Below, in pieces: positions 1 through 64,000 of a DNA stretch of 64,000 bases. A program made the position numbers and the translations under genes. The DNA comes from Caprella mutica (taxonomy: Eukaryota > Arthropoda > Malacostraca > Amphipoda > Caprellidae). The notes under the pieces were generated by a model that saw only the letters and a list, made by a program, of their open reading frames with translations, had not been told where the DNA came from and did not search any database. The stretch is taken from assembly GCA_947561585.1 (NCBI GenBank), contig CANNZV010000271.1, positions 1 to 64,000 of the forward strand, in the 5' to 3' direction. Within the stretch, counting starts at the first letter, position 1. Each line of letters begins with the position of its first letter.

Positions 1-200
1 ATAGTTATTATATTAATTGAATTTTAATTATATTATTATTTAATATAATCTAATACATATTATTATATATAAATATATTAATATATTAATATATATTAAT
101 ATTAATATTAATTAATATATAAATATTAATTAATAGAATAATATTAATTAATATATTAATATTAATTAATATATTAATATTTATAATATATAAATATTGA
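1..200. repeat. AT-rich low-complexity tract
   Basis: Almost pure A/T made of repeated TTAATATTAATA-type words, many of them self-complementary. No coding capacity. Confidence 0.9.
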
Positions 201-584
201 AAATTAATTCAATACCAAAGATACCTGAATTAACAGCAAACTTTGTTTTTATTATTACGATTCATTTATTTACCGTCCACAAAAAAAGGGAGATGTAAAA
301 ATTACTATTAGACACAGCGGCTCTAGCCACTGGCTTGAAAGGTACGTTTTGCATTCAGCGACTGTTGCGTTCTTCAATCATCAATCGTCGCCCGGCGAAT
401 ATCACTGAGCAGTGAGCACTAGTTAAATGCAATTTCAACGGGGCTGTTTTGCAACGACTGATTATTGCTGGGCAGAGTATTCAATGTGTTTTATATTTGC
501 TGCGCAATCATCGCTGAACGATAGATCGCAACAATCGACTGCATGGCAAACGACCTTCAAGTGTACCCTCCTCGGGTACGGTCA
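201..584. other. Intergenic, no gene seen
   Basis: Ordinary mixed sequence. A 77-codon frame begins at 427 but runs through the poly-C tract downstream and has no family features, so I do not call it. Confidence 0.6.
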
Positions 585-587
585 TAA

Positions 588-955
588 GCCCAACCCCCCC
601 CCCCCCCCCCCTTACCGGTCACGAGCCCCCCTCCCTGTTTTTTTAATCTTATTTACCTAGTTAAAAAATACTTAGATAGAAATAACTGAGAGCTGCTGAT
701 GTAGTTTTTGTTGTATCAGCTAGTTTGTTGTACTGCACACTTCATTGATTGTTTAAAGACCTGGTAGGGGGGTTCAAGAGGCGGCACGCCCCCCAATATA
801 CATATATTCATGTTCAATCATAATGAACTACAAAAGTGTCAATAAGGATTAAATGATATAGTATACTAAATAAGGATTAAAAACAGTGGGGCTCAAGAGC
901 AGGGGGGGGGGGGGGGCTCATGACCTACACCCCCCGGTCATGAGACCCCTTGAAA
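588..955 (+). repeat. Dispersed element with C/G-array ends, complete copy
   Basis: The left end is a poly-C tract followed by GGTCACGAGCCCCCC and a T-rich stretch (TTTTTTTAATCTTATTTACC). The right end is the inverse, AAATAAGGATTAAAAACAG followed by G runs and GCTCATGACC. Between them is a core of about 270 bp with TAGTTTGTTGTACTGCAC and a small palindrome GGCGGCACGCCCCCC. Left and right ends are therefore inverted repeats, as in a MITE or foldback element. Pieces of the same core recur at 3690-3880 and 4155-4490, and the C array alone recurs at 27540-27685. No ORF and no superfamily assignment. The homopolymer lengths may be unreliable in the assembly. Confidence 0.75.
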
Positions 956-3040
956 TAAATGGAGGTTAATTCTGAACGTTTGGTAGAACCTTACGTATCT
1001 CAGTAAATTTTATTCAGATTTCTAGTAATTAACTCAAGCTTAAATACCAATGATTACTAAGTTATCATGTGTAGCTTTAACTATCATATTTTGATTAAAT
1101 GAACCAATTAAATGCATAAATAATTCATTATCTATCTACTCCATCACTGTTGGTCCTGCTTCATACCATACCCTTTACGTGCCTTGCACAATCTCGAGAT
1201 AGTCGCGCATTTTCAATGATCCTAGAAACGCGTAGATCATTGTCGAGACTGTACCATGTTTATTGGGTATATGTATGTATATCGCATATGTATGTATACC
1301 TTCCCCCCATCCCCCCCAAACCAAACAAAAGACTGCATTAAACGATGTAATAGAATTAGGAAAAATCAATTTTATTATTTAGATTAGTTAATAATTGAGT
1401 ATATCTATTTAATAATAAATTTTATTTCAATCTCAAATGAAAACGAGAAAAATAAAATATGGGACGTCCCTAGTAAAAGATTCATAATATTAGTACGTTG
1501 GAAATAAGTCATATTCAATGACGCTAAAGCTAGGTGAATAAGAATACATTCTATAATACATTTACAGATAAATAATATTAATTTTTCGATTGATTTACTT
1601 TGGTATAGACTGGCTGTGTAAGTTTTTCTTTACAGTCCAAGAGTTGTTAATTTCGTGTATTTTTCTAGTAGGTATATATATATATATATTCTGATTTATC
1701 ATAAGTCACATAATATACAAACACAGTCACCGCCTAAAACTTAACTCACTCATTACTCAAAGTTGAGATGGTGTGTGTAAGAGGTTAGGGGGGGGGGGGA
1801 AGTTAGGGAGATTTGGCGCGCTTTTGTGTTTGACTCTCTATTCAGATTTCAGAGTGCAATAAAATAACCAGTATCAATCAATCATGGCATCATTATTCCA
1901 CTGATACTCCTATCTTTTATATTTATTATTCATATAAATACCAGAAACCCATAACTAATTAGTAATTATTTGAAACAGTTATCCATATATTAAAAGATAC
2001 TTTGTTACAGTTCACATGTCCACATTATTATTATGTACGTTATTTTACAGATTATATGCGAGTGCGCGCTGTATTTACATTAGAGAACATTAAAATATTT
2101 ATTTTTATTTATTTATACAAGTAGAAATATGACATAATTTGCAGTACATGTTAACTGTGACTGATTCAGTGTTGTAAAACAAACTTAAATGTACATGATA
2201 CATTGCCAACAAGTTAATTATTATTAGGAAAGAAATAAGTATTTTATCAATGAAATTATTGGAGGATAGCACACATCCCGCAACTAACCTTAGCGCTACA
2301 CTCCCCTGTCCCCCTTTATTGTACTATATACCCAGTGTTGTTCAATTACCTTAGCAATCTTGCAGAAGGTTATATTTTCATCGGAATTTATTTATTTATT
2401 TATCATCTTGTTATTCGCTTAACTGAAAAAGTGTTCAACCAAATTACCTGTAATTTGGTGAAACGATTGGTCCATGTCCAGTGACCTGCCTGTGACCCGG
2501 TCAAGGTCACGGTCATTTATAACACAAAAAGTATCGAACCATATTGCATGAAACTTGATGGATCGATTAGTCAATATGCAGAAACCATTTTGATAGATAG
2601 AACCAATAATTTAGTGATTAGTTTACTATGCAAGTTATTTTTACCAATTACCTAATCATAATATGTTCAATTAACAAAACACAAAATAACAAATAACATA
2701 ATATGTTCAAATAATTATTGTAACAATCTGTATAATCTAACCAACTGGTTCCTGGATAATGACCAACCGCTCAAAAATTTTAAGGCAATTTGATTAATTT
2801 GATTGAAATCAATTTGATTGGAGTTATGCGAGTACCTAGCAAGATTACAAATAAATAAATGCCGCCTAATGTATAACCTTCTGCAATCTGCAAGTTAAAA
2901 TCAGAACCTAGTAATAAAGTAATTCATTTTATGATACATTGCAAGATGTGAGTAAAAAGGGTTTCAATAATTCAGCAACGTTATATTTCTTTCACATAAG
3001 AAAGTATTCTCTACAGTTTCATCGCACCATTCAGGAAGGT
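956..3040. other. Intergenic, no gene seen
   Basis: AT-rich, with a (TA)n tract near 1673-1690 and a 12-base G run at 1788-1799 inside AGGTTAGGGGG. Two loosely similar segments near 2415-2480 and 2525-2590 share 'aaaaagt.tcgAACCAnATT' and 'GATTrGTC', a weak old tandem duplication. No coding signal. Confidence 0.5.
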
Positions 3041-3049
3041 ACTTTGTGA

Positions 3050-3165
3050 TTAGGGGGTGAGGGTATAGAGTGAGGAGGGTATAGGGTGAGGAGGGTGTAG
3101 GGTGAGGAGGGTATAAGGTGAGGAGAGGTGTAACAAGTAACTCAGGGGAGGGGGGAGGTGGTGGA
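3050..3165 (+). repeat. G-rich tandem repeat
   Basis: About six copies of an 18-bp unit (GGTGAGGAGGGTATAG and variants). Many GGG runs on one strand give G-quadruplex potential. The following 500 bp resemble 26820-27330 inside the 10-kb element. Confidence 0.75.
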
Positions 3166-3689
3166 GAGAAGTGATTAATATTTACACAGATAGAAATTAT
3201 CTTCTAGTTAACTATGTATATGCTAATATTTTTTATAAACTAATATTTTATTTACAACATAATACAAATATATTTGTATTCATATATGATTTAATTTAGT
3301 GTTCTAATCATTGGTCATTCATGGGTGAAGTGCATGACTGTATGTGTATGAAGCCCGCGAAGATACAGTCACTTACACTGGCTACCTAACTTATGCCACT
3401 GCTTGTACCACTGTCAATCATCTGAGACACTACTTACTTAGGTATCACCAATAGACTGAAGGGAAAATGATTAATTCTTATTTATTTGTTTATTTATAGT
3501 AACAAAAATATAAACTATTCATAAATGAATTTAGAGCTAATTATGACTTATTATATTCCTTAATAATAATATTATATTCATCAAATAAAAACAGTATATG
3601 AGACATTGATGAGGTTCTATATTATTTTCGGACATGTAAGTTTCTAGTTTATATTTTTCAGAAGATTAACTGTAAATAATGGAGTACAG

Positions 3690-3885
3690 AGCGTGTTTAC
3701 AACAAACTAGCGGATACAACAAACTACGTTAGCAACTCTCAGTTTTTTCTATCTAAGTAGTTCTTCATTTGTTTAACTAAGTAAGGATTAAAAAAATAGG
3801 AAGGGAGGGCTCGTGACCGGGGGGCTTATATGACCTAGGGGGCTCATGACCGTGGGGTGGGGGGCTCTTGACTTTACCCCTTAGT
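3690..3885 (-). repeat. Left half of the C/G-array element, minus orientation
   Basis: The reverse complement matches 601-735: the C array, TTTTTTTAATCCTTAC, ACTTAGATAGAAA.AACTGAGAG, then TAGTTTGTTGTATCCGCTAG. It ends in a G array with GGGGCTCATGACC. The missing half lies at 4155-4490, beyond about 260 bp of minisatellite, so the halves are rearranged relative to the 588-955 copy. Confidence 0.75.
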
Positions 3886-3899
3886 ATATAGTCACTCGG

Positions 3900-6800
3900 A
3901 TACTAGTCTCCCTCTTGTAACTAGCTAACCAGAGTTCCTAGGTACATAACCACTAATCAGTGTACCTAGGTACCTAACCACTAACCAGTGTACCTTGGTA
4001 CCTAGACACTTACCAGTGTACCTAGGTACCTAGACACTAACCTAGGTACCTAGACACTAACCAGTGTACCAAGTGCCTAACCACTAACCAGTGTACCTTG
4101 ATACCTAACCTCGAATCAGTGTACCTAGTGCCTAACCACTAACCAGTGTACCTTGGGGGTGTAGGTCATAAGCCCCCCCGGTCAAGAGCCCCCCCCGGTC
4201 ATGAGCCCCCCTAGGTCATGAGCCCCCCCCGGTCAAGAGCCCCCCCGGTCATGAGCCCCCCCCGGTCACGAGCCCCCCTGTTTTTAAATCCTTATTTACC
4301 TATATTATTTAATCCTTATTGACACTTTTGTAGTTCATTACTGATTAGACATAAAATATATGTATATCGGGGGGCGTGCCGCCCCCCCCCCCGAACCCCC
4401 TGCCAGGTCATTAAAAAATCATGAAGTGTGCAGTACAACAATCTAGCGGATACAACAAACTACATTATTACACTAACCAGTGTACCTAGGTACCTAGACA
4501 CTAACCAGTGTACCTAGTGCCTAACCTCTAACCAGTGTACCTAGGTACCTAGACACTAACCAGTGTACCTAGGTACCTAGACACTAACCAGTGTACCTAA
4601 GTACCTAACCAGTGTACCTAAGTACCTAACCAGTGTACCTAACCACTAACCAGTGTATCTAGGTACCTAACCACTAACCACTGTACCTTGATACCTAACC
4701 AGTTACCTGGGTACCTAACTAGTTACCTGGGTACCTAACCAGTTATCTAGGTACTTAACCACTAACCAGTGTACCTTGGTACCTAACCACTAACCAGTGT
4801 ACCTTGGTACCTAACCACTAACCAGTGTACCTTGGTACCTAACCACAAACCAGTGTACCTTGGTACCAAACCAGTGTACCTAACCACTAACCAGTGTACC
4901 TAACCACTAACCAGTGTACCTAACCACTAACCAGTGTACCTTGGGACCTAACCACTAACCAGTGTACCTAGGTACCTAACCACTAACCAGTGTACCTTGG
5001 TACCTAGACACTAACCAGTGTACCTTGGTACCTAACCACTAACCAGTGTACCTAGGTACCTAGACACTAACCAGTGTACTTGGTACCTAACCACTAACCA
5101 GTGTACCTAGGTACCTAGACACTAACCAGTGTACCTTGGTACCTAACCACTAACCAGTGTACCTTGGGACCTAACCACTAACCAGTGTACCTAGGTACCT
5201 AGACACTAACCAGTGTACCTAGTGCCTAACCTCTAACCAGTGTACCTAGGTACCTAGACACTAACCAGTGTACCTAGGTACCTAGACACTAACCAGTGTA
5301 CCTAAGTACCTAACCAGTGTACCTAACCACTAACCAGTGTATCTAGGTACCTAACCACTAACCACTGTACCTTGATACCTAACCAGTTACCTGGGTACCT
5401 AACCAGTTATCTAGGTACTTAAACACAAACCAGTGTACCTTGGTACCTAACCACTAACCAGTGTACCTTGGTACCTAACCACAAACCAGTGTACCTTGGT
5501 ACCAAACCAGTGTACCTAACCACTAACCAGTGTACCTAACCACTAACCAGTGTACCTAACCACTAACCAGTGTACCTTGGGACCTAACCACTAACCAGTG
5601 TACCTTGGTACCTAACCAGTGTACCTAACCACTAACCAGTGTACCTAGGTACCTAACCACTAACCAGTGTACCTTGGTACCTAACCACAAACCAGTGTAC
5701 CTTGGTACCTAACCAGTTACCTAGGTACCTAACCAGTTACCTAGGTACCTAACCAGTTACCTAGGTACCTAACCAGTTACCTAGGTACCTAACCAGTTAC
5801 CTAGGTACCTAACCAGTTAACTAGGTACCTAACCAGTGCGGTAACCTCGTTAAGTAACTGGTGCGGTAACCTTGTTAGGTAACTAGTCGGTAACCTTTTT
5901 TGGTAACTAGTGCGATTACCTTGTTAGTTAACTAATGTAGCTAGTTAGGTAACCAGTGTACCTTGGTACCTAACCACTAACCAGTGTACCTTGGTACCTA
6001 ACCACTAACCAGTGTACCTTGGTACCTAACCACAAACCAGTGTACCTTGGTACCAAACCAGTGTACCTAACCACTAACCAGTGTACCTAACCACTAACCA
6101 GTGTACCTAACCACTAACCAGTGTACCTTGGGACCTAACCACTAACCAGTGTACCTAGGTACCTAACCACTAACCAGTGTACCTTGGTACCTAGACACTA
6201 ACCAGTGTACCTTGGTACCTAACCACTAACCAGTGTACCTAGGTACCTAGACACTAACCAGTGTACTTGGTACCTAACCACTAACCAGTGTACCTAGGTA
6301 CCTAGACACTAACCAATGTACCTTGGTACCTAACCACTAACCAGTGTACCTTGGGACCTAACCACTAACCAGTGTACCTAGGTACCTAGACACTAACCAG
6401 TGTACCTAGTGCCTAACCTCTAACCAGTGTACCTAGGTACCTAGACACTAACCAGTGTACCTAGGTACCTAGACACTAACCAGTGTACCTAGGTACCTAG
6501 ACACTAACCAGTGTACCTAAGTACCTAACCAGTGTACCTAACCACTTACCAGTGTATCTAGGTACCTAACCACTAACCACTGTACCTTGATACCTAACCA
6601 GTTACCTGGGTACCTAACCAGTTATCTAGGTACTTAACCACTAACCAGTGTACCTTGGTACCTAACCACTAACCAGTGTACCTTGGTACCTAACCACAAA
6701 CCAGTGTACCTTGGTACCAAACCAGTGTACCTAACCACTAACCAGTGTACCTAACCACTAACCAGTGTACCTAACCACTAACCAGTGTACCTTGGGACCT

Positions 6801-7380
6801 AACCACTAACCAGTGTACCTTGGTACCTAACCAGTGTACCTTGGTACCTAACCATTGTACCTAACCACTAACCAGTGTACCTAGGTACCTAACCACTAAC
6901 CAGTGTACCTTGGTACCTAACCACAAACCAGTGTACCTTAGTACCTAACCAGTTACCTAGGTACCTAACCAGTTACCTAGGTACCTAACCAGTTACCTAG
7001 GTACCTAACCAGTTACCTAGGTACCTAACCAGTTACCTAGGTACCTAACCAGTTAACTAGGTACCTAACCAGTGCGGTAACCTTGTTAAGTAACTGGTGC
7101 GGTAACCTTGTTAGGTAACTAGTCGGTAACCTTTTTTGGTAACTAGTGCGATTACCTTGTTAGTTAACTAATGTAGCTAGTTAGGTAACTAGTGTAGCTA
7201 GTTAGGTAACTAGTGTAACTTACAGTAATTAATAATGAAAACGAGTATAAATAGTTGAGTAACTAGTATAACTAGTTAGGTAACTAATGGAATTAGGTAT
7301 CTAACTAGTATATCTGGTTACCTGACTACTGTAACTAGTTACCTAACTAGTGTAACTAGGTACCAAACTAGTTTTTTTAA
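3900..7380. repeat. Palindromic minisatellite array with higher-order structure
   Basis: More than 100 copies of a 17-28 bp module built from ACCAGTGTACC, TAGGTACCTA or TTGGTACCTAA, and CCACTA. GGTACC and CCTAGGTACCTAGG are self-complementary, so nearly every unit can form a small hairpin. A distinctive block (AACCAGTGCGGTAACC onward) occurs at 5831 and again at 7067, a 1,236-bp higher-order period. The block at 4511 (TACCTAGTGCCTAACC) recurs at 5216 and 6403. The array decays into CTAGTTAGGTAAC-type units after 7190. A C-array element piece (4155-4490) interrupts it. No coding function. Confidence 0.9.
4155..4490 (-). repeat. Right half of the C/G-array element, nested in minisatellite
   Basis: Begins with six GGTCA(A/T)GAGCCCCCC units, then TTTTTAAATCCTTATTTACC, and continues as the reverse complement of about 700-915, including the GGGGGGCGTGCCGCCCCCC palindrome and GTGCAGTACAACAATCTAGC. 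Minisatellite flanks it on both sides, so it either inserted into the array or seeded it. Confidence 0.8.
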
Positions 7381-8930
7381 ATGTGTTTATTAAGTTTAAT
7401 ATATACACATGAGCTTATTTCAAGATGGCTCGATTCTTATACCATCATATTAGTACCTATCTAGTTCTCTTCCACGACTTCATCTTGCTAGTAGCAAGAT
7501 GAAGTGTGTACTGGGAAAGACTAGTGTATCTATTTCCCTAGTCAGTAGCTACCTAACTACAGTATCTATCTAGGTTCATAGATACTCTAGTTAGGTAGGT
7601 TTTTCTAGATACTCTAATACTCTTTCAAGCATTGTTCGTTTCCCCCATTCATGAGTTTCCCGTCAGTGTCAGCCCCGCTTCATACACTTACATACATTTC
7701 GTAATCACGAGTAATTATTAAGTGAAGTGCGCGGAGTTTATATGTCATACTGTATAATATATACATTATACTTCAATTATATTATAAAATTGAATTGCTT
7801 GGCTCCTAAAAAATTGTTAATATTTATTACAGAAATAAATACCACATCCCAAGCAGTTAATTATAGGTGAATCTAATATCAATGATAGATCGTCAATAGA
7901 AAATCGAAGAAATACAAGTTACTACATGCCTAACTGACTACGAAGCTTATAGCAATATACGCACACACACAGCAATGCATGCTCAACCCCCTTGATCTTA
8001 GCGCCAAAATTAAAATGATCTTTCATTAATATTTTATATACTGTCGTACATTATAAAATATCAGTCAACAAAGAAATATGAGCAAACAGTTAAATAGAGG
8101 CATCATGTTTCTCAGTGTAATCATTCACTTCTTATTCTATTTGTGAAACAGTAGTAAATACATAAAGGATACCTCTCCACTGTATCTACCCCCTCCCCCT
8201 GTCAGTCCCCCCCCCACAGTAACCGTTAGGAAGATAAACCAAAATTATTAACGCGGGAATTAATTAAAAAGAAACACTTACATTGACAACTGATATACCA
8301 ACCATTATTAATCGAAAAAATTGATAACGACCAATAATTACTATTTGATACTTAAAATAATATAACATTATTGGACTAAATTATAATTATTATATGCTTG
8401 TGTTACAATTGTCACACTTTTTTGACGACTTTTCAAAAGTTTCAATAAAATATTAAAACTTAGTGTTCGGAAAAAGTATACAATTTTTTATCGTTAGATG
8501 TGTAATAAAATATAGTTTTAATTACTTACAGTGTCATTGCACACGACTTATTTTCAATGTAATAACTAATAACATTATTATATATGTATACTTTGACTGT
8601 CACAGTTTGTATTTAGTATCATTTACCTACATCGATATTTTAAATATTGATAGTTATTTTCTTACTCACCTTTACTATTCAAATTATCTGCAACATTATT
8701 TGCACCGTTCATTTATCTAAACTTCAATTTAATATAAATAATTGTTTTTTAATATATATAAAAAATATCATAATGAATTGTTTTAATAAAAATTACTCAT
8801 TGTTACAACAAATTTTTTTCAGTAACTTTATATTATAAATAATAATTATTGCAGTACAGTAATAATAAAACTCTCAATAACCTGCACTGTAATAATATAC
8901 CAATAATGTTAGAGCTCACTGTACTTAATG
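7381..8930. other. Intergenic, no gene seen
   Basis: AT-rich. A short hairpin lies near 7480-7505 (CATCTTGCTAGTAGCAAGATG). C-rich runs at 8188-8216 mirror the G run at 1788-1799. The two overlapping short frames at 8463-8838 are AT-biased, lysine/asparagine/isoleucine-rich and unconvincing. Confidence 0.5.
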
Positions 8931-9091
8931 TCTAGCAGCTCTAGCCAATCAGAAGGCTCGTTACAAATTGCAAAATTATTCTTAGCGTAGATCAGTTGCA
9001 GTCTGTGAGAGAGTAACATTGATACCTGAATAATGATCTACGCTTATATTACCGTAGATTACTATGTTTGAATGCGAAGTGAGAGTAATGA

Positions 9092-9175
9092 AAAGTGATC
9101 TACGCGTGTAGAGCACTTTACAGTCGAATCATTTGGAACTTTTGTAAAGTGATCTGGAGCTGTAGATCACTTTAC
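9092..9175. repeat. Pair of adjacent imperfect palindromes
   Basis: Hairpin 1 (9092-9119) pairs AAAGTG.TCTAC with its inverse around GCG. Hairpin 2 (9144-9175) has perfect 12-bp arms, GTAAAGTGATCT and AGATCACTTTAC, with an 8-base loop. The same GTAGATCA word occurs at about 8979, 9050 and 9204, so this is the centre of a roughly 250-bp family of related sites, probably a decayed foldback element. Confidence 0.6.
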
Positions 9176-9234
9176 ACTGTTACTAGTCAGCGATGGAGAA
9201 TTTTGCGTAGATCACTAATCAAAGTTACTCTTCA

Positions 9235-10690
9235 ATTTATGAATTTATAAACTGAAGACTAAGTAAATCAACGTAAAAACTTATTCACTATTCATCCTTC
9301 TATTTTTCTTTAAGAGCTTCCGAATAATAAAATATTCATCATCAGTATTATTATTTTGACAAATCAAAACTAAATATATAGAACAAAGAAGTCTATTGGA
9401 TACCAAAAATATTATATGTAGTTGCCTATGAAGTTAATAAATGATTAAAGAAAAAAGAAATAATAAAAAAATATTGTTTTTAACCCTGTATAATAAAATT
9501 TGAAGAATTCGCTTGTTTATTGAGCGATGGTGACTGCTAGTGCTTATGAATGTATATATACACCAATACATGAATATCTCACAGGATTCCATTGCGCTAA
9601 ATTTTGGAATTATCCATTTTAATTTGATGATTCCCAGGAAACCATGACACATGGTGCCAACATTGGCAGTAGATGGTTAGGTGGGCAAGAGATGGCAAAC
9701 TGATAAGTAACCTAGAAAATACATGAGAATAATGTGGTTTTTTACTCTTATAGGATGTTACCTTGGAAGAAGGTCAGCATATTGTCATATTGACACAACT
9801 TGATCACCATATAGCGTATCAACATTATATTGCTGAAGCTTGATTAACATATTGGCAACATCTTGGGCCAATAAGGTTTCAACATAACAGATCACGCTTT
9901 CACCATGTTGGCCCATCTTGCAGAAAACACACAGTACATAAAGTGCCCACATGGGTCCCATTAAATTGTGTTGCTTGGGTTAGAATCAAAAGAATGGTTG
10001 CGAATGGAATTAAAAGGTGAGGAGCTATAGGGGTTATTAGTTCCAAAAGATATTCCTTAAGGTGAAAAATTCCCACCTTTCTGATGAATAAATCATAACA
10101 CGTGAATAGAGTTTCTTTTGATATGCAACATCTTTATATAAATTCGGTTCGGCAGGATTTAAGTACTCTCAATAAGTAGACATTAAAAACATGCTTGCCA
10201 TATTACTGCTTATTATTAAGACTTTCAATAATGAATATACCTAACCAAATTTATTTTTTCATCAAATGATAAAATCTGAACTTCAGTGTTTCAGTTGCTA
10301 GATTCAAGAAGCTAAATTTAGCAGTGTTGCCATACTAGCGTCATATTCTGTCACGATCAATCAGTGCAATATTTATCGCCTATTGAATGGATAATTTATT
10401 TATTTTTCAAAGAGAAATTTGATCATTTAAAATTTGAGGGTAGGTAAGAAAGAACAAGTAATCTAATTCCTTAACTTCATAAAATTTTCATAACAAACAT
10501 TATTGAAATTATGCATTTATTTTCATATGGAGCTCATATGTACTCTTATAGAAATTAAAAACATTTGGCTAAATATTCTAGCAAAAGCTCCATATTTCAC
10601 TTCAAACAATGAATTTCGCTCTGGTCAAAAATTTGGGTTGCTATCATAAATTGTGAAAAATTCCCGGATTATGGCAATTAACTTAGTTTG
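9235..10690. other. Intergenic, no gene seen
   Basis: No exon, transposon end or tandem repeat that I could support. 9760-9910 has loosely repeated 'CATATTG.CA' words. The minus-strand 72-codon frame at 9434-9652 has no recognisable content. Confidence 0.45.
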
Positions 10691-11230
10691 AGAATAATTA
10701 TTTGCTATATTGCTACAATACATCGTCTGCTACAAAATTCAACTAATTTTGCACAAAATGAAGGAGTTATTCAATAAATGTCCATAAATCTTCCACATTT
10801 GTCGTGGTTCTTCTATGAGTACTGTTCCAAATATTTTCCAAAAAATTAAATTTGATTGAGGTCAGGGCTATGTGAAGGCCAGTTTATTTGAGCCATTTCT
10901 TCATCTTCTGATAATGTGCTGACTTTTTTTATCTGAGTTGTAGGGTAAGCTGTTCTGCATGAAAACCGGTGATTGGAGAGAAGTTGCTTGTTGGTAGAGG
11001 AGCGTATGTTGATGAAAGGGCTGATAAATGATGAATTGATGAATTAAGAACTCTTTAGTATTGTATAATTTAGTGGCAGAAGATGTATTGAAGTGAAATA
11101 GCAGAGAATTTTTCGAAAAGTATGAACACTTTGACTACATATCACGATGTGCCAAATATGGCTAGCTTACGTTTCCAAATGTAGCATACAGCTTCACTAC
11201 CAAGCGGAACTTTCACGGTGTGAGAAATTG
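10690..11230 (-). pseudogene. Decayed Tc1/mariner transposase fragment
   Basis: Read on the minus strand, the stretch at 10855-10890 encodes NWPSHSPDLNQI, the diagnostic block around the third catalytic acidic residue of Tc1/mariner transposases (normally WPxxSPDLNPIENLW). About 70 bases upstream (10950-10965) is FMQNSLPYN, which corresponds to the second-aspartate block usually read as QDNAPxH, here with D changed to N. Downstream, after frameshifts, fragments like MYCSNIANNYSQTK resemble the family C-terminus. Stops and frame changes interrupt every domain, so it is dead. No matching inverted repeats were found. It is unlike the intact transposase at 50757-51773, whose block is WPPSSPDLNPMDF. 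Confidence 0.6.
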
Positions 11231-11690
11231 AGTAGCTTATTAGTACAAGTAGCCACATGTAGGTATGACAAAATAAGTAAAATAAGTTAACAAATATTAC
11301 TCACTACGTACATAATTCAATTAGTCATTACTGACTAACGTAATGGGCCACTATTGTACCACAACTCTGTGGTACACTATTATACCACTAAGCCCATAGG
11401 CCATGGTGGCATAAATTCTACATTAAAACATAACCGAAACGGAGAAGATATCAAGAAACAAGACTGTGTTCTTGCTAACAACAAAGCCAAAAAAAGGGGA
11501 GGATGTCTCAGACCAGATGACATCATACCATACTGGACTACGAAAAAAATCTAATGGTACAGGAAAGTTGCTTTAGAAAATAAAACAAGAACAGCTATGG
11601 TAAATGCTTCCGTACTATACATTAAGTATTTTGCAGCTACAAATATGCCAATACGGCAGTATTGATATGCAATTGTACTCTCTCTTGCTA
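11231..11690. other. Intergenic, no gene seen
   Basis: The 66-codon frame at 11354-11554 has no family features. A short inverted motif around 11350-11390 (TGTACCACAACTCTGTGGTACA) forms a hairpin. Confidence 0.4.
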
Positions 11691-11697
11691 GAATGAA

Positions 11698-11790
11698 CGA
11701 AAACGTCATTCGAGCGGTTAGAGCTCCTGACTCTATTATAGGTCACAGTCGTCAGACTTTGGATCATGTCCTGCTTGAAGGAGATTGAGG
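11698..11790 (+). ncRNA. Possible tRNA-like head of a SINE
   Basis: CGAGCGGTTAGAGCTCCTGACTC resembles a tRNA D-arm/A-box followed by an anticodon-arm-like stretch, and GGATCATGTCCTGC lies about where a B-box (GGTTCGAATCC) would sit. The B-box match is poor and no 3' tail was found. This is an inference from internal promoter-like words only. Confidence 0.25.
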
Positions 11791-11866
11791 GACTAATCGA
11801 GAAAGATGTGGTTATTGTGAGATTATCTCTAAAAAGAAAAATATAATATTGCACGAAATAAAGCAC

Positions 11867-12590
11867 GGAGAGTTATGGCTTACTGTGAACAATGTGACTC
11901 TAAAAGCATTTTCCTATGCTGAAAAACACGAAAATGCTTGAAATATTTCTAAAAAATTCTAAAAAATAAAAGTAATAGTTATCTTGTATTTTTTTAATGA
12001 TTTCCACTCAGTTTATCCTATTTTTAGTTTTTGGAGAGGAAATTTAAGGCTGTGAACTAGCTATGTCTAGAATTGAGACTGTGTCTCTATAATTAAGAAA
12101 TGAATATTACATCTTTTCAAAGGTTTTCAACTTCCTCAATACTCCATTAACATTGTCAATTATGCATTCAATTAGAAAAACAATCATCAATGCTAAAAAA
12201 CGGAATGTTAAAAAGTTACCTAAATATATATATGTATATATATGTACCACTACAACCATGAATCACATAGCACGTGGTACATATTATTACTACTACGTAG
12301 TCAACGTGTTGAGTTAACTGCAATTTTCCAGGAATATTTTAAAGCTTATGATAGCATCCCCAAACTTTTGACCAGAGTTATATATATATTGTTTGAGGTG
12401 AAATATGGAACTATTGATAGAATATATATCCACACACAGAGAAAGGATTAGTTGAATCAAATCATATTTGATTTGTTTTGACTAAATTTTATGGTTTATC
12501 TGTGCGCCTACCTACATACGTGCTGAGTTGCAGGTACTATTTAATATGAGTTAAATTGACGTTGGTTAAAACAACACATATATGAGTTGA
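11867..12590. other. Intergenic, no gene seen
   Basis: AT-rich with a TATATATG microsatellite at 12222-12245. Nothing else supported. Confidence 0.45.
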
Positions 12591-12599
12591 TTATTTTTA

Positions 12600-13420
12600 A
12601 TTCCCGATGGTCACAATAACTACCTGTGATAGTCAAAACTGCTCGTGATGGTTGAACCAATTATATGTAATGGTTAAAACAACTACAGAACAAGGTTACA
12701 TCAACTACTTGTGTATGTTTCTCCAATCACTCCTATATGTTATACCAACTACTCGTGTAGGTTATACCAACTACTCGTGTAGGTTATACCAACTGCTTGG
12801 GTAGGTTATACCAACTACTCGTGTAGGTTATACCAACTACTCAAGTAGGTTACATTAACTACTCGTATAGGTGATATCAACTACTCATGTAGGATATATC
12901 AACTACTCGGTTAGGTTATATCAACTACTCGTGTTGGTTATATCAACTACTCGTGTAGGTTATACCAACTGCTTGTGTAGGTTATACCAACTACTCGTGT
13001 AGGTTATACTAACTGCTCGTGTAGGTTATACCAACTACTCAAGTAGGTTACATTAACTACTCGTATAGGTGATATCAACTACTCATGTAGGTTATATCAA
13101 CTACTCGGTTAGGTTATATCAACTGCTCGTGTTGGTTATATCAACTACTCGTGTAGGTTATACCAACTGCTTGTGTAGGTTATATCAACTACTCGTGTAG
13201 GTTATACTAACTACTCGTGTAGGTTATACCAACTACTCGTGTAGGTTATACCAACTACTCGTGTAGGTTACATTTACTACTCGTATAGGTGATATCAACT
13301 ACTCGTGTAGGTTATATCAACTACTCGGTTAGGTTATATCAACTACTCGTGTTGGTTATATCAACTACTCGTGTAGGTTATATCATCTTCTCGTGTTGGT
13401 TATATCAACTACTTGTAAAC
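12600..13420 (+). repeat. 22-bp minisatellite with 9-10 unit higher-order repeat
   Basis: The unit is GTTATACCAACTACTCGTGT plus AG (22 bp), present about 32 times in 12720-13420, with degenerate units back to 12600. Marked variants (AAGTAGGTTACATTAAC followed by CGTATAGGTGATATC) occur at 12843, 13041 and 13261. The spacings are 198 and 220 bp, exactly 9 and 10 units, so blocks of units were copied together. No ORF runs through it. Confidence 0.92.
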
Positions 13421-14056
13421 TAAGTAAATGTATATCAACTATTATAGTGTAGGTTGAAATATCGGTCTGGTTAGCAGTAGCCAGACTTTTTACAAGACTT
13501 TTTCAGTCACTATATTCACTATAAATTATAATCTCGAGTTAGGTCCCGGTATCAATTAGATTAGACTATTCATTTTCTAGGACCAAATCTAACATGTTCA
13601 CATTTATTTCCTACTTTTGCTTCTGTGATTTGCATACTATTTTAATTTTAAAAAATAATTGATCACCTAGACCTATCCTTGCTTTTTGAAATGTTTTCGA
13701 TCCTATGAATTGATATATCGTTATCAGTTGTAAATAAATAGATTAGATTGAATAAGTAATCTCATCAGGTCAGTTTATAAATAAGTAGTTAGATGACATA
13801 AATAACTTTACCTAGTGATAAATAGGTAGGCTAGATGAATTAATTAACCAGGCTAGATTACAAAAGTTGATCAATCTTTGATATGCTACAATTGTACTAT
13901 AACTTAATGAATAATAAATTAATGATAAAGCCTTTATCTTCTAAACCATATTTTAGTGCAATTCAACTTACTCATAGGCACTGATATTGAAATATGCTAA
14001 TTGAAATACCAAGGTCAAATTGAAAACGAAATATAAACATTTAAGTTTTAGATTTA
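13421..14056. other. Intergenic, probable 3' flank of the minus-strand gene
   Basis: AT-rich. The minus-strand candidate gene ends at 14057, and an AATAAA-type signal (ATAATAAATC on the minus strand) lies immediately after its stop, at about 14051-14057. Otherwise nothing recognised. Confidence 0.45.
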
Positions 14057-14754
14057 TTATTTAGAAGTACAATTTGAATTCTCGTCACTTTCTTCCACGA
14101 CTGTAGGTTGCCAATTCCTGAAATAAGAGATTCGTATATTAATATATATTGAATAGAAATTCACAGTATCGTTCATATACATTATCAATAACATCACCTA
14201 CTCTTTTTCCTTTTGTGATGAGATAGCGACAGCTTCGATATTCTTTTCATGTCTGGAATCCATAAAAGCATATGAAAAAGTAAGAGTTAAAAATATTGAA
14301 AATACATATTTAAAAATAATCTAATATTTTCAAATACTTACTTTGACCTAGCATAATTGTTCCTGAACCATTAAAAGGAATTGATCATCATCAATTCTTC
14401 ATCAAGATCTGAAAGTAGATTCAGAAAATATAGAAAACCATATATTAATAAAGAAATGAAAAGAATTATTAACTGAGAATTCTTTCATATAGGTAAATTA
14501 TTTATATTAAATGTTAAACTAATTATAAATCTTCAGATGCAGTATGAATTTAGCTCTAATAAATGCAATGGATTTTTCTAGCTAATCCTCATAATTTTGT
14601 TCATTATACACTCATAATGTAGACTTTAATTAAATACCAAGAAAGTATAATATATCAAAAGGCTCACCTCTGGTTGGAGTTCTCCCTGCTAAATCCCTGG
14701 ACGGTGTTCTCCTCCGACTACCTCCCTGGATGGAGTTCTCCCAGTCATAGGAAA
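14057..14754 (-). CDS. Candidate small multi-exon gene, 3' part only
   Basis: Four exon-like blocks on the minus strand have canonical splice borders: 14668-14754 (ends GAG|GTGAGC), 14342-14408 or a 21-base version 14342-14362 (ends AAA|GTAAGT), 14202-14252 (ends AGA|GTAGGT) and 14057-14117 (after CTTATTTCAG, ending in TAA). The last joints keep frame exactly: the 51-base exon ends two bases into a codon and the final exon supplies the third. The final peptide is hydrophilic and acidic, with HEKNIEAVAISSQ then NWQPTVVEESDENSN. With the long version of exon 2, a TAA lies in frame. With the 21-base version, the frame from the upstream exon stays open and reads a short repeat (ENSIQGG, ENTVQGF, RENSNQ). 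No 5' exon, start codon or family was recognised. Gene, alternative isoform or pseudogene cannot be separated here. Confidence 0.45.
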
Positions 14755-14759
14755 CTAGG

Positions 14760-15000
14760 GTCAAGTAGGTAAATTGCGGCACTTTAACTAACTGCGGTCT
14801 CTTATCTCAGAAACATTAATAACCATCATGGCTTCAAGGCACTCGTGAAATGAATAGAACCTATCATAAATTTAGCTTAAATTATGATGTTCAACAATTC
14901 AGTATATAGCTAAACTAATTTCAGAATGATTTTGAGACTCTCTTAATAGGGTCACAATTAGTAATTGAAGAACCGAATTTGGCTGTGTAACCCTACCTAT
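14760..15000. other. Upstream flank of the minus-strand gene
   Basis: No further exon could be defended. CTCTTATCTCAG at 14800-14811 is on the wrong strand for the neighbouring gene. Confidence 0.35.
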
Positions 15001-15010
15001 AGGTACACCA

Positions 15011-15164
15011 AGTTCCGAAATATCGGACGGCTCCACATTTTCGGACGCGTAAAAAAACTATATTAAATTACCTTTTATTTTAATTAGCTATTAGGTAGCT
15101 ATATACTATATTTCATACGTGACCGAAAATTTTAAATCGCCTGATAATTTGGAACTTACCCTAT
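15011..15164. repeat. Short foldback element
   Basis: About 50-base imperfect inverted arms: AAGTTCCGAAATATCGGACG on the left, and on the reverse of the right AAGTTCCAAATTATCAGGCG, each followed by an ATTTTCGG word. The right-end word GATAATTGGAACTTACCCTA recurs at 26343-26362, so the end is dispersed. Confidence 0.55.
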
Positions 15165-15639
15165 TCTGGGGACAGCGCAGTAACTGCCTAGCCTATGTAG
15201 AAGGTATTGACACTGAAAAAAAAAACAGCTAGGTAGGTATGATGCTTAAATAAGTTAACATATAATAATCTAGGGAAATTAGTTTGGATATCAGTTTACA
15301 AACTGGAAGGCAGTAATCAAAATTTATTATTATAAAAGTTATATACTGATAATCAGCTCTTCAAATAACTACCTATATAAAGCCACCAAACTATCAATCA
15401 CCAATATTTTAGAATATTTAGGCAGACATTTATCAATTTATTAATGGAATTAATTAATAATTAATAATCGATCGGCAGCGATAATACTATTTAATGCATA
15501 TAACGCTATTGTTTGCACTTGAACTAAAATGGTATTGAGGAGCGTTCACATTCAACACATAACACACTTGAAACAAGATTTGAACTGAAAAGTGTTATGC
15601 GAATAAATTAGCTTTGAAGAAAGCATAAGTTGCCACATA

Positions 15640-16220
15640 CTCATTTGATTGAACTCACACCTAAACTTAAAAAAAAAGTATCACTAACTCTCATAGTAAG
15701 TTAATTCATACACTGCAGAATACACTGGATTAACAGTCTTTGTGGGTTACTTTATAACACTATGTCATAGTTGTTTTAACTCTTACCTAAACTTACAAAA
15801 AAGTAGCGCCAACTCTCATAGTAAGTTAATTCATACACTGCAGAATACACTGGATTAACAGTCTTTGTGGGTTACTATAACACACTATGTCATAGTTGAT
15901 AACTCGCACCTAAACTTAAGAAAGTAGCGTCAACTCTCATAGTAAGTTAATTCATACACAGATACATTGAATTGACAATCTTTGTGAGTCACTTCAACAC
16001 ATTATGTCCTAGTTGTTTTAACATATGTTCAAACTCCCAAAATGTAACTCCAACTCTCATAGTAAGTTGATTCAATCCAAAAAATGATTTGAATTAACTA
16101 TGTTTGGTGACACACACGTCATAGTTGTTTTGACACACATGAAAACATGAATATAGTCAAACCAACTCACGTAATAAATTGATTCAAAGCATAAATTGTT
16201 GACCCATTAAATATGAGTAA
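15640..16220 (+). repeat. About 120-bp tandem repeat, five decaying copies
   Basis: The word AACTCTCATAGTAAGTT starts at 15686, 15811, 15932 and 16052, with a degenerate fifth copy (AACTCACGTAATAAATT) at 16164. Spacings are 125, 121, 120 and 112 bp. Each unit also carries TGGATTAACAGTCTTTGTG and ATGTCATAGTTG. Identity falls from left to right. No ORF. Confidence 0.9.
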
Positions 16221-17809
16221 ACTTTTTTCTCTGTGCAGGTGCTTTGAAATTTCATGCAAAATCATATAAGCTCCTTATGAAAATACGAGCAAAATTTCAA
16301 TAATGTGTGATTTTTACTTTTTCATGAAATTGAAGATTTAGATAACTTGTTCTCACCTACCATTAAATTTTGGCCACTTCTGTACATTTTTAAACAGACT
16401 ATTCATGTATACTGTTAGTTTTTTTAGTTATTTTTTTTTAAATGGTGGAATCTTCAAAGGTAGAATTTTCCACATTTGCCATTTGACGCTGGTGGAATGT
16501 TCCATGTTGGAATCTTCATGGGGGAACTTTCTGCGGTGGAATTTACCAGCCACGGAATCGATTCATCAAATTCATCAACAGATTTTCGTTTCGAAATTCT
16601 CTCTAAAAGTTCAACGAGAGTGTAATGTACACAGTTCGTTAAATGATTACTCTCAAATGTCTGAAATGATTACGAATAGAGCAATCGATTGATTACAATT
16701 CTTCTGTAGAAAGTGGTAGTTCAAACACAAAAATCATCAGCAGCTTCATTTCAAACAAGAAAAATATCTTCAAACTCTCGACAAAAATGTTCATTTATGT
16801 TTGTCTCGTTTTAAATGGAAGGGATTATTATTTCGAGGAACAAAACTGATTAACATTGCATTGAATTACTGTTAAATTACTAATATTATATTTTTGAAAG
16901 TTTTTTTTAATCAATAACACATATTTGTTAAAATAATTCCTTTTTCTTTATTTATGTTGAGTATATAGTTAATTATTATTACTAAATACACAGTCTAAAA
17001 AATCAACACCGATCTTCAACTTCCGATCGATAAATATAGTCAATGTTAGGAATATCATTTCGCTACGACGATGATGAATCGAAACATGTAATCGTAATTT
17101 ATCATAGAATGGAAATAATCGTAGTCTATCATCTTTCGTTGGACATTCCCAAAATGAAATCTTAACAATACTGTCTATAAATAAAATATTGTACATATTG
17201 CACAAATATTTTTAATAAAATCATAATTTATCGTATTGGAAAATTATAGGTTATCAAGCGATTTTAAACTTACGTTAGGGTATAGACATGGCTACCACAA
17301 TTCGATTGGACTTGGAGTAAATTAATTTAGATCTTGTAAATCTATCTTGTAATTAAATCTTCATAGAGTGTTATTATTCATAGGTATACGAACCACATCT
17401 ATTGTTACTACAAAGCAGCCAAACAATGTCTGTCTGTCCTCTATATAGCCTCTATTCAATGGGACTTAATTAGTATTGAGGTCGGGGCTAATTAGGAATT
17501 GGGCCAGGAAAGAACTGATATATTGAACCACTTGACACCTTAATGGAAATCGAACCTTAGTGAAAGACTGAAAGTATATATAAATCTAAAATTACAGAGG
17601 CTCTGAATGAAATGAGGAAGATGATTTTATAATTGATTAACTTATCTTTATTAGTTTAAATATCTTTACATAATGAATTAAATAAAAGTGTAGTCAGGTA
17701 AAATAATGGTTTCAATTTAATATTTGCACTGTACAGTAGAACTCCTGTACTATGAGCAGTTGATTTGTTCATAACAGAGGATCGTTTGTATCTGAAAATA
17801 ACTTGCTTG
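16221..17809. other. Intergenic, no gene seen
   Basis: 16440-16555 holds scattered GGTGGAAT/GTGGAATCTTC words related to the inverted minisatellite at 34047-34884. The 95-codon frame at 16405 and the 78-codon minus frame at 16969-17205 have no recognisable domain. The rest is AT-rich. Confidence 0.45.
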
Positions 17810-18217
17810 AAATAGTTTCTCGTGTTATTAATCATAGAAAATTACAACAGCTTTGGAAAAAAATTGAGTCTCGTTATTAGATAATGAAACAACTATGGAT
17901 AAATTCTATTGTTTAGATTAGTTCGACCATTTGTAACACTACTTCTTTGGCCTTTGAACAACCTGCAAGTAAACGCTATCAAATGACTTGCAAATCCAGT
18001 TTTGTATCTGAATTACTTAACCATAAAAAAATTCCTTGGAAGCGTTGCATAAAAAATATAAAAAAACATTAAAAACTGAGGGAGTTCACAACTCAGAAAG
18101 TATGCTGTATATGAGATCTACTATGTACAAATGAATATTTGATAATTCCTACATATAACAGTTACACTAAATATCCCGGTAAATTAGATTGATGATATAT
18201 TGTTGCATCACTGAATT
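17810..18217 (+). repeat. Tandem duplication copy 1, left part
   Basis: Near-identical (about ten differences in 405 bases by eye) to 29242-29650, from AAATAGTTTCTCGTG to GCATCACTGAATT. It stops abruptly at AATT, where the 10-kb element begins. The remainder of this copy resumes at 28309. Confidence 0.93.
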
Positions 18218-18525
18218 GGAGGGTTGAGAGGTAAAGTTGGGTAACTACGATCCTATCAGAACTAACCATACTTTACCTCGCACGTCTAATCTTATATTTA
18301 CTGAACGGTAAAGTTGGGTAACTCCTGGTAGGTTATACACTCATTTCGCGCATTTAGTGAGTGGTAAACTCGAGTGTGGAGTTACCTACCTTTACCTCAA
18401 CACCAAATGCTGTGTGCAGTGAAAGGCACACTTGGGTGAGTTTATACGCAACTGTGCTTCTAAACAGTATTGTCCTTACGGTGAGAGGTAAAGTCGTGAA
18501 ACAACGAACCCAACTATGCATTTTA
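18218..18525 (+). repeat. 5' subterminal hairpin array of the 10-kb element
   Basis: Variants of GGTAAAGTTGGGTAACT at about 18229, 18308, 18360 and 18485, each followed by a more or less inverted partner (for example GGAGTTACCTACCTTTACC at about 18378-18396). Together they form four or five imperfect stem-loops spaced roughly 60-80 bp apart. The same consensus builds the other end. Confidence 0.75.
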
Positions 18526-18529
18526 CAGG

Positions 18530-19965
18530 TCTAGTTGATCCAAATGAAATAATATTTGATCCAAGATAATATCAATATTATCCAAGTGAATTTGAATTTG
18601 CTCAATGTGAAATTGAATTTGATCTTTATGCAATTGAATTTGATCCATGTGAAATAATACTTGATCCAAGTGAAATAATATTTGATGCAAGTTAAATATT
18701 ATTTGATGCAAGTGAAATAATATTTGATGCAAGTGAAATAATATTTGATCCAAGCGAAATAATATTTGATCCAAGTGAAATAATATTTGATCCAAGTGAG
18801 ATAATATTTGATGCAAGTGAAATAATATTTGATGCAAGTGAAATAATACTTGATGCAAGTGAAATAATATTTGATCCAAGCGAAATAATATTTGATCCAA
18901 GTGAAATAATATTTGATCCAAGTGAGATAATATTTGATGCAAGTGAAATATTTAATGCAAGTGAAATAATATTTGATGCAAGTGAAATAATATTTGATGC
19001 AAGTGAAGTAATATTTGATGCAAGTGAGATAATATTTGATGCAAGTGAAATAATATATTTGATCCAAGTGAGATAATATTTGATGCAAGTGAAATATTTG
19101 ATGCAAGTGAAATAATATTTGATGCAAGTGAAATAATATTTGATCCAAGAGAGATAATATTTGATGCAAGTGAAATATTTGATGCAAGTGAAATAATATT
19201 TGATGCAAGTGAAATAATATTTGATGCAAGTGAAATAATATTTGATGCAAGTGAAATAATATTTGATGCAAGTGAAATAATATTTGATGCAAGTGAAATA
19301 ATATTTGATCCTAGTGAGATAATATTTGATGCAAGTAAAATATTTGATGCAAGTGAAATAATATTTGATGCAAGTGAAATAATATTTGATGCAAGTGAAA
19401 TAATATTTGATGCAAGTGAAATAATATTTGATGCAAGTGAAATAATATTTGATGCAAGTGAAATAATATTTGATGCAAGTGAAATAATATTTGATGCAAG
19501 TGAAATAATATTTGATGCAAGTGAAATAATATTTGATGCAAGTGAAATAATATTTGATCCTAGTGAGATAATATTTGATGCAAGTAAAATATTTGATGCA
19601 AGTGAAATAATATTTGATGCAAGTGAAATAATAATTGATGCAAGTGTAATAATATTTGATGCAAGTGAAATAATATTTGATGCAAGTGAAATAATATTTG
19701 ATGCAAGTGAAATAATATTTGATGCAAGTGAAATAATATTTGATGCAAGTGAAATAATATTTGATGCAAGTGGAATAATATTTGATGCAAGTCATAATAA
19801 TTTTTGATGCAAGTGAAATAATATTTGATGCAAGTGAAATAATATTTGATGCAAGTGAAATAATATTTGATGCAAGTGAAATAATATTTGATGCAAGTGA
19901 AATAATATTTGATGCAAGTGAAATAATATTTGATGCAAGTGAAATAATATTCGATCTAACAGAAT
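18530..19965 (+). repeat. 21-bp minisatellite (ATAATATTTGATGCAAGTGAA)
   Basis: About 68 units, first as GATCCAAGTGAA variants and then as the GATGCAAGTGAA form. Some units lack three bases (GAAATATTTGATGCAAG), so length stays a multiple of three. Two near-identical blocks of about 249 bp lie at 19311-19541 and 19560-19790. The length multiple keeps several frames open on both strands, with peptides like HLHQILF, TCIKYYF and FDASEII. These are not genes. Confidence 0.95.
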
Positions 19966-20059
19966 TTATCGATTATTTTATCATTCCGATACCTACCTTA
20001 CATTTTGTGTCTTACAAGAAAAAAGTAACGCTTTTAACATTTAATATATAAAAAATATA

Positions 20060-20347
20060 ATTTATGAGAGATTATGATTGGCCACCATAATCTCTCATTG
20101 CTCACCGTAATCCTTCATTGCCCACCATAATCATTCATTGCCCACAATAATCCTTCATTGCCCACCATAATCATTCAATGCCCACAATAATCTTTCATTA
20201 CCCACCATGATCTTTCATTGCCAACCATAATATTTCATTGCCCACCATAATCTTTCTTTGTCCACTATAATCCTTCATTACCCACTACAATCCTTCATTA
20301 TCTACCATAATCTCTCATTGCCCACCATAATCTTACATTGCCAACTA
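20060..20347 (+). repeat. About 20-bp minisatellite (CCCACCATAATCTTTCATTG)
   Basis: About 14 diverged units reading CATTGCCCACCATAATC. It follows the previous array after 90 bp. Confidence 0.88.
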
Positions 20348-20790
20348 TACGGGGTGACCCACAAAAAAGTCTAACCAGCTATAAATGCGTATATTTCAAC
20401 AACTATTGAAGGTACAGTTAAAACAGATTTATTCCTAGGTCTTAAGACTATTCATATAACTAATCCTTTTATGAATTATTGATAATATGAAGAAATGTAT
20501 TTGAGTATAAAAAAGAAGACAAAATCAATTTTGTTCAGCAACTCCTTTTAAAAAAATGAAAAGTTTATATTATAATAAATGGATGAAATATCTTTTAATC
20601 TTCAATTTTCGAGATTGAATATCTCGTAAACCTAGAAATGAATCTGTTATATTAACTTCCTTTTTGTACTGAAATACATTTCTCCTCATTTACAATATTT
20701 TATAAAGAGAATAGTTATATTCAAGTTCATCTAAATGTAATTTAATCTGGACATATGAGATGAATTTGTTTACCTTTTTAAATAATCATA
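20348..20790. other. Unique sequence with a mariner-end-like start
   Basis: ACGGGGTGACCCACAAAAAAG at 20349 resembles the outer end of Tc1/mariner-type elements (ACAGGGTG...). No matching inverted end or transposase is seen, so it may be a solo end. Confidence 0.3.
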
Positions 20791-20794
20791 TTTT

Positions 20795-20880
20795 TCGGCG
20801 AAAGTGTCGTTCGGCGAATGTGTCGTGCGGCGAATGTGTTTTCGGCGAATTTGTTTTCGGCGAATGTGTTTTTGGCAAAT
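20795..20880 (+). repeat. Short CGGCGAATGTGT minisatellite
   Basis: Five copies of a 15-18 base unit, TTCGGCGAATGTGTT with variants. GC-richer than its surroundings. Confidence 0.85.
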
Positions 20881-20934
20881 TGACCGGTCACCGACATAAC
20901 ACCAGCCAAATCACTGCCATTGCAATGAATTATT

Positions 20935-21165
20935 GTCATTACAGTGTCTGGTAGTCATTGCAGTGTCTGGTAGTCATTGCAGTGACTGATAGTCATTGCA
21001 GTGAGTGGTAGTCATTGCAGTGACTGGTAGTCATTGCAGTGACTGGTAGTCATTGCAGTGACTGGTAGTCATTGCAGTGACTGGTAGTCATTGCAGTGAG
21101 TGGTAGTCATTGCAGTGATTGTCAGTACTTGCAGTGACTGGTAGTCACTGCAGTGATTATAGTAT
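20935..21165 (+). repeat. 19-bp minisatellite (GTCATTGCAGTGACTGGTA)
   Basis: About 12 copies. The core CATTGCAGTG is nearly self-complementary (CACTGCAATG), so units can pair with each other. Confidence 0.92.
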
Positions 21166-21424
21166 GCAGATATTAATATTTTTTCAATTAAGCAGCATAA
21201 CATCATTACAACGTCACATTGTCTGACGTCATGTATGATATTTACCGCAGCTTAAAAAAATCGCTCCTTTGCGGCGTGCCTTACAACTAACATGATTATT
21301 AAAATAGAATACTGTGTAAAAGAATCAATAAACAGTGAAAGCATGACCGTTAGCGGTAAAAATAACAATTGGTAACAGTTACTTCTGATATATTACAATC
21401 TATAGAATATACATTATATATTCG

Positions 21425-21545
21425 ATTGACAAACGTTTCGTCGACAAACTTTTCTTTGACAGACGTTCCGTCAACATACGTTCGGTCGACAGACGTTTCG
21501 TCGACAGACGTTTCGTTGACAAGACGATTCGTCGACAAATTTTCG
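21425..21545 (+). repeat. 18-bp minisatellite with GTCGACA core
   Basis: About seven copies of GACAGACGTTTCGTC with a self-complementary GTCGAC core. The peptide frame VDETSVDETSVD on the minus strand is a by-product. Confidence 0.88.
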
Positions 21546-23240
21546 TGAAGGGGATAATAACTGCAGCCCAGATTCATAGTTCTAACGAAAGTAGTCAAAA
21601 TAGCGCCCAAAAAAGTTTTATAGCTCTAAAAAAGAGTTTTAAAGTCGGTATAAAAAGTTTTTATAATAGCAGAGTGTGTCCTTAAATTGATGCATTTCAT
21701 TTCTTTTATCCTCATTATAGAAATTTTTTGGAAAAAAAATATTCACAGTACCCAGTTAAATTTTGGTGCAGTATAGCGGACGTTTTGCTGTAGTTTATGG
21801 CAGTCTCAGCATTTCTAAGCAGCGCTCAGCAGATAATCTCAGCTTGCTACAAATGTTAACCGCAACCTATGGAGCCCACGGCAGTATAAGGACGAGATAA
21901 TCTGCGGAGGTTTGACGCGTTATCATCTGCCGAAAACTCTGGAGAACAGAGCATAGAAAATCTTCTGAGTTTATAGTCGATAATATTGGCTAAAATCTCC
22001 AGAGATTGAAGCACCACATTATTCATCAATCATAATCCAAAAATTAATTTGAACAAAAATACAACTTGACATTGGCCTTAGTTTAATAAGTTTACTCCAA
22101 TATGTATATATAGTATATAGTGCATACAGTATACTGCATATATATATAGTTAGTATAGAAAATTAATTTGGTTCATTTATCAACAATTCAATATTATAAG
22201 TTAAATAATTGCAAAAACTAACCAGTTAAAATTATATACTTATATCATTATAACATTAATCATGTATTTGTTCTTCATCCCCAACATTTAAATAGGTATA
22301 TTGGAATACAAGAATACCAAATAACACGAAATTATTATTGAAAAAATCGGCCATTCTTAATAATTATTCAAAGATAAAATCATTTCCATGCTGAAATTAT
22401 CAAAAACAGGGTTGCAAAACAAAATATATAGAACTATTATTTTGTACGTTCTAAAGAAAAATATCGGATTTTTTTATTGAGAACCATTGAACGTATTTTG
22501 AATAGTTTCTAGTTTAAAATAAGGTTCTGTGGTGATTTAATGTTTTAAGTTATTAATTTATTGATGAAATTGAAATAGTGTATCTATCATGTGTAAAATA
22601 TTTAAGAGTTCAGTGGTTATTGTATCCAATTAGAAAAAATAGCAATGCTAGGCTATATAATATAGCCTAGCTAATTTGTCCTTTTTTTGGTTTATCGCCC
22701 TGGTTGAAATTCACTACCTACCTAGGTGCCTACTCATGACACCTGTTTTCTACCAAACAATAAATGATTTTCCACCTAGCTATGTATAATGTAATAGCAC
22801 ATATCAGGAAATGCACTGTAACTTGTACTCTAAGTAGCACATAGGCCTATCGGAATAGGCCTGTGTCCCAGTTACTCCCACTGTGACATATCTATGTACC
22901 CACAGGCAGTTAACAGGCGACTCAAGTTATAGAGTACTACCGATTTCAGTTAAGCAAATTAGTTGGCTTCTATTTTAAATGGTCCACTCGTCAAGACACT
23001 CTGATAGCTATATACCTTTGCCATGTTTCAAAGTGTGCACTGTGGACAAAGTCGCCAGTATAGCCTATATTGATACGTATCTAAAAGATGAGCGGCGCAC
23101 AAGATCACGACGCACCCACCATACGTTCTACTAGATAGGTAGATTGAAAGATGATTTATGATACCTATATATAGAAATGTAGTGAAATTGATATTTGTTG
23201 TTTCAAATTTATGACTGATGCTACCTGAATGATCTGAATC
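21546..23240. other. Interior of the 10-kb element, no gene seen
   Basis: AT-rich sequence with a somewhat GC-richer patch at 21760-21970 containing CAGCGCTCAGCAG-type words. No ORF, exon or repeat that I can support. Confidence 0.45.
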
Positions 23241-23244
23241 CACA

Positions 23245-23780
23245 ACCAGTCTGTATTTGGCTTACAAAATTCCAATTACTTTTCCAAAAAGCTGAAAAAA
23301 AAATCAGAAAAATACATACCTACCTACCTATTTCATGATAGCTATTTGAATGAGCCACCAACATTTTTTTTATTTACCTAGCCACCAAAAATAGAAAAAT
23401 AATGGTAACATAGGAAGGAATAGCTAAAATCCACAGACTTTACTAAAATATTATTTTCGAAGGGGAAAAATTCCACTGACAAGTGGGTGGAATTTACCAT
23501 GAAATACATTCTGGGCATTAACCAGTCTGTATTTGATGCACAAAATTCCACTGACTTTTTCAAAAAGTTGAAAAAATCCATCACAAATTTTCATTAATTT
23601 GGCTGATCCAGCAACTTTTTCCCAATCAATCCACCGAAAATTAATGGTAACATATGATTATAGGAATAAATGGCTATAGAAATCCACTGACATCGTCAGA
23701 ATATTATTTTCAAAGGGCAAAAAATTCCACCAACATGTCGGTGAAAATTACCACGAGATACAGACTTGGGCATTAATTGA
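23245..23780 (+). repeat. About 250-bp tandem duplication, two diverged copies
   Basis: ACCAGTCTGTATTTG starts at 23245 and 23521; AATGGTAACATA starts at 23401 and 23643; the segment with ATTCCAC...GTGG.G..AATTACCA occurs in both. The offsets of 276 and 242 bp show indels between copies. Confidence 0.75.
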
Positions 23781-24104
23781 GTCAGGGAGATAGATATTCG
23801 CTCGAGTCTTGACTGACGATTAGGTATATTAATTTTCTTGAATAGTTTTGAATTCATTCCTAACTATCCAGAATGCAGGAACTGGTAAAGTGTTCTCCAA
23901 GATATCCTACATTTTGACTTCTGTTCCCAGTAAAATACATGTAAATATAGGAGGAAATTATGGAATGTTTGCACAGAAAATTTTAAAAATGTGACAATGT
24001 CCCATTCTACAGACTTGCTAGTACCTATACAATAATACAAGCTATATCTATTTACCTGAATTTTACTTCGATCATAAAAAGAGATATCTGTATTATTGTA
24101 TGTA

Positions 24105-24360
24105 TACAAAGTATGCCAGTTAATGCCAATTAATTGACCCTCAGCCTTACATAATAAGTTACATTTGTAAAGGTCAAAACTCAGAATATGTCTAATGGGC
24201 TTAACGTTTTGATTTAATTTAATTCCTATGTTCCCATGTTAATTTGGCCTGAAATTTTAAGAAAAGAGCCAAAATTGACATGTCTCAGAATCTTTAAATT
24301 TTGGCTCGAAATTGGCCTACAATCTGCCAGACTCTTGAACATGGCATGATGATGATTATT
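24105..24360 (+). repeat. Segmental duplication, copy 1
   Basis: Matches 25590-25806 in order: GTATG.CAGTT, CCAATTAATTG, AGGTCAAAA.TCAGA, TTCCTATGTTCCCATGTTAATTT and GAACATGGC. Both copies sit just before arrays of the same TTTGACGGAGGTCAC unit, so flank and array duplicated together. Confidence 0.75.
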
Positions 24361-24509
24361 CAGATTATATAAGATGCATCTTGACAGTTTCAATATATTT
24401 AGGTACCTATTCTCATGTGAATTTTGGCATTAGCTATATTTAGAGACAACATAGTTTTTAAAAAATTTAGATAAATGGAGCATTCAAATTGGGTTACTTT
24501 CGCTATAAA

Positions 24510-25345
24510 CCTTTCTTTAACTGACGGAGATCACTTTTCTTTGACGGAGATCACTTTTCTTTGACGGAGATCACTTCTCTTTGACGGAGGTCACTTTTCT
24601 TTGACGGAGGTCACTTTTCTTTGACGGAGGTCACTTTTCTATGACGGAGGTCATTTTTCTTTGACAGAGGTCACTTTACTTTGACGGAGGTCACTTTTCT
24701 TTGACGGAGGTCACTTTTCTTTGACGGAAATCTCTTTTCTTTGACGGAGGTCACTTTACTTTGACGGAGGTCACTTTTCTTTGACGGAGGTCACTTTTCT
24801 TTGACGGAGGTCACTTTTCTTTGACGGAGGTGACTTTTCTTTGAAGGAGATCACTTTTTTTGAAGGAGATCACTTTTCTTTGACGGAGTTCACTTTTCTT
24901 TGACGGAGGTCACTTTTCTTTGACGGAGGTCACTTTTCTTTGACGGAGGTCACTTTTCTATGACAGAGGTCATTTTTCTTTGACAGAGGTCACTTTACTT
25001 TGACGGAGGTCACTTTTCTTTGACGGAAATCTCTTTTCTTTGACGGAGGTCACTTTACTTTGACGGAGGTCACTTTTCTTTGACGGAGGTCACTTTTCTT
25101 TGACGGAGGTCACTTTACTTTGACGGAGGTCACTTTTCTTTGACGGAGGTCACTTTTCTTTGACTGAGTTCACTTTTATTTGACGCAGGTCACTTTTCTT
25201 TGATGGAAGTCACTTTTCTTTGATGGAGGTCACTTTTCTTTGACGGAGGTCACTTTTCTTTGACGGAGGTCATTTTTCTTTGACGGAGGTTACTTTTCTT
25301 TGACGGAGGTCACTTTTCTTTAACAGAGGTCACTTTTCTTCCATG
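24510..25345 (+). repeat. 20-bp minisatellite (TTTGACGGAGGTCACTTTTC)
   Basis: About 42 units with few substitutions. Variants such as GGAAATCTC and TTTACTTTGACGG recur at fixed spacing, for example near 24729 and 25026, indicating block copying. Confidence 0.95.
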
Positions 25346-25589
25346 TTACAGACCAGTCTGCAAAACAATCAGTCTTCAAATATTTAATTTTTGGAGCAAT
25401 TTCTCTCCAAAGATTTTTAAATTTCTCTCGAAAATGGCCAGAAATCTCAAAATACTCTCCAATAAATAAATGTAAACATAGAAATTGATTAGAAAATTGT
25501 CGCCAGATAATTCAGGACATTAATTTCAAGGCCATAATACTCACCTGATAAATTTCACAACTTCATGCATCTTTTGCAGACTGGGTTTC

Positions 25590-25806
25590 AGAGTATGTCA
25601 GTTGAAGCCAATTAATTGGCTTAAATTTCAAAAGGTCAAAATTCAGATATGTCTATTTGGCTTAAAATTTTGAATTAATTCCTATGTTCCCATGTTAATT
25701 TTGGCTTGAAATCTTCTAAAATGAGCTCAATTGGCTTGGCTTCGAATCTATATGAAATTTTGACTCAAAAATTCGCTTACAATTTTCCACTCTCTGAAAC
25801 ATGGCA
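25590..25806 (+). repeat. Segmental duplication, copy 2
   Basis: Second copy of the 24105-24360 segment, more diverged, again leading straight into the TTTGACGGAGGTCAC array. Confidence 0.75.
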
Positions 25807-26312
25807 GTTTTCTTTGACGGAGGTCACTTTTCTTTGACGGAAGTCACTTTTCTTTGACGGAGGTCACTTTTCTTTGGCGGAGGTCACTTCTCTTTGGCGG
25901 AGGTCTTTTTTTTTGACGCAGAAGATCACTTTTTTTGACGTAGATCACTTGTTTTGACGCAGGAGGTGACTTTTTTTGACGCAGGAGGTGACTTTTTTTT
26001 GATGCAGGAGGTGACTTTTTTTGACGCAGGAGGTTACTTTTTTGACGCAGGAGGTGGCTTTTTTGACGCAGGAGGTGACTTTTTTTTTTGACGCAGGAGG
26101 TGACTTTTTATTGATGCAGGAGGTGACTTTTTTTGACGCAGGAGGTTACTTTTTTTGACGCAGGAGGTGGCTTTTTTGACGCAGGAGGTGACTTTTTTTT
26201 GACGCAGGAGGTGACTTTTTTTGACGCCGGAGGTGACTTTTTTTTGACGCAGGAGGTGACTTTTTTTGACGCAGGAGGTGACTTTTTTTTGACGCAGGAG
26301 GTGACTTTTTTT
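25807..26312 (+). repeat. Minisatellite shifting from GACGGAGGTCAC to GACGCAGGAGGTGAC
   Basis: Five units of the 20-bp form (25807-25905) grade into about 17 units of a 22-26 base form, TTTTTTTGACGCAGGAGGTGA plus C, with variable T runs. The change looks like evolution of a new unit within one array. Short frames on both strands here are artefacts. Confidence 0.92.
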
Positions 26313-26362
26313 AGATCCTTGCTCAAAAATATGGAACCGTTCGATAATTGGAACTTACCCTA

Positions 26363-27535
26363 ATTAGTCAGGTACCTAAAGTGTAAATAACTAATCAATA
26401 TTCTTAAATCCAATTACTTATTTAAATTTACATCTCAATTGAATAACTGAACTATAATAAACAATGAATTCAATCAATCATACTTAAAAATGCTATCATT
26501 ATCACTCAATATATCACAAATCTTCATTCAAATAACGGTCAAAATAATACATCTTATTATCCATACTATGTGATAAGCCTACCTATTTGGATTTTAATAT
26601 TATATTAATGTTTCTTTTAGAAACACAAAAAGTGATTAAACTGTATGATTCTTATAGATAATCAAAATTCATATCCTATAATAATTTTATATGTCAGTTC
26701 AATATTATAATATAATTTAAGTATAATAATATACATTCCTATCATTTGACAATGCTAAGTTTTCTGCAGTTCAAGGCTCATAAATAATTTGTTAAAAATT
26801 ACGGTAGGTAGCTACTGATAGAGGGGGGGGGGGAGGTGTGAGATGAATGAGGGGTGCGAGGGGTGGGGGATCTGTACATTAACACTGATATACAGTTTGG
26901 GGGAAATAATTTGGCAATAAATGATAACAGAGAGAAAAAAAAACCTATTTAACTGTGTACTTCTATTCCTCTAAAACTTATATTTTTTTACAACTAAATA
27001 CAATTCATTTGTGTTAATATATAATTAAATTTCAGCGTATTAGTCACTGGTCATTCTTCATATCCGTGAATGTGTGTGTACGTATGTTTCTTGTCAGAAG
27101 ATCACCCACACTAGTGGACTTACATGTTTATTTCTCAATCACTGCCTATCGTATTCCAGATTTAAAACACTGATCGATTGACTGTCAAAGAAAATGTTGA
27201 CTTTATGACTTAGTATACTAGCTCGTGATTATAAGGAATTAATATTTATTTTAATTTCATATTATACCGATAGCGCTATAAATAGTGTAAAAATATTGAA
27301 CTTCAAATTATTTTCGGTCATAGAAGTTTATTGAAAGATACAAATGCAGTTGAGCAGTTAGTTACTCGTTAGGAACATAGAAACACTATTTTGGATAGTA
27401 GAAATTACCTTGCTACATTAGTTATAGTTAATTACTAAATATGTACATAGATACTATAATCAGGAATAAGTAAGTTAGGGACCTACATACACCAATTGGG
27501 ATATTATTAGGTACCTAATAGTTTGGGGTACGGTC
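26363..27535. other. Interior of the 10-kb element, related to 3050-3680
   Basis: A G-rich tract at 26822-26872 is followed by sequence resembling 3240-3660, sharing TTACAAC.AAATAC, CATTGGTCATTC-like and TTATTTTCGG.CAT words in order. The C-array element then follows in both places. There is no gene. Confidence 0.5.
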
Positions 27536-27539
27536 AAGA

Positions 27540-27685
27540 GCCCCCCTCCCCCCCGGTCACGAGCGGGTGTAGGTCAAGAGCCCCCCCGGTCATAAGCCCC
27601 CCCCCCAGTCTTGAGCCCCCCTAGGTCATAAGCCCCCCCCGGTCAAGAGCCCCCCCGGTCATGAGCCCCCCCGGTCATGATATTT
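27540..27685 (+). repeat. C-array (GGTCATGAGCCCCCC)n
   Basis: Eight or nine units of GGTCA(A/T)(G/A)AGCCCCCC without the core seen at 588-955. Regular C runs give i-motif potential and G-quadruplex potential on the complement. Confidence 0.9.
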
Positions 27686-27929
27686 TATTAAAAATAATTA
27701 TAGTTTGATATACAATATATAAATGAGAAATAATAGTGTTTGTATTTTGTTATTCATGAATGAATAACAAGAGGTAGTAATTGTTTTGTGTTCGTGCTTT
27801 TAAATTACTTTATGATAAGCATTCAGGTATTAGGTACCAGCTTATAATGTTAATTGAATTATTGCTAATGCTCATTAATTAACTAATGAATGTAATTTTT
27901 TTTTAAATATATGTACGATTCCAGAATAG

Positions 27930-28308
27930 TTGGGTATCTAATTACATACCCAACTTTACCTCCTAATCGATGGATAGATCCCCCCCCCCCTCGCCTGCCC
28001 AGGAGACTGCAGATTATTGGGAGGACAAGTTGGGTAACTACACACACAACTTCACCTAAATATCATTGACTGAATCAGTGAGAGGTGAAGTTGTGGAACG
28101 TCACTCACTACTCTACCGCAATAGAATACTGATTTTATTTGAGCGGTGTAGTTGGGTGAGAACACACATAGGTACACCGTTTGAGATATTTCCAATTCGT
28201 TTAGAAGTACAGTTGGGTAAGAATGCACCTAACTTTACCGTAGAGGAAAAGCTTCATTTCGTGGAGAGCGACACTTCGTAGTTACCCAACTTTACCTCCC
28301 TACCCTCC
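27930..28308 (-). repeat. 3' subterminal hairpin array of the 10-kb element
   Basis: Six imperfect stem-loops. The clearest are GTTGGGTATCTAATTACATACCCAAC at about 27930-27955, AAGTTGGGTAACTACACACACAACTTCACC at about 28026-28056, GGTGAAGTTGTGGAACG...CTACC at about 28084-28119, GGTGTAGTTGGGTGAG...GGTACACC at about 28145-28176 and GTACAGTTGGGTAAG...CTAACTTTACC at about 28206-28239. The TIR is the last. An 11-base C run sits at 27980-27990. Confidence 0.8.
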
Positions 28309-29241
28309 AATTACTAATTTAAATGGAAAATTATTTACTACGATGCACAAAAGTCATTTCCAAAACTATTAGTGAGAAAGTTAAATTGTGATTTTAGAAG
28401 AATAGGAAGTTCTCCCTCTCAATTTTCCTTGAGCCCGCCATAACTTTCTCAAAGCGATGTAGCTATTTCATAGCAGAATCAGATTTTCATATTATATATA
28501 TTAAAATAGTAGAGATATCGTATAATTTCATATATAAAGACACATTTTGGAGCTATATAATCTATTTAATGTATTGATATTTTTTCAGAATTAAATGCGA
28601 AAATATATTTAAAAAACTCTTTTTAAGATATCTTAAATTCGCACCTGTATATTCTTTTCACATTTATTTATAAACCGTTAATATTCTATCCAATGCCATA
28701 AAACCAGCTTATGTCGATGAAATATGGTGCAAACATTACTATAAATGGTACAATTTTCCCACCTAAACCTGCGATTACCGTCTATAATCCTACCAAATAA
28801 CTCATTAACCTCCATCTTATAGCCTCATTACAGGTTTTCTTTTCTCATTTTAACATTTGTAATTCAGTATCAGACGCACGGCATATTTTCTGATGTATGA
28901 AACTGATGCCAAAAATAACAAAGCATCAAATTATTGCACAGTTGCAATATAATTTTAGTCCTAATGTGTATATAACATGCCATATGTGAGGCTAGTTTCC
29001 TTTTTGTTATTACGAATGTACATTGTGCGCCTTCTTACAAAGATAGTGGCATTTTATTGTACCAACTTTGAGGAAACGGATAAAAGCTTAATTATTTATG
29101 TGGTAACAATAATCCCAGGCTTTGATATTTCCAACTGAATAAATTCATTTGTTATTGTTATTGTTATTATTATTATTGCTTACGAAGAGTATAATTGCTA
29201 TTGTAGATTGGTGTAACGGACAATCATACAGAAATCGCTCA
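28309..29241 (+). repeat. Tandem duplication copy 1, right part
   Basis: Resumes the sequence interrupted at 18217: AATTACTAATTTAAATGG, then a jump to ACTACGATGCACAAAAGTC and on to CAGAAATCGCTC. Compared with copy 2 it lacks 29673-30058 (about 385 bases). About eleven differences from 30059-30967. No gene content recognised. Confidence 0.9.
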
Positions 29242-30967
29242 AAATAGTTTCTCGTGTTATTAATCTTAGAAAATTACAGCAGCTTTGGAAAGAAATTGAA
29301 TCTCGTTATTAGATAATGAAACAACTATGGATAAATTCTATTGTTTAGATTAGTTCGACCATTTGTAACACTACTTCTTTGGCCTCTGAACAACCTGCAA
29401 GTAAACGCTATTAAATGACTTGCAAATCCAGTTTTGTATCTGAATTACTTAACCATAAAAAACTTCCTTGGAAGCGTTGCATAAAAAATATAAAAAAAAC
29501 ATTAAAAACTGAGGGAGTTCACAACTCAGAAAGTATGCTGTATATGAGATCTACTATGCACAAATGAATATTTGATAATTCCTACATATAACAGTTACAT
29601 TAAATATCCCGGTAAATTAGATTGATGATATATTGTTGCATCACTGAATTACTAATTTAAATGGAAAATTATTTCCAATATATTTATAAAGTTCTCACAA
29701 AAATCTTTTTTCTTTGAGAACTGTGTTTTGAGCTAAATAAATCGTTCAACATAAGTTACCAGTCTTCGGATACTTGAATAAATTTTATCCTGATTTGCAT
29801 TTTTACCGACTGCATTTAATTCACAGGAGTCTCATTTTTGTTTTTTTTCCCTCTTTCGTACGATATTTCGACAGAATGAATATACTGTATGTCTGAATTT
29901 TTTGTTTTCAACTATAAAGTGATGAAGTTCAAACTTATTTCATCGAACACGATTAATTTTATCAAAATATAATTTTAATACTGTTTCAAACAATAATTTT
30001 GTTATGGACCAATGCTCAGCTTAGTGAACACAGTAATCAAATATTTTTCTGTTATATTCCACTACGAAGCACAAAAGTCATTTCCAAAACTATTAGTGAG
30101 AAAGTTAAATTGTGATTTTAGAAGAATAGGAAGTTCTCCCTCTCAATTTTCCTTGAGCCCGCCATAACTTTCTCAAAGCGATGTAGCTATTTCATAGCAG
30201 AATCAGATTTTCATATTATATATATTAAAATAGTAGAGATATCGTATAATTTCATATATAAAGACAAATTTTGGAGCTATATAATCTATTTAATGTATTG
30301 ATATTTTTTCAGAATTAAATGCGAAAATATATTTAAAAAATTCTTTTTAAGATATCTTAATTTCGCACCTGTATATTCTTTTCACATTTATTTATAAACC
30401 GTTAATATTCTATCCAATGCCATAAAACCAGCTTATGTCGATGAAATATGGTGCAAACATTACTATAAATGGTACAATTTTCCCACCTAAACCTGCGATT
30501 ACCGTCTATAATCCTACCAAATAACTCATTAACCTCCATCTTATAGCCTCATTACAGGTTTTCTTTTCTCATTTTAACATTTGTAATTCAGTATCAGACG
30601 CATGGCATATTTTCTGATGTAAGAAACTGATGCCAAAAATAACAAAGCATCAAATTATTGCACAGTTGCAATATAATTTTAGTCCTAATGTGTATATAAC
30701 ATGCCATATGTGAGGCTAGTTACCTTTTTGTTATTACGAACGTACATTGTGCGCCTTCTTACAAAGATAGTGGCATCTTATTGTACCAACTTTGAGGAAA
30801 CGGATAAAAGCTTAATTATTTATGTGGTAACAATAATCCCAGGCTTTGATATTTCCAACTGAATAAATTCATTTGTTATTGTTATTATTATTATTATTAT
30901 TGCTTACGAAGAGTATAATTGCTAGTGTAGATTGGTGTAACGGACAATCATACAGAAATCGCTCAAA
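29242..30967 (+). repeat. Tandem duplication copy 2, carries the empty site
   Basis: A 1,726-base unit directly abutting copy 1. AATT at 29647-29650 is the unoccupied target of the 10-kb element. 29673-30058 is present only here. A (TTATTG/TTA)n microsatellite lies near 30876-30902. No coding signal; the sequence is AT-rich with no ORF of note. Confidence 0.9.
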
Positions 30968-32678
30968 TTGATGAATTGAATTGAAGGGTATAAATTAAAT
31001 TCCTTAAATTTCACATTATTTCATAATATTTTATAAGAGGAATAATATTATCATTGTAGTGCAACATTTCATAATATTATCTAATTAATATTAAACTTGA
31101 AGGATCTGTCACGGGTAAAACCAAATTTGTTGACTAATTTTTAATTTTCTATGTGTTTTTATGTAGACATATATTCTTAGGGCCACTCTAACATTTTTTT
31201 AAGCCAATATTACCCTTATTACGAAAGTCATGAAGCACAACGTACCTGCGATGTGGAGGGGTGGTTGATGTAGTACAAACCCTCACAAATTTCAGAAAGG
31301 GGAGTAGGTTGTTAGTACATTTATACATTCTCACATTCATTCATACAAGTCACAGAGAGGGAAAAGGAAAAAAAAATGAAAAAAGTAATAACATATATGT
31401 TTAGGGTCGTTTTTTTATAACTTCTAAATTTTATAACTCAAGTTAGAAGTGACGTATAGACAAATGGAAAATAGTGGAATGATCAGCAAATTGTTGGCAT
31501 TGTTAATTGTTGTTTTTCAATATCATTTACTTATTGTAAATTCTTATCTAGGGAAGACTAAAAGTTATTTTGAATTATATTTTTAATTTTTATCTCTATA
31601 TTTTCTCTCACAAATTATCCCATAAATGAAGCATACGACAATAACTTTTATATAAAAATTCTATAGCAATCAATTTTTGCAAACTGTAACTCCTTATCTC
31701 ATAGTTTTTGATTTATACATTCTGAATCAGTTCAACTTTTTTGTGGTTTTGGGGGTGGGGGACGGGGAAGGGTAGCACAAAAATGATCCTTAATGGACAC
31801 ATTTTCCAACACTTGGCAATAATAATACGCAAACAACATACTTTTCTCGTCAGGTTATTACATTGAATAATTCAAAAGCAATATAGTGCTGACGTTAACG
31901 CATGAATTGAACAATCTGAAGCAATCTGTTCCGTTAATTGAACGACACTTTGATTTATTTCTGCTCAGATTATTCGAATGTTAACATGTGAACCTACATT
32001 GCACTTGATTGAAAGGATAAATACGACTCAGGTCTATTCAACCGTAAAACAAATCCTTAAAATATGACCTGGAAAATTAATCTTGAAGGAATTCATATGA
32101 ATTATAACACTTTTTAAGTATATGTAGTTGAATTTATATTTTGAAATACTTCAATGGATAGTAACTAACAATATATAAAGTTTTTATTATTGACAGGCAT
32201 AACTATACTTACAATTCTGGATAGAGGACCTATCTAACCTTAACGATCAAAGGATATGAGTGTTAGATAAATCCTTTACTTGTTATGAAAAGGAAAAACA
32301 CAAAATTGTTAGATAGATCCTTTACCACACTACTAGCTCTCATAATTGTGTCTTTATTTCTTACGTACGTTATTACCTTTATGAGAAAGAGTGATTTGAC
32401 TTGTTTAGAAGAAAATGTTTTACTAATATAATAATATATTGAATGTAAATTCTTCAATATTTATATTAGAATAGGAAACAAATTCAGAAAATTAAAAAAT
32501 ATCAATTAAAGTGTTATCAAATATTCAATAATATTGATATGAATATAATCGACATTCTTTGATATACTATAAGGAAAAAAAAAACACTACATTAATTCCA
32601 TGAGGCATTCCAAAAGTTAAATAATAAATTGATAGTGATAACGATTTCTAAAAAGTTTTTTCAATGATTCGATATGAC
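30968..32678. other. Intergenic, no gene seen
   Basis: AT-rich. Nothing beyond short chance frames (for example 64 codons at 32263-32457 on the minus strand). Confidence 0.5.
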
Positions 32679-33516
32679 TTAAGGGGACGGTTCCCGCGTT
32701 TTAGATCTACCAATAATACTCGTCCGATTGAGCTGAGATTTTGACATAAGGTGTAAAGTGAAAAAAAATCTTATGCTATCGTGTGAAATTTTTTCATTTT
32801 GGGGCCCCCCTCCCCCGTGGGGGTCGAAAAACCTGTTTTTTGACCCCCCCAGGGAAAGTCTATGGACTCAATGGGGGTTGGTCCTGCAGACAAATTTATA
32901 GAAGCTAATATGTTCTTTACTAGTATCCTAAGGTCGTCTAGTAGCTTTTTGTTTGAATTTACATCTGAATTTTTTTTAATTTAAATTAAAGAAAAATTGT
33001 CATTTTTTATTTTTTGTTTAAAAAAAACAAGCTTATAGAAAAAGTAATAGGTAAAGGGCTACTAGACGACCTCAGGAATTTCGGTCTGAGCATATTAGCT
33101 ATTGTACATTTTCCTGTAGGACCAACCCCCAAGCAGTTCTATACTTTTGAACGTGAAAATTTGAGAAAAAAAGTTACTGAAATAATGGAGGAAGGAAGAT
33201 ATTTTTTAATAAATGTTTAAAAAAATTTAAATTTTTTTTTCTTAAAAACTTATATGCTTTTCGTCCCAGCCAGAGGAATCATCAGGTCGCTTCGGGGGTC
33301 AACCCAGGCAGCGACGACAAAGCCCATAAGAATGTGCGAGCCACCCACTCCCTCAGAAACATACCCCCCTACCCCTACATTAGGAGGCGAGTTAGACAAT
33401 GTTCTACTCAACGTATAATAATGGAATTTTCCATGAGTTTTCTTGAGTATATTTGCAGGGTAACTAAAGAAAAAAAAATCGGAAAAAGTGAAAAATAGCG
33501 GGAACCGTCACCTTAA
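32679..33516. mobile_element. TTAA-flanked foldback element (piggyBac-type target)
   Basis: Flanked by TTAA at 32679-32682 and 33513-33516. The ends are inverted: GGGGACGGTTCCCGC on the left and, reverse-complemented, GGTGACGGTTCCCGC on the right. The middle is also palindromic: 32874-32953 (GGGGGTTGGTCCTGCAG ... GGTCGTCTAGTAGC) pairs with 33050-33130 (GCTACTAGACGACCTCAG ... GTAGGACCAACCCCC). TTAA duplication is typical of piggyBac-type transposition, but the ends do not look like the classical CCCT ends, so the assignment is tentative. A 68-codon frame at 33014 is a chance frame in the arm. Confidence 0.78.
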
Positions 33517-33664
33517 ATTGCCGTAAGAAAGATATCAATGATAACAATAGGTTCTTTTTTTATAGACCTTAATAACTGTGATTCAATTTTCCCAATACTT
33601 TTTTAAAGTAAAAAGTGTTCTAGCTTTTCTTTCTATAGCTACTGTGGTGTCCCTCAGATCTTGC
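33517..33664. other. Spacer
   Basis: Short AT-rich spacer with nothing recognised. Confidence 0.4.
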
Positions 33665-33945
33665 AGCGTGATAAACATTGTGACCGTATCTTACATTAGT
33701 ACTTAAGTGACCGAGTGACCATATCTTCCCGTAGTAATTGAGTGACCGAGTGATCGTATGTTCCACTAGTAATTAAGTGACCAAGTGACCGTATCTTCCG
33801 GTGGCAATTAAGTGACTGAGTGGTTGTTTCTTCCGGTAGTTATTTAGTGTCCAACTGACCGTATCTCCCTGCAGTAATTGAATGACCAAGAACAACCGTA
33901 TTTTCGTAAGTAATTGAGTGGCCTAGTAACTGTATCTTCAAGTAT
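33665..33945 (+). repeat. About 42-bp tandem repeat
   Basis: Six to seven diverged units of GTGACCGTATCTTCC.GTAGTAATTAAGTGACCGA. The unit itself contains two AGTGACC words. Confidence 0.88.
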
Positions 33946-34046
33946 ATGTTATTTCTAGAATATTTTTTTCATATTTAAAGTTCTATAGTAACGTATCAAA
34001 TCAATAGATATTCTTTTTATGTCGATTAAGGTATTTATATTGATCG

Positions 34047-34884
34047 GTGATCGGTATATTCCACCCCGATGTATTCCACCCTGGTATATTCCACCTCGTT
34101 AAGTTCCACCTCAAACTTAATCAAACGGATTAGGTTTGATTAGTTACAAATAATAAACTTTTATATAATACTAGGTAACTTGCATTTTTATAGTAGCAAA
34201 TTGTTGATCACTCACAAGCTGTTTATTTTTCACTACACAATACACATGTGTCCGAACAGCAGAAAGAAAAGGTTGTGTGAACGCTCTTTATAAGTTTAGG
34301 TATTTAGATTTTCAATCACAAACTGATTATCTTCACTATCGGTAACACATCAGCGATATTACATGTAAGATGATGTCATATAGTACTTCTTGTTATTTTA
34401 TTTTATTTTGAATTTGGTATTTTGACTTCGTGTAAAAGTGGTGTAAAATGGTTTTAGACCGAAGGTTATATTTTACGCCATGAGTTTTTATCTATTTATT
34501 ATTTTTATTTTGACCAGGAGGTGGGGATTATTATTCCTTATTAACTTGCTCAACATGTAAACTTTGAAATTAACTGACATATTAGGAATATTTCTATTTT
34601 TTTTTTTATATTAGGAAAAAAATTAAATTGACTTGAACTATATCTAAATATTGTTCAAATGTCTCAGGATATCGTCTGACCTATTTCTCATAACTACCTA
34701 GTATTTAACAAAAAGCCATCTAATAATATAATCTTTGACTTTTTATTTTCCCCCAAATGAGCATTTTCAAAGGGGTGGAATTTAACGTGGTGGAATATAT
34801 CTTGGGTGCAATATACCGGGGTGGAATATACAGGGGTGGAATTTACCGGGGTGGAATTTCCCGGGATGGAATATACCTAGAGCC
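34047..34884. mobile_element. Foldback element with inverted minisatellite ends
   Basis: The left end has four units of about 17 bp (GGTATATTCCACCCC). The right end has seven inverted units (GGGGTGGAATATACC, 34772-34876). A perfect 10-base direct repeat ATATTGATCG lies immediately outside (34037-34046 and 34885-34894), fitting a target-site duplication. The middle of about 650 bases is AT-rich without an ORF. Terminal inverted tandem units plus a long duplication are typical of foldback/MULE-like elements. Superfamily not established. Confidence 0.75.
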
Positions 34885-34894
34885 ATATTGATCG

Positions 34895-37800
34895 TATTCT
34901 AACGGGAACAATCATAATTTCAAACTTCAGAATTTGTATTAGGTAATTAACATCCAACCATAAACGATAGAATAAGTGCTCTTCAATAATGATAAATTAC
35001 AATCAGAATTTCGTCTAATCATATATCCTATAGTAGATAGATGACCTTTTTATCGTTGATTATTTATTATTGATTGATTGATTTTTTATTCAATTTCTAT
35101 TAGTGACGTGCATAGAACCTTTCAAACCATGAAAATAAAAACCTAGAAAGTGAGTTTCGTAATTGGATCTTCGAAGATTACGACCGGTTGCTACTAAATC
35201 ACTATAATTCTCCATATGAAAGATTGCTCTACAGTCTACACACTATTGATGATAACAATGATTAAATTAGAATATTATTTAAAGATAATTTACCTATTCC
35301 TCTATGATATATTTCTTTCATAAGATTTTATTCATTATTTACCTTCAAACTTCATAAGAAAATTATTGTGAATAAAGATTTCAATATCGCTTGTATCTTT
35401 TCAGAATTATTGAACAAATTATTCTACTATAATTATATACTAACAATAAACAATTACGATCTTAAGTTCCAAGCCTCGTTACCATAAAAATTTCTTCATT
35501 ATAAAATCAATTTGGAATGGCTTCCGGTTTCAGTGATAATAATATAAGATAAACCTCGTTACGGATTATTTTCAAATCTAGACTTTAATAATGCATGTTT
35601 ACCGAAGTTCAATGACTACTTATGAGGAGGCCAACTAAAGTTTATGAAAGCTAATATCAAAATCAGATTTTTTTAATATCGGGCTTACAAAGACGGTGGA
35701 ATATTCGTTGATTTTACTGCCGTGTGCCTAATTGTGATTGGAAATATTTCATTCCAAGTAGTTCATTTTCAATTCCTTTTCAACCTTCTAACTATTCGAA
35801 TATCGCGGTATCTTTTTAATATTTTCCATCATCACACATTTTTAACTATACTTATAATAGATATGTAAATACTTTTACACTGGATTATATTACATTTTTA
35901 CATAAATAATAAAATAATATTGATGCTAATTATATTTGCACATTATACAATGGATGTATTAGAAATATTTAATTCCAAATAATACTTAAGATAAAACTCG
36001 AAGTTCTTTTTCTATACAATAAATAGTATGATGATTAGTGTATCCATAAGGAAAGTTATGGTGGGGTTATCGAAGACCATGTTTCATCTCAAAATTTCTC
36101 CTGTGGAATTTTACAGGAGAAAAATTTTATATTAGTAAATGTTATATGGAAACTAATAACTAGCTAAAATGTTTATCTAATTATTTTTCTCTCATAGGTT
36201 CGAAAAAACTATACATTTTATCATTTTAAACCAACCCAGAGAGGCAAGACCTCTTCCCTCACGCCAAACTCCAAACCTTACCGCTGACCATACTTTAAGT
36301 CAGTAATTAGTGCTGAATAAATTCTGTAGTGTTTATAAGTACCCAAAATTATGAGTATTTGCAAACCGCTGGAATTATTCCGCCTGTAAAAAAGACGCCC
36401 AATTATGACTGCAAACTATGATATATTTTTTTCCTTTATCTGGCTATTAGTCCGATGGTGAAATTGAACTTTCTATTTATATCATATTCATTGATATGAA
36501 TAATTATAATTCTATTCTCACCTTTTGTCAACAGAAACATTTCCTATAGCTTAATGATTTTATATAATTAATGTGTGTTTACATGTTTTAATTTTAACAA
36601 GTTTACAACGATTAATTTTCATAGAAAATTAATAAGATTTTTAATAAGTAGTGAGGAAAAATATCGATTTAACTAAGTTTATTTTTAACATCCATCATCC
36701 CAGCTACCTTCAGAGATATTGTATATTAAAATTTTCATTTTTTGTAGCCCAAAAGTTCCAGAGAATTAGATCTCTTTTGGTAAACAAAAATGTCCTCCAA
36801 AACAACCACTAAATTATGATCCTCAATCCGATTAAACTGAGATTTGCCAAAGTTTATTTACAAAATTGCAAACATAGCTGTCGAAAACAAGCTTGCAGGA
36901 AAGTATTAAGTCTTTATAGGAGTAATTCTCTGCAACTTTGGCTAAGTGAATTCTTGAAGTAAAATAACAGTTTGCTTTTTCGTTGTTTGATGATGTTTTG
37001 ATGTAGTGGAATAGGTGTCTACATTATGGATCATAAGTATGGTATGTTTATCTTTTGAAACCATCCTATTGGTTTCAGATCAATATATGATGAACAATAT
37101 TCAAAACCAGAGGTTCTGGTTTTGAAAATTGAAGCATAATATGAAAACTGATCGATTTAAGTATTTGAATTTCTCTGACTTTCATCGTCTATAACGTATT
37201 TCTTCAATATATAATTATCAGTGAAAATAATGCAACAAAATTTGTTCTACTTTGTTTATTACATCAATTTTTATGAAGTGGGCCTTTAGTGCCCGGATGA
37301 AGCATAATTAACCGCTTATGTGTCACATTTTTCATCACACTAGAAACATTACTTATAGGAATAATAGCTTTTTTAATTATGAATTTCAAAATGACGCAAT
37401 AGCACATGTTTTCACCAGGGGTCTAGATTTAAGCCTTGTAATAAAATGTTATTAAAAAAAATATGTTTCATTATTTTCAATGATTTTGCTGAGATAAGTA
37501 TCAAGTTACAAAATTTCCAGATTTCCAGCAACTCGAGTCAATATTTAATAGTGAAAAGTTATATTTTCTCCAGAACAAGCCTCTCAAGCACTCTGGTCGA
37601 TCGAAGGCTAAATTTATTAAATATTGTTTCAAAGTTAAATATTGGACATAAAACTCCTCTATAATTTGATTCTAAATTGTGAATACAGATTCTTTGAGTA
37701 AGAAAATAAATTTTAGAGTAAATACATTTTCTTAAGTATACCATGAATGTTTACTAGCCGCTGTAGAAAAACAAGTTGCCATTTTAAGTCAGACTAAACC

Positions 37801-38100
37801 AAATTTGTTCACAATAGAGACTACAACCTTTCTCAAGACTGTACATTAATCAAACAGAATTTCATATAGAGGAGTTCTACTCTAACATTAAATACTTTCG
37901 GTTAGACCAACCATCAAAGTGTCAATTGCTTGATATGAAAACGTTGATATGTTTATTAGCGAAGTTTGAAATCATCTTTGATGCCAAATAAATCACATTT
38001 CACAGCTAAGCAGCCGATGTGTTAGAATAACTGAAAAGGAAAATTTAATTAATATTTACTTCATTAATGCTCACGTTTATATTCATGTTTTCTTCGTATT
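34895..38100. other. Intergenic, no gene seen
   Basis: 3.2 kb of AT-rich sequence. A modest hairpin lies at about 36095-36130 (CTCCTGT...ACAGGAG). Short frames at 37446-37744 have no recognisable content. Confidence 0.5.
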
Positions 38101-38109
38101 CCTACGAAT

Positions 38110-38552
38110 CGGACAATTCAAGTTGGTTAAAACTACAACCCGCTTTCGATCGGTGATTGAAATCGATGATAATCAGATTTTTCACATCTACAGCAAAAAT
38201 AACTTGCAACAAAATTAAATTGGACTTTATGGTTAGTTTTAAGCTTTTACAGCAAATCACATTTCATCAAATACTCACGATTGAAGAATTTGACGACAAT
38301 ACCTAAAATTATGATTATGATATGTTTGTAAATCTTTTAAAGCAATCGATTTCAATCCACTCCTGATCAAATTGAGACCGTCACCAGTTGAATCAAAAAT
38401 AGGTAAATTTTTCAGCTTGTAGCTTAGTTTTTCAAATGACAAAAACCAACTGTAATAATTGACTTTCTTGGGTGGCAGAGCAAATTTCAGTCCGTAGCAG
38501 AGGCAGTCAATCTCTTCTGAAGTTAAAATTTTGTTCGAATAATTGAAAATAA
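38110..38552 (-). pseudogene. Penelope-like element fragment, minus arm
   Basis: The minus strand from 38545 reads ILTSEEIDCL then GLKFALPPKKVNYYSWF, FEKL and GDGLNLIRSGLKSIAL. This resembles the conserved block upstream of the reverse transcriptase in Penelope-like elements (pattern LSxxxLTxxExxLLxxGLxFxPxP). Further along, in another frame (about 38145), ITDRKRVVVLT resembles the next conserved block (KPDKGxGVVVLN). Frameshifts and stops break it, and no RT catalytic motif or GIY-YIG domain is present. It faces away from the plus-strand copy at 38600-39010, with about 215 bases of near-identical sequence in inverted orientation. Family call by motif memory only. Confidence 0.5.
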
Positions 38553-38599
38553 GTTTGTAAGTTTGTAAGATAAGTTTGTCTTGACTTTAATCACTTTAT

Positions 38600-39010
38600 T
38601 AGCCTTATAAACAATAACTGCGAGAAGTAACTGAGAAAAGCTGAGGAGACACACTACAAGAAGCTGTTCAATCTAGGTTTGCTCCATAGAGTCAACAGAC
38701 TAGAATTCAACAACCTTATTTTCATTTTTCGAACAAAATTTTAACTTCAGAAGAGATTGACTGCCTCTGCCAAGGACTGATATTTGCTCTGCCACCCAAG
38801 AAAATCAATTATTACAGTTGGTTTTTGTCATTTGAAAAACTAAGATACATACAAGCTGAAATTTTTGTTTTACCTATTTTCGATTCAACTGGTGACGGTC
38901 TCAATATGATCAGGAGTGGATTGAAATCGATTGCTTTCAAATACTTCTACGGCTACAAACCTTCACTAAATCTTTTTAGGTACATTTCACAGCTTATCAC
39001 AATATATTAA
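38600..39010 (+). pseudogene. Penelope-like element fragment, plus arm
   Basis: Plus-strand reading gives AEETHYKKLFNLGLLHRVN (frame at 38640), then after a frameshift near 38728 ILTSEEIDCLCQGL, FALPPKKINYYSWF and GDGLNMIRSGLKSIAFKYF, stopping at 39008. The upstream lysine/leucine-rich stretch followed by the LTSEE...GL.FALPP block matches the order in Penelope-like ORFs. The arm 38727-38945 is the inverse of 38335-38552, separated by about 175 bases. Head-to-head partial copies are a known habit of this retroelement class. Broken by the frameshift; no RT present. Confidence 0.5.
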
Positions 39011-39685
39011 AGGAATCCCAAGGAATAAAATTGTGAAAATAAAGAACGAATCCAAATAATATAATGTTACCAATATTTCGAAACAATTAAGAATAACCCG
39101 AAAGTTATTGATTCCTTTATTTTTATCGGTAATCAAAATATTAATATATAATGTACTTCACACAGAAGTTTCTTTAATGAAAATCAGTGTTAATTAACTG
39201 TAGAGTTTTATTTATTTTATCAATAAATGAAAGAGGGTGAATTATTTTTGCGTCACTCTGTAATGTTATGAATACTAACTTTTGCAGTAAAATTCATTCC
39301 TGCTTATCATCAAAATATAAGGAACCAAAGTTTCATAGCAGTCATCCCAAGCTTCTTCAAAATTATTCAAACCAGCAAACAAAAACAGTTCATTGAATAT
39401 TGCACGTTTCTATGATTTAAATATATACTCCATATTGTGAATACAATTCAAAGATAATGATTGTCGGAGTATGTCAGCAGCGTGACTGTTTGCAAACTGT
39501 GTTGCAGAACTCAAGCTTTTATAGTATTCTCAAAGTGTATGTAGATTAACAAAGGTCAGGATATATCAGTCAGAGAATGTGTAATGTTTAAAATTGTTCC
39601 ATTTATTATGTTAAATCCAATTTTCCAAGCACTGTATCCCAGTACTGTTACGTTTCCAACAGAAATTTTAACTACAGAATACTTG
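39011..39685. other. Intergenic, no gene seen
   Basis: AT-rich. No repeat or exon supported. Confidence 0.45.
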
Positions 39686-39868
39686 ATTTCCTTAAACGAA
39701 GCTTGTACCAATAACAAGTGAGAAATTCAGTAGTTTCTGCATTATCGATTCCTTTTGATGTCAGTAAAGATATGACTTCTCCTTCTTCATCGTTAGGCGT
39801 ACGTGTAGCAGTGACTGAAGAGGTAGTTTGCACTGTATGTATAGGTAGTTTGGAGATGGGGCTCTGCA
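39686..39868 (-). CDS. Possible isolated exon
   Basis: Minus-strand open stretch of about 60 codons preceded by AAAATTGCAG at 39869 and ending near a CAA|GTATTC donor-like site. Composition is protein-like and low in AT-driven residues: SKLPIHTVQTTSSVTATRT then NDEEGEVISLLTSKGIDNAE. The opposite strand is also open, and no neighbouring exon was found, so this could be a fragment of an unrecognised transposon ORF. Not assigned to any family. Confidence 0.25.
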
Positions 39869-39929
39869 ATTTTTACACATTATTATCGCTCAACTACACT
39901 TGTGTAAAGATAATTACTGAATATTAGAG

Positions 39930-41460
39930 GGTTAGCATTTCAGCATGTTTGCTTATATTTATTGTTCTCACACTATTTGTTATTCATCTTCTTTTGATGC
40001 TTTTTCCGTAAGTGTATTTGATAAAGTATTTATCTATGATGAACTTCATATCTATGATAAATTAATAAATTCATTTGTAATTATTATTTTAAGTTTTAAG
40101 CTGCAGGAATATATTCAACAGTAATTATAAACAATTTAAAATTAAATCAATATAATTTACAGTCTATTCTCCGTTAATTCCGATGATTGGTTCAAAAGTA
40201 AATGCGTTTTAGTCGATTTTATTCATTTAGTTCAATGGTAAATGTAGAAATACCAAATTTAATAAATATAATCTATTTTTAGTAATTTTACTATCACTCT
40301 ATGCATGGATCATTGGGATATAGAAGTCAGTATCAATGCCCCTTTTACTGTCATTCAGATAATTGCATATTCACATCATTTGATTTTGATTTTTTTTAAA
40401 TATAATTTCTCGATTCAGACCAACAAAGGCTATCATTGGTTCTTCTCATGGTAGGCTCTATCCCATTTTCAGTTAAATGTAACTTGTTTATAATTATTAT
40501 TTATTTTCATATTATTAACGACAATTACCTGTTCTCCTTTGAATTAGAAAATTCTAACACAACTTTTTCATATACGAAATTATAGTAGCATATAACGAAG
40601 AAGAAGCTTAAATTTTCTTGTTTGGCCATCCAAATTGGATAATTGCTTTATTTATATATAAATAATTTGAATTTATTCATCAGAATTTCCATATAATTAA
40701 GAGGGTTATTAAACTGTAAACGTTGAAGTTTTTTTTCCACTTTTCTAGCTTTTGAATAGAAAAATGTCTGCTCATCGCATGGAACAGGTATGAAAAATCT
40801 GAGCCAAACAATAAATAGTAACATTATCTTTTGACCCAGTACAAAAATTTCACATCAAAATACAAACTTTATAAGTTCAATGTAATTCTTTAAACTTTTT
40901 TTCACTGCTTGAAGTAAATTCATTTTGAAAATTTGTTTCTAATGGTATGTGGTCAAATGCTGTTTTACCTTTTAACCAGAAATTATAATAGAATGAACAA
41001 TAAATATTTACAATGAACAGATTGAAGTAAAGGTTTTAACACAAATATGATTTTCAATAAGTCTTTCAATAAGGACATATGAGTACCAGATACTGTTGCC
41101 ATACCATGAAAGAGTTAAAACTAAGTAATATATTATCTTAATTCTCACTTTATATTGTATAAATAACTTAAGTATATATGTATATTAAATCAATGCAATT
41201 TATGTATTTTCGATAATTTACCTAATAATGACCTAAATTTCTTCGAATATTAAGCAATCAAATGAAAAATCACTTGAATGAAAAACCTAATGATACTATT
41301 TTCGTAACCTGTATATAATAAAAAAATTACGAGTTTAAATAATACCTAATTTGAAAATTTATTAATATTGGAATTACCTCCTTAGTGAGGTAATTTAAAG
41401 AAATCTCAATTCATCTCAGACTGTAAATAAGGTCAAATCAAGCTGATCGTAAGAATCACG
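39930..41460. other. Intergenic, no gene seen
   Basis: AT-rich with no supported feature. Confidence 0.45.
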
Positions 41461-41467
41461 TTATGGG

Positions 41468-41568
41468 TATAAAAAGTGTACAAAAATATTAGAGCTGTAA
41501 ACTCGTTATAGGAATACTTTCACAGTAAGAATGGAGTTCCATTGTATGTGAACGTCTCTCATATAAAA
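41468..41568 (+). promoter_or_regulatory. Candidate TATA boxes for the 41640 gene
   Basis: TATAAAAAG at 41468-41476 and TATAAAA at 41562-41568. The second would start transcription about 45 bases before the ATG at 41640. The first would add upstream ATGs to the leader, so the second fits better. Confidence 0.35.
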
Positions 41569-41639
41569 CATATTATCTAATTATTCTTCGGTTTGAAATA
41601 TTTGTTGATTCATATTACACATTCAAATCAGATGCCAAG

Positions 41640-42366
41640 ATGCAGAAACTGTTCATCCTTATTCTCTTCATCTCCATGTTCGCCCTCAACTGGACTGAAG
41701 ATTAAGGTTGAAACGTTTAATGTTTAAAATCTCGATTAAACTCTGCTATTTCGACCTTTGTGCGACTTAGAACAATTTCACTTATAACATATAAATAATT
41801 ACTGGAATGTATGTAGGTAAGTGTTACATAATATTGGATGTTAATATGTGTGAATATTATGGAATTATAATAATAAATTATATTTTTATATTAAGTAAAT
41901 TTTTGTCTATAATACAACCAGCATTAATGATCGGTAGAAATGTGTAGATTCGATACCGAAATACCCTCTTCCCTTTGATAATAGGACTAGCAACTCACAC
42001 CGAAAAAGCATGGTATGCCTGTCTGGACACTGTGATTCATTGCGTAAGGAAAATGAGCAGGATGTACTTCCATTGCGAATGTAAGTCATTAGTTGGTTAA
42101 TATTCTTAAAAATATACACATTTAACTTTTTGAATATTTATTAATTTGTTTTTTAAATTTTTCAGTTTTTTAAACAGCATCTGAAAGGCTCTGAATGATG
42201 TGCACTGCAGAGATTGCTATGATGAATTCGACGTGAGTTGCAGTCTTTACGTATACCTGATCCAATTTTTTTAACTGATAACTATCATTTATTTTCATTC
42301 AAATTTTCAAGTATTATGGCTGCATCAAAGTGAGGTGTGGAATTTTACGTTATGAAGATAATTGAG
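41640..42366 (+). CDS. Candidate secreted cysteine-rich peptide gene, small exons
   Basis: Exon 1 (41640-41700) encodes a signal peptide: start, MQKLFILILFISMFA, then LNWTE. Exon 2 (from 41985 after CCCTTTGATAATAG) continues in the same phase with HTEKAWYACLDTVIHC, and either stops at TGC|GTAAGG (42043) or runs on to GAAT|GTAAGT (42080), adding MYFHCE. Exon 3 (ending 42232 at GAC|GTGAGT) carries DVHCRDCYDEFD. Exon 4 (from 42312 after TTTTCAAG) reads YYGCIK, then either a donor AAA|GTGAGG or VRCGIL and a TGA at 42366. The short exon 2 with exon 3 from 42188 keeps frame throughout. Odd points: the exon 1 donor reads G|AT rather than G|GT, and the long exon 2 is out of frame with exon 3. It may be a recent pseudogene, or the true joints differ. 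The product is unrecognised; an extracellular or salivary role is only a guess from the signal peptide and cysteines. Confidence 0.45.
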
Positions 42367-43649
42367 ATCTTAAAAATGAAAATTCGATTCTTCGTCGATT
42401 ATAACTTCCATAAAACTAATTATTTAAACCACCATCTGAAATTGTCGAAATCTTAGATGCTGCATGTACTATCTAATTTATCCTATTCAATAATGAAAGA
42501 TTCTTTACTTAACGATCCTTCAAATCATTTAATATCGTTATGTTATATGGTTATCCTGAAAAGGGGTAGTAATATGAATCATGAAATATTGCAGTTCAAG
42601 ATATTGAAGGAAAACAGTTTTGAAATTAAAATAGCTTCAAAATATTTACATGTGTATTTTTTTCAGGAATTTGCTTAAGGTGAATCAATTCCTTTCAAAT
42701 GATCGAAATTGGTTATGTTTTCATTAAGTTTTCACTAAATTAAACTATCATGAATAGTATGTTTCTTGCTTCAAATTATCCTGTTTATTATTCAGGAATG
42801 ATAACAAGAGCATAACCTGATATTTACATAAATTAAAAAAATTAATAAGAATATTGAAACCGCCTAAATAATCAAATGGATGATAATGGTCCTTGTCACG
42901 CAAAAATCTACCTTGCGTAAACGTAATGTTCTCTTCGTGTTCCACACCAATTGAATTTTATAAATTGTCCTGCTGCATTTGACTGATGAAATTCCACTGG
43001 GGATCATTGATGATCCGTAATATTTGAATGAGTTGTAATAATGAACATTGTAGAAGTTATATACAAAAATCATTATAATTCAACTGTTACAATATATGTA
43101 GAACAAAATAAATGAAGCCTGAGATTGAAACCGAAATAGAAAGAAAAAAAAAAGAATTTTTCAAATATTTTGGTGATACACACACTTGTGGCAAGTGAAT
43201 AAGACCTTTATATGTCTAATTTAATCTATTATGGATCTTAGAAGTCAAAATAAAAAATCGAGAAATTATCCATAGAATTGAGTTTTTTTTCAAATTTTTC
43301 AAATTTTTCAAATTTTCAAGTCTCATGAGGAGCATAAAAAAATTGTTCATTATTTTAAACATCATTCTGCAACTTTTATTTCACTATTACCAGACCGAAT
43401 TCATATAAGTTGAAAAAAACGCTCCATCCAAAATTGTTAAACTGAAAACCCAATTTAAGGAGATGGTAGACTAGTTTGTTTTACATTCACCTTATACATC
43501 TCATGAAATCAGTTGAATTTTGAATATTGCATTGAAACCTGATATATTATTCAAGTGTGTAGATCGATGCTATTCTTGTGCCTAATCTAAAAGTACCTGG
43601 AATCCAATCTTCCACCCCTACATCCTTAATTGACGGATTTATATTAAAG
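42367..43649. other. Between candidate exon groups
   Basis: Contains a strong acceptor-like GTGTATTTTTTTCAG followed by 13 bases and a donor-like AAG|GTGAAT (42667-42679). A second acceptor-like TTTATTATTCAG lies at 42794. Around 43558-43590 a frame reads CVDRCYSCA. Any of these could be microexons linking the flanking groups, but phases do not allow a firm call. The minus-strand frames at 42748-43073 contain a stop between two protein-like stretches and were not called. Confidence 0.3.
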
Positions 43650-43768
43650 CTCCAAATCCCCAATCTTCAAAGAATTCAAGAGATTCGGATTACACTTGGC
43701 TCAACAAAGACAATCGGGATCAATGGGAAGCCACTAAATTCCTGGCGTTAAGAGCGCAAGAAGTTTAG
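43650..43768 (+). CDS. Probable terminal coding exon
   Basis: Follows an ATATTAAAG acceptor and reads in one frame to TAG at 43768: PNPQSSKNSRDSDYTWLNKD followed by QWEATKFLALRAQEV. The hydrophilic, balanced composition is unlike chance AT-rich frames, and a polyadenylation signal lies 66 bases downstream. It enters at phase 1, like the exon 1/2 junction of the gene starting at 41640, so it may be the last exon of that gene or of a separate one. No domain recognised. Confidence 0.45.
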
Positions 43769-43833
43769 TTCAAAGTACTCTCAGCTGACGAAATTAACAC
43801 ATAAAGCGTATAGGGTATAATTAGGATATTGAT

Positions 43834-43839
43834 AATAAA
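43834..43839 (+). terminator. AATAAA polyadenylation signal
   Basis: AATAAA in GATAATAAATATTG, 66 bases after the stop at 43768. Supports a transcript ending near 43860. Confidence 0.4.
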
Positions 43840-43869
43840 TATTGCAGTATTCGAAACATCTAAAAATGT

Positions 43870-45230
43870 CTGTTTATTTCTGGTTTCATATGTTCTATAA
43901 ATCATTAATTTAATGTTTTAATATATAAAATATTATTACTCATTCACCTCAATATAACCTGAGTGGTCCCTATTTGGGTTACAGCTTTCCATCAACATAT
44001 ATACATTTCTAATATTTTAAGTACATTTTGTACTTTTCACCTATCATTCATAAGAGACGGATCTTGAAAAACAATAAATATATGTCAAATTGTTTTTATT
44101 AAGGTAGATTGTACATTTTATTAAAGTTTCAATTTATTAGAATTATATAGCATTCATTATGTAATTATTAGTAATTCAAAAACGTTAACTTATCTGGAAA
44201 TATGTGTCAGCAAATCTGAATATGTTTAAACATTTGTTAATGTGTTTCAACGTGTAAGAGCAAGTTTGAATGTGTCTAAACACTTTAACGTCCCAGAACA
44301 CGTTTGAACGATAACATAAAATATTTCAACTCTTAACCCAAGAAAATAATTGATGCTTGATTTATGGTTGATACAAATAGAATAAATATTAATTTCACTT
44401 CTCTAGTTATTGCTCTTTGGTGACCACACAGTATAACTTTTTTCTCTGTAATAAAATTAATAAATTATAGGAGTTCCTGATGAAGTTATCCCAATAATAA
44501 AGATTCGATAACTTCTGTCATAAAGTTTGAACTAACGAGCAAGTCAATTTATTGTATTATTTATATAGAAGATATATGAGGACTCAGATAAGTGAGTAAG
44601 TTAGAAAAAATACAAATTAATGACTCCGTTGACGATAAACTGTGAGAAAAATAATTGGTGAGGTTTTTGTACATGCAAGAAGAATCTAATCCATGGATAT
44701 TCCCTTGACTCTTAAAAGACTGACTAAGGTGTTTAAGCTTGACAAACCGAATTTATTCAATATAATAACACTATTCATATAAGTCATGGGTATTAAAATT
44801 TTGCCCAGTACATTAATATGAAAAAAGCAATTAACTGACAAAAAATCATATAATTCGAGCCGCTGGTTTCAAAAATATCATTGAGCAAAGAATCCTCTCC
44901 AATTAGGGTTAATATCACAAGAGTAAATCTTTCTCAAGTGGATGTTCAGGAGAATATATAAGTAAAGGGTAACCACTCAGTTACTGGACACCTACAGTAT
45001 TCAAAAAGAGATCTTTACCACAGGTTATAAATCAAACTGACCTAAAAAAATTTCTAATTGACATACCATGACTTGTGTTAACACCAACTTTACGAGTACT
45101 GTGAGCCTATTGAATTGATCGAGTACCATGACGTTGCCATAATCTCTATAGCAGGCCTAAATAATTTTCAGGAAAAAGTTTGTGAAAATAAATTTACGAA
45201 CCAGTCATTTATATAATGATAATCCTTCAC
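43870..45230. other. Intergenic, no gene seen
   Basis: AT-rich. Loose repeats of 'GAATGTGT.TAAAC' near 44215-44310. The 5' end of the LINE may lie within the last few hundred bases but shows no sharp border. Confidence 0.4.
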
Positions 45231-45234
45231 ATTT

Positions 45235-45262
45235 AGTTGGGTAGATAAACCCCTACCCAACT
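45235..45262. repeat. Hairpin AGTTGGGTAG/CTACCCAACT
   Basis: Perfect 10-base arms with an 8-base loop, 77 bases before the LINE ORF1 start. The AGTTGGGTA core is the same word that builds the hairpins at the ends of the 10-kb element. Either chance, or a remnant of a related element next to the LINE. Confidence 0.55.
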
Positions 45263-45338
45263 GTCATACTAAACAGACGTGTCCAGCTCTCGCTCCTAGT
45301 TCAGTAATTTCTAGTGACTATATAAAGCCTAAGCAAAA

Positions 45339-46106
45339 ATGGCTCCTATTACTAAAGCCTTTATGGAAGAAGTCATTGATTCACTCAGATCAGAGTTAGT
45401 TTTACGCCTTGAAAGTCTGGATTCAAAGTGTACTAAGATTGTGGAGTTAGAAACTACAGTTACTAGTCTCCAAACTAGGGTGGCTGACTTAGAGAGTCAG
45501 GTTGCTTGTCTGAAGCATGTTGGTGAGCAGCAAGGTGTCATGCGGGAAACCATTAAGCAACTTGAAAACAAGATCGACGATGCTGATTCCTATGAGAGAC
45601 GTGACACTGTTATCATCTCAGGATCTTCAATTCCAGTTGCACAGAGGGGTGAAAATTGTATGGACATAAGTGTGAAGTTGTTATTGGAACATGCCAGGAT
45701 AAAAGTTCCTGTTACTGATATATCTACTGCACACAGAATCGGCCCTAAACCAGCAAATCAGGAGGTTGACAAGCGAAACCTTCTCGTCAAATTCTGTCGC
45801 CGTGAATGTAAAATTGACATAATTAAGTCTTGCCGAAAGATGAAGCCAGCTAATTTCTATGTGAATGAAAGTTTAAGTCCTCTTAGACGTAAAATATTTT
45901 ACGTCCTTAGAACGGCTAAAAAGCAATCATCTCGCATCATTGAAAGTGTAACTTCAGTTGAAGGAAAGATTTATGTGTGGTTAAAATCTACTAACCCTAA
46001 TGAAAGATCTAAAAGGGTTGAGGTGAATACAAAGCTGAGCTTAGAACAATTTCTTTTGAAGAAGTTGAACTTGCCTATATCTACATTTCTTTCAAATTGG
46101 GATTAG
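45339..46106 (+). CDS. ORF1: LINE ORF1 protein (coiled coil, nucleic-acid binding)
   Basis: 255 residues from ATG at 45339 (context AAAATGG) to TAG. Residues about 15-85 form a coiled coil with regular hydrophobic heptads (VELETTVTSLQTRVADLESQ and following), which in this class trimerises the protein. Residues about 88-230 look like the RRM-like core and C-terminal domain of CR1/L1-type ORF1 proteins: YERRDTVIISG, then a DISTAHRIGPK block, RNLLVKF and LSPLRRKIFYVLRTAKK. The family product binds the element's RNA in the cytoplasm. No CCHC zinc knuckles are seen, unlike many Jockey and I elements, which argues for the CR1 group. The stop is followed by 153 bases before the ORF2 frame opens, so ORF2 needs internal initiation or reinitiation. 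Confidence 0.85.
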   Translation: MAPITKAFMEEVIDSLRSELVLRLESLDSKCTKIVELETTVTSLQTRVADLESQVACLKHVGEQQGVMRETIKQLENKIDDADSYERRDTVIISGSSIPVAQRGENCMDISVKLLLEHARIKVPVTDISTAHRIGPKPANQEVDKRNLLVKFCRRECKIDIIKSCRKMKPANFYVNESLSPLRRKIFYVLRTAKKQSSRIIESVTSVEGKIYVWLKSTNPNERSKRVEVNTKLSLEQFLLKKLNLPISTFLSNWD

Positions 46107-46268
46107 TAATCTTCGACGTTTGACCGGAATATTTTTGAGCTCCTCCCACTTTGAATTCCACGCCTTCTTTATCAAACCTCAATCACAATCTCCACCCTCA
46201 TTGATGATGCCACGCCTTCACCTATACGCCAAAATAAGTATAACTCCTTCTTTCAGTAAGCTACCGCC

Positions 46269-49268
46269 TTGAATACTAACCTTCTCTCTCAGATTGACTA
46301 TACAAGTGACTTGGGCGAATTGATTGATGCTGACAGTGATTTATCAGTTCTTGATAGTTTACTGCGATCTATGTATCAACACAGCCAATCGCCTTATTAT
46401 ACGATTAATTCATTTAATCTTGGTTTTGGAAGAGATCCTGGATTGTGTATATTAAATTACAACATCCGTAGCTTCATTAAAAACTCTATCAATCTTGAAA
46501 GCCTCCTTGACGCTATGGATGCTAGGCCATCTGTTATAGTGCTTACGGAAACATTCTTCGATTGCTGCAACGCCGCACTGTTTAAAATGGATAAATATCG
46601 CCATGTATCCTCTAACAATCCAGCCGAGCGAAATGGGGGTGTATCTCTTTTTGTGAGCACAGATATAAAGTTTAAATCTGTCGGTCCCCTTTCAACGTTC
46701 ACTCAAAATATGGAGATTTGCAGTGTGGAGCTTCAGCTGGCTGTAGGTCCTGTGGTGGTTGTTGCAGTTTATCGTCTTCATGGTGGGAGCGTTGAGGAGT
46801 TCAATTGTGAACTAGAGGCGGCATTGCAGTCCCCGTGTATTATCAATAGGATGGTCTACGTCGTTGGTGACTTTAATATAGACTTGCTGAAGCCTGGAGA
46901 CAATCACACCAACAACTTTTTATCGACGATGCAGTCTCATAGTTATGTGCCACTGATTACTAAACCTTCTCGGTTTCCACCTGGTAACACCCCAGGTTCT
47001 CCTGCACTACTCGATCATGTTTGGACAAACAATCTGGGCACTCATGCAGCGGGACTTCTCACGTTCGACGTGTTAGACCATCTACCTTCTTTTATATTTT
47101 TGCCAGCTGCTGATACTTGTGAGGATGATACTGTGGTAAACATCAAATTTAGAGTGAAAAATGATGTTAATGTGCAATCTTTTAAATATCAATTGTCTGT
47201 AGTACCGTGGAAAGAACTATTGTCTAGTTGTGATGTTGATGTTGCAGCTCGTGTTTTCACAGATAGGGTTAATTCCATTTATTGTTCATGTTTCCCGATT
47301 AGATATAAACAGGTTACTACTAAGAGATTAAAAAAACCGTGGTTAAGTGACGAAATACTGAGTGATATTAAGATCAAGTCATTGAATTTTAAAATGTTAA
47401 AATTGGGTTTGATTTCTGCTCATCAAAATAATATGTTTAAGAATAGGTTAACCAATAAAATCCGAAGAGCTAAATCTGTGTATTATAGGGAGAAATTTTG
47501 TAGTGCTAAAAATTCTATCAGCGAAACTTGGACTGTTATAAATGAAGTTACGGGACGAAATTTCAGAAATTGTAACTCTATTGATGAAATAACTGTTAAT
47601 AATGTAACATCAACTGATCCCACTGAAATAGCCAATAAGTTCAATGAATATTTCGGAAATGTGGCGGTTGACTTGGAGAGGAAAATTCCTGCTAGCAATT
47701 GCCATCCAAACAGTTTTATTAAGTTTAACATATGTAACTCATTTTTCATGTATCCAACAGACCAATCGGAATGTCTAAATGTAATTAGGTCGCTCAAAAA
47801 TACTAAGTATGATGAGGATGAAATTTCTGTTGATATTTTGAAGCTTGTAGGTGGTATTTTAGCTTACCCACTCAGTCTTCTCATCAATAACTCTTTTCAA
47901 CAGGGAACTTTCCCATCTATTTTTAAAGTAGCTACTATAGTACCAATTCATAAAAAGGGTTGCAAATCGCAAATGTCAAATTATCGTCCTATTTCAATTT
48001 TACCCTTGTACAGTAAAATAGTCGAAAAGATTGTTGCAGTGAGACTACTAAAGTATATTAGTAAATATTCCATTTTAGACACGTCTCAGTTTGGGTTCCA
48101 AAAAGGAAAGTGTACTGTGGATGCTCTTGTTAAGTTCTCTGAATATGTATATGGTAGTTTAGACAAGAAGAACCATGCATTATCCGTCTTTGTTGATTTT
48201 TCCAAGGCGTTTGACACTGTGCAGCACAAGATTCTGCTAGATAAGTTGTATATTTATGGTATTCGAGGTATTAGCAATCTTTGGTTTGGAAGTTATCTAG
48301 AGAATAGGCTTCATAATGTAAGAATAGGGACTTCCAAGTCTAATTTTAAACTAACAAATATATCCGTACCGCAAGGTTCTGTTTTGGGTCCACTTCTGTA
48401 TCTTTTGTATGTAAATGATATGAAAAATTCCCTTCAAAATTCTTCAGATGTTGTGCTATTTGCTGATGACACCACAATATTGATTCAAGATAGGGACTAT
48501 TCTAGCCTAACTCAGCGAACTAATAGTGAACTAAATAATTTCTTTAATTGGGCCAAATCCAATAGACTATCTATTAATCTTGATAAAACAGAACCAATGC
48601 TTTTCACTAATAGATTAAACCAAATAAATCCTTCAGAAAAAATTGTTATGTATGGAAAGATTTATAATCCTGTTGATGAGACTAGGTTTCTTGGCATACG
48701 AATTGATCCCAATATGAATTTTAAATTGCACATTATTCATGTATGTAGTAAAATATCAAAAAGTATAGGTGTTCTGTATCGTGTTGGGCGGTATGCTGAT
48801 GAAGATGTTTTAATTTCTCTTTATTATTCATTTGTATATCCATATCTAATATACTGTAACATCATCTGGGGAAGCACTTATAATGTCCATTTAGAGCAAC
48901 TTGTCATTTTACAAAAACGTGTCATTAGAATCATAACAAGTAGTTCATATCTCTCTCACACTGACCCCTTATTCTTTAGAACTAAAATATTAAAAGTTCA
49001 TGATTTGCATAATTTTCTGTTAGCTGTTCACATGTTCAAATGTATAAATGGTAGTGGAGATATCATAATGTCTAATCATACTCACAACACTCGAAATCGT
49101 GACCTTCCTCATAGTTCTTTCCATAGACTCACTGTCACGCAGCACGCAGTGTCTTTCACCGCACCAGCAGTCTGGCGGACTCTTCCACTTCATGTTCGCA
49201 ATAGCCATACATTGTCTTCCTTCAAAAAATCCTGTAAAAATTATCTCATTTCGCAGTATCAACACTAG
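46269..49268 (+). CDS. ORF2: LINE ORF2: endonuclease and reverse transcriptase
   Basis: Open for 999 codons if counted from a TTG at 46269; the first ATG in frame is 46371 (residue 35), before the endonuclease, and a stop closes the frame at 46257. Apurinic-type endonuclease: NYN (63-65), TET (93-95), YR (168-169), GDFNID (200-205), LLDH (247-250) and DHLP (270-273) are all present, so the catalytic set looks complete. Reverse transcriptase about 545-800: IVPIHKKG and NYRPISILP, motif A FVDFSKAFD (641-649), motif B PQGSVLGP (701-708) and motif C FADD (731-734). The C-terminus has HNTR and WRTLP blocks typical of CR1/Rex/Jockey-related LINEs. It acts by nicking genomic DNA and priming reverse transcription there. 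No frameshift or stop. No RNase H domain seen. Confidence 0.93.
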   Translation: MNTNLLSQIDYTSDLGELIDADSDLSVLDSLLRSMYQHSQSPYYTINSFNLGFGRDPGLCILNYNIRSFIKNSINLESLLDAMDARPSVIVLTETFFDCCNAALFKMDKYRHVSSNNPAERNGGVSLFVSTDIKFKSVGPLSTFTQNMEICSVELQLAVGPVVVVAVYRLHGGSVEEFNCELEAALQSPCIINRMVYVVGDFNIDLLKPGDNHTNNFLSTMQSHSYVPLITKPSRFPPGNTPGSPALLDHVWTNNLGTHAAGLLTFDVLDHLPSFIFLPAADTCEDDTVVNIKFRVKNDVNVQSFKYQLSVVPWKELLSSCDVDVAARVFTDRVNSIYCSCFPIRYKQVTTKRLKKPWLSDEILSDIKIKSLNFKMLKLGLISAHQNNMFKNRLTNKIRRAKSVYYREKFCSAKNSISETWTVINEVTGRNFRNCNSIDEITVNNVTSTDPTEIANKFNEYFGNVAVDLERKIPASNCHPNSFIKFNICNSFFMYPTDQSECLNVIRSLKNTKYDEDEISVDILKLVGGILAYPLSLLINNSFQQGTFPSIFKVATIVPIHKKGCKSQMSNYRPISILPLYSKIVEKIVAVRLLKYISKYSILDTSQFGFQKGKCTVDALVKFSEYVYGSLDKKNHALSVFVDFSKAFDTVQHKILLDKLYIYGIRGISNLWFGSYLENRLHNVRIGTSKSNFKLTNISVPQGSVLGPLLYLLYVNDMKNSLQNSSDVVLFADDTTILIQDRDYSSLTQRTNSELNNFFNWAKSNRLSINLDKTEPMLFTNRLNQINPSEKIVMYGKIYNPVDETRFLGIRIDPNMNFKLHIIHVCSKISKSIGVLYRVGRYADEDVLISLYYSFVYPYLIYCNIIWGSTYNVHLEQLVILQKRVIRIITSSSYLSHTDPLFFRTKILKVHDLHNFLLAVHMFKCINGSGDIIMSNHTHNTRNRDLPHSSFHRLTVTQHAVSFTAPAVWRTLPLHVRNSHTLSSFKKSCKNYLISQYQH

Positions 49269-49922
49269 AAATGTATGTCCTTTGCCATATATGGAACTTG
49301 GTATCCGTTTGTGGAACTTTAAATGGCCATAGTATACTTTCTACTCTTTTTGTATTTTTAATAGCGTGTTTGATGGTTTTTTTCTTTAATCCTCTCATTT
49401 CTTGGTTATTTAATAAAATTGGGTGACTTTGTTCATAGGACCACTTTCCCTTCTGACTGCTTCTTTCAGTCCCTTGTTCTTAATGTCTTTCTCTCTTTAA
49501 TCCTTGCTTTTCTTAGTATGTTTAATGTTAAGATTGGGTGACTTTATTTGTGAAGCTACTTTCTTTTCCGGCTGCTGCTTCCAGTCCCTTGTACATGGTT
49601 TCCTTTTAGCGTTAGCGATGTTGCCTTTGGTTAGAAGCTGACGCTAGACTTCTTGCTGGAATGGGGATATATTTTGAATTGTATGTATTTTTTTTTTTTT
49701 TTTATGTCGTGATAATCCATATTTTCTTTTTTGTATTAGGAGTGTAGTTTATATAGTTGGTTTTAATGTCATGTTATCGTTTGCTTGAAAAGTTTGCTGC
49801 TCTACAGCAGTAACACTTAGAACAAGCTTGATACAGAAAATTATATATTTTTTTAATGTATCCTCATTTGTATTTTTTATTTGTATCAATAAAGATTATT
49901 ATTATTATTATTATTATTATTA
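49269..49922 (+). other. LINE 3' UTR with internal repeat and ATT tail
   Basis: Two diverged copies of a roughly 120-base segment (TTGGGTGACTTT ... TTTCAGTCCCTTGT at 49418-49480 and 49537-49592). Ends CAATAAAGATTATTATT, then a pure ATT microsatellite. Short frames here are not genes. Confidence 0.7.
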
Positions 49923-50616
49923 TTTAAAGATATGCTAAAATATCTGTATCAAGATCTTACTTCTAATTTGAATAACTGAACAAAGTTCACCTTAATAACT
50001 AAATATTTTTATCTGTTTCAAAGAATCAAATATTCATTCCATATTTCTTTTTATTCCAATTGATATTTGAAAACCTTATCAATCTTACTTATTCACTGAA
50101 ATATTATGTTCAAGCACACTGATTGAAACTAAATAGATATGTTATTAATAATGTTCAACAAGAAATAATATGCATCAGCTGCTGAATATGAAATTACAAT
50201 CTTTCAACAGTATTATCTTGTTGGAGATGATTTTATAGAATAATCAGATAAGTAATGTTCTTAAACAAAAATGAAAACATTAATATTCAATCAAATTTCA
50301 AAGATATTCATTTCATGTAAGTAATATTTGTGGACGTGACCATAAATGAAATATTTAATTCATAAATTTTTTCCTTTAGTAATTGTGCCGGAAAAGGTCC
50401 GCTCAAGTACTGGATTTTACATAAGAACATGTTTTTAGGATTTATGTACCTGTTTATGTCCCTCTTTTATTCAAATTTAAATTTTTCATTTAAATTGTAT
50501 CACTTCATCATTGTATCATAATTCTCGAACATTTATTGCCGTAATGTTTAACAAAAGTGTGGCAATGTTACCGAAAAATCGTTGGCTCTCTGGAAATGAA
50601 AATTTGAATTGATGTA
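49923..50616. other. Intergenic, no gene seen
   Basis: AT-rich spacer between the LINE tail and the mariner left end. Confidence 0.5.
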
Positions 50617-51924
50617 CAGGGTGATCAGACCAGGTGTAGACAAATATTTATTGAAATATCTCCTTATAATAACAGAAAAATGAAAACTAACTTAACAGAA
50701 AAATCATTATACATCTAAGAAATAAATTCCATAGTTAGTTTTCAATATATCCTCCCTTAGCCTTCACCAAAAGAAAGCCTCAATCTGTCAGGAACTTGAC
50801 TACACGCGGCACGGATGGTTCCTTCTGGAATTTCGTCCCAACAAGTCGTCAATTTTTGCTTCAGAGCGTTCACATTTGAGTGATTAGAAGAGCAAGCTTT
50901 ACTCTCCAAAATACTCCAGATGGAAAAGTCCATAGGGTTCAGATCAGGAGAGGAAGGAGGCCATAACTCTTTCGACCAGAACCCAGCCATATTCTTCTTG
51001 CACCATTCTTGAACGCGATTAGCCGTGTGGGACGTGGCTCCGTCCTGCTGGAGGGTAACACCAGTTTTACCGAACGTTGTGTTCACCCAAGGCACCAACT
51101 GATCCTCCAACAACTTCAAATAAACGTGCTGGTTCACCTTTACACCCTCTTCAATGAAGAAAAGAGGACTCTTCTTTCCAGATGAGGTTACCCCGGCCCA
51201 GACCATGACAGAAGCTGGTTTTTGTCTCCTAAACATCAGCCTATCGTTCAGAGGAATATCGCGCTTATTCACTGCATAAATCCGGTCGTTCTGATGATTG
51301 TGGACGGCTTGGACCGTGAATAACTTCTCATCAGTCCATAAGACCGGAGGTTGCGTGCCGTCTCTCAGCTTTTCCAGAAGAAGCTTTGCTCTTTGCAGCC
51401 GTTTGGATTTTGTGGCCTCTGACAGTAGCTGAGCTTTTGTCTTTTTGAATGGAGACAGGTTCAGATCACTTGTGAGCACTTTCTGCATCGTTCCATAGCT
51501 CACACCAGACGCTGACGCCAATTTCCTGACGCTTCTTTCAGGATTCCTCCTGATTTTCTCCCGGGTGTTTTTGATGAGCTTAGAGGTCCTAACCTTGCAA
51601 TCTGGAGTGCTCCTAACCTTTGGGAGGGTCGAACCTGTCTCTCTGATACGCTTCAGAACCTTGTTAACACCATATCTACTCGCACGACCCTTCAAAAGCT
51701 TGCATATTTGACCCGGGGACTGTCCTGATTCAAACAGTTCCTGAATTGTCGACGCTACAGAGCTCATAACCAAATTAATATTTAGAAATACCTCTGAAAG
51801 TGAAATATAACAGTTAGTGCATCTAATGAGCTATCCAATAGTGTAAATAGATGGATAATTTTCACGTTTTAAAGGTTTTAAAATTAAACATTAAAATGTG
51901 TCTACACCTGGTCTGATCACCCTG
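50617..51924 (-). mobile_element. Intact maT-type mariner transposon
   Basis: 1,308 bp flanked by TA (50615-50616 and 51925-51926). The first 26 bases of both ends are perfect inverted repeats beginning CAGGGTGATCAGACC. A single open transposase gene fills the interior on the minus strand. With perfect ends, a TA duplication and an intact ORF, the copy is recent and potentially autonomous. Confidence 0.95.
50757..51773 (-). CDS. Mariner-superfamily transposase, DD37D (maT clade)
   Basis: 338 residues, the usual length for the superfamily. The N-terminus (about 1-105) holds two helix-turn-helix units: one around SPGQICKLLKG...GVNKVLKRI and one around SVRKLASASGVSYGTMQKVL, which should bind the inverted repeats. 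A basic linker (KKTKAQLLSEATKSKRLQR) follows. The catalytic triad is D148 (WTDEKLF), D244 (LQQDGATSHTA) and D282 (SPDLNPMDF). There are 37 residues between the last two, giving DD37D, the signature of the maT clade rather than Tc1 (DD34E) or mariner proper (DD34D). The enzyme cuts and pastes the element at TA sites in the nucleus. The ATG at 51773 lies about 150 bases inside the right end, and the stop is about 140 bases from the other end. No defect seen. Confidence 0.95.
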   Translation of the reverse strand: MVMSSVASTIQELFESGQSPGQICKLLKGRASRYGVNKVLKRIRETGSTLPKVRSTPDCKVRTSKLIKNTREKIRRNPERSVRKLASASGVSYGTMQKVLTSDLNLSPFKKTKAQLLSEATKSKRLQRAKLLLEKLRDGTQPPVLWTDEKLFTVQAVHNHQNDRIYAVNKRDIPLNDRLMFRRQKPASVMVWAGVTSSGKKSPLFFIEEGVKVNQHVYLKLLEDQLVPWVNTTFGKTGVTLQQDGATSHTANRVQEWCKKNMAGFWSKELWPPSSPDLNPMDFSIWSILESKACSSNHSNVNALKQKLTTCWDEIPEGTIRAACSQVPDRLRLSFGEG

Positions 51925-53019
51925 TATAATTTCCTATAAGAATATATTTTAAATTTAAAAAAAACACTAGAAATCACAACATACCTAAAAATCTGTGAAA
52001 CCATAAATATGAAAATATATTTATGTTCGGAATTCTTCTTTTTCGCTCGCCGTCCATCTAAATGAATCTCTCGGTTATCACCCAAAATCCTTTCACAGAT
52101 CAATCAAAATATTTTCCTAGTTGGCCATACATATTTCCGAACAGATCGTAAAATGATTTTATCTATGAATAATACCATGAATTTCTTCATAGAAGAATTT
52201 TCTCGAATAAATAGGATTTTTTTGAAAGAAGATCAAAGGTTCTGATAAAATAAACATTTTCAGCGACATATTTTATCATAAATGACTGAATTTTATTTTG
52301 TTACTAAACCATAAATCAAAGGGGCCTACTAATTAATAATTAACTTAATGAATGAAAAAAATATTTTTATTTAATACTACATTTATTTAGTAAATTTCAA
52401 TCTATAGTTTGTAGAGGAAAAATATTTTGCATATTAAAGTTTTGCATAACTGAGTGTATTTTGGCTATGAAAATTGCACTTGAAAATGAATGATATGCGA
52501 GCGTTTTTTTACTACTAGTGATTGCTTGTCTTCAAAAATGACGAATTTTCAACTTATGAAGAAATACCACATATTTAATAATCATTTTTAACCTCAGTAA
52601 AATTTAATTTAATTCATTTATTCATACCAATTATTTTATCTATTTCATATCAGGTGATTGACAATTGAGTATAATTTTCGAGTTTGGACAGACAACCCTT
52701 TCTTCAATATTTTTTTTCTGTTATATTTAATAATAAAAAATACAATAATTTTATTTTTACAAATTATATTGAAGTTATCTGGAACTGTTATTTCTACTAA
52801 TTTGATGGTACTTTGATTTTCTTCTCATCTGATAGCTTATGACTATAGAGGTTATAGTTACTGATTGGGTAAATAAAAATACTACATTATCGATTATAAT
52901 AATTATTGTGTCTATAATGATTACAAATGATTAAGAGTAATAATAATTAATATTTTACCCAAGGAAAAATATAATATGTATCTCAGAAGATAGAATACCT
53001 CTATCTTCAAATTGTTCAT
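51925..53019. other. Intergenic, no gene seen
   Basis: AT-rich. Also the 3' flank of the minus-strand gene at 53020. No supported feature. Confidence 0.45.
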
Positions 53020-53216
53020 CTACTCTGAGGCATTAACAGTGCCGTAGCCACTGACCGTGGGGAGAGCTCTCTCCATTTTATCGATAATAGGTCCCTGAGC
53101 CTGCATTAAAATCTTGACCATTTGACCAATATCGATAACGTTTGATTTTTCAGACACCCCTGATTCCTCTATGGGGAACCAGCAGCAGCATCGACTGCTT
53201 TCACATCTTCAGGCAT
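53020..53216 (-). pseudogene. Small intronless gene with one-base frameshift
   Basis: On the minus strand the ATG at 53216 (context GCCATCATGC) is the first ATG after a TATA box and reads MPEDVKAVDAAAGSP before a TAG. In the next frame the text goes on without a break as EESGVSEKSNVIDIGQMVK, then LMQAQGPIIDKMERALP and SGYGTVNASE, ending at TAG 53020. The total span of 197 bases is one short of 66 codons, and the break sits in a CCCC run, so a single missing C (mutation or sequencing error) explains it. The second half looks like an amphipathic helix. GC and codon use differ from the AT-rich surroundings. No family recognised. A pyrimidine-rich acceptor CTCTTTTTAG lies upstream in the leader, so a spliced N-terminal variant (beginning YLVFFTW) is also possible. 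Confidence 0.5.
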
Positions 53217-53318
53217 GATGGCGTCACCGATCAGCCAAGTGAAGAAAACTAAATACTAAAAAGAGAAAGCCTAGATAGTTTGAAAGAGCAACCCTCAGCT
53301 GATGCAGTGATGTCAATG

Positions 53319-53389
53319 TGACGTCACTGGCTAGTTAGCCAAAGATAAATCAATGTTCACACTAGTTGCGAGTTCCCAGAACTTTTATA
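53319..53389 (-). promoter_or_regulatory. TATA box and CRE-like palindrome
   Basis: On the minus strand TATAAAAG (53382-53389) lies 166 bases before the ATG at 53216, with no ATG between. A perfect TGACGTCA (53319-53326), the CREB/ATF consensus, lies in the presumed leader. Both sit in the GC-richer island around this gene. Confidence 0.4.
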
Positions 53390-54200
53390 TGGATTCCAAC
53401 CTGCTCCTTATTTCAGCACCAAACGCCACTATAGGTTGTGACCCACAACTGTGATAAAGGCAACCAGTAACACTTTAAGTATGCAAACACACAAGAGTAT
53501 TTAAGGAAGCAAAATTCACAAAACACAAGCCACAACTTGTTTGCAGTGGAAAACAAAATGAATATTGCGTACTCTACTTCAAAAAAAAAATAACAATACT
53601 AATTGCAATGCTTTCATTTAGGCAAGTAACAAAGCGTTACTTTTTAACAGACTTTGAACACCAATCAAAAATGGCTGGAGACAGACAGAGGAAACGGAAC
53701 ACCCTTCCAGTATGAATCCTCAAGTCAGACTTAATTTCAGTAATAGCCGTGTGATGCTGTTGCCAACCATGGCTGCCAACCATGTGATAACATAGAAACC
53801 TTTTCTCAAATATATGTCTACAGTAAATATATAGAAAAGAATTTGAAGTTAAAATATAGTCTACGATCACTAGTTACAAATTCAAAAGTAAATATAGATG
53901 TAGGTTATGATTACTCAAAAAATAAATATTTAATAGTTCCCAAATAAGATATTGTGCTAATTTTCTTCTCAATCCAATTCATAAGTTTCAGTTCTCTGAA
54001 TAGCATAATGTTATTAAACTCTGTAGCTTAGTACTCAAGATTAAAAATGGTTAGGTTCTCATAAGAGAAGAACATTATTAATATCCTAGTGCAGTCTGAA
54101 AGATAACTAAGCCGCTCATTCTCTTATTATCAAATGTTATGAAAATTATTCTGACCAAACCAAACAATAAGGTTTACAGTATTTGAATTTTCTTTGAAGA
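53390..54200. other. Intergenic, no gene seen
   Basis: The 77-codon minus-strand frame at 53637-53870 has no recognisable domain. Nothing else supported. Confidence 0.4.
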
Positions 54201-54214
54201 TGTATTTATGGGTT

Positions 54215-54345
54215 CTAGATCCCCAGCTAGATCCCAGGTCAAAAGATTCCCACTTTTTTTATTTCCAATCATTTGATCCCCGGTCATTTAATCCCCATTC
54301 CATTTGATTTCCGGTCATTTGATTCCCAGTCATATTATCCGTTTA
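54215..54345 (+). repeat. About 17-bp degenerate minisatellite (CATTTGATTCCCGGT)
   Basis: Seven units of ATTTGATCCCCGGTC and relatives (54263-54335 clearest), with diverged units before them. Confidence 0.75.
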
Positions 54346-54349
54346 TCAC

Positions 54350-57185
54350 CTAGTATCAATTTATTTGTGTTTTTAATCACTTAACATATAATATTACATT
54401 CACCTTACATTCGATTAATATTTTAAAGAAAAATTTAGTAAGGGTAAAAACATCTAACAAGATATGTAACTTTTTTTTATTCAAATAAGTAACGATAAAT
54501 GCTTTCAAATTTACATTCCGGCAACAACGAATATTCAACGGATGAAGCAAATATACAGTATAATCCCCCTCTTATATGAGAAGTAAAATGAATCAGTAAA
54601 ATGGCACTTAAGTTTTTTCCTGGTATAGAAGCATATTGAATAGTAACTTTTGACAATCGTATTGGTAGTTTCAAATTAAACTCTTTTTGCCGTAAGTCAT
54701 ATTTGATGAGAATAAAGTTAGGCTCACGGCTTATGTGGGTTTTTAATATTTTGGTACGAGGCCTCTTGATACTTTGATTTTTTTTTTGAATAATTATTCA
54801 ACAAAAACAAATTCAAAATTGAATTCGTGTTAATTTCACCATAGCACTACTTTCTATTAAATGAATATATTGTGTCCAATTAAGTTTTCAGAAACCTATT
54901 TAGATTCTTAAAATGTTGCATTATCTTTACATATATTATAGTATTGAAAGTAAAGTAACTGTTATTTGATTCTCTTCCAAAAAAACTATTGTAAATAATC
55001 TTAACTCTTCTCCTTAATTATCCAAAGTACTTAAACCATCTTAAAATTAGTTTAAATTATTTCTAAAACGTAATATAAGTTTAACAAGACACAACACGAA
55101 AATACTACTGAAGCGGTGTAAGAAGAATGCATTTGTTTTTTTTAACATTACCACTGTAATTCATTGTGTTATGTTAACAAATATTTAGCAAGACTCATAT
55201 GAGAATAAATTAAATGAAAAAGAATAGAAAGAGATGAACATATTTCAATAAATATTTTTACATATATAAGAAAATTCGATAATTCATCTTTCATTTGTAC
55301 TATTTTAAATTTTATTCTACTCTGAATCCATTCAGATAAAAGTAAAATCTTCACATATGTATATTACTTATATTCATGCAATAATGCACTATGAATGTAT
55401 AACTGAGCATGAAATATTCGAATGAAAACTTACAAATTTTGTTATAATTAACAATATGAGAATTTGTACAAATATCTAATATAGTAAACTTTTTTTTATA
55501 ATATAGTTTAATGAAATATTTAATAATACAAAAATACTGTACTATCATTAATTAGAGTTCGCTTAAGTATTCCAGTTAGAATAATTTATTTGTTGAATTA
55601 TTTATTAATCTCTGTGTAAAATTGTTTCATTACTGTAGGGACCCTGGTCTATTGTCGATAGAAGATCTGACCTTCATACGATTAGAAATTAGTTTACAAC
55701 TACGACCTTCTGACTGAATTAACAATTTGTAATTAATAATGCTTTTAAAATAGTTTAATTAATATTAACTCCACAATGACCAGTGACTCTGCAACTTTTT
55801 AATTCGTATCATTCAAATTTGATTTACTGTGTAAAAGGATAAAGAGCTGTGATCCATCACTTTTATAGTAAGCTAAAGAACTTGAAGTTAATCTTCAAGA
55901 TCTAAGACATTAATTGGCGATTCAATATTCTATCCTTTGATCCTACATCATCAAAGACTGAAAATCTCATGGATTACACTTTGGTAATGTTGTAAGCGAG
56001 GAATTAATTAGATCATCCTTAAAATTGAATCGATAAAAATATATAAACGGTACGTTTATTATTTGATTTTTTTAGCAGTTGCATCTTAAATGCAAATCAC
56101 CCAAAACGTTTATTAATAAAAAACATTTTACCCGCGGAACAAAAATCATATCAAATCGCAAAACAACACATATGCATAAAAAATCCAAAGTAGAACTCAT
56201 TATTCAAGCCCAAGTTGTAGCTTCAAGGTTAACGGGGCAAAACTTATTCAAAATGGTATATTTGAAACATAAATAATGAAATTTACAGTGAAAACACTCA
56301 AACTGAAATATATAGTTTAAGGTAAAATATATGTAACAAAAGTGAGTACTCTAGAATTTTCCCACTTTGAAGGTGAACCGTATATATTTATACAATTAAC
56401 CTTTAAAAATATCATTCCTGAATATTAATATTTTTGTAACACTGCTGAAGATCTGATTTTTAAGATGTCTCACTTTGAGACAGAATCAATCACTACAGCC
56501 AGTTTTTATAGTGTACATTGTAACTAGTTTTCTGGATCAAAGTAGTGAATGCACATCAGGACTGCGAGAAGTGACTTCAAGGCAGCTTCACACATCACCA
56601 TGACCGTCCGGGACGTCACCGGTCAGTGATTTTATATCACTGAGGAGAGCCGGTACTGTGACTGTTAGAGATTTTTCGCTCTATTATTTATATCACTAGG
56701 ATGCACTGTCCCGTACCTATGTTTCAGGTTATAAAGCAGACAATTCACTTAAAAAGTTTATTAAATGGAAAATGTTGCATATTTTTGCATCTGTAAATAT
56801 TGGAGAAAATAAATACTAATAGTAAGGTTTATGCTATTTCAATAAAATCTAATGTGAATGGATGAACAGACAACTACAAATTAAACTACTAACACAAGAA
56901 AAAAAGTTTAAACAAAAATAAAAAAATTGAACTAAGTTTAAGAATTTAGTTGATGACTAATCGAAAATAAACATTAATTTTGAATTTTAAGTATTCTGAA
57001 ATCATTTACTATGGAGCCATTATACAATTAAATCTTTATTGAAACTAACTTGAAAGAAAAGTTTATTGAACTGAAAAACAATAAGAAAAATTAAAAACTA
57101 AATTTTTCAGAACCTAGTGATTAGTCACAAATTTAGAGTAGCAACATAGCCACAACTCTACTAGACGGAGAACTAAATTAAACTA
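54350..57185. other. Intergenic, no gene seen
   Basis: AT-rich. A GC-richer patch at 56565-56665 has GTCCGGGACGTCACCGGTCAGTGA and a small inverted pair (TGATTTTATATCA), with no ORF. The 65-codon frame at 56079 is lysine-rich with no family match. Confidence 0.45.
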
Positions 57186-57188
57186 TTA

Positions 57189-58187
57189 GGCCAGCCATAC
57201 ACTATGATGCCCACATGACAGGTACGCATATATAGTCGCGCATGTCATGTTCAACTGCTAGTGAGTGGCGGGAAAAACTATCCTTTCATGCGATCTGCCA
57301 ACTGATGATAATTCGATTAGTTCTACATGACAGGTGAGTAAAACTGTTGTGTGAGTGGCGGTTATCTGAACAGGTCTCAGTTATTACAACTATTGTACTT
57401 TCCCGTTGCAATAATAATAAAAAATATTATATACAAATATTTTATTAAAAATATATATTAAAAATATATATAAAAATGTATAAAAAATATATATATTAAA
57501 TAAATACATACCTACCTACCTATGAAAATATATTGGGGGAGTATAATTGTCACGCGCGTTTGAGTGATCTGCGACATTGACCAATTTCACTGCGCGATCT
57601 ACTGATCAATAGTTTGCACAGCAATCGATCGATAGTGCAACCATCGATCGATTGCTGCCCGTTCGAATGATATGATTTTTTTAGTTTGTACATCAAATTG
57701 ACTCATTTTATCGTGGATATCAATCGATAGCGCAACCATCGATCAATTTCTGCGCGTTCGAATGATCGGATTTTCTTAGTTCATGCATTTAATTATTTGT
57801 TTTATTTTTGCTGCAAAAATATTGTCTTTTTAAATAAGTTTTCTACATTTAATAAAGCAAACATCAGTCGATTGTTGCACGTTTGAATGATAAGGCATTT
57901 GTTAGTTTATCCATCTAATATTTACATTTAATAGAGCAACCATCGATTGATGGTTGCTCTATTAAATAAATAAGAAAAATACAATAAAAATATATACATG
58001 TATATAGCTAGGTATATTTTTAAATAAGTATACATATACGTATATAAAATATGGAAAATCCATGGCGAACTGACGAAATGACAGGTAGGCATGTACAGTG
58101 AGTGTGCTCCTCAGGTAACAGGTGCAGCAGCTAGTCGTACCTACTCATGAGTACATGTCATGTGGACATGCTAGTGTATGGCCGGCC
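57189..58187. mobile_element. PIF/Harbinger-like non-autonomous element
   Basis: 999 bp flanked by TTA on both sides (57186-57188 and 58188-58190). The ends are about 35-base inverted repeats: GGCCAGCCATACACTA...CCACATGACAGGTAC and, reversed, GGCCGGCCATACACTA...CCACATGACATGTAC. A GGC start with a TTA/TAA target is typical of PIF/Harbinger. The interior has three or four diverged copies of GCAACCATCGATCGATT...GTTCGAATGAT and a perfect 42-base hairpin, and lacks a transposase. Confidence 0.78.
57926..57967. repeat. Near-perfect 42-base hairpin
   Basis: Arms of 19 bases, ATTTAATAGAGCAACCATC and its complement, around a GATT loop. It lies inside the Harbinger-like element, in one of the CCATCGAT repeats. 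Confidence 0.9.
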
Positions 58188-58324
58188 TTAGAGACAACCA
58201 AAGATACAAAAAATAACTACCGTTTCAATGTTTAGCCAAAATTAGAAGGTAAATTTCATGCCTTCAATAACTGATGAGAATATTGATATTGATTGGAACT
58301 GCGGGAACAGTGTAGGATTTAATA

Positions 58325-59502
58325 CAGGGTAGCGCAAAAAAAAGTAAACCCATTTTTAGATTAGTTCATTTCACAAGCTATTGAAGTTAGAATTTTTCTA
58401 CGAACACAGTTTTCTTTGTAAAGTTTTCCTGCGTCTTTCATGATTTTCTGTTAATTTTACGACTACAAATTATTGAACATCCTTCATCGAATTGAAAACA
58501 CATAAATAGAAAGGGCTTGAGCGAGGACGAAAAACACAAAAAATAGTTCAGAATATTTATAATTTATTTCCATATGTTAGAAGTAAAAATCAAAAATGAT
58601 ATTTTCATTCAATTACGTTTTGTTTATCGACTATTTCATTCATGGAAATACTTTTTCATCACCAATCAAGATGTATTCTCAAAAACGAGCATTTCTTTGC
58701 AGAAACTATCTTGAAGAATTTAGACTGCGGTAAATCAGTTCTAATAGTTCGAGCCTCAAATGCTTTTTGAATGGATGATACTTCACATCGTGTTTAACAA
58801 TTCGGTGAAATATTGTCTAATCTAATTCATTCCTTTTGATTGATGTGTTTGAATTATCAACGAATTGTTCACGAATAAAATGTAGGTTTTTATATGTTCG
58901 TTTTGTTTTTCTGCGACCTAATCGTTTTTTGTTCAATATAAAGAGGTTTCTTCAGTTTTGAATATATTAAAGTAAGTCAATATAGTTTTATAATTGGTGA
59001 AATTATTTCCTGAAAGTTATGTTCAAATTGAAGTTGAATATGTTTAAAGCTTTCAGTGTTTAAATAACTGGTCACAACAAAAACTATGTTCTTTAAGAAA
59101 CTGTATCTTGAGTGTTCGAAAGAAAAATTAACGACGAATTGATTATATTGAAGATAACAATTTTGTATCAAACTGCAAATTTCTAACGATGATTAAGGTT
59201 TCAATTGTGCATCATTTGTTACAAAGAATATGATATTTCAATTTTTTACATCCATTTGAAATGAATATTATACCTATTGTGATTTTTTTCGTATATTTCA
59301 TCCTCGCGAAAAAAATCTTTTTTAATTACCTTCTTCTAATACGCAGCAGGATGTTTAATTTTTGTCTTCCCGTTAATAAGTTTTCAAGATAGATGCAAAA
59401 AAAGTAATGGAATAAAATAATGTTTTTAAAAAACTGCTAGCTTTAAAAGTTTGGAAAATAAACTAGTTTGAGAGTGGGTTTCATTTTTTTAGCGCCACCA
59501 TG
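58325..59502 (-). mobile_element. Decayed mariner-like element
   Basis: Ends CAGGGTAGCGCAAAAAAAAG (58325) and, reversed, CATGGTGGCGCTAAAAAAAT (59502), with AAACCCA following in both. TA lies on each side (58323-58324 and 59503-59504). 1,178 bp, and the transposase inside is broken. Different family from the maT copy at 50617. Confidence 0.75.
58660..59171 (-). pseudogene. Broken mariner-like transposase (DUF4817-type N-terminus)
   Basis: The first open part (59171-58977, minus strand) contains FVVTSYLNTESFKHIQLQFE, which fits the N-terminal helix-turn-helix of the DUF4817 type found in many insect mariner-like proteins (pattern F.V..Y..T.S....Q..F). After a stop and frame change come LGRRKTKRTYKNLHFIREQ, NTSIKRNE, TIFHRIVKHDVKYHPFK and LELLELIYRSLNS. 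These match the second DNA-binding unit and linker (GRPRTARTxENIxxVRE...HPYKxQ..QEL). The catalytic domain was not found in the remaining 300 bases. Dead; family call by motif pattern. Confidence 0.65.
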
Positions 59503-59504
59503 TA

Positions 59505-61245
59505 TTGCAGCAGCGGTAATTTTACCAGAAATTTTAGTAGTATTCAAACTAACTTAACATCACTATTAACGAATATCAGTCGTTTTAAAGTTTTGCAGAA
59601 ATTTAGGGCGCTTTTCACGTTATTCAGATTACTATTTCTAACCTTTCCATCTATCTGAGGTGCAAGTCATCGTCATCCACCAATTGATCTGATGAACCAT
59701 TTACAGTTTTCCAATGATCTCAAAATCATTTTGATGGAGTACACATAACCCAAAATTAAAGAGAAAGGGCAATCAAGATGGAATAGAGATGCATGTTATA
59801 TCCAATTCTAGAGAACATGGAGAGTGAAAAGATGGTGGTGTAGTCATTGTGTCACCTTTATAATCATTTCGCTGTGCCCCCCACCCTTCCCCATGCGCAA
59901 GAATCTCACATCTTTCTTCTTATTTTCAATAAAAATATTTCACACTAGAGTAAATAAATTATTCACGTGGCTGGCAAGTATATATTAGTCATCACTTCTC
60001 ATACAACATGATATATGAAATGTATTATTTATTTATACAAAAGGTATTCATTTTTGAATAGCATACCGAATCAATCAATATACATAACATATTGCGTTAA
60101 ACATTCTTCCTTGTCTTATATATAATGTATTTTCCATTTATATTGAGTTCTGCATTGCAATAACCGAAAGAAAACATCTCCCATTTTAGTTTAAAATGAT
60201 ATCTTTGTGAGGTATTTACACATTCCACAGTTCATGCAATTGTTATAACAAAATACATTGAAATGAGATATATAAAGCTGTGAAAACATCAAATTACTTT
60301 CTATTGTGAGTATAGTTGAAAGTTTGGTAAAATATATAACAAAATGGAAATAAAACTTAGAAGTATTTTGTAATAGTATATTATAAACACAATTTTATTA
60401 TTATTTTGATATATTATTGAATAATATAACAAATTTTATGCATGACATATTTTGAATATATTTTTAATAATAGTCAAATACATATTTTACTTTAATGCTT
60501 TATATTACTATTGTATTTCTTATTCCAGTAATGAAAGATGGTCTTTACAAATATACAATACAAAGATAATGGTTTTTATTGGAGGATTTCATAAGGATTT
60601 TTATGTTATATGATATGCGTAAATCAGAAAAAAACTTCAATTATCGGATAGTACCACATTTTCGATCATATAATTAAAATATATATTAAGTAACATTTTA
60701 AACCCTAATTTTAAATAATAGATATCCTTTCCTGATCGGTTTTACTGAAATGTTCAATAACTCAGAACTACCCCCATCGTTCAATACGTGAAAGTAGTTT
60801 GTATTATATCAAACAAAGGAGGCTCTAAATTTGTACTTATTATTGTTCTGTTCATTACATCGCAGTAACAACAATAACATAGCAGTAACAAAAATCATCA
60901 ATATCATCAATATCCATTAGAATATGAATATCACATCAGAAGTGTGTTAAACTTTGCATGAAGTTTGCTCCACAAGAAGCAGTTTTGCATATATAATCAT
61001 TGCTCGTGAATATTAGTTCAAATGTAAAACTTTAGCCTGTGCATATAACTCACAAACTTATTTGTACGATTGTCTTTGCAGAACTGGCACAGAAAATGTA
61101 ACCGCATGGGAATATATTATTCAAACTAGAACAGCCTACCGTCAAAAATGACAGCATTTTAGAATATCAATGTTATGGACTCTGATAGAAGTTCAATATA
61201 TATTATTTTACGGGAGGAACATTATATAGTTTATGTTATAAATAT
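59505..61245. other. Intergenic, no gene seen
   Basis: AT-rich. No supported feature. Confidence 0.5.
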
Positions 61246-61249
61246 AATC

Positions 61250-61715
61250 CCAAGAGAAAATAGGAGCAGGTTTGAGGCAGTGATTAAGCCAATCGGTGAA
61301 TGCATCACGGCAGTCAAAAGCAGCGGGAGCGAAGCGTGGTAGCCAAACTTTCTGTTTTGAGGGCTAATTCTACTCCGGCGTAGTTGCGCAGAACAACTCT
61401 GGGTACCTGCTCCTATTTACCTAGCGCGCTTCCGAACTGTGGATGCGCAGCCCTTAGCCACGACTGTGATATTATATTACTATCATAGCAGTTTTGGCTA
61501 AGGGTCACGTATCCGCAGTTAGGCAGCGCGCGAGGCAAATTGGAGCATGTGCCAAGAGCAGTTCTGTGTAGTTACTCTGGAGTGGAATTAGCCCCATAGC
61601 GGTCAGTTTGGCACCCACGCTGCGCTCTCGCTGCTCCCTGGCTGCCGTAATGACTGCCTCGATCGGTTTAACTGTTGCCTTGAACCTGGTCCTATTTTCA
61701 AATGGGATAGCTGGC
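61250..61715. repeat. 460-bp GC-rich foldback (inverted repeat)
   Basis: Arms 61252-61478 and 61484-61712 are imperfect inverses over about 220 bases. Examples: GAAAATAGGAGCAGGTTTGA with the reverse of the right arm GAAAATAGGACCAGGTTCAA, and CCCTTAGCC...GGCTAAGGG at the centre around ATTATATTACT. It is much richer in GC than its flanks. A 71-codon minus frame (61505-61720) lies within one arm and is not a gene by any feature I can see. Probably a foldback transposon or head-to-head pair of a short element. Confidence 0.8.
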
Positions 61716-61720
61716 CCCAC

Positions 61721-63180
61721 TTTCTCTCAAATATTTTCTTTACTTAATATGGTTTAATTTAATTATTATAATCATTTTTTGAACTGATGTTAGAATAATT
61801 TCGTATGCATGCTACCAGCTGCATTAGGGTATGTTACCTCAATTCAATGATTAGTTTAACCTTATAATAAGATGTTATTAGCAATTTATTAATATATTTT
61901 TTACATTAAAAAAAATATTATTAATTGGTAATTGAGTTGCACATTTTTTAAATACGTATTGATAACTGATATACTAGAGGTTATTTCATATTTTTAAATA
62001 TAATTTTGATCATTTTGAAAAGTTATGAGGTGAAATTGATATTATCAACATTGTGGTATTCATTAGCGGTGTAGAGTGGATAAATTGCATCGGTTGTTAG
62101 ATTATCTGCACAACAAACAAAGATGGAGTGGTTCAGTTTGAGCTTACAAAAAGCAATCTGATGTAGAACAGATCAGAAGTTATGGGGAGAAGAAGAATTA
62201 TTTATATTATATAGATATATGTACAATATACAATAGACAACTAGTTTATGATGAAACCGTATATTGTAAATATACGTAAAAGTGACTTTTATGAGATGTT
62301 TTATTATATGATAATAAAATTATTACAACGAAGGTATCAAATTTCATATACTTTTGTTGTTAATGTATACTCGATATTATGTATTTAAAAAATGTAATCG
62401 GGTGATATTCAGGCTGTTTACAGTTACAACTGCTAATGATATTGTTGATATTCAAAGGTCAGGTTTGATGATCTTTATTATAATCCTGTATATTTAATTT
62501 ATAAATATCAGAAGCGATGCTTGATTGTAATTTAGCACACTGAAGAAAGTTGGATGCATACAGATAAAAATAGATTCAGACTATAAAATTAAATATCACT
62601 ATAAATTTCACAGATCGAATATTTATATGATTATAATCATTAATTAAAATCATATCATACTGAATTTTTTTTTTCATTTAGTTGTATGAATTGATTTATA
62701 TATTTATCAAGCTCAAAACGAACGAGTAACGGTAGTTCTAGTAAATAACAGTTATATAATTGGTATTAAATTCCAATAGTCTCACACAATACAGAGAATC
62801 TAAACAGTATGAACATCAAAGGTAACCCGAATTAAAATAACTATTGTACCATTTTGTTATAAAAATGAAAGCAAAGTTTCCCTAAAATGTAAGATTATCA
62901 GTTAAACTCGTGATTTTTTTTATGTCCATATAAATTGTATAATCACCTTTAGTCGTTCACTTATATGTGACTACCCAACTCTCCATTCTACAATCTGTAT
63001 CTCAACTTTTGTTAGATGTTTTACTCTAAGAAGATTAGATAGACTCTACTTTGGTGAATAATTACCATCAATTGACACAAAAGATCAAGTTGATAATTTG
63101 AAGTCGTTCATCCTTTTCTGCAATTGTCGTCAGAGATTATTGATGACAGAACTTCTTTTTAGTACCGAAGGAAAATTTTT
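61721..63180. other. Intergenic, no gene seen
   Basis: AT-rich. GACTACCCAACTCTCC at 62969 resembles the ACCCAACT word of the 10-kb element but has no partner. Confidence 0.45.
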
Positions 63181-63184
63181 GTTT

Positions 63185-63358
63185 GATCATAAAAGATTAG
63201 GCGGAGAAAGAGAGACAATTTTTGTTGGCTATAGGATATTAAATGAGAACAGTGACAATTCTGGTGCGGCCATAAAAGATTGAATGGGAATAGAGACAAT
63301 TCTGGTGTGGCCTAAGAAGATTCAGAGGGGAGAGAGATTCTTGTTTGGGTTGGTCCGT
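63185..63358 (+). repeat. About 43-bp degenerate tandem repeat
   Basis: Four diverged units: GATT..GGGGAGA...GAGACAATTCTGGTGTGGCC. The 61-codon frame from 63098 crosses it and is a by-product. Confidence 0.65.
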
Positions 63359-64000
63359 ACAGTTAATTGAAAAGGTTCTATCCTAAAAAGAGAACAAGGT
63401 TATGGTTGGACAATTAAAGGTTAGCTGATAATCAGAGGTTAAGTTGTGGTCGGGACATATAACGATAAATTGATTCAAAATTAAATCCTTTATGGCCTTA
63501 TTATAAATTTTCCTATACCGAAGATAATTTTTTTCAATAATTATAATTTTAAACACCTCTAGTTGAGAGGGTTTAATAAATTTTTGTTCAGTAAATTCAA
63601 ATTTATGTCATTAGGAAATCTAATTGTTTTATATGATAGGTAATAGAGTTTGAAATATACCTTGAAACAATTTCATTATTCATTTGAGATATTAATAAAA
63701 CAGTTAGTAGAACATTTACATTAAATATTCTTATGAAGTTTTAAAGATTTGTAACTTTGTCATGGTATACATCATACACATTAGACGATAACAGATTTAT
63801 TTCTTTACTAAATATTGCTGTGATTTTTAGTTAAATTGAGAAAAAAATTTATTTGATATGTTGGCTGCTAAATCCATTTTGATTCATTGACTAAGTGTGC
63901 AAGTGATCAATATAATTATAAGTGAGTATTGATGCTATCTTAAAACAAATATTATTGCAAATTGTAATAAATAAAAAATATCACTCTCTAATTATAAATA
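63359..64000. other. Intergenic, no gene seen
   Basis: AT-rich sequence to the end of the window. Nothing recognised. Confidence 0.5.

Follow-up and report, generated by a model that had tools for sequence, protein, structure and literature searches.

The question raised by this locus is whether 10,091 bp of DNA lying within one copy of a tandem duplication moved there as a single transposon, and whether the minisatellites it contains were already inside when it landed. In the window, i.e., the whole stretch of 64,000 nucleotides analyzed here, the element occupies positions 18218–28308, with edges resolved to a single base. We conclude, with a probability of roughly 0.8, that it represents a cut-and-paste DNA transposon of the non-autonomous kind, which moved whole and which is known from this single copy.

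Boundaries, target site and the flanking duplication

Two features of cut-and-paste elements with terminal inverted repeats (TIRs) were found, namely the inverted repeats themselves and a target site duplication (TSD) of which an empty site has only one copy (Table 1). Chance TIR pairs of the 31/33 kind are expected about 5 × 10^−6 times in 64 kb (simple binomial, base composition), and the TIR tips coincide exactly with the breakpoints of the duplication alignment. The original prediction had placed an empty site at 29640–29670 and had described a 10,091 bp insert with a 33-base inverted repeat (31/33 matches); the site was right, containing one AATT, and length and repeat were both reproduced exactly. 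Its view that a TIR element moved as a unit is supported by the empty site together with matching end motifs. AATT is the natural reading of the TSD in this single copy; since AATT is palindromic, the same letters could instead be read as a 2 bp TSD “AT” (ends TGGAGG/CCTCCA) or as lacking a TSD (ends TTGGAGG/CCTCCAA).

The duplication copies differ by 20 substitutions in 1,312 aligned bp (1.5%): 9 substitutions and one 1-base gap between copies A and A′, and 11 in the 907 bp of B compared with B′. The 28 bp of 28309–28336 and 29647–29674 are identical (28/28). A length difference of 386 bp between the copies, absent from the original prediction, adjoins the insertion, and because of it another event must also have hit the site.

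Is the empty site a true second copy? A different, though in our opinion unlikely, explanation is that the apparent tandem duplication was created when the assembly joined two alleles, only one of which carries the element; this would still be compatible with a transposon. Copy divergence of 1.5% is within the allelic differences of many invertebrates, and the duplicated piece extends no further than the insertion plus about 1.3 kb. On the other hand, there is no N in the whole window, and the junction between B and A′ is clean, with about 2 bp of common sequence (our own reading of the alignment), as in ordinary tandem duplications. Such a join would turn the element into a presence/absence polymorphism, without a true empty duplicate next door.

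Table 1. Coordinates of the element, its internal repeats and the flanking duplication (positions in the window).
Feature	Position	Strand	Remarks
Flank copy A	17813–18217	+	left of insertion
Left TSD AATT	18214–18217	.
Left TIR	18218–18250	+	33 bp, 31/33 match to right end
Left repetitive end	18229–18521	.	degenerate array of palindrome-forming AGGTAAAGTTGGGTAACTACG motifs, period ~62 bp; periodicity alone weak here
21-bp array	18638–19955	.	~63 copies; TRF, units
20-bp array	20077–20342	.	~13 copies; TRF, units
Imperfect palindrome	20454–20720	.	~65% identity to own complement; adjoins mariner-like GGGGTGACCCACAAAAAAGT stretch
15-bp array TTTTCGGCGAATGTG	20792–20880	.	TRF
19-bp array	20935–21156	.	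TRF, units
15/30-bp array GACAAACGTTTCGTC	21421–21546	.	TRF, units
Old tandem duplication	23244–23776	.	23244–23521 vs. 23520–23776, 68%
Old internal duplicate	24159–24346	.	77% to 25621–25806
20-bp array	24522–25340	.	41 copies; TRF, units
Second member of 24159–24346 duplication	25621–25806	.
20-bp, then 22-bp arrays	25808–26312	.	TRF, units
Candidate nested repeat	26412–27680	.
Right repetitive end	27922–28297	.	degenerate array of palindrome-forming AGGTAAAGTTGGGTAACTACG motif, period 61 bp
Right TIR	28276–28308	-	33 bp, 31/33 (reverse complement vs. left end)
Right TSD AATT	28309–28312	.
Flank copy B	28337–29243	+	right of insertion
Flank copy A′	29245–29650	+	second duplication copy
Empty site, single AATT	29647–29650	.	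uninterrupted, in second duplication copy
386 bp confined to second copy	29675–30060	.
Flank copy B′	30061–30967	+

Repetitive ends and coding content

Both ends of the element are repetitive and palindrome-forming, with motif copies spaced by about 61 bp, which is new with respect to the original prediction. Motif matrices were built from seeds chosen by eye from the ends, with an N8 spacer fixed after inspection. Using a matrix of four seeds from the left end only, all of the 8 best sites beyond the left end fell within the right end, and they include the TIR copy. When both TIR copies were omitted (three seeds), 6 right-end sites scored at least 12; at this score, 1,000 dinucleotide shuffles gave a mean of 0.043 sites (maximum 2), and no site was found in the 53.9 kb of flanks or in the 9.4 kb middle. 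Lowering the score to 10 adds 9 flank sites for the left matrix. With the right-end matrix, an outside site at 41677 ranks fourth among the best hits beyond the right end, and for spacers of 0–29 with up to 10 mismatches, spacer 8 gives no standout peak. Since a left-only matrix ranks right-end sites highest, it provides separate evidence for the two ends being partners.

The period of 61 in the right end (28000–28308) was reached by none of 1,000 shuffles and the period of 62 in the left end by three; the best self-match of the left end (0.383, lag 62) is exceeded by that of the control region 22000–22400 (0.407, lag 96; own composition, unshuffled). Single-strand foldback of both ends beats shuffled sequences (z of −3.7 left and −7.8 right; equaled by 0/100 shuffles in either case). 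An inverted match of only 37 bp between the ends was detected by BLAST, although the ~61 bp periodic motifs occur in both. The motif arrays probably form a transposase binding array. A transposase supplied by an element elsewhere would bind the end arrays and the 33 bp tips, cut at the tips, and join them to a target with a 4 bp stagger. An empty site next to an element that was already about 10 kb long on landing would also suggest that cut-and-paste transposition is able to carry a long stretch of non-coding DNA, given ends with many (putative) binding sites.

In agreement with the earlier statement that the element lacks a transposase, none of its 27 open frames of at least 60 amino acids (10 + 10 + 7) had a transposase-like Pfam match. 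The single match above a Pfam curated cut-off was “Goodbye” (26.7 bits, cut-off 24.8), in a frame consisting wholly of the 21-bp array. LbR_Ice_bind (28.0, cut-off 30) and other weak matches, mostly in array frames, stayed below their cut-offs, as did DUF1673 (16.2, cut-off 30.4) in a non-array frame. All of these matches were attributed to chance or repeat composition and rejected as coding remains. Neither a tRNA nor a match to Rfam at the gathering threshold was found across the window. The window also carries a LINE and a mariner-type transposase, which point to a probably animal-like genome; 52 proteins matched in the LINE protein search, the named organisms being the termite Cryptotermes (rank 36) and the plant Centaurea (rank 52).

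Searches with the ends themselves returned one match of the end 17-mer among viral contigs, around which the remainder of the end is missing, and one of the end 22-mer among genome contigs, within an apparent bacterial protein-coding frame (50% GC). Both were judged to be chance matches, not further copies. Two longer or two-sided end patterns had no matches among viral contigs.

Proposed minisatellite cargo and the time of insertion

Arrays found by TRF, eight main and one weak, cover 3,507 of the 10,091 bp (35%), or about 41% when the two degenerate end arrays (~670 bp) are included, so that the original description of the element as made almost entirely of satellites is too strong. The clear satellites sit mid-element and show no relation to the repeats of the ends. 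As regards the original idea of a satellite incubator, which is speculative, only the GGTCATGAGCCCC array type is also present outside the element in the window, according to the TRF list and pairs of at least 100 bp among the matches listed.

Repeat units show a mean pairwise divergence of 5–21%. In the 21-bp array, 36 of 55 full-length units are identical, and the other arrays differ by 7–21%. These values are based on full-length units only (55/64 in the 21-bp array; 12/14, 2/6, 10/12, 6/9, 38/41, 4/6, and 10/19 in the remaining arrays; the GGTCATGAGCCCC array was left out). The two internal duplications have diverged by 23% and 32%, and a TGACGGAGGTCACTTTTCTT array comes directly after each of 24159–24346 and 25621–25806. 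Further, the palindrome at 20454–20720 is probably a nested old MITE, a label which we infer. Another probable nested repeat is 26412–27680: its part 26412–27091 resembles 8658–7951 (59%), 26927–27080 resembles 3186–3348 (70%), and the GGTCATGAGCCCC array at about 27565–27680 matches 4157–4271 (91%).

Divergences of 5–21% between units and 23–32% between duplicates, set against 1.5% between the flanks, imply that the satellites were already inside on landing if the insertion came after the duplication. If this holds, the tandem repeats travelled as cargo and were not born in place. The DNA between the ends, with its minisatellites, its old internal duplications and its nested repeats, would be passive cargo, most likely accumulated in ancestral copies before insertion, and the element would have landed at roughly its present size. 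The original prediction had allowed for either insertion as a unit or later expansion; divergence favors the large unit, provided that insertion followed duplication, while later growth of the 21-bp array may have occurred.

That a short TIR element inserted and all of its arrays grew afterward appears distinctly unlikely. The identical units make recent growth of the 21-bp array plausible, and some increase in copy number after insertion, chiefly there, is plausible also for a transposon that landed whole. However, the divergence of the other arrays and of the non-array duplicates exceeds that of the flanks by far, and nested repeats lie inside the element. The age argument no longer holds should arrays mutate at a much higher rate, or should the element be older than the duplication and have left one of its copies. 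The latter case, precise excision from the second copy without a footprint, is improbable in our view and would itself be compatible with a transposon. It is in line with the single clean AATT of the second copy, and some transposons, such as piggyBac, excise scarlessly; nevertheless, an extra step and a scarless loss of 10 kb would be required, and insertion after duplication is simpler. Finally, ectopic or filler DNA with ends alike by chance is hardly credible: one copy was seen and a transposase was not recognised, but the chance expectation for such TIR pairs, the exact fit to the duplication break, and motifs common to both ends argue against it.

Comparison with known transposon systems

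We tentatively suggest, as a possibility that is itself doubtful, that the transposon represents an unnamed family with a 4 bp AATT-type target and cryptic 61 bp palindromic arrays at both ends, whose non-coding copies of about 10 kb spread unrelated minisatellites genome-wide. The end motifs are a concrete query for tracing this family and its transposase. Helitrons have neither TIRs nor TSDs, and CACTA elements have CACTA ends and 3 bp TSDs; both were rejected on these rules. Tc1/mariner (TA) and piggyBac (TTAA) do not fit either, as the empty site reads GAATTACT and the duplicated bases are AATT. Among the literature matches listed, in a search with mostly no coverage of subscription papers, there was no description of such an element and no match for an AATT TSD.

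MITEs are non-coding and have TIRs and TSDs as found here, but are described as shorter than 800 bp (PMC5199201), which rejects a 10,091 bp element by length. Foldback-type Tetris of Drosophila virilis and Galileo (P superfamily) partly resemble the element in their inverted ends with internal tandem repeats. Complete Tetris copies occur without a conserved ORF, Tetris repeats were the source of building blocks for a satellite, and end repeats of transposons generally, including Galileo, were proposed to be secondary transposase binding sites (PMC4079207, PMC3573991). In contrast, TSDs are 8–10 bp in Tetris and 7 bp in Galileo and close inverted repeats span hundreds of bp, compared with 4 bp AATT and an outer 33 bp here; the element thus departs from the 7–10 bp TSD rule.

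The mechanism proposed above is modelled on the ends of Hermes (hAT), which are dissimilar and about 450 bp long. They contain short TIRs as well as subterminal repeats, and a pair of these repeats makes up a quasi-palindrome to which BED domains of the transposase bind cooperatively (PMC10368747). Target sites of hAT are 8 bp and its motifs are different; a hAT transposase is absent here, and hAT was rejected by its 8 bp TSD. Repbase sorts elements that are non-autonomous according to how long their TSD is and to their first 11 end positions (PMC4455052). For some Sola2-type families of amoebae, which are several kb long, AT-rich 4 bp TSDs (AWWT) and short TIRs of 12–21 bp are reported (PMC3627910). 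A Sola2 transposase was not recognised by Pfam in the 27 open frames, which is not decisive because non-autonomous copies can lack the gene. AATT agrees with AWWT in the one copy at hand, whose letters also permit shorter TSD readings; while falling short of proof of membership, the site would, judged by sequence, be compatible with Sola2-type families.

Insertion boundaries and flanking copies

The original prediction of two breakpoints, an inverted repeat and an empty site in an adjacent copy was borne out in full at single-base precision. The element, read as a non-autonomous cut-and-paste DNA transposon, is bordered on the left and on the right by AATT, and a single AATT (29647-29650) is found where both flanks join in the second copy of the local tandem duplication. 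The terminal inverted repeats (TIRs) at its tips are identical at 31 of 33 positions in inverted orientation. Since AATT is palindromic, a 2-bp AT duplication or a duplication of zero bases also fits a single copy, and either may be the case instead of a 4-bp AATT duplication. Overall, the flank copies differ by 20 substitutions per 1,312 aligned bases, and all 28 bases directly right of the insertion are identical to the second copy. The second copy also contains, 24 bases away from the empty-site AATT, 386 bases which are absent from the first. As the ends of this segment form no inverted pair, the first copy may more probably have lost these bases than the second gained them; the difference may be a deletion adjoining the insertion or an unrelated event.

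Features of the window and their coordinates
Feature	Coordinates	Observation
Flank pair A / A' (left flank / second copy)	17813-18217 / 29245-29650	9 substitutions, one 1-base gap
Flank pair B / B' (right flank / second copy)	28337-29243 / 30061-30967	11 substitutions in 907
TIR pair	18218-18250 / 28276-28308	
Segment in second copy only	29675-30060	
Left-end palindromes	18364, 18426, 18488	62-bp spacing
Right-end palindromes	28024, 28085, 28146, 28207	61-bp spacing
Possible second satellite-bearing element (candidate)	560-4465	Inverted repeats 699-925 vs 4465-4231 (81%) and 821-861 vs 4300-4340; GGTCATGAGCCCCCC-type stretches flank both sides
2.6-kb array of 28-bp unit	4471-7074	92.6 copies (TRF); overlapping internal repeats of ~1.6 kb, 90% identity
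GGTATATTCCACCCC-unit arrays	34052-34877	Mutually inverted, ~700-800 bp apart, foldback-like
Large palindrome	38335-38941	Inverted pairs 38418-38543 / 38724-38849 and 38335-38407 / 38869-38941, ~95% identity; overlapped by 103-aa and 106-aa open frames on opposite strands
Non-LTR retrotransposon	45339-49268	999-aa open frame with endonuclease and reverse transcriptase (Pfam); 255-aa frame upstream has no Pfam match
Mariner-type element	50615-51926	338-aa open frame with DDE domain; bounded by 28-bp inverted repeats TACAGGGTGATCAGACCAGG...

Content of the element and order of events

Arrays detected by TRF cover 3,507 of the 10,091 bp of the element (35%). The remaining content includes an old tandem duplication (68% identity), a palindrome of approx. 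65%, and a duplicate pair (77%) whose two members each precede an array of one and the same 20-bp unit. A stretch on the right-hand side is also similar, at 59% and 70%, to repeats in other parts of the window. None of its 27 open frames of at least 60 aa gave a transposase-like Pfam match. The sole match above cut-off, ‘Goodbye’, is interpreted as an artefact of repetition, the frame consisting of the 21-bp array.

If the insertion followed the duplication, the age of the element at this site is capped by the 1.5% divergence of the flank copies. Full-length repeat units show a mean pairwise divergence from 5% (21-bp array) up to 21%, and the two sets of internal duplicates have diverged by 23% and 32%. 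Under this cap, the element would have been large on arrival, with the differences among units and between duplicates predating its landing. The 21-bp array, in which 36 of 55 full-length units are identical, may have grown since. The main rival to an empty site next door is a join of two haplotypes merged in the assembly. If instead an older element departed cleanly from the second copy, the 1.5% cap is void; 10 kb would still have moved as one unit. Both alternatives are compatible with the transposon reading.

Repetitive ends of the element

The ends of the transposon are themselves repetitive, which is a new observation. The motif AGGTAAAGTTGGGTAACTACG is repeated in both orientations near each tip, within approx. 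300 bp on the left and 400 bp on the right. In order to lessen circularity, a matrix was seeded with four left-end sites only; its top eight sites in the 64 kb, left end excluded, belong without exception to the right end and include the TIR copy. A matrix of three seeds, omitting both TIR copies, found six right-end sites at a score of at least 12 (mean 0.043, maximum 2 in 1,000 dinucleotide shuffles), and none in the 53.9 kb of flanks or the 9.4-kb middle. At a score of 10, the right end has seven sites (shuffle mean 0.17), the flanks nine and the middle none. When the matrix was built from the right end instead, its top eight sites beyond that end comprised seven in the left end and one, ranked fourth, at 41677.

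Motif copies tend toward the palindrome GTAAAGTTGGGT-N8-ACCCAACTTTAC, with the N8 spacer picked post hoc after inspection and no peak at 8 in a loose count across spacers 0-29. With up to 7 mismatches in 24, all seven sites of the window are within the two ends; at exactly 8, one is in the ends versus five elsewhere. Self-match of the right end (28000-28308) at lag 61 is 0.488, compared to 0.253 (sd 0.027) in two-base-block shuffles, and none of 1,000 shuffles reached it at any lag of 20-129. The left end reaches 0.383 at lag 62, as do 3 of 1,000 shuffles. Since a control stretch from the interior of the element (22000-22400) attains a self-match as high as 0.407 (lag 96; raw value), left-end periodicity is weak taken alone and depends on the motif positions. 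These end arrays are absent from the TRF output. Single-strand folding is better than in 100 shuffles per end (z of -3.7 left, -7.8 right). The palindromic form of the units leaves their orientation ambiguous.

Possible mechanism and known families

For Hermes, BED domains of the transposase are reported to bind cooperatively to subterminal repeats forming quasi-palindromes (PMC10368747), and tandem repeats at transposon ends, including those of Galileo, have been proposed as secondary binding sites (PMC3573991). From these systems and the anatomy of the element we infer that its end arrays would gather a transposase provided in trans, which would cut at the tips and insert the element with a 4-bp stagger.

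An AATT duplication is incompatible with hAT, mariner and piggyBac, and the Foldback-type elements Tetris and Galileo were rejected on their reported duplications of 7-10 bp. The element, known from a single copy without a recognised transposase, is left unassigned to any family; its AATT is compatible with the AWWT duplications that are reported for Sola2-type families (PMC3627910).
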